In this document: positions 1 to 23,255 of the stretch, one piece after another
How the letters are laid out: each line of letters begins with the position of its first letter
How positions within the stretch are numbered: position 1 is the first letter of the stretch
DNA from: JBFLXN01 sp040755715 [NCBI: Candidatus Edwardsbacteria bacterium]
Lineage (GTDB): Bacteria > Edwardsbacteria > AC1 > JBFLXN01
Assembly (NCBI GenBank): GCA_040755715.1
Contig: JBFLXN010000025.1
Span: 1 to 23,255, forward strand
DNA length: 23,255 bases
Reading direction: 5' to 3'
Program-made: the position numbers and the translations under genes
The notes under the pieces: generated by a model
What the model was told of the DNA's origin: nothing
Databases searched by the model: none
Seen by the model: the letters and a program-made list of their open reading frames with translations, nothing else

Positions 1-49
1 ATAATTTTCGCTCATTTGGTTTTAATTTAACTTGATTTTTTATTTTCAA
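1..49 (-). CDS. N-terminus of an unidentified protein, cut by the left edge
   Basis: An open frame starts with TTG at 49 and stays open to base 1, giving 16 residues (MKIKNQVKLKPNERKL). A strong Shine-Dalgarno sequence (AAGGAGGTGG) ends about 5 nt before the TTG, which decides this start. The Shine-Dalgarno lies in the 3' arm of the hairpin at 51-78, so its translation is probably controlled. It follows the sensor-like gene by about 48 nt and is probably in the same transcript. The 'LKPNER' opening recalls bacterial PH-like membrane proteins, but 16 residues are too few to assign a family. Confidence 0.5.
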   Translation of the reverse strand, partial: MKIKNQVKLKPNERKL

Positions 50-50
50 G

Positions 51-78
51 TATACCACCTCCTTTTGGAGGTAGTATA
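51..78 (-). promoter_or_regulatory. RNA hairpin covering a ribosome binding site
   Basis: Twelve paired positions (one G-U wobble) enclose an AAAA loop. On the minus strand the 3' arm is GGAGGTGGTATA, which contains the Shine-Dalgarno of the gene starting at 49. The 5' arm, TATACTACCTCC, is a near-complete anti-Shine-Dalgarno. There is no U-tract after it (the sequence continues CTTGAAAATA), so it does not look like an intrinsic terminator. It is better read as a translational control stem. Confidence 0.65.
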
Positions 79-97
79 TCATAAATAATTTAATTTG

Positions 98-625
98 TCA
101 AGAACTTATGTCATAAAGCACTAGATATCTTACGGAAAATCGATGCCTTCCCCATTCTTCAATATAAGGAACTACAATCTCCCAACCTTTTTCATACTTA
201 TTGAGTTGATAAGGACCAGCAGTGCAGACTAATTTTTTTATATTTTCTAATAACCCTGTCTCAGAAATTTTTCTTTCTGAAGGAGATAGCAAATATCTTC
301 CTGTCTCTAATTCCTCAGAATCAAAACAAACAGCGCCACTAACATCTAAGATTTGAATTTTTTTCACATTCCGATTCATTCGTAGAAAATCCAACATTAT
401 CTCTCTAAACTTGTAAAAGCCAGAGGTGTAATAAACCTGATAGCCTTCGCAAATTGGTTTAACACTCATCTCGGCGTAGGATTGAGCATTTACAGTAATA
501 TCCTCCTTCATTTCTCTACTCTTGGTGATGACAGTAATAATAGCATCAACCAAAAGAATCAGAACTACAAGAAGGCTAATCGCCAGAGCAAATTTGAATT
601 TCAGACTTTTGAAAAATGTAGGCAT
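98..625 (-). CDS. Single-pass membrane protein resembling an extracytoplasmic sensor domain
   Basis: A 175-residue protein with a short basic N-terminus, one transmembrane helix (about residues 13-34) and then about 140 residues expected outside the membrane. The outer part has an alternating helix/strand pattern like the ligand-binding region of membrane sensor kinases and chemoreceptors. It ends at about the point where such a sensor would re-enter the membrane, so there is no second helix, HAMP or kinase domain. It may be a stand-alone sensor or a truncated one. Its ATG shares one base with the stop of the solute-binding protein gene upstream (TAATG), so the two are probably translationally coupled. 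No family is assigned with confidence. Confidence 0.7.
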   Translation of the reverse strand: MPTFFKSLKFKFALAISLLVVLILLVDAIITVITKSREMKEDITVNAQSYAEMSVKPICEGYQVYYTSGFYKFREIMLDFLRMNRNVKKIQILDVSGAVCFDSEELETGRYLLSPSERKISETGLLENIKKLVCTAGPYQLNKYEKGWEIVVPYIEEWGRHRFSVRYLVLYDISS

Positions 626-2166
626 TATTGTTTGACTCCTATTTCTGCAGCATAGACTCTTCTATCTTGTCGTGGCTCCCAAATTATTTTATTTTGCCCC
701 AAAGGTCGTGGCCTCTCCGAAAAGGCATAGATATTATTTCTCATATAAAGAGGTATTAAAGGTAATTCTTCCATAAAAAGGTCAACTATCTGTTGGAGCT
801 TTTCTAATCTTAGACTGGAATCAAGAATAGTTGAAGATTCCTCAATTAATTTATCCAATTTTTGGTTAGAATATCCGCCGTGATTAGCCTCTCCATAACC
901 TCTTTTGGTATCAGCTGTATGGACACAGTCATCAAATAGGTCCGAAGCATCTCCCGAAGAACAACCCCAGCCCGTAAGAAAAAAATCACTCTCTCCGCGA
1001 CACAGTCTGGGGTAAAGTTCTGTCCAATCCCAGAGTTTAATCTTTATCTCTATTTTAAGTTTTCTTAATTGTTCTTTGATTGTCTCGGCGATATCTTTTG
1101 CTGTATGCACCACATCAAGGGTCACTGAAAATCCCTTAGGAAATCCTGCGCTCTCCAAAAGCTGATTAGCCCGTTCAAAGTTTTTCTTAATAGGGTTAGA
1201 CCATTTAGGGTTAAAGCCAAAGACATTTTGGGAAAGTGGTCCTCCCGCCAGAAGTGCCTCACCAAATATATGTCGGGTAATGATGTCCTCACGGTCTAAA
1301 GCCAAAGATACCGCTTGGCGAATTCTTTTGTTCTTAAATGGTAACTTTTTTACATTAAATCCGAGATAGGTAACACTTAATCCTGGTTTGCAAATAACCT
1401 TAATTCCTTTTGTCTGACGTAACCGCGTCACTTCACTTTCCTCAGCTTCCCGAATTAAATCTACGCTACCATTCAACAAAGCTTGCACTCTTTGATAATC
1501 ATCTGGAATCGCCATAAACCAAACTTCACTAATAGTTGGTTTACTGTTCCAATAATTTTCATTAGCTACCAATTTAACCACCTGACCCTTTTTCCATTCA
1601 ATGAAACAATAGGGACCAGTCCCTATTGGCTGAGCGATAGATTCGTCTTCTTTGTCTTTAGAAACACCGGGAGCAGGTAAGACAAAGACGAAGGTAAGTT
1701 TATTAAGCAGAACTGGATAGGAACGTTTAGTGATTAACTCTACCGTCCAGTCATCCAAGACTTTCAATGAATCCAAAGCTATCAAATAGCTTTTAATCTT
1801 TGAGGCTGAATAAGTTTTGGCTCTCCTTAAGGTGTAGACGACATCTTCGGCTTTGAATTCTTTACCATTATGAAAACGAACACCTTTTCTTAAACGAAAC
1901 CGCCAGGTAAATTCATCTGGATTTTCCCAGCTTTCCGCTAGGGAAGGGATAATTTTCATATTTCTATCAAAAGCTACCAGACCTTCAAAGATGTTGCCCA
2001 AAACTGACCAACTTACACTTTCGTTCTGAGCTTGTGGATCCAAGGTCTGAACTTCATCTTCCAAGGCGATTCTCAATAAACTCTGGATGTTCTGCTTTTT
2101 AGCGCAATGAGAGTTCAGTATCAGAAAAAGGCTAAAAATAAATAGAAATGAAATTCTGTGTCTCAT
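625..2166 (-). CDS. Family-5 extracellular solute-binding protein (DppA/OppA-like)
   Basis: A 513-residue SBP_bac_5 protein that would bind peptide, nickel or a similar ligand outside the membrane. The N-terminus has a signal peptide ending in NSHC, so it may be a lipoprotein, though this lipobox is not canonical. The family order is visible: 'TLDPQAQNE' near residue 40, 'WRFRLRKGVRFHNGKEF' near 90-106, 'PIGTGPY' near 180, and 'RIRQAVSLALDREDI' near 280-295. No permease or ATPase gene is adjacent. The neighbours are a receiver-domain gene upstream and a membrane sensor-like gene downstream, so it may act as a ligand sensor rather than a transporter subunit. It is paralogous to the product of the gene at 2634-4187. 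The substrate cannot be read from sequence. Confidence 0.92.
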   Translation of the reverse strand: MRHRISFLFIFSLFLILNSHCAKKQNIQSLLRIALEDEVQTLDPQAQNESVSWSVLGNIFEGLVAFDRNMKIIPSLAESWENPDEFTWRFRLRKGVRFHNGKEFKAEDVVYTLRRAKTYSASKIKSYLIALDSLKVLDDWTVELITKRSYPVLLNKLTFVFVLPAPGVSKDKEDESIAQPIGTGPYCFIEWKKGQVVKLVANENYWNSKPTISEVWFMAIPDDYQRVQALLNGSVDLIREAEESEVTRLRQTKGIKVICKPGLSVTYLGFNVKKLPFKNKRIRQAVSLALDREDIITRHIFGEALLAGGPLSQNVFGFNPKWSNPIKKNFERANQLLESAGFPKGFSVTLDVVHTAKDIAETIKEQLRKLKIEIKIKLWDWTELYPRLCRGESDFFLTGWGCSSGDASDLFDDCVHTADTKRGYGEANHGGYSNQKLDKLIEESSTILDSSLRLEKLQQIVDLFMEELPLIPLYMRNNIYAFSERPRPLGQNKIIWEPRQDRRVYAAEIGVKQ

Positions 2167-2196
2167 CTCTAAAAATATCTTTCACCCTCCCCACCT

Positions 2197-2571
2197 TTAA
2201 TTTCTGTGAATCAGATTTTCTTCAATTACATTTAAGAATTTTTCAATTTCAAATGGTTTCAAAATATATTCCTGACAACCGCAGGCAAACGCTTTGGCTT
2301 TTGCTTCTGAGGTGGAAACTGGACCAATAGCCACTATCGGAACCATCATCATTCTTTGCTTCATTTCCTTAGTCACCTCGTAGCCATCTCTTCCTGGAAG
2401 GATAATATCTACCAATACTAAATCCGGACATTTTTCTTCTGTCCAGTGTATTGCTTCTTCCCCATCTTTGGCGACTATTACCTCATAGTTTCTTGATTCC
2501 AGAATCATCTGGATAAGGCTGCTATTATCTTCATCACTTTCAATCAATAGAATACGATAGTGTCTTTTCAT
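2197..2571 (-). CDS. Stand-alone response regulator receiver (CheY-like)
   Basis: A 124-residue single receiver domain with no output domain. The expected phospho-acceptor is D55 in LVLVDIILPG, the acidic pocket is at SDED (residues 12-15), and the conserved lysine is K105 in YILKPF. The usual Thr/Ser at the end of strand 4 is Gly83 (VAIGPVS), which would be expected to weaken the phosphorylation-coupled switch. The aromatic switch position is Tyr102. The gene has its own promoter (2585-2613) and is followed after 30 nt by the solute-binding protein gene. No cognate histidine kinase is in the window. Confidence 0.93.
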   Translation of the reverse strand: MKRHYRILLIESDEDNSSLIQMILESRNYEVIVAKDGEEAIHWTEEKCPDLVLVDIILPGRDGYEVTKEMKQRMMMVPIVAIGPVSTSEAKAKAFACGCQEYILKPFEIEKFLNVIEENLIHRN

Positions 2572-2584
2572 AGCTATTGTTTTA

Positions 2585-2613
2585 AGGATAATACATTTTT
2601 AACTGTATGTCAA
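2585..2613 (-). promoter_or_regulatory. Sigma70-type promoter of the receiver gene
   Basis: On the minus strand a perfect -35 box TTGACA (2608-2613) is followed by a 17-nt spacer and a -10 box TATCCT (2585-2590). Transcription should start near 2578, only about 7 nt before the ATG at 2571. No Shine-Dalgarno sequence is visible, so the message may be nearly leaderless. Confidence 0.65.
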
Positions 2614-2633
2614 TTAAAATTTCTACTTTCTTT

Positions 2634-4187
2634 TTAGTCTTTCTTCGCCAAAGAAATTTCTTTCGCTTGAATAGTGAGGTCGTTACGGGGTAGCCAAACA
2701 ATTCTCTTAGACACACCGTAAATATCTTCTTCCACATAGAGTGGAATGCGTGGTAACTCGTCTACCGTCATTTTCATAGCCTGGTGTAACATTTTCAACC
2801 GTTTGGTTTCGTTAATTAAAGTAGCACTTTCTTCAATCAGTTCATCAAGTTTTTTATTGAAATAGCCACCATAATTGCGAATGCCATAGCCTCTCTGGGA
2901 ACTGAAAGAATGTATCGCGTCATCAAAGAAGTCAGAAGCATCGCCAAAAACAGTCGCTGAGCCTAAAAGAAAGAACTGACTTTCTTTACTTTCTACACGC
3001 TTTAAGAATTCATCAACTGATAAGAGATTTAACTTTACTTTGATACCTATGATTGCCAGATCTTTAGCAATTTCGTTAGCTAGTTTCTCCCTCACTGATG
3101 GCACATCAAAGGAAATTTCAAATCCTTTAGCATAACCCGCTTCCTGAAGAAGTTTCTTGGCTTTCTCAGGATTGTATTTCACTTCTTCAATTTCCGGATT
3201 ATAACCAAATACATTTGGAGAAACGAATTGAGTAGCCAGATAGGCACGTTCACGAAGTATTTCTTTTACTATTCTCTCTTTACCTATGCCTAGATTAATT
3301 GCCTGTCTGACTCTTAAATCACTAAACGGCTTCTTCCGCAAATTCATTCCCAGATAACGCACTATTAGCCCTGGTTTCTTCAGTAAATAAACATTCGGCT
3401 GGCTTTCGACTCTTCCTATCTCTTCTGGAGGGATTTCATTCATAATGTCTGCCTTGCCTTGCAAGAAAAAATCCACCGCCGTTTTTCTGTCATAGATAGG
3501 TTTAAAAATAACCTCTTTTACCTTGGAGATACCTCCCCAATAATCTTCATTTGCCTTAAGGCAAAGATAGTCATTTTTCATCCATTCTACGAAGCGATAA
3601 GGCCCAGTTCCCACTGGGTATTCCTTGAGATATTCATCACCTCTTTCCTTAGCATATCCTTCCGGAATAATATAGACTCCTATTAATAGTTTGAGCAGAA
3701 GTCCGCAAGGTCCTTTCGTTTTTATTTCAATAGTCCAATCGTCTATCGCCTTTATTGTTTCTACAGTAACAAAGTTTCCCTTCATCGCTGATGCCGGCAA
3801 AGTTTTCGCTCGTTCTAAAGAAAATTTAACATCGGATGCTTTTAGTAAACTCCCATCATGAAATTTCACTCCCTGTCGGAGGTGAAAAATCCAAGTTAAG
3901 TCGTCTGGATTTTCCCAAGACTTGGCCAAAGCAGGTTGAATCCGCATATCTCGGTCAAAAGAAACCAAACCCTCAAAAATATTGGATTGTACCGAGATAG
4001 TGAGTACTTCACTTGCTAAATGTGGGTCTAGGGTAAGAGGGTCGGATTTATAGCCAATTACTATTTTGGAAACGTCCTCTTTTCCTTTAGAACCGCATTC
4101 TAAAAGGAAAATCAACAAAAGCAGAGAAAAAACAAAAATCTTGTGGTTTCTTGCCGCTAGATTTAGGTTTCTATTAATTTTTTTCAA
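2634..4187 (-). CDS. Family-5 extracellular solute-binding lipoprotein, second paralogue
   Basis: About 517 residues, SBP_bac_5 family. I place the start at TTG 4187 because GGAG sits 9 nt upstream and it gives an N-terminus typical of a lipoprotein (MKKINRN, a hydrophobic core, then LLECGSKG with the candidate lipidated Cys). A TTG at 4202 is the alternative and adds five residues. Family landmarks include 'TLDPHLASE', 'DLTWIFHLRQGVKFHDGS', 'PVGTGPYRF' and 'RVRQAINLGIGKERIV'. The C-terminal 'GYGIRNYGGYFNKKLDEL' region closely parallels the product at 625-2166. The start overlaps the end of scpA. No transporter membrane or ATPase genes accompany it. Confidence 0.92.
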   Translation of the reverse strand: MKKINRNLNLAARNHKIFVFSLLLLIFLLECGSKGKEDVSKIVIGYKSDPLTLDPHLASEVLTISVQSNIFEGLVSFDRDMRIQPALAKSWENPDDLTWIFHLRQGVKFHDGSLLKASDVKFSLERAKTLPASAMKGNFVTVETIKAIDDWTIEIKTKGPCGLLLKLLIGVYIIPEGYAKERGDEYLKEYPVGTGPYRFVEWMKNDYLCLKANEDYWGGISKVKEVIFKPIYDRKTAVDFFLQGKADIMNEIPPEEIGRVESQPNVYLLKKPGLIVRYLGMNLRKKPFSDLRVRQAINLGIGKERIVKEILRERAYLATQFVSPNVFGYNPEIEEVKYNPEKAKKLLQEAGYAKGFEISFDVPSVREKLANEIAKDLAIIGIKVKLNLLSVDEFLKRVESKESQFFLLGSATVFGDASDFFDDAIHSFSSQRGYGIRNYGGYFNKKLDELIEESATLINETKRLKMLHQAMKMTVDELPRIPLYVEEDIYGVSKRIVWLPRNDLTIQAKEISLAKKD

Positions 4188-4875
4188 TCCAGATTTCTCC
4201 AAAAAGTTTTTCTTGTTTTGCTTTGATTTTTTTAAGTCTCATCAATTCAAGTAAAGCGAAGAAAGTTACTACTATTATAAGGCGTCTGGTTATCGGACTG
4301 AAAAGTTCAAAAAATGTAATCCTCTCTTTTTCACTTAATATTTGAAGAATATAAATGATTCTTTCTTCAATAGTAATATCTTCTCCGGCAATCTCATAAA
4401 GTGTCACTCTATCAATGCGGTCCACTATAGCCTTAAAAGCTGTTAAGAGGTCAATAATGGCAACATCAGAAGTTTCAGGGATTTCTGGTTCTTCTTCAAA
4501 AGTCAATCTGGGACGGGCAAACAGTTGTCGCTGAAAGATTTCTTTCCGTCCCAATTTGGTAGCAATCTCCTTGAATTTCTGATATTCCAAAAGTTGCAAA
4601 ACTAAATCCTGCCGGGGATCCTCTATTTCTATTTCTTCAGCCTGCGGTCGCGGTAAAAGCATCTGGGCTTTAATCCGGAGCAAAGTAGCCGCCATTACTA
4701 AAAACTCCCCGGCGATTTCTAAATCCAAAATTTTCATTAACTCAAGATATTCAAGATATTGTTGAGTAACCCTGGCAATAGGAATATCATAAATGTCTAA
4801 TTCTTCTTTCTTAATCAAATAGAGAAGGAGGTCCAGCGGGCCTTCAAAGAGGTCAAGTCTAATTTGATAAGACAT
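4174..4875 (-). CDS. scpA: Segregation and condensation protein A
   Basis: A 233-residue kleisin subunit of the SMC-ScpAB condensin complex, which compacts and helps segregate the chromosome. The N-terminal SMC-head-binding region is highly typical: FEGPLDLLLYLI (10-21), then 'IPIARVTQQYLEYL' and 'MAATLLRIKAQMLLPRP' (61-77). The middle is acidic and variable, and the C-terminal winged-helix region follows 'DITIEERIIYILQIL'. Length fits the family. scpB is not adjacent in this window, although the two are often neighbours. The gene overlaps the start of the downstream solute-binding gene, an unusual partnership that suggests shared transcription without shared function. Confidence 0.95.
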   Translation of the reverse strand: MSYQIRLDLFEGPLDLLLYLIKKEELDIYDIPIARVTQQYLEYLELMKILDLEIAGEFLVMAATLLRIKAQMLLPRPQAEEIEIEDPRQDLVLQLLEYQKFKEIATKLGRKEIFQRQLFARPRLTFEEEPEIPETSDVAIIDLLTAFKAIVDRIDRVTLYEIAGEDITIEERIIYILQILSEKERITFFELFSPITRRLIIVVTFFALLELMRLKKIKAKQEKLFGEIWIEKN

Positions 4876-4920
4876 TTCTTACTTTAATGACTCGTCACGG
4901 ATTGTTGCAGAGAAACAATT

Positions 4921-5012
4921 ATTCATTGCAAAATGCAAAATTAACAATTAGCATCTCAAAATTATTTTCTCCATTGATAATTGCTAATTTTGGATTGCTA
5001 ATTTTAAAATGA
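4921..5012. repeat. AT-rich self-similar inverted repeat in the scpA/cyclase gap
   Basis: The word attgctaatttt occurs twice in direct orientation (4980-4991 and 4994-5005). Related complementary words (aaaattaacaatta, near 4938-4951) lie on the left, so the block can fold as an imperfect stem. There is no U-tract or coding sequence. Confidence 0.5.
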
Positions 5013-5045
5013 AATTTATCCCATTCACTATGTTCTCTGAAGACC

Positions 5046-7304
5046 CTACTTGGTTTTCATCACAAAGGTTCCATCCCAATCCGAAGGAGGAGGTGTTTCC
5101 TTAAATTCCAAGCATCGTTCAAGATAGGTCTTGCTTGGACCATCTTCGGAATTAATCCCCAGTGCTTCTTGGAAGGCTGATATACCATCGTCCCAGCGTC
5201 TTTCCAAAAAAGATTTCAGCCCACGATGATAGTGTTCTAACATAACTGTTTCTGGAATAGAGAGTCCTTTTTCTTTACTGGCTAATAGTTCAAAAACCCG
5301 TTCGGGTTTTGTTTTGCCCTTAACAGTCAGCCATCCCAAATCTCTGACAATTACTAAATTTTTCACCTTTTCGCAAGTGCTTTCGCTAATCATTATTTGT
5401 GTTTTGTATTCTTTGTTAGCGCCTTCTAATCTTGACCCAAGGTTGATTTCATCTCCTAAAGCGGTATAGGCAAATTTCTCCTTAGAGCCCATGTTGCCGA
5501 CAATTGCCTCCCCAGTATTCACTCCCCAACGAGTAAAGAGTGTTGGTTTTCCTCGCTTTGTGAAAGAGACATTGATTTCTTTCAATTTTTCTCTCAGAGC
5601 CAAGACACACCGAATTGCCCTAGAAGCGTGGTCTGCTTGGTCTACTGGTGCACCCCAGAAAGCCATAATGGCGTCGCCTTCGTATTTGTCCACATAGCCG
5701 CCGTACTCTAAAATCACATCAGTCATAGCGGTGAGATATTCATTAATTAAAGAAACCAGCTCTTCTGGAGTCATTTGTTCGGCAATAGTGGTAAAAGCTT
5801 GGATGTCAGAAAAAACTACGGTGACTTCTTTTCGTTCACCACCTAATTTTAGCATCTCCGGTTTTTCCAGCAATTTGTTCACCAATTCTTTTGACATATA
5901 CTGCTGGAACATTCCTTTAATCTGAAGTTTGCGCCTCTCTTCAGTCACATAGCGATAAATCATTACGACCAGATAAGTAAGAAAGAGAGAAACAATTGGT
6001 CTTATAACTTCAATCCAAATTCCTGAATGAGCAAAGAGAAAATAGGCAACTATCAGATAGACAAGTACCATAGTGACAATTAGTAGCCCTCCCCGTAAAG
6101 CTCCAAGGAGGTAAGCAATTAGACCAGCCAAAATGGCCAACCCAAAGACACAAATCAGAGAGATCCAAAAAGGAGTTTTCACCATAAAATTCCCTTTTAA
6201 GATATTGTAAGCCACATTGGCATGAATTTCCATTCCCGGATAATTCGGAGAAAAAGGTACTGCCCTCAAGTCAAATAACCCTGCCAAGGATGTGCCAACA
6301 ATAACAATCTTATCCTTAAAATATTCCAAAGGCACTTGTCCAAGTAATAAATCAGAATATGAAATATAGCGAAACTTTCGGTAGGAACCAATGTAGTTTA
6401 TGAGCATTCTTCCCTCATCGTCAATCAGAATCTTTCTTCCAGCCAAATCAACATATTTGCCCAAAACTACTTTTATTTTCTCTCTGGAAACACCTAATTT
6501 ATCTAAAACCATTTGTAATGCTAAAGCGGGGTAACATTTTTTTCTATAGGAAAGAAAAAGAGGTAAGGCTCTCACGACACCATCGTCATCCTGTTCCACA
6601 TTTACAAAGCCTATTCCTCTGGAGGCATCGCAAAATTCTCTTAAGGGAATTCCTACATTCCCAATAAAATTAAGTCCTTCCGGAGTATGAAGATAAGAAT
6701 AAGCTTCGGTGACTTGAGAATCAAAAGAAAAAGCAAATCGTTCTATTGATTCGTCAGACACTTCTGATTCGCCTCCAGTCCCAAAGTAGTAACCAAAGTA
6801 GACATTGTTGGATTCTTTAACAATTTCGGACAAGTCAGCATCAAATCCACTGGCATTCAATACTTGTCTGATTATCATTGCCGATTTTTCTGGTGGCAAA
6901 TCTATTTTAAGAGATTCAGCCAGTTCAAGAGCAATTTTAGTTGCTTTAGTCTCTTCGTAGAGAGAAATAATTTCCGGTCTCAAGCTGTCTGATTCAAGAA
7001 AGAGAATATCAAATCCAATAGCTGACGCTCCACCCTTGGTTAGTTCATCAATAATCTTCGCATGGTAAAGTCTAGGCCATTGCTGAAACCTACCTAATTC
7101 GGCAACTGACTTTTCATCAATGTCAATTAAGACCACATCATCAATATCCTCTATTCCTGGCGGCCCAACCTTCAGGAAAAATCTCAAATCATAAGTTTTG
7201 TTTTCAAAATCAGAATAGAGTTTTGGGAATAAGAAAGTAATGAAAATCACGAGCAAAGCTATCCCAGTCCCTAAAAGTGGTCCCATAATTCTTTTCTTCT
7301 TCAT
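5046..7304 (-). CDS. CHASE2-domain class III adenylate/guanylate cyclase
   Basis: A 752-residue membrane nucleotide cyclase. In order: an N-terminal transmembrane helix (about 7-27), an extracytoplasmic CHASE2 sensor (about 35-370), three transmembrane helices (about 378-450), the catalytic domain (about 490-670) and a helical C-terminal tail (about 685-735). Both metal-binding aspartates are present (D500 in FSDIQAF, D544 in YEGDAIMAFWG), with K540, D618 (ALGDEINL), N621 and R625. The set suits an active adenylate cyclase, though Lys/Asp prediction of substrate is not proof. The ending PPPSDWDGTFVMKTK is typical of CHASE2-cyclase proteins. The ATG has GGAG 6 nt upstream. It follows the HD-GYP gene, so two cyclic-nucleotide enzymes are adjacent. 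Confidence 0.95.
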   Translation of the reverse strand: MKKKRIMGPLLGTGIALLVIFITFLFPKLYSDFENKTYDLRFFLKVGPPGIEDIDDVVLIDIDEKSVAELGRFQQWPRLYHAKIIDELTKGGASAIGFDILFLESDSLRPEIISLYEETKATKIALELAESLKIDLPPEKSAMIIRQVLNASGFDADLSEIVKESNNVYFGYYFGTGGESEVSDESIERFAFSFDSQVTEAYSYLHTPEGLNFIGNVGIPLREFCDASRGIGFVNVEQDDDGVVRALPLFLSYRKKCYPALALQMVLDKLGVSREKIKVVLGKYVDLAGRKILIDDEGRMLINYIGSYRKFRYISYSDLLLGQVPLEYFKDKIVIVGTSLAGLFDLRAVPFSPNYPGMEIHANVAYNILKGNFMVKTPFWISLICVFGLAILAGLIAYLLGALRGGLLIVTMVLVYLIVAYFLFAHSGIWIEVIRPIVSLFLTYLVVMIYRYVTEERRKLQIKGMFQQYMSKELVNKLLEKPEMLKLGGERKEVTVVFSDIQAFTTIAEQMTPEELVSLINEYLTAMTDVILEYGGYVDKYEGDAIMAFWGAPVDQADHASRAIRCVLALREKLKEINVSFTKRGKPTLFTRWGVNTGEAIVGNMGSKEKFAYTALGDEINLGSRLEGANKEYKTQIMISESTCEKVKNLVIVRDLGWLTVKGKTKPERVFELLASKEKGLSIPETVMLEHYHRGLKSFLERRWDDGISAFQEALGINSEDGPSKTYLERCLEFKETPPPSDWDGTFVMKTK

Positions 7305-7323
7305 CTTTTTCTCCGAAGATTAT

Positions 7324-7335
7324 GTCAAATTTGAC
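7324..7335. promoter_or_regulatory. Perfect 12-bp palindrome upstream of the cyclase gene
   Basis: GTCAAATTTGAC is a perfect palindrome starting 20 nt upstream of the cyclase ATG. On the minus strand it abuts a -10-like CATAAT, so it could be an operator. No regulator is identified. Confidence 0.35.
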
Positions 7336-7349
7336 CACAAAATATGAAA

Positions 7350-7457
7350 CGATAAGATGTTGATATGTTTTTATACGCTGATACGGAAAGGCTTTTTACT
7401 TATCAGCGTATCATCCTATTACCCCATATTGCCTTATCAACATATCGCCGTATCGCC
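7350..7457. repeat. Self-similar inverted repeat (GATA-word spacer)
   Basis: Perfect 10-bp arms tacgctgata (7374-7383) and tatcagcgta (7401-7410) sit inside a larger imperfect palindrome. It is built from variants of gatacgg, gatatg and gttgata, with related words near 7350-7370 and 7434-7457. It occupies most of the gap between the HD-GYP and cyclase genes. No U-tract marks it as a standard terminator. Confidence 0.55.
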
Positions 7458-7472
7458 ATTTTAGTTGATAAT

Positions 7473-9158
7473 TTAGCCCTTTTCCATAGCCCGACAGAAA
7501 GCCTCTACTGCTTCAGGGTCAAATTGTGTAGTTGTATCTTTTTTAAGTCTTGAAATAGCTTCTTCTCTACTTAAACCTTTCCGGTATGGTCTATCAGAAG
7601 TCATCGCGTCGTAGGCATCCGCTACGCAAATAATCCTTGCATCTTGAGAGATATTATTATTTTTCAAGTGGTCAGGATAACCTCCTCCATCATAACGTTC
7701 GTGATGATGTCTGATGGCCGGAATCATCTCTTTCATTTGTTTGATTGGAACCATAGCTTCAGCCCCTCTAGCAGGATGTTGTTTCACTATGGCAAATTCT
7801 TCATCGGTCAGTTTATCTGGCTTTTTTAAGATGCTGTCGGGCATACCGATTTTCCCTACATCGTGGAGAACTCCTGCTAATTCTAAACGTTTTAAATCGT
7901 CCTCCTCATATCCCATTTCCTTGGCAATCATTAGACTATATTTTGTCACCCTTTCAGAATGACCGGCGGTATATTCATCCTTAGCATCGATGAGAGATAC
8001 TACTGTCTTAATTGAATTCACGAATAGTTCCTGCAAATCCTGATAAAGCCTAGCATTTTCTACAGCGATAGCTGCCTGACGGGCCAATCCCTCAAAGAGT
8101 TCTACATCGTCTTTAGTAAAGGTACCCTCACCAATTTTGTTCAACACTTGGGCTACGCCAATAACTTTGTCTTTAACCTTCAGAGGCACAGCTAAGATTG
8201 AACGAGTTACAAAACCTGACTTTTTGTCAACTCTCCCAAACCATCTCGGGTCCTTGGTTACATCAGACACTAATTCCGTTTGCCCCTTTTCTGCTACTGC
8301 CCCTACAATGCCTTTACCCCAGGGAACTCTAATTTTCTTTACCTCTTCTCCCTTTTCTCCAGTGGCAACTTCAAAATAAAGTTCTTTGGTTTCTTCATCA
8401 ATTCTAAAGATTGAACTTGCCTCAGCCCCAATCACATTTTTTGCTTCATCCATTACTGACTGTAATACTCGGTTCAAATCCAGACTAGAAGAGATGATAG
8501 CGCTCGTTTCTACTAAGGTCTGAATTCTATTCATTTTTTCTCTCATTTCACCATAAAGACGGGCATTTTCTATGAGAGTTGCCAGATGAGAACTCAACAA
8601 TTCTATAATTTCAAGGTCCTCTTCAGTAAAGTCTTGTTTTTGAACTTTGTTAATCAACTCAATCACACCCATTACATTCTCTTTCAGTTTCAGAGGAACG
8701 CAGAGAATATTATGAGTGGCGAAACCAAGTTTCTCGGCGAATTCTTTCTTCCATCTCGGCTCTTTAGTGACATCATTAACAATTAGAGGAATACCAGTCT
8801 TTGCTACCCAACCGGCAATACCTTCGCCCAAAACCAAATGTGCATCCTTTAATCCTTCGCTGGCTTCTCCTTTGACCACTACAAATCGCAAGGTTCTTTT
8901 CTCGGGTTCAACCAAGAGCAAAGAACTTGCCTGGCAAGCCGCAATTTCCTCAATTAAGTCCATCACTTTATCCATCACCGCATTGATGTTCATTGTGCTT
9001 GAGGCAATTTCGTTAATTCGCTGTAGGATTTTCACCTTCATTTTTAGATTAACCAATTGGGTAGCTATATTAGTTTCTGACGATTCTTTTAGGATTTTTC
9101 TCGGTGCAGTTCTGGTAGTCTTTTTGCGGCTATTTTGTTTTTTCTTAATGAGTGTCAT
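7473..9158 (-). CDS. Tandem-GAF HD-GYP cyclic-di-GMP phosphodiesterase
   Basis: A 561-residue cytoplasmic protein. A basic N-terminus is followed by two GAF domains (about 58-200 and 225-372), each with the 'GEGIAGWVA'/'GKGIVGAVA' and 'VPLK' landmarks, then an HD-GYP hydrolase domain (about 385-560). The catalytic set is complete: H400, the HD pair H432-D433 (LHDVGKIG), H461, H484-H486, the GYP motif HHERYDGGGYP (485-495) and D514 (VADAYDAM). The expected reaction is hydrolysis of c-di-GMP, with GAF-sensed input that cannot be named. GGAGG lies 4 nt before the ATG. The promoter is the downstream copy of the duplicated 46-bp element at 9173-9218. Confidence 0.96.
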   Translation of the reverse strand: MTLIKKKQNSRKKTTRTAPRKILKESSETNIATQLVNLKMKVKILQRINEIASSTMNINAVMDKVMDLIEEIAACQASSLLLVEPEKRTLRFVVVKGEASEGLKDAHLVLGEGIAGWVAKTGIPLIVNDVTKEPRWKKEFAEKLGFATHNILCVPLKLKENVMGVIELINKVQKQDFTEEDLEIIELLSSHLATLIENARLYGEMREKMNRIQTLVETSAIISSSLDLNRVLQSVMDEAKNVIGAEASSIFRIDEETKELYFEVATGEKGEEVKKIRVPWGKGIVGAVAEKGQTELVSDVTKDPRWFGRVDKKSGFVTRSILAVPLKVKDKVIGVAQVLNKIGEGTFTKDDVELFEGLARQAAIAVENARLYQDLQELFVNSIKTVVSLIDAKDEYTAGHSERVTKYSLMIAKEMGYEEDDLKRLELAGVLHDVGKIGMPDSILKKPDKLTDEEFAIVKQHPARGAEAMVPIKQMKEMIPAIRHHHERYDGGGYPDHLKNNNISQDARIICVADAYDAMTSDRPYRKGLSREEAISRLKKDTTTQFDPEAVEAFCRAMEKG

Positions 9159-9172
9159 AGGTCCTCCATAAT

Positions 9173-9218
9173 ATTTTTTGTCAATTTAAAGATAGCATAT
9201 TCAATTGAAGAAAGTCAA
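9173..9218 (-). repeat. 46-bp direct repeat, copy 1, carrying a promoter
   Basis: Identical over 46 bp to 12167-12212. On the minus strand it holds -35 TTGACT (9213-9218), an 18-nt spacer and an extended -10 TGC-TATCTT (TATCTT at 9189-9194). The palindrome TTCAATTGAA (9200-9209) lies between the two boxes, where a repressor could act. It sits about 15 nt upstream of the HD-GYP start codon. Confidence 0.85.
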
Positions 9219-9219
9219 C

Positions 9220-9276
9220 AAAAAACAAACCCCTCCCTTATTGTTCTCTCTTGTAGGGAGAGAACGAAGGTGAGGG
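9220..9276 (-). terminator. Rho-independent terminator of the propeller/peptidase unit
   Basis: On the minus strand the stem has a perfect core GTTCTCTC / GAGAGAAC (9258-9265 with 9243-9250). It is extended by imperfect pairing of CCCTC with GAGGG-type sequence and is followed directly by TTTGTTTTTT (9220-9229). It ends two bases before the promoter repeat of the HD-GYP gene and so separates the two units. Confidence 0.7.
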
Positions 9277-9753
9277 ATGTTGAAACAGCCCTTTTTTGTG
9301 CAATAAAAGCACATTCTTTTATTCCTAGAATTCTAAGCAGTGCTTTGTTAAATTTTGGCTCAAAATCTGCCTGAAAGCCTTCTGGCACAATAATATAAGC
9401 CTCTGAGGCACTTTTCTTGTGCTTTTGAGGAGGCCCTGAAGTAATCCCGCCAAAGGCGGGACTCTGTGTGAAACGGTGGATAAGTTTTTCAGACGAAAGC
9501 ATCCTTGCCGGTTTCTGTTCTGAAAAACCCACAGTGAGCACATAGAGTTTCGTGGCTTCAGAGCATTTCTTCTCTGCAGGCAAAATTGCTTGGGCTGTCT
9601 TTCTCTTGGTGAACAAGCCCAGAAGGCTTAAACGCTTGTCAGTGTTGATTTTCGTGCCAATTTTAGACAAAATTTTAACAAAGTCGTGTCTAAGAATTGT
9701 AAGAATGGCAGACTGTAGCTACAGCTTTATCAGCAACCCCAGTAAGGGAAGAG
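9277..9753. other. About 480 bp without a gene I can support
   Basis: Lies between the peptidase gene and the terminator. It contains a GC-rich hairpin (TCCCGCC-AAA-GGCGGGA, 9445-9461) and a perfect palindrome CTGTAGCTACAG (9713-9724). A long minus-strand open frame (TTG start at 9670, stop at 9215) crosses it, but it has no ribosome binding site, no recognisable domain, and runs through the terminator. It may be a decayed gene or a repeat element. Confidence 0.5.
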
Positions 9754-11136
9754 TTACCACACCAAAATCATCTTCTTTGTGGCGGAAAAATCACCCGCTT
9801 GTCCGCCGTTAGTTTGGCGGGCAGTCAGACGGTAAAAATACACGCCCGCCGCTACCCGCTTTCCGCTCTCATCCCTTCCATCCCAAGTCACCTTGTAAGC
9901 TCCTGGAGTTTTAGGCTCCTGCACTAATGTTTTGACTAACTGTCCAGCAGAGTTGTAGATTTTTAATGAAATGTTGCTCTCAACTGACAACTGATACTTG
10001 ATAACTGAGGACTGATTGAATGGATTAGGGTAATTGCTGAGCAGTGAAAAGGTCAAAATTTCATCATCTTTTAGGGCTCTTTCTTCAACTCCTACAGGAT
10101 TATTTACTATCACCTGCTGACTATCTACAGAGACATTCCCATATTCATCATATACCCAGCCCAAAACCCAGTAAGTGCCGTTTGGAAAATCCTTTGTCCT
10201 CCATGTCCCGGAGGTATCCGAGATTTCCACAATTGAATCTCCATCCGTATTTGTGACTATATAATAATATTGTCTTATATCATAGTCACCGTAAGTGCTG
10301 CATGTCGCATCGTTTTTGAATATGGTATTCACGATAGCAGAATTATCCCATTCCAGTTTATGAGCGAAATAGAAAGAGAGAGTTTTGGGAAGATTTATTG
10401 GCCCATGGATTTCATATTCTATTTTATGGGGGTTTATCATCTCCCAGATTGGATTTGTAGGAATAGATTGACCGAACTTATCATATATCCTCGCAACTAT
10501 ATCAACATCTCCGGATAAATTATTTGGGGAAAGATAATCACTTGTGTTATTTTTGCAGAATGCAAATTTAGAGCCAGGCAGCGCCTCTTCTATTACAGGT
10601 TTTGATGTATCTTCGTCTGGAGAAGCGAATATGAGCGGATTTTCAATGAATAACCAGGTTGCAGACGTCCAAATCTTCCCCGCATTCCTTATCCTGGCAA
10701 AATGTATATGGTCAAATCCCGAAACAGGCCAGGGAACAACATATCCAATTATCTCTCCTGTTGTTACCCAATCCCCTATATTTCTATGCGGGCGATTCGG
10801 GTCAATATGTGCATATAGCCAAGCATCTGAAGAATCAGCCCAAGAGGTATCTTTGTCAGATATTGCAAGTCTCCAGTGGTATTGAGCCGCAGTGGTAAGC
10901 CACGCCTTCACCCATCCATCCTCAACGGTTCTGCATTCCCTTCCAACCGTTATTCCCATCACATCAATTCCAGGATGCAGATACGGGGCTCCCCCGTAAT
11001 TCTGATATTCACCCCATCCATTTCCAAGTGGATGAAGTGAATCCTGTGGCGGAATACACCAGCCTATCCCAAAGGAATTTCCCGCTGTGATTAACAGAAT
11101 AGAAAGAAAAAGAAGCAGAAGCATTTGACTTTTCAT
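9754..11136 (-). CDS. Secreted M23-family metallopeptidase-like protein with C-terminal sorting domain
   Basis: 460 residues. A signal peptide (about 1-23) is followed by an M23/LytM-like domain (about 30-175). The zinc-site residues H54 and D58 (HPGID) and H145 (HIHF) are present, along with H110 (LYAHID) and H143, so it could cleave peptidoglycan or another peptide. A beta-rich middle region follows. Residues about 363-460 form a FlgD-Ig/type IX-secretion-type domain: 'LLSNYPNPFN', 'IYNSAGQLVKTL', 'VTWDGRDESGKRVAAGVYFYRL'. The run RQTNGGQA (440-447) interrupts the usual 'TAGDFSATKKM' ending and is encoded by a palindromic element. The gene starts 6 nt after the upstream propeller-like gene, so the two form an operon. 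Confidence 0.88.
   Translation of the reverse strand: MKSQMLLLLFLSILLITAGNSFGIGWCIPPQDSLHPLGNGWGEYQNYGGAPYLHPGIDVMGITVGRECRTVEDGWVKAWLTTAAQYHWRLAISDKDTSWADSSDAWLYAHIDPNRPHRNIGDWVTTGEIIGYVVPWPVSGFDHIHFARIRNAGKIWTSATWLFIENPLIFASPDEDTSKPVIEEALPGSKFAFCKNNTSDYLSPNNLSGDVDIVARIYDKFGQSIPTNPIWEMINPHKIEYEIHGPINLPKTLSFYFAHKLEWDNSAIVNTIFKNDATCSTYGDYDIRQYYYIVTNTDGDSIVEISDTSGTWRTKDFPNGTYWVLGWVYDEYGNVSVDSQQVIVNNPVGVEERALKDDEILTFSLLSNYPNPFNQSSVIKYQLSVESNISLKIYNSAGQLVKTLVQEPKTPGAYKVTWDGRDESGKRVAAGVYFYRLTARQTNGGQAGDFSATKKMILVW
9796..9822. repeat. Small palindromic element inserted in frame in the peptidase gene
   Basis: The arms GTCCGCC (9801-9807) and GGCGGGC (9816-9822) pair over 7 bp with one G-U. Bases 9796-9819 (24 nt, eight codons) encode RQTNGGQA, which is absent from the usual form of this sorting-domain ending. 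A related hairpin is at 9445-9461. Confidence 0.5.
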
Positions 11137-11142
11137 TTCACT

Positions 11143-12150
11143 TCACCTCACTTTTTCAAATATATATGTTTTCTCCGCTCCTTCAACAAATAGAATCTTT
11201 CCATCCGGAGAGAATTTTACCAAGGGGCGATGGATGCTCCACCCTCCAAGAAATACATCTCTCTCCCAGACTTTCACTCCATCTTTTGCATAGAGCAAAA
11301 CTTTACCATTATTGTATCTTTTTGACTCCTCTGCATTTTCTCCTTCATCTTTTGAAACCCCACTTGCTATTATCTCATCTTCTGAGATATCAATGGATGA
11401 ATATGTAAGACAAGGGTCGCTGAGATGCTTTTTCCAAACAAGAGATAACTTCTTAGAATCAAAGAGACAAAGGTTTCTTGGAGTTATACAAGCTATGATT
11501 TTGCCATCTTTGGAAAAGCAAAGCTGGTAGGCAAAAGGTTCCTCAAGACTTACACTTGCAATTTCTACCCCATTCCTGTAAAGTTTGACTTCCCCCATCT
11601 CTTCAAGTGTAGCAAGCCTTCCATCAGGTGAAGAGGCAAATATACTTCCACTTCCTTTAATCCGGTAAAGTTCCTTCCCACTTGCATTAAATGTATGTAT
11701 CTCTCGGAATGAAGTCTTAACAAAAAAGATGTTTTCTCTGGATGCGAAAACACCTCCTTCAAATCCTTTTATTTCCGCCTCTCTTCTTTTTTTCCCTACC
11801 TCATTATAAAATGTGAGATAAGAAGTTAAACCCTCAACTCCTGCTCCCTTTAATCCGATGGTTGTCTTTCCATCATTTGAAATCCAGAACCAATTTTCCT
11901 TCGTGTTCCATTTCTCCCACAAAAGCGTTCCGTTTTTGTTCTTGAGAGCAAAGTGTTCAATAGTTCCGTCTTTCCCAAACCGGGTCTCACTCCAAAAATT
12001 TCCATTTTCGGATTTAATCCCGTAAGACGGCACTGTCGGGATTTCCTTTGTAAGCCTCATCTCCAATGCAGACAAAACAAAAAAAGACGGAGATAAAAAC
12101 CCAAAAATGAAGGTGATGAGAAAAAGTAGCATCTCATATTTTTTGAACAT
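11143..12150 (-). CDS. Exported beta-propeller-like protein
   Basis: 335 residues with a signal peptide or membrane anchor (hydrophobic about 7-29, possibly cut after LSA). The rest is beta-rich and repetitive, with recurring strand/turn patterns such as 'FGKDGTIEHFALKNKNGTLLW', 'ISNDGKTTIGLKGAG', 'FSKDGKIIACITPRNLCLFDSKKLSLVW' and 'FSPDGKILFVEGAEKTYIFEK'. These are typical of WD40/PQQ-like blades, suggesting a surface or periplasmic propeller. No catalytic motif is seen. GGAGAA precedes the ATG. Transcription probably starts at the duplicated 46-bp promoter (12167-12212), and the M23 peptidase gene follows directly. A joint role at the cell envelope is an inference. Confidence 0.75.
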   Translation of the reverse strand: MFKKYEMLLFLITFIFGFLSPSFFVLSALEMRLTKEIPTVPSYGIKSENGNFWSETRFGKDGTIEHFALKNKNGTLLWEKWNTKENWFWISNDGKTTIGLKGAGVEGLTSYLTFYNEVGKKRREAEIKGFEGGVFASRENIFFVKTSFREIHTFNASGKELYRIKGSGSIFASSPDGRLATLEEMGEVKLYRNGVEIASVSLEEPFAYQLCFSKDGKIIACITPRNLCLFDSKKLSLVWKKHLSDPCLTYSSIDISEDEIIASGVSKDEGENAEESKRYNNGKVLLYAKDGVKVWERDVFLGGWSIHRPLVKFSPDGKILFVEGAEKTYIFEKVR

Positions 12151-12166
12151 TTCATTCTCCTTTTAG

Positions 12167-12212
12167 ATTTTTTGTCAATTTAAAGATAGCATATTCAATT
12201 GAAGAAAGTCAA
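12167..12212 (-). repeat. 46-bp direct repeat, copy 2, carrying a promoter
   Basis: Perfect copy of 9173-9218: -35 TTGACT (12207-12212), TTCAATTGAA palindrome (12194-12203) and -10 TATCTT (12183-12188). It lies just upstream of the propeller-like gene (ATG at 12150). The sequences on either side of the two copies are unrelated. Confidence 0.85.
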
Positions 12213-12456
12213 TGAAAAGCGGTCTGAAGCAACCAATTCCAGCAAAAACCATCGCAAGACATACCCACAAAGTTAAATCTCTCATATTCATCCTTTTCAC
12301 CCCCCTCTCTTGCTGAACGAGTTTTTGACAAACATTTCTTAACACAAGAGAAACCCGGCTCAAAAGTCAAGACCTTTGCCATTCTTCGGAACCTGTCCGT
12401 CATTGTCAGTGTAGCGGAACAAGATAGCATTTAATATGCGTCAGGCGAAGTGGCGG
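12213..12456. other. Gap between the methyltransferase gene and the promoter repeat
   Basis: No supportable gene. Two short overlapping minus-strand open frames (12209-12430 and 12175-12363) lack ribosome binding sites and domains. The string TGCTATCTT (12421-12429 on the minus strand) repeats the extended -10 of the 46-bp repeat, but no matching -35 is placed correctly. It could be the remains of another copy or an unrecognised RNA. Confidence 0.4.
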
Positions 12457-13476
12457 TTATTTTTTCTCCCGACATAATGAATCCCCCACTTTAGAAAAGT
12501 GCGTGGATGAAAACAAATCGCTCTGTATTTCTCTAACCATCTCGTATTTTATTGTTTTTCTCCTCTTGTGGAGCAAGCAGATTTCTTCTTTTTCTAATTC
12601 TAATGAATCTTTCGGAATAACAAATGCGTCTTTAATCTTATCCCAATCTTTGTTTCTTAGTGTTACTACAGTATCAAGAAAAATACTAACATGGCATTCA
12701 TTTACTATTGTTGGCTCTACCTGTTCCAGTTTACTATTCGTTATCTCAACATACTTCGGATCAATATCAATCCCTATAAATTTTCTTCCCAATTTTTTCG
12801 CTGCAATTGCTGTTGTCCCAGTGCCGATAAATGGGTCGAGCACAATGTCTGCCTCGTCAGTACTCATAAGTAGCAACCTCTCAAGGAGATGGATTGGAAG
12901 TTGACAGGGATGTTCGTCTCTCCTTTTCTTATGCCTAATTCTGTGAATATCTGTCCACACATCAGACACAAGTGGTCCAAATTGATGCATCTGGCTTTTC
13001 TTACCGCCATAGTCTTGCAAGATATAATGGCAGTTCCTACAACGTTTATGCAACATTCTAATATCGTAAAACTTAAATTCGTCAGACTTCACATAATATA
13101 AAATTCCATAGTGATTAGGCAAAAGCGTTTTGCCAAGAGGAGAACCCATCGCATCCCAGGCAATCCAATGGCGAAAGGTAGCAATTTCATTTAGATAAGA
13201 GCCAAAATATATCAACCATTTTGGAATATTATGAACAAAAATTGAACCTGTGGGTTTAATAATACGAACCATTTCAGTAAGCCACTCTTTGCACCAAGAG
13301 AGATATTCTTGAACTTCATGTTTATCATAATAACTGTTATATTTCTTTTTCAGGTTAAATGGCGGGTCAGCAAAAGTGACATCAACGCTATCATCTGGAA
13401 TTTTTCTCATAACTTCTAAACAATCGCCTTGGATAATAGTGTTTATTAAACTCTCAAAATATTTTTTATCCGGCAT
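12457..13476 (-). CDS. Beta-class DNA methyltransferase (adenine-N6 or cytosine-N4)
   Basis: 339 residues. The catalytic motif DPPF (37-40, in VTFADPPFNLK) comes before the SAM-binding motif DPFIGTGTT (214-222, followed by FIGIDID). This order defines the beta group of amino-methyltransferases. The target-recognition region lies between them and contains a Cys/His cluster (CRNCHY, 146-151). The tail after about 250 is an extra segment of unknown role. The start overlaps the endonuclease stop by 11 nt, with AGAGAGAT upstream. It would protect the host from the endonuclease encoded just upstream. Recognition sequence cannot be read from the protein. Confidence 0.93.
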   Translation of the reverse strand: MPDKKYFESLINTIIQGDCLEVMRKIPDDSVDVTFADPPFNLKKKYNSYYDKHEVQEYLSWCKEWLTEMVRIIKPTGSIFVHNIPKWLIYFGSYLNEIATFRHWIAWDAMGSPLGKTLLPNHYGILYYVKSDEFKFYDIRMLHKRCRNCHYILQDYGGKKSQMHQFGPLVSDVWTDIHRIRHKKRRDEHPCQLPIHLLERLLLMSTDEADIVLDPFIGTGTTAIAAKKLGRKFIGIDIDPKYVEITNSKLEQVEPTIVNECHVSIFLDTVVTLRNKDWDKIKDAFVIPKDSLELEKEEICLLHKRRKTIKYEMVREIQSDLFSSTHFSKVGDSLCREKK

Positions 13477-14443
13477 GAAATATCTCTCTTAGTAAATTCT
13501 CAAATCTTTCAAGTTCGTCCTTGCTAAATGTAAAAACAAAATCATAAGCCTCAACCATACGCTTTAGGTCGCCTCTTCTCACATACCAACCGATTCCGTC
13601 CACAAAACCAACAAAAATTACATTCGGATAATTTTTCTTCAAATAATCAGCGACTGTCTTTTCAGTCTTTGCTTTATCTCCCATTCCAGAAGCAGTTGTG
13701 ACAGAGTAGGAACATTCAATTATTATCTTTGGAGCAGTCTTATTGGGAACAATAAAATCCATCGTTCTTGGAATATTACCTGCTTCAGGAATTTTGAACT
13801 TACCCTTTTCAAAACTCAATTTATTAACCGTTAGAATTTGTTCAATTACAACTTCAGGATTACCTTCTGTGGCAGCTTTATATGAACCCTTTGTTTTGTA
13901 TCTGATTATAGTATCAACCATAGACTCTATAGAGAAACCAAACTTGTTTATATTAAGTTTCTTAAACTCAAAAAGTGGTAGAACCTTTTTTATTACAGGA
14001 ACCGTTGGTCCCTTAAAAAATAAATTTACAATACCTTCAGCAAATTTTTTGTTTGTTTTGATAACGGATTTTATCTTGTCCAGACCCCATTCTGTTTTGA
14101 AATCCTCGCTTGGCCAAGAATCTTTATTAACAAGTGTAGATAGAGTTTCATCATCCGCGGCTCTAATAAATGTTACTAACCTTTGCAAACTTTCTTTTGA
14201 AAAACCAGTTATAGTTAAAATTGCATCTAGACCATCTTCTACTTCCGTGATGTGTTTCAAGAGAACTGATTCTTTTAATCCTTCCTGCTCTATCTTGTTT
14301 TTAAGAAGAAAAATATTCTGAGCGATCGCAGAAATATATCCTTCATGGTATTCTTCAAACTCTACATTCTGGAAATAGAAGGTGTTTTTTGAGATTACAG
14401 TATTGAACTTTTCATCTAATGAAGGATAATGTGTTGCAGACAT
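13466..14443 (-). CDS. Type II restriction endonuclease, DpnII-like
   Basis: 325 residues. A helical N-terminal part (about 1-190) is followed by a nuclease core: D229 (RTMDFIV), then E243 in KIIIECSYSVTTASG, with K257, K259 and K262 in GDKAKTEKT. The second acidic residue is followed by C-S rather than x-K. This recalls the DpnII/MboI family, where the lysine of the PD-(D/E)xK site is likewise displaced. GAGGT precedes the ATG. It sits 7 nt after the upstream nuclease-like gene and overlaps the methyltransferase by 11 nt, which strongly supports a restriction-modification role. The DpnII-family assignment is from pattern memory and is the less certain part. Confidence 0.75.
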   Translation of the reverse strand: MSATHYPSLDEKFNTVISKNTFYFQNVEFEEYHEGYISAIAQNIFLLKNKIEQEGLKESVLLKHITEVEDGLDAILTITGFSKESLQRLVTFIRAADDETLSTLVNKDSWPSEDFKTEWGLDKIKSVIKTNKKFAEGIVNLFFKGPTVPVIKKVLPLFEFKKLNINKFGFSIESMVDTIIRYKTKGSYKAATEGNPEVVIEQILTVNKLSFEKGKFKIPEAGNIPRTMDFIVPNKTAPKIIIECSYSVTTASGMGDKAKTEKTVADYLKKNYPNVIFVGFVDGIGWYVRRGDLKRMVEAYDFVFTFSKDELERFENLLREIFHAG

Positions 14444-14450
14444 TTTTACC

Positions 14451-15149
14451 TCATTTCGGCAGCTCTTTTATTAGCGATTTTAATTCTACAACCTCGATAT
14501 ATTTAGGGCATTTATCCCAATCATGTTCCCAACATACAATTATATTTGCTGCCTCACCTTCTTTTGTTGGATGATTGTCCCGTTGATATTCAGAACTTTT
14601 AAACTGAAATTCGATTGTTTCCCTCACCCAAGCACGCCCATTGAATCGTCTACCTACAGCATCAGGAAAATGTTCCTTTATCTCTTCTATTTTTATTCCT
14701 ATTTCATCATTTACCTTGCTGAATAAGAAAACTACACCCTGCTCATTGATTGGTGCAAAGGTAAGCCCTCTGAAATCAATAACTTCTCCAACTTGAGAAA
14801 TTTCTTTTCCCTTACGATATGTAAAACCAAATTTCTTAACTTCTTTCCCTTCAAAAATTCTTCCGACTGTAAATCTATATTTTTTGAAGCGTTGAATAAC
14901 TTCAATATCTATTTCTGTGTTTGCCGATATAGAATGTTGTCTGAACCAACCAGTAAGTCCATGTATTCTTCTATCAGTAGTCGTGTAAACTGCATAATTT
15001 AACTCTACTCCATATTTACTATCATCAAAAAGCACCTCTATTTTTGCACTTTTCTTTGGAAAAAGTGGTATAAGATCTTTTCTTATAGAAATAAAACCTA
15101 ACTTCACGTTAATTGGTGTGACCTTTTGGCTTATTTTATGTGCTTTCAT
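14451..15149 (-). CDS. Probable R-M accessory protein: B3-like N-terminus and nuclease-like C-terminus
   Basis: 232 residues. The N-terminal half (about 10-115), with 'RRIHGLTGWFRQHSISANTEIDIEV', resembles the B3-like DNA-binding barrels found in some restriction enzymes. The C-terminal half opens with DFRGLTFAPINEQGVVFLF (125-143), contains 'ETIEFQFKSSEY' (177-188) and 'NIIVCWEHDWDKCP' (202-215), and ends with VELK (221-224). I read this as a PD-(D/E)xK-like fold with E222 and K224, but the expected catalytic Asp before IVCW is Asn202. Strong Shine-Dalgarno GAGGAGG. It is the first of three tightly packed genes with the endonuclease and methyltransferase. It could be a second nuclease, a specificity subunit or an inactive regulator. 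Confidence 0.55.
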   Translation of the reverse strand: MKAHKISQKVTPINVKLGFISIRKDLIPLFPKKSAKIEVLFDDSKYGVELNYAVYTTTDRRIHGLTGWFRQHSISANTEIDIEVIQRFKKYRFTVGRIFEGKEVKKFGFTYRKGKEISQVGEVIDFRGLTFAPINEQGVVFLFSKVNDEIGIKIEEIKEHFPDAVGRRFNGRAWVRETIEFQFKSSEYQRDNHPTKEGEAANIIVCWEHDWDKCPKYIEVVELKSLIKELPK

Positions 15150-15245
15150 TGCACCCTCCTCAAAAACAATATATACTCATCCTTCATTGTATTCTGTATC
15201 CCTTTTATTGGCTTTATAATTTTCTGGTCAAGGAGAAATCCATTT
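15150..15245. other. Leader of the R-M cassette
   Basis: The gap before the cassette holds GAGGAGG 5 nt from the ATG at 15149 and some -10-like words (TACAAT, TATATT). A TTGACC occurs near 15220-15225 on the minus strand, but no well-spaced -35/-10 pair is clear. No repeat or terminator is seen. Confidence 0.3.
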
Positions 15246-15356
15246 TTATTGCCATTTCCTCATAGGCAAATCAGATATCAGACTGATTTCTGAAATTGAT
15301 TCAACTTCCGTATCCGCGTCTAAAATCTTTTCCCCATCCATATTTGTTTTAATCAT
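15246..15356 (-). CDS. Possible small protein upstream of the R-M cassette
   Basis: A 36-residue frame, ATG at 15356, with GAGAG 8 nt upstream and a -10-like TAATAT at 15373-15378. The protein is acidic with a basic end (MIKTNMDGEKILDADTEVES, then hydrophobic residues and PMRKWQ). The frame stays open upstream to a GTG (15392) and a TTG (15395), but those run into the terminator at 15397-15441, so I prefer the ATG. It ends 96 nt before the first R-M gene. It could be a small regulator or a gene remnant. No family is recognised. Confidence 0.35.
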   Translation of the reverse strand: MIKTNMDGEKILDADTEVESISEISLISDLPMRKWQ

Positions 15357-15396
15357 ATATTTTTCTCTCTTTATATTATCCTCTATAAGCACCAAG

Positions 15397-15441
15397 AAAA
15401 AACCTACCCCTCACCTTCATCTCCTGATGCTTTATGAGAGG
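15397..15441 (-). terminator. Rho-independent terminator of the dap operon
   Basis: On the minus strand the stem is CCTCTCA (15435-15441) with TGAGGGG (15407-15413), including one G-U. An inner CATC-AGGA-GATG stem follows, then TAGG and a T6 tract (15397-15402). It lies just after the lipoprotein gene and separates the dap block from the R-M block. Confidence 0.65.
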
Positions 15442-15449
15442 CGAATGCT

Positions 15450-15899
15450 TCATTCTAGCGGCACGGGGAAGACATAGACCCTTTCTATCCTTTTAGAACG
15501 CAGATTGACAATAAAATGTTCAGCATAACCAGCGAAAATCTGATGATGTGGAATCCCGGCAAAATAGTGCATCAGAATTTTTCCATTCTTCTCATCCAAA
15601 AATGCACTGCGATAGGCAAACTCAAGATTCTTATCTTTTGTCTCTGGACATTTTTGAGCAATTTCATTCGGTAGGGGCGACCCGTTGGGTCGCTCCCTAC
15701 ATTCAATTTCCTTACGAATTTTCTTAATTAGTTTTCCATAACTCGTCCTGACTGGATGCAGTCCGCGATGAGGATACCTTCCGCAAACAACAAAAGAATA
15801 GTCACTATCTAAACTCCTCCTAAAGTTACTACTTTTCTGATGGAGACAAGCAAGCATTACCAAGAAGAAAAAAAGAATCCACTTAGGAAAATTCTTCAT
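15450..15899 (-). CDS. Small hypothetical lipoprotein
   Basis: 149 residues. I choose the ATG at 15899 because it forms an ATGA overlap with the dapL stop; an ATG at 15914 would add five residues. The N-terminus is a lipoprotein signal (MKNFPKWILFFFLVMLACLH, candidate lipidated Cys18). The mature part has several Cys and aromatic residues ('FVVCGRYPHRGLHPVRTSYG', 'LMHYFAGIPHHQIFAGYAEHF') but no domain I recognise. A 30-bp palindromic element (15671-15700) is inserted in frame and encodes most of CRERPNGSPLP. It is probably translated from the dapL message. Confidence 0.7.
   Translation of the reverse strand: MKNFPKWILFFFLVMLACLHQKSSNFRRSLDSDYSFVVCGRYPHRGLHPVRTSYGKLIKKIRKEIECRERPNGSPLPNEIAQKCPETKDKNLEFAYRSAFLDEKNGKILMHYFAGIPHHQIFAGYAEHFIVNLRSKRIERVYVFPVPLE
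15671..15700. repeat. Palindromic element inserted in frame in the lipoprotein gene
   Basis: GTAGGGGCGACCC (15671-15683) and GGGTCGCTCCCTAC (15687-15700) pair across a GTT loop with one bulge. The element is exactly 30 bp, so it keeps the reading frame. Very similar G/C-rich palindromes are known as dispersed intergenic repeats in many bacterial genomes (recalled, not checked). Confidence 0.7.
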
Positions 15900-17074
15900 C
15901 TTGGTTTTTTCCATTCAACCATTTTGATTCTTTTTACTGCTTCCTTGATTCTTTCTGTCGGCGCTGTTAAAGCAAAGCGAATATATCCTTCACCATATTT
16001 CCCGAAGCCTATACCCGGAGTTACCAGAATACTGCATCTTTCCAGTAAGACTTTAGCCATTCCTATGGAATCATAGCCGGAGAGCACTGGAACCCAGAGA
16101 TAAAAAGTTGCCTTGGGTTTTTCTACTTTAAATTCTACTTCTCTTAGTCCTTCAGTCAAAATGTCTCTTCTTTCTTGATAGATTTTTCTATTCTTTTCAA
16201 CACAATTCTGAGGTCCAGTCAAAGCAGCAATCCCGGCATACTGAATTGCCTGAAAGACACCAGAGTCACAGTTTGTCTTAATTTTCAGAAGACCTGCTAA
16301 TATTTCTCTATTACCGCAAGCCCAACCAATTCTCCACCCGGTCATATTGTATGTCTTGGAAAGCGAATGGAACTCAACCGCTACTTCCTTTGCTCCTTCA
16401 ATTTCCATTAGACTAACTGGTTTATAGCCATCATAGGTGATTTCAGAATAGATGCCATCATTGATAATGATTATCTTATGCTTCCTGGCAAAAGAGATTA
16501 ACTCTCTGTAAAATTCAAGTGGAGCTACTGCCCCGGTGGGATTATTGGGATAATTCAAAAATATTACTTTTGCTTTAGAGAGAATTTTGGAGGCAATTCT
16601 GGAAAGGTCTGGGAGGAAATCATTTTTCGCCAAGAGTGGTAAATCGTAAACAATTCCACCAGTAAAGAGAACTTGCGCTTGATAGACAGGATAGGCCGGA
16701 TTAGGCACCAGCACATAATCGCCCGGGTCAATCAGAGCCCAGGCAATGTGAGCAATTCCATCTTTAGCCCCGATGATTGTGAGCACTTCTTCTTCAGGGT
16801 CTAAAGTTACGTCAAAGCGTTTTTTATACCACTCGGCCACTGCCTGACGGAATGCTAAGAGTCCGTTATAACTTGGATAGCGGTGATTTGTCGGGTCTTT
16901 TGCCGCCTCGGCTAAAGCCCGGACGATGTGTTCTGGTGTAGGTAAATCAGGGTCGCCTTCACCCAGTTCAATTACATCAATTCCTCTTTGTTGCGTCTCT
17001 CTTTTAAGTCGCTTCAGTTCTGCGAACAGATAAGGTGGCAGTTTAGAAATTCTTTCAGCGGGCTTAATTGGCAT
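15896..17074 (-). CDS. dapL: LL-diaminopimelate aminotransferase (probable)
   Basis: A 392-residue fold-type I PLP aminotransferase. Landmarks: 'ELGEGDPDLPTPEHI' (36-50), 'RYPSYNGLLAFRQAVAEWY' (65-83), NYPNNPTGA (174-182), D206 and Y209 (NDGIYSE), the PLP lysine K240 in SLSKTYNMTGWRIGW, and R248. These fit the DapL/MalY-like group, which converts tetrahydrodipicolinate plus glutamate to LL-diaminopimelate. The nearby dapA and dapB support this function over aspartate or alanine aminotransferase, so this organism probably uses the one-step aminotransferase route to diaminopimelate. GAGGA precedes the ATG. The downstream lipoprotein overlaps by 4 nt. Confidence 0.85.
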   Translation of the reverse strand: MPIKPAERISKLPPYLFAELKRLKRETQQRGIDVIELGEGDPDLPTPEHIVRALAEAAKDPTNHRYPSYNGLLAFRQAVAEWYKKRFDVTLDPEEEVLTIIGAKDGIAHIAWALIDPGDYVLVPNPAYPVYQAQVLFTGGIVYDLPLLAKNDFLPDLSRIASKILSKAKVIFLNYPNNPTGAVAPLEFYRELISFARKHKIIIINDGIYSEITYDGYKPVSLMEIEGAKEVAVEFHSLSKTYNMTGWRIGWACGNREILAGLLKIKTNCDSGVFQAIQYAGIAALTGPQNCVEKNRKIYQERRDILTEGLREVEFKVEKPKATFYLWVPVLSGYDSIGMAKVLLERCSILVTPGIGFGKYGEGYIRFALTAPTERIKEAVKRIKMVEWKKPR

Positions 17075-17388
17075 TTTTTATCCTCGTAGGATCGCTAAGA
17101 GGCTCGTAGTAAACGCTGTATCATTTCACTCGTAGAGGAATCGCAGGAAACGTCACAATCCATTGGAATCATCCCTACGATTACTCCGTTTCCTACGTCT
17201 TCTACGGCTTCTACGTTGTTTCTCTCCCACGATTACTCCGTCTCCTACGAGTCCCGCCTTAGCAGAACGATACTCCGACTACTCCGAATAATAGCAATAC
17301 TTTGTTTCATGGAATTTGGTTTTCCACAGAGACAACCCGTATCTACGGGAAAAGGCCTCTAACAGAGTTAAGGTAAGGCGGAGCGATT
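17075..17388. repeat. Self-similar spacer between dapB and dapL
   Basis: Built from variants of CGTAGGA, GTAATCG and GGAAACG. A 24-bp unit at 17174-17197 recurs at 17226-17249 with two mismatches. Complementary versions around 17110-17151 allow imperfect folding. No gene. The distal part (about 17300-17388) shows nothing clear. Confidence 0.6.
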
Positions 17389-18174
17389 TCAAAGAAGTCC
17401 CAATACCTCCTGCATATTATAAAGTCCCGGTTTGGCTTTAACTACAAATCTAATAGCTGCCAATGTGCCGTAGGCAAAGGTATCACGACTATGTACCCGA
17501 TGAGTTAATTCAATTCTTTCACCAGGACCGGCAAACATGACCGTGTGTTCACCAACAATATCCCCTCCCCGTATCGCAAAAATGCCAATCTCACCCTTCT
17601 TTCTCTCTCCAATCATCCCTTTCCTCCCGTAAACTAAGCAGTCATCTATTTTTTGACTTCTCGTTTTTGACAGAATCTCGGCGAGTCTCTGAGCTGTCCC
17701 ACTTGGAGCATCCCTTTTTAACCGATGGTGTGCCTCAGTAATCTCTATGTCATAATCATCACCTAAAATGCCTGCCACATCTTTTACTATCTTAAAAAGA
17801 AGGTTAACCCCGATGGACATATTGGGAGAGAAGACACAGGGAATTTTTTCTGTCAAAGACTTTATTTCCTTCAATTCATCTGATTGAAATCCAGTAGTTC
17901 CAATAATCATCGGTTTATTTGCTTTTGAAACAACTCTGAGGTGTTCTAAAGAGGTTTTGGGATTAGTGAATTCTATAACGACATTAGCAAATTCAATAAC
18001 CTTAGAAAGGTCATCACTGATGAAGGCTTCGCTGCCTCGCAGACGCTGACCGAGTAAATCGTGACCTGGAACTTCTATCCCAGCGATGATTTTCATGTCT
18101 TTCTGCTGAGAAATCATAGAAACAAGATGGGTGCCCATCTTTCCACAGGCACCGCAGATAATGACATTAATCAT
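17389..18174 (-). CDS. dapB: 4-hydroxy-tetrahydrodipicolinate reductase
   Basis: 261 residues; second committed step of diaminopimelate/lysine synthesis, reducing hydroxy-tetrahydrodipicolinate with NAD(P)H. The Rossmann motif is GACGKMG (8-14). GTTG (92-95) and SPNMSIGVN (116-124) follow, and the catalytic motif EAHHRLKRDAPSGTA (147-161) contains H149/H150 and K153 for substrate and proton transfer. Length is typical. GGAGG lies 9 nt before the ATG. It is transcribed after dapA, across a gap filled by a near-perfect inverted repeat, and before dapL. Confidence 0.97.
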   Translation of the reverse strand: MINVIICGACGKMGTHLVSMISQQKDMKIIAGIEVPGHDLLGQRLRGSEAFISDDLSKVIEFANVVIEFTNPKTSLEHLRVVSKANKPMIIGTTGFQSDELKEIKSLTEKIPCVFSPNMSIGVNLLFKIVKDVAGILGDDYDIEITEAHHRLKRDAPSGTAQRLAEILSKTRSQKIDDCLVYGRKGMIGERKKGEIGIFAIRGGDIVGEHTVMFAGPGERIELTHRVHSRDTFAYGTLAAIRFVVKAKPGLYNMQEVLGLL

Positions 18175-18195
18175 AACAAAAAGCCTCCTCTACAA

Positions 18196-18333
18196 CAAAT
18201 TCCAATGACCAAGTCTCAATAACCAAACAAGCTCCAATAACCAATTACCAAATAACCAATAGGTACTTGCCTGCCCGCCCACCGAAGCAGCCTGGGGCAG
18301 GCGGGGAATTTGAGATTTGGTTATTGGAATTTG
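18196..18333. repeat. Large inverted repeat between dapA and dapB with a GC-rich core
   Basis: Arms of 24 bp (18196-18219 and 18310-18333) match with two mismatches. The left side continues with repeated 'ccaataacc' words. The loop carries a second, GC-rich palindromic element (about 18270-18306, cctgcccgccc ... ggggcaggcgggg). The right arm ends 6 bp from the dapA stop. Confidence 0.75.
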
Positions 18334-18339
18334 GTTTAT

Positions 18340-19212
18340 TCATATTAGTCCAAATTTCTCCATCTCTGTCTTTAAGATTTCTAAATTCTTTTCACTCATT
18401 TTCACCAATGGCAAACGCAGTTCGCCAGAACATAATCTCATTAATTCACAAGCGGCCTTTACTGGAATGGGATTTGTCTCCAAGAAGAGTGCTTTTACCA
18501 AAGGAAATAATCTATGATGAATTTCTTTTGCTTTTTCAAGATTTCCATTTTCAAAAAATTCAATCATCTCGGCAGTCTCTTTAGGAGCAATGTTGGCCAC
18601 CACTGAAATTACTCCTTTTGCCCCTACTGAAAGCATTGGTAAAGTGAGAGAATCATCTCCTGAAAGAACAGAAAATTTCTCTCCGCAGAGTTGGGCAATT
18701 TGTGTCACCTGGTCCAAATTTCCACTCGCTTCTTTAATTCCCACGATGTTTTTCATTTCAGCTAATCTGGCTATAGTTTTGGGCTCAATGGAAACACCAG
18801 TGCGACTGGGAACATTATAGATTAAAATGGGAATATTAACTGTTTTAGCAATTGTCTTAAAATGTTGATAAAGTCCTTCTTGAGTAGGTTTATTATAGTA
18901 GGGAGTAACTATCAAACAGGCATCAGCACCAATAGACTTGGCTTCTTTTGTTTTCTCTACAGTCTTTTTAGTGTTATTTGTTCCAGTATAGGCAATCACT
19001 TTCATCTTCCCTTTTGTTTTGTTCACGATAATTTCTAGGATTCTTTTCCACTCCTCCGGTTCAATTGTTGGCGACTCCCCGGTCGTAGCACAAGAAATAA
19101 TTCCACTTGTTTTATTAATGAGATGAAAATCAATCAATTTTCTAAGGGTTTCCTCATCAATCCTGTCATTTTTAAAAGGTGTGATCAAAGCCACAAATGA
19201 GCCGTGAAACAT
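18340..19212 (-). CDS. dapA: 4-hydroxy-tetrahydrodipicolinate synthase
   Basis: 290 residues, a (beta/alpha)8 aldolase that condenses pyruvate with aspartate semialdehyde; first step of the lysine/DAP branch. The active site is complete: T43-T44 in ATTGESPT, Y132 and R137 (IYNVPSRTG), the Schiff-base lysine K160 (GIKEASGN), plus the YYNKP motif (105-109). The residue before the TT pair is Ala where Gly is usual. AAGGAGG lies 8 nt before the ATG. It begins the dapA-dapB-dapL run. Confidence 0.97.
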   Translation of the reverse strand: MFHGSFVALITPFKNDRIDEETLRKLIDFHLINKTSGIISCATTGESPTIEPEEWKRILEIIVNKTKGKMKVIAYTGTNNTKKTVEKTKEAKSIGADACLIVTPYYNKPTQEGLYQHFKTIAKTVNIPILIYNVPSRTGVSIEPKTIARLAEMKNIVGIKEASGNLDQVTQIAQLCGEKFSVLSGDDSLTLPMLSVGAKGVISVVANIAPKETAEMIEFFENGNLEKAKEIHHRLFPLVKALFLETNPIPVKAACELMRLCSGELRLPLVKMSEKNLEILKTEMEKFGLI

Positions 19213-19239
19213 AGTAGAATCCTCCTTATTCTATCGCTC

Positions 19240-19375
19240 ACTGCTTTCCGCATTCCGCTTTACAACTACCACTCACCATTTTCAGCAGTCAGCCTGCCCC
19301 CTGTGCTTTGCATCATAGGATAACGGCCGGGGTTGGACAGCGGTTAGCGGATAACGGTCAGCGGGCAGTGCTTAG
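19240..19375. repeat. Self-similar spacer between the nucleoside kinase and dapA genes
   Basis: The right half repeats variants of gcggttagcggataacggtc. The left half (ctcactgctttccgcattcc) is roughly complementary, giving another imperfect palindrome. No gene is seen. Confidence 0.45.
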
Positions 19376-20010
19376 CGTCCTACCGGAACATAGTAATAAG
19401 TCCCTTTTGGTGGATTGCAAATCTTTTTCGCCAGGTCTTCAAAATCAGCTGGATTATTAACAAAATCAATATTCTTAACATTAACTACTATAAGAGGTGT
19501 TTCGGTATAATGAAAGAAAAAACGATTATAGGCTTCATTCAATTCATTTATATATTCCTTAGTGATTTTTTCTTCATAGGTTCGCCCTCGAAGTTTGATA
19601 TTTTGGAGTAAAATGTCCACCGATGTTTGCAAATAGATAACCAAATCTGGTTTGGGCACATCTTTTTCTAAAAACGGTAATAGGTGTTCATATAAAGCCA
19701 ACTCATTTTCGTCAAGATTAAGGTAAGCAAAGATTTTATCTTTGGCAAAGAGATAATCGCTGACTAAATGTTGACCAAACAAGTCCTGCTGTAAGAGTTC
19801 TCTCTGTTGGCGATGGCGGGATAGGAGAAAGAAGATTTGTGTCTGGAAGGCGTATGTTTTAGGGTCATCATAGAACCTGCTGAGGAAAGGATTCTCTTCC
19901 ACTTCCTCTAAAATAAGTTTTCTCTGGAAGCGTTCGGCTAAGAGAGTAGCTAAACTCGTCTTTCCCACTCCTATAACTCCTTCAATCGCCACATAGCCGG
20001 GAATCTTCAT
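19372..20010 (-). CDS. Deoxynucleoside kinase
   Basis: 212 residues, dNK/thymidine-kinase-2-like family, which phosphorylates deoxyribonucleosides with ATP for salvage. Seen: P-loop GVIGVGKTS (11-19), 'EEVEENPFL' (35-43) with the base/sugar-binding acidic residue, 'SDYLFAKDKIFAYL' (84-97) at the DRS-type position, and the lid arginines RGRTYEEK (141-148). Substrate preference (dAdo/dGuo or dCyd) cannot be decided. The ATG overlaps the folK stop by 4 nt (ATGA), so the two are coupled. Confidence 0.9.
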   Translation of the reverse strand: MKIPGYVAIEGVIGVGKTSLATLLAERFQRKLILEEVEENPFLSRFYDDPKTYAFQTQIFFLLSRHRQQRELLQQDLFGQHLVSDYLFAKDKIFAYLNLDENELALYEHLLPFLEKDVPKPDLVIYLQTSVDILLQNIKLRGRTYEEKITKEYINELNEAYNRFFFHYTETPLIVVNVKNIDFVNNPADFEDLAKKICNPPKGTYYYVPVGR

Positions 20011-20507
20011 TTTCCGCCCAACTTCTTAAAGGTTTTCATTTCAGAATTATTCAAGGAATGAAACAATTCACAGATGTTTTTCTGCAGTGTCGGATGAATT
20101 AAATCTGGAGCAATCTCTGATAAGGGTGCCAGCACGAAAGCCCGTCTGGGAATTTCCGGATGAGGAATTTTTAATTCCTTCTCATTAATCACTTCATCGG
20201 CGTAGAAAAGCAAGTCCAAGTCAATTGTTCTTGGCCCCCATTTAGTTGACCTGTGCCGATTAAGATGTGTTTCTATTCTTTGAAAGACAATGAGCAGTTC
20301 TTCGGGAGAAAGTTCTGTTTCAATTTCGGCTACCGTATTCAAAAAGTCCGGTTGATTTTTAACACCCCAGGGTTTAGTTTCATAAATTGAAGAAATCTTA
20401 CTTATTTTTATTCCAGGAACTTTTTCTAAGGCGGCTAAAGCCGAACGGATATTGTTTAAGCGGTCTCCAAGATTTGCTCCCAGACTTAAATAGGCGATCT
20501 TCTTCAT
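20007..20507 (-). CDS. folK: 2-amino-4-hydroxy-6-hydroxymethyldihydropteridine pyrophosphokinase
   Basis: 166 residues; transfers pyrophosphate from ATP to 6-hydroxymethyl-dihydropterin in folate synthesis. Motifs: 'YLSLGANLGDRLNNI' near the start, 'YETKPWGVKNQPDFLN', and the signature WGPRTIDLDLLFY. I start at ATG 20507 (MKKIAYLSLGAN). An ATG at 20516 and the longer frame to 20633 are also open, but the extra N-terminus is encoded by spacer repeat and would be atypical. No strong Shine-Dalgarno is visible for any choice. Folate supply suits the upstream glyA. Confidence 0.93.
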   Translation of the reverse strand: MKKIAYLSLGANLGDRLNNIRSALAALEKVPGIKISKISSIYETKPWGVKNQPDFLNTVAEIETELSPEELLIVFQRIETHLNRHRSTKWGPRTIDLDLLFYADEVINEKELKIPHPEIPRRAFVLAPLSEIAPDLIHPTLQKNICELFHSLNNSEMKTFKKLGGK

Positions 20508-20596
20508 TTGACTCATTGCTCTGCCAACTAAAATTATGTTTTGTTCTTGCACACCTACCTGCCACAAGCAGGGATTGACACAAATGAAATACCGCA

Positions 20597-20663
20597 AGAT
20601 TAGCACAGATATCGCCAGAAAATCTCTCTGCACATCTGTAAATTCTTTTATCTGTGCTCATCT
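20597..20663. repeat. Inverted repeat between comEB and folK
   Basis: Arms of 15 bp (20597-20611 and 20649-20663, type AGATnAGCACAGATA) match with one mismatch. Further cagat/catctg words lie between them. The right arm overlaps the comEB stop codon. No U-tract follows, so it is not a standard terminator. Confidence 0.7.
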
Positions 20664-21126
20664 ATATTTTCATTATTTCCACTCTTATTTTTGCTTCGTT
20701 TAACATCTCTTTAGAAAGAGCATCAGGATAGCCAAGGCTTGCAACGATTCTTTTTATCCCTGCGTTGATAATCATTTTTGAGCAGAGGACGCAAGGAAAG
20801 TGAGTTGAATAGAGGGTAGCTCCTTTAATAGAAATACCAAAAGTAGCCGCTTGAATGATAGCATTTTGCTCAGCATGAATTCCTCGACAAAGTTCGTGTC
20901 TTTCCCCTGGTGGAATTCTCAAGTTAGCTCTAAGGCATCCTATTTTTTCACAGTGAACTAACCCTGCGGGTGCTCCATTATATCCGGTAGCCAGAATTCT
21001 TTTCTCCTTGACAATCAAAGCACCTACTTGTCGGCGAAGACAGGTGGACCGTCGGCCAACAAGCTTAGTAATACCTATGAAATACTCGTCCCATGACGGC
21101 CGAAATTTCCTAACCTTTGTCTGCAA
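20662..21126 (-). CDS. comEB: dCMP deaminase, ComEB type
   Basis: 154 residues from TTG at 21126. This start is chosen because AAGGAG lies 6 nt upstream; a longer frame to 21189 has no support. The zinc cytidine/deoxycytidylate deaminase motif is present: HAEQ (H84, E86) and PCVLC (C112, C115). The 'YNGAPAG' and 'HCEKIGC' landmarks are typical of dCMP deaminases. It would deaminate dCMP to dUMP, feeding thymidylate synthesis together with the folate genes. The start overlaps the end of the DUF4388/MshEN-like gene. Confidence 0.93.
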
Positions 21127-21529
21127 GGGTAGCTCCTTCTTCAAAGACAAGCGTCCCTTTAATAGCACTAAGACAATCAGAGAGAACATTCATCTGATGA
21201 AGGGCAATAGTCTCTTCTAATTGGGCTCGGGTAATCATTCCCATTTCCACCAAGACATCTCCCAATCGTTTCTGGCCTTGAGATTCGCGTTGGATGGCCA
21301 AAGCACGTTGGAGGTCATCCTGACTAATTCTCCCGGTAGTAGTAAGAATATCCCCAATGAGTTTCTTCCTTTCAGCCGAAGAAAAACCAGCGATGTTCCC
21401 ATCACGAAATGCCACATATTCACAAACCTCAGGAGACTCAATGGTCAAAACGCCATTCCATTTTTCTTTTGTCGCTAAAGCCACCACCTCGGAAAAAATC
21501 ATCTGGCCTAAAACTTTTTTTTCATTCAT
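21110..21529 (-). CDS. DUF4388/MshEN-like regulatory protein, possible c-di-GMP receptor
   Basis: 139 residues, cytoplasmic. The N-terminal part (about 6-55: '[20 protein letters not shown]', '[15 protein letters not shown]') resembles DUF4388. Two tandem motifs follow, [20 protein letters not shown] (about 58-77) and [20 protein letters not shown] (about 87-106). These match the paired MshEN/GspE-N pattern that binds c-di-GMP in type II secretion and pilus ATPases. The first copy lacks the leading R-L-G (it reads LIG), so binding is uncertain. Strong Shine-Dalgarno GGGGGTGAT. It sits between metabolic genes, with no pilus or secretion gene nearby. Confidence 0.65.
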
Positions 21530-21550
21530 CTCATCACCCCCTTAATCTTA

Positions 21551-21655
21551 AAAAAAATATCAAAATGCAAATTTCAAAAATCAAAATTACAAATTAAAAC
21601 CCAAAAATTTTAAATTTTGATATGTCATTTTGATATTTCATTTTTGATATTTAAA
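21551..21655. repeat. AT-rich inverted repeat running into the 3' end of glyA
   Basis: Perfect 13-bp arms aaatatcaaaatg (21555-21567) and cattttgatattt (21626-21638). A second near-copy of the right arm is at 21639-21652. Related words fill the block. The right part is coding: it encodes the last glyA residues. No separate terminator is evident. Confidence 0.7.
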
Positions 21656-22905
21656 TTTTCTTCTCTTCTCTCCTGATACAGGGGAAAAGCCTCACAGAGT
21701 TCTTTTACCTCTTCCCTCACTTGAAGATAAACTTTTTCATCACCCAGATTACTCAAAACTTCATCAATCAATTTAGCAATTTTTTTCATTTCTGATTCTT
21801 TCATTCCTCTGGTAGTTAACGCAGGTGTACCAAGCCTGATACCACTAGTGACAAATGGACTTTGTTTATCAAAAGGAACGGTATTTTTATTCACGGTAAT
21901 CCCGGCCTGGTCCAAAGCTTTTTCCGCATCCTTACCAGTAATTCTCTTTTCTGTAAGATTCACTAATATTAGATGTGTATCTGTTCCACCGGCAACCAGA
22001 CGATAGCTCAACGATTTCAATGCCTCAGCCAGAGCCCTAGCATTGGCCACAATTTGTTTCTGATATTCCTTAAATGAGGGTTCCAATGCTTCTTTGAATG
22101 CCACGGCTTTAGCGGCAATAACATGCATTAAAGGACCGCCTTGATTGCCGGGGAAATTTGTCTTATCAATCGCTTTGACATGCTCTTCTTTGCACATAAT
22201 CACTGCACCCCGAGGTCCACGCAAGGTCTTGTGGGTAGTAGTGGTCACCACATCCGCATAAGGAATTGGACTTGGATGTATGCCAGCCACGACCAAGCCA
22301 GCGATATGAGCAATATCAGAAACATGATAAGCGCCGACTTCTTTACAGATTTCGGCGAACTTGTCAAAATATAGAGTTCGAGGATAAGCACTGGCACCAG
22401 AAATAATAATTTTAGGCTTATGTTCCAAAGCTAGTTTTCGCAACGCCTCATAATCAATCATTTCTGTCTTCTCCTCAACACCATATTGAATCACCTTAAA
22501 AAATCTGCCGGAAAAATTTACGGGATGTCCGTGAGATAAATGCCCACCTTGAGAAAGATTTAGACCAAAGATTGCATCGCCCGGATTAGCCAGAGCAAAA
22601 TAGGCAGTCATATTTGCGCTGGTTCCCGAATGCGCCTGCACATTCACATGGTCACAGTCAAATAATTTCTTGCACCGTTCAATCGCCAAGCTTTCCGCCA
22701 CATCCACAAATTCGCATCCACCATAATAGCGTTTGCCCGGATAGCCTTCAGCATATTTGTTAGTCATCACCGAACCCAAGGCTTCTAAGACAGCATCAGA
22801 CACAAAATTCTCTGAAGCGATTAGTTCTAATTTTGAATGCTGACGGATGGTTTCGTCTCTTATCGCTTCATAGATTTCAGGGTCGGTTTCTTTTAAGGCA
22901 CTCAT
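21625..22905 (-). CDS. glyA: Serine hydroxymethyltransferase
   Basis: 426 residues; PLP enzyme interconverting serine and glycine with transfer of one carbon to tetrahydrofolate. Start at ATG 22905, with GAGG 7 nt upstream and the family-typical [15 protein letters not shown]; an ATG at 22932 has no ribosome binding site. Landmarks: 'LIASENFVS', '[15 protein letters not shown]', '[11 protein letters not shown]', the PLP lysine K226 in [13 protein letters not shown], and 'NKNTVPFD'. The last ten residues ([10 protein letters not shown]) are encoded by the AT-rich repeat and lie beyond the usual end of the family. First gene of the left-going operon. Confidence 0.97.
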
Positions 22906-22967
22906 AAGATACCTCACATTGATACTGTTCAATTCAATTTTGCCACTGAAACCACTGAATTGAGAGG

Positions 22968-23144
22968 GTTAAAATCAAAAATAAAATATAAAAAATCAAA
23001 AAACACATACCCAAAACATAAAAGCTAGAGACAAATCAACCAATCTCTCAGGTATTCTAAGGCGGAAGGACAGAAAATAATTTTTACATTTTGGGTCTGT
23101 ATATTTGATATTTCATTTTTAATTTTTGATATTATAGTTACTGG
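22968..23144. repeat. AT-rich inverted repeat upstream of glyA with a distinct core
   Basis: A left arm rich in 'aaaatcaaaaataaaat' words (22968-23026) and a right arm rich in 'tttgatatttcattttt' words (23082-23144) are roughly complementary; cccaaaa / ttttggg pair near the centre. The core (about 23026-23080) is different in composition and includes ctctcaggta and aaggacag. Apart from the right-edge promoter, this is what the 350-bp gap before glyA holds. Confidence 0.55.
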
Positions 23145-23196
23145 TGAAAAATTATTTATTCCAACAAAAAATAGTGATTTCCAGTCTGATTATTTC

Positions 23197-23252
23197 TTGA
23201 GTATCCTCGGAAATTATGATATAATTTAAATGTCAAAAAATTTCCGAGGAGG
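23197..23252 (+). promoter_or_regulatory. Promoter, operator-like inverted repeat and RBS for a plus-strand gene beyond the edge
   Basis: -35 TTGAGT (23197-23202), a 17-nt spacer and a perfect -10 TATAAT (23220-23225), then Shine-Dalgarno GAGGAGG (23246-23252), with the start codon expected just past 23255. A perfect 12-bp inverted repeat (tcctcggaaatt, 23204-23215; aatttccgagga, 23239-23250) flanks the -10 box. The right arm overlaps the ribosome binding site. Confidence 0.75.
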
Positions 23253-23255
23253 TTA

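What the first reader, a model, noticed from the sequence alone, without database searches (positions are those of the whole stretch)
9173..12212. A perfect 46-bp promoter duplication joins two unrelated transcription units
9173-9218 and 12167-12212 are identical over 46 bp, while their flanks are unrelated. Each copy carries -35 TTGACT, an extended -10 (TGC TATCTT) and the palindrome TTCAATTGAA between the boxes, and each lies just upstream of a start codon. One drives a c-di-GMP phosphodiesterase and the other an exported propeller plus M23 peptidase. The region between (9219-12166) begins with a terminator, so it looks like a self-contained cassette inserted next to, or together with, a copied promoter. 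Shared control would link c-di-GMP turnover to a surface or secreted protein pair.
Basis: partly seen in the sequence, partly recalled or inferred. Interest (0 to 1): 0.66.

Follow-up and report, generated by a model that had tools for sequence, protein, structure and literature searches.

The report
Copied promoter before two unrelated operons
A bacterium from a little-studied phylum carries two identical 46-letter promoter-like sequences 3 kb apart, one before a signalling-enzyme operon and one before an exported protein pair, most likely because a promoter was copied locally, an uncommon but known kind of event.

Summary
9173-9218 and 12167-12212 are identical over 46 bp, the only exact repeat of 20 bp or more in the window, direct or inverted. 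Each copy runs from a -35 box to 14 or 16 nt before a start codon; only 3/200 and 1/200 base shuffles score as high as promoters. One unit is a GAF-GAF-HD-GYP gene, adjacent to a CHASE2-cyclase gene in 10 of 10 genomes of the closest phylum found. The other is a beta-propeller plus LytM-like M23 gene, a portable pair: in 10 of 10 loci examined (of 29 propeller places) an M23 gene follows, and none of these loci holds the HD gene. The 46-mer core is absent from 157 genomes of two phyla. Nine of nine readable HD relatives keep a different promoter with a longer leader, so the window's HD promoter looks replaced. In 1.6 Mb of control DNA, nine local intergenic repeat pairs (three clusters) occur; none is promoter-to-promoter. 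Best reading: local promoter copying or capture, a new member of a known kind. Direction, mechanism, promoter activity and shared regulation are unproven; the window's own genome is not held.

The parts
9173..9218 (-). 46-bp repeat copy 1: core promoter-like site (TTGACT, N18, TGC-TATCTT) of the HD-GYP unit
   Evidence: identical to copy 2; promoter score reached by 3/200 base shuffles
12167..12212 (-). 46-bp repeat copy 2: core promoter-like site of the propeller/M23 unit
   Evidence: identical to copy 1; promoter score reached by 1/200 base shuffles
7473..9158 (-). GAF-GAF-HD-GYP protein (predicted c-di-GMP phosphodiesterase)
   Evidence: Pfam GAF_2, GAF, HD_5; best matches at 61-65% identity in 10 of 10 genomes of the phylum
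5046..7304 (-). CHASE2 + class III nucleotide cyclase, conserved downstream neighbour of the HD-GYP gene
   Evidence: Pfam CHASE2 and Guanylate_cyc; next to HD in 10 of 10 relatives
11143..12150 (-). beta-propeller protein, probably exported
   Evidence: profile of 10 homologues matches WD40/beta-propeller structures, best E 2.3e-45; hydrophobic N-terminus by eye; Pfam PQQ_2 below its cut-off
9754..11136 (-). LytM-like M23 peptidase with C-terminal T9SS type A sorting domain
   Evidence: profile of 9 homologues matches LytM and lysostaphin, best E 5.4e-06; 9 of 9 members hit Pfam Peptidase_M23 at E<0.01, the window's own domain at 17.9 bits, below the 28.7 cut-off; H54, D58, H110, H143, H145 invariant; TIGR04183 36.8 bits against cut-off 23
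9219..9283 (-). terminator-like hairpin with T-rich tail, at the end of the propeller/M23 unit and directly before copy 1 (ends approximate)
   Evidence: fold of 9215-9310: z -3.85, 0 of 200 shuffles fold as well

Best explanation
A 46-bp core promoter of the housekeeping type (sigma-70-like, extended -10) was copied over about 3 kb, so that two unrelated transcription units now start from identical promoters. Unit 1 is the conserved HD-GYP/CHASE2-cyclase pair. Unit 2 is a portable two-gene module, an exported beta-propeller plus a T9SS-tailed LytM-like peptidase. Shown: exact identity, boundaries at promoter-like boxes, two unrelated genes behind, and the patchy distribution and separate location of the module in relatives. 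Inferred: (a) the HD unit lost its phylum-typical promoter (TTGCTT-N17-TA(A/C)AAT with a leader of 44-106 nt) and took the short-leader promoter of the module upstream of it; (b) this happened by a local illegitimate event (tandem duplication then deletion, or template switching) that kept only the promoter; (c) the copy is recent or maintained, since there are no differences; (d) any joint expression is passive, from the same core promoter, not from a dedicated regulator.
For: Only exact repeat of 20 bp or more in the window; promoter scores above nearly all shuffles, -10 boxes 30 and 32 nt before the ATG; phylum-typical HD promoter and longer leader in nine of nine readable relatives but not before the window's HD gene; an M23 gene beside the propeller in 10 of 10 examined loci, none containing the HD gene; 30-bp core absent at up to 3 mismatches from 157 genomes and an exact 31-mer absent from viral contigs; of 9 local intergenic repeat pairs in 1.6 Mb of relatives, none has both copies before same-strand starts.
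Against: No transcription data. Relatives are distant (61-65% identity in HD; 21-26% in the propeller), so loss of the typical HD promoter could be ordinary divergence. The direction of copying rests on leader length and -35 type only, and propeller relatives give a convincing promoter in only 4 of 8 by the scan. The scan ranked the conserved HD box first in 6 of 9 relatives, where up to 23/200 shuffles did as well; its conservation, not its score, is the evidence. Genome-wide copy number of the 46-mer is unknown.
Confidence: 0.55

Rival explanations
1. Insertion with long target duplication: the propeller/M23 module landed in the HD promoter and the 46 bp of target was duplicated, leaving one copy on each side and giving the module the HD promoter.
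For: The direct repeats flank the module exactly; a type II restriction-modification system lies immediately upstream, and such insertions are described as frequently associated with R-M genes (passages of PMC1643837); two-copy repeats of 64 and 42 bp lie on either side of two ORFs each in relative G006, by crude ORF calls.
Against: The duplicated target would by coincidence coincide with the promoter core; no empty site found; the HD promoter does not look ancestral; the module, not the R-M genes, lies between the repeats.
Confidence: 0.22
2. The 46-mer belongs to a family of short promoter-bearing repeats scattered in this genome (a multi-copy mobile promoter), and two members happen to lie close together.
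For: Two identical copies before unrelated genes; short repeats assumed to act as promoters are described in the literature (passage of PMC8049555).
Against: No third copy in 23 kb; 30-bp core absent from 10 + 147 genomes at up to 3 mismatches. The own genome could not be searched.
Confidence: 0.13
3. A selected regulon: the palindrome TTCAATTGAA is an operator for a dedicated regulator, and identity is kept by selection or gene conversion so that c-di-GMP turnover and the surface proteins switch together.
For: A perfect 10-bp palindrome lies in the spacer of both copies and occurs nowhere else in the window.
Against: An operator would not require identity across all 46 bp; TTCAATTGAA is absent from the 160 nt before HD in 9 of 9 readable relatives; no DNA-binding regulator among the ten window proteins scanned with Pfam (not all genes were scanned); the module and HD are not linked in the ten loci examined.
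Confidence: 0.08
4. Assembly error: a short repeat misjoined two contigs.
For: No whole genome is held for the window, so it may come from a metagenome assembly.
Against: A 46-bp repeat is shorter than a normal read (general knowledge); HD and the cyclase lie in the same order in 10 of 10 relatives, with ScpA further on in 8 of 10, which agrees with the sequence downstream of copy 1.
Confidence: 0.02

Closest known systems
Mobile promoters / promoter propagation (Matus-Garcia et al. 2012; van Passel et al. 2014; known here from citing papers and recall)
   Same: near-identical promoter-like DNA before non-homologous genes in one genome, with no transposase
   Different: only two copies known, 3 kb apart, in adjacent units; genome-wide copy number unknown
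Promoter capture by local duplication or deletion (passages of PMC11111574)
   Same: a coding unit acquires a neighbour's promoter by illegitimate recombination
   Different: here both units keep a copy and only 46 bp is shared; the event was not observed
Insertion with long target duplication (Nobusato et al. 2000, via passages of PMC1643837)
   Same: direct repeats flank a gene module; an R-M system lies nearby
   Different: the repeat is a promoter core; no empty site; the R-M genes are outside the repeats
Regulatory switching of intergenic regions (passages of PMC9944727)
   Same: one upstream region replaced by a non-homologous one
   Different: there within a species; here inferred between distant species and for HD only

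Membership tests
mobile promoter (defining features recalled) | highly similar sequences upstream of non-homologous genes in the same genome | tested here: met
   46/46 identity; genes in different Pfam families
mobile promoter (defining features recalled) | carries promoter signals close to the start codon | tested here: met
   scores reached by 3/200 and 1/200 base shuffles, -10 boxes 30 and 32 nt before ATG; prediction only
mobile promoter (defining features recalled) | dispersal in the genome or presence in related genomes | tested here: inconclusive
   own genome not held; core absent in 157 genomes of two phyla
insertion with long target duplication | relative with an empty site holding a single copy | tested here: inconclusive
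   no relative was found that shares the flanks; the nine readable HD upstream regions lack the 46-mer core
insertion with long target duplication | long direct repeats flanking the inserted module | tested here: met
   9173-9218 and 12167-12212 flank the propeller/M23 pair
transposon, insertion sequence or integrative element | transposase or integrase between the repeats | tested here: not met
   the two genes and the one longer unexplained ORF (9215-9670) between the repeats have no such Pfam or NCBIfam domain
M23 peptidase (LytM type) | HxxxD, catalytic His and HxH motifs (rule recalled) | tested here: met
   invariant H54, D58, H110, H143, H145 in 9 of 9 aligned; window domain below the Pfam cut-off
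HD-GYP phosphodiesterase | HD domain with a GYP motif (rule recalled) | tested here: met
   HD_5 at 2.4e-43; HHERYDGGGYP read in the translation; enzyme activity not testable here

The most novel reading that the evidence does not exclude
A portable exported propeller/peptidase module arriving next to a phylum-conserved HD-GYP/cyclase pair replaced that pair's promoter with its own, so that a horizontally acquired surface system rewired second-messenger signalling in one step, and both are now switched together through the shared palindrome.
Probability: 0.1. Interest if true: 0.55.

Novelty: new member of a known kind. Interest (0 to 1): 0.3.

Why it matters
If right, it is a clean, recent example of regulatory rewiring by promoter copying in a little-studied phylum, with the presumed replaced promoter type still visible in relatives. 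It also shows a recurrent two-gene module (exported propeller plus T9SS-tailed M23 peptidase) in two phyla; its propeller has no NCBIfam match. The regulatory link itself remains a guess.

Tried and rejected
Chance repeat: rejected (46/46 identity; no other exact repeat of 20 bp or more). Mobile-element ends: no transposase or integrase between the repeats. Phage or plasmid sequence: exact 31-mer absent from viral contigs; only weak matches of the 46-mer in plasmids (7 records, best E 0.005); flanks without plasmid match. RNA element: no Rfam match at gathering score. Flank relics: 12213-12456 and 9219-9753 have no blastn hit better than E 0.29 in 2.4 Mb of fetched loci. A 38-aa ORF (12175-12291) that runs into copy 2 has only weak hits (E 0.11 or worse) and is unproven. 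Using HD to find relatives found nothing in genome contigs or viral contigs; the dCMP deaminase did. Literature searches: 'putative mobile promoters' 0 papers; 'Edwardsbacteria' with 'type IX secretion' 0 papers. Matus-Garcia 2012 is not held; van Passel 2014 and Nobusato 2000 were seen only as citations. No paper was read whole; I saw passages of four and search listings of the rest. Structure prediction was not used, because I read its rule as not covering loci taken by the fetch from genomes.

Limits: propeller places examined for M23 were 10 of 29 listed (the best 9 of 28, many of the rest short and weak, plus the single one). In L132 the propeller was not re-found by tblastn and its place comes; in L126 the M23 gene is cut by the contig end. 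HD upstream regions were readable in 9 of 10 relatives (L110 is cut by the contig end). The alignment used 8 of these 9 (without L106); searches used all 9, and one search printed them. The 9 intergenic control pairs lie in three clusters, and its gene calls are crude, so pairs partly inside called ORFs were not counted as intergenic. Pfam was run on 10 of the window's ORFs, not all.

Full report
Observation. The two 46-bp stretches are identical and are the only exact repeat of 20 bp or more in the window, direct or inverted. A tolerant search extends them to 52 nt at 96%. All genes concerned are on the minus strand. Read that way, each repeat begins at the first base of TTGACT, has an 18-nt spacer containing TTCAATTGAA, then TGC-TATCTT, and stops 14 or 16 nt before an ATG, just short of the ribosome-binding site. 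A simple promoter score over the 160 nt before each start codon chose exactly these boxes, and 3 of 200 and 1 of 200 base shuffles did as well (weights recalled). In the general promoter scan of 4000-17400 the same two sites are listed among 45 found against 31.6 expected in shuffles, so a consensus match alone is weak; the exact duplication at two start codons is the stronger argument. Directly upstream of copy 1 is a strong hairpin with a T-rich tail (z -3.85).

Genes. Behind copy 1 is a GAF-GAF-HD-GYP protein, then a CHASE2 cyclase. Both are adjacent in 10 of 10 genomes of the phylum reached through locus L001 (record title UBP2; the phylum also holds the genome of L005, record title Edwardsbacteria), with HD identities of 61-65%. 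Behind copy 2 are a beta-propeller protein and an M23 peptidase. A profile of ten propeller homologues matches WD40-type propellers. A profile of nine M23 homologues matches LytM and lysostaphin, with the catalytic residues invariant. The window's own M23 domain scores 17.9 bits, below Pfam's cut-off of 28.7. It carries a T9SS sorting domain above NCBI's cut-off.

The module. A propeller match at E up to 0.001 is found in 1 of 10 genomes of the closest phylum and 26 of 147 of the WOR-3 phylum, many of them short and weak. I fetched DNA around 10 of the 29 places, the best ones. In 10 of 10 an M23-like gene follows. In L126 it is cut by the contig end; in L132 the propeller place comes only, about 290 bp before the M23 match; in L133 the M23 match is weak (23% identity). 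None of the ten contains the HD gene. The pair is therefore a recurrent, patchily distributed two-gene unit that is found elsewhere in these relatives. The window's M23 is closest to that of G113 (52-53% identity).

Which promoter is native? In nine of nine readable relatives the HD gene has a TTGCTT-N17-TA(A/C)AAT promoter with a leader of 44-106 nt (sequences, alignment of 8 of the 9). The automatic scan ranked that box first in 6 of 9. The window's HD gene has a 30-nt leader and a TTGACT promoter instead. This leans toward the module's promoter having been copied to HD, but the species are distant and the case is weak.

Is it rare? The 30-bp core is absent at up to 3 mismatches from 10 genomes of the closest phylum and 147 of the WOR-3 phylum, and an exact 31-mer is absent from viral contigs. 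In 1.6 Mb from three relatives there are 32 local exact direct repeat pairs of 40 bp or more (17, 15 and 0). Nine are intergenic by a crude gene call (2, 7 and 0), in three clusters: about 0.13 pairs, or 0.04 clusters, per 23 kb. None has both copies upstream of same-strand starts. A local short intergenic duplication is thus uncommon but not extraordinary here; one that copies precisely a promoter was not seen.

Mechanism. I commit to local promoter copying or capture, with the tandem-duplication/deletion or template-switch step inferred. Promoter capture by illegitimate tandem duplication or deletion is described from experiments (passages of PMC11111574). Mobile promoters and regulatory switching are described in the literature (passages of PMC8049555 and PMC9944727; Matus-Garcia 2012 is not held). 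Insertion with long target duplication (passages of PMC1643837) is the main rival, made attractive by the type II restriction-modification system immediately upstream. It needs an empty site, which I could not find.

Regulatory link. Identical core promoters make similar expression likely, but nothing here shows a shared regulator. The palindrome occurs only in the two copies in the window and not in the 160 nt before HD in nine of nine relatives.

Verdict. A real, probably recent, two-copy promoter-like duplication; a new member of a known kind; modest interest.

Noticed in passing
12457-15149: Type II restriction-modification system: N6/N4 methylase, BanI/DpnII-like nuclease and an unassigned 232-aa gene, at lower GC (about 34-36%) than most of the window.
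   Followed up: partly
12175-12291: A 38-aa ORF with a plausible ribosome-binding site runs into copy 2 and stops inside the 46-mer; it may be a truncated gene or a leader peptide. Only weak hits.
   Followed up: partly
9215-9670: A 151-aa ORF between the M23 gene and copy 1 with no Pfam or NCBIfam match and no hit in the fetched loci; possibly gene remains.
   Followed up: partly
9754-12150: Propeller plus T9SS-tailed M23 peptidase form a recurrent two-gene module in two phyla; the propeller has no NCBIfam match.
   Followed up: yes
L133:5289-5907: In relative G007, an imperfect copy (about 50 bp) of the end of a pilus-ATPase-like gene lies on the far side of a small two-gene insert (DUF4160/DUF2442-like; names recalled) next to the propeller gene: another insert between direct repeats.
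   Followed up: partly
L104:13763-14781: A palindromic repeat (CCCCTCCTTGA(T/G)CAAGGAGGGG...) brackets about 1 kb just after the cyclase gene in three relatives (L104, L108, L109).
   Followed up: no
7305-7472: A hairpin-forming sequence (ATACGCTGAT...ATCAGCGTAT, by eye) lies between the HD-GYP and cyclase genes, where in relatives the two protein matches lie only about 25-85 bp apart.
   Followed up: no
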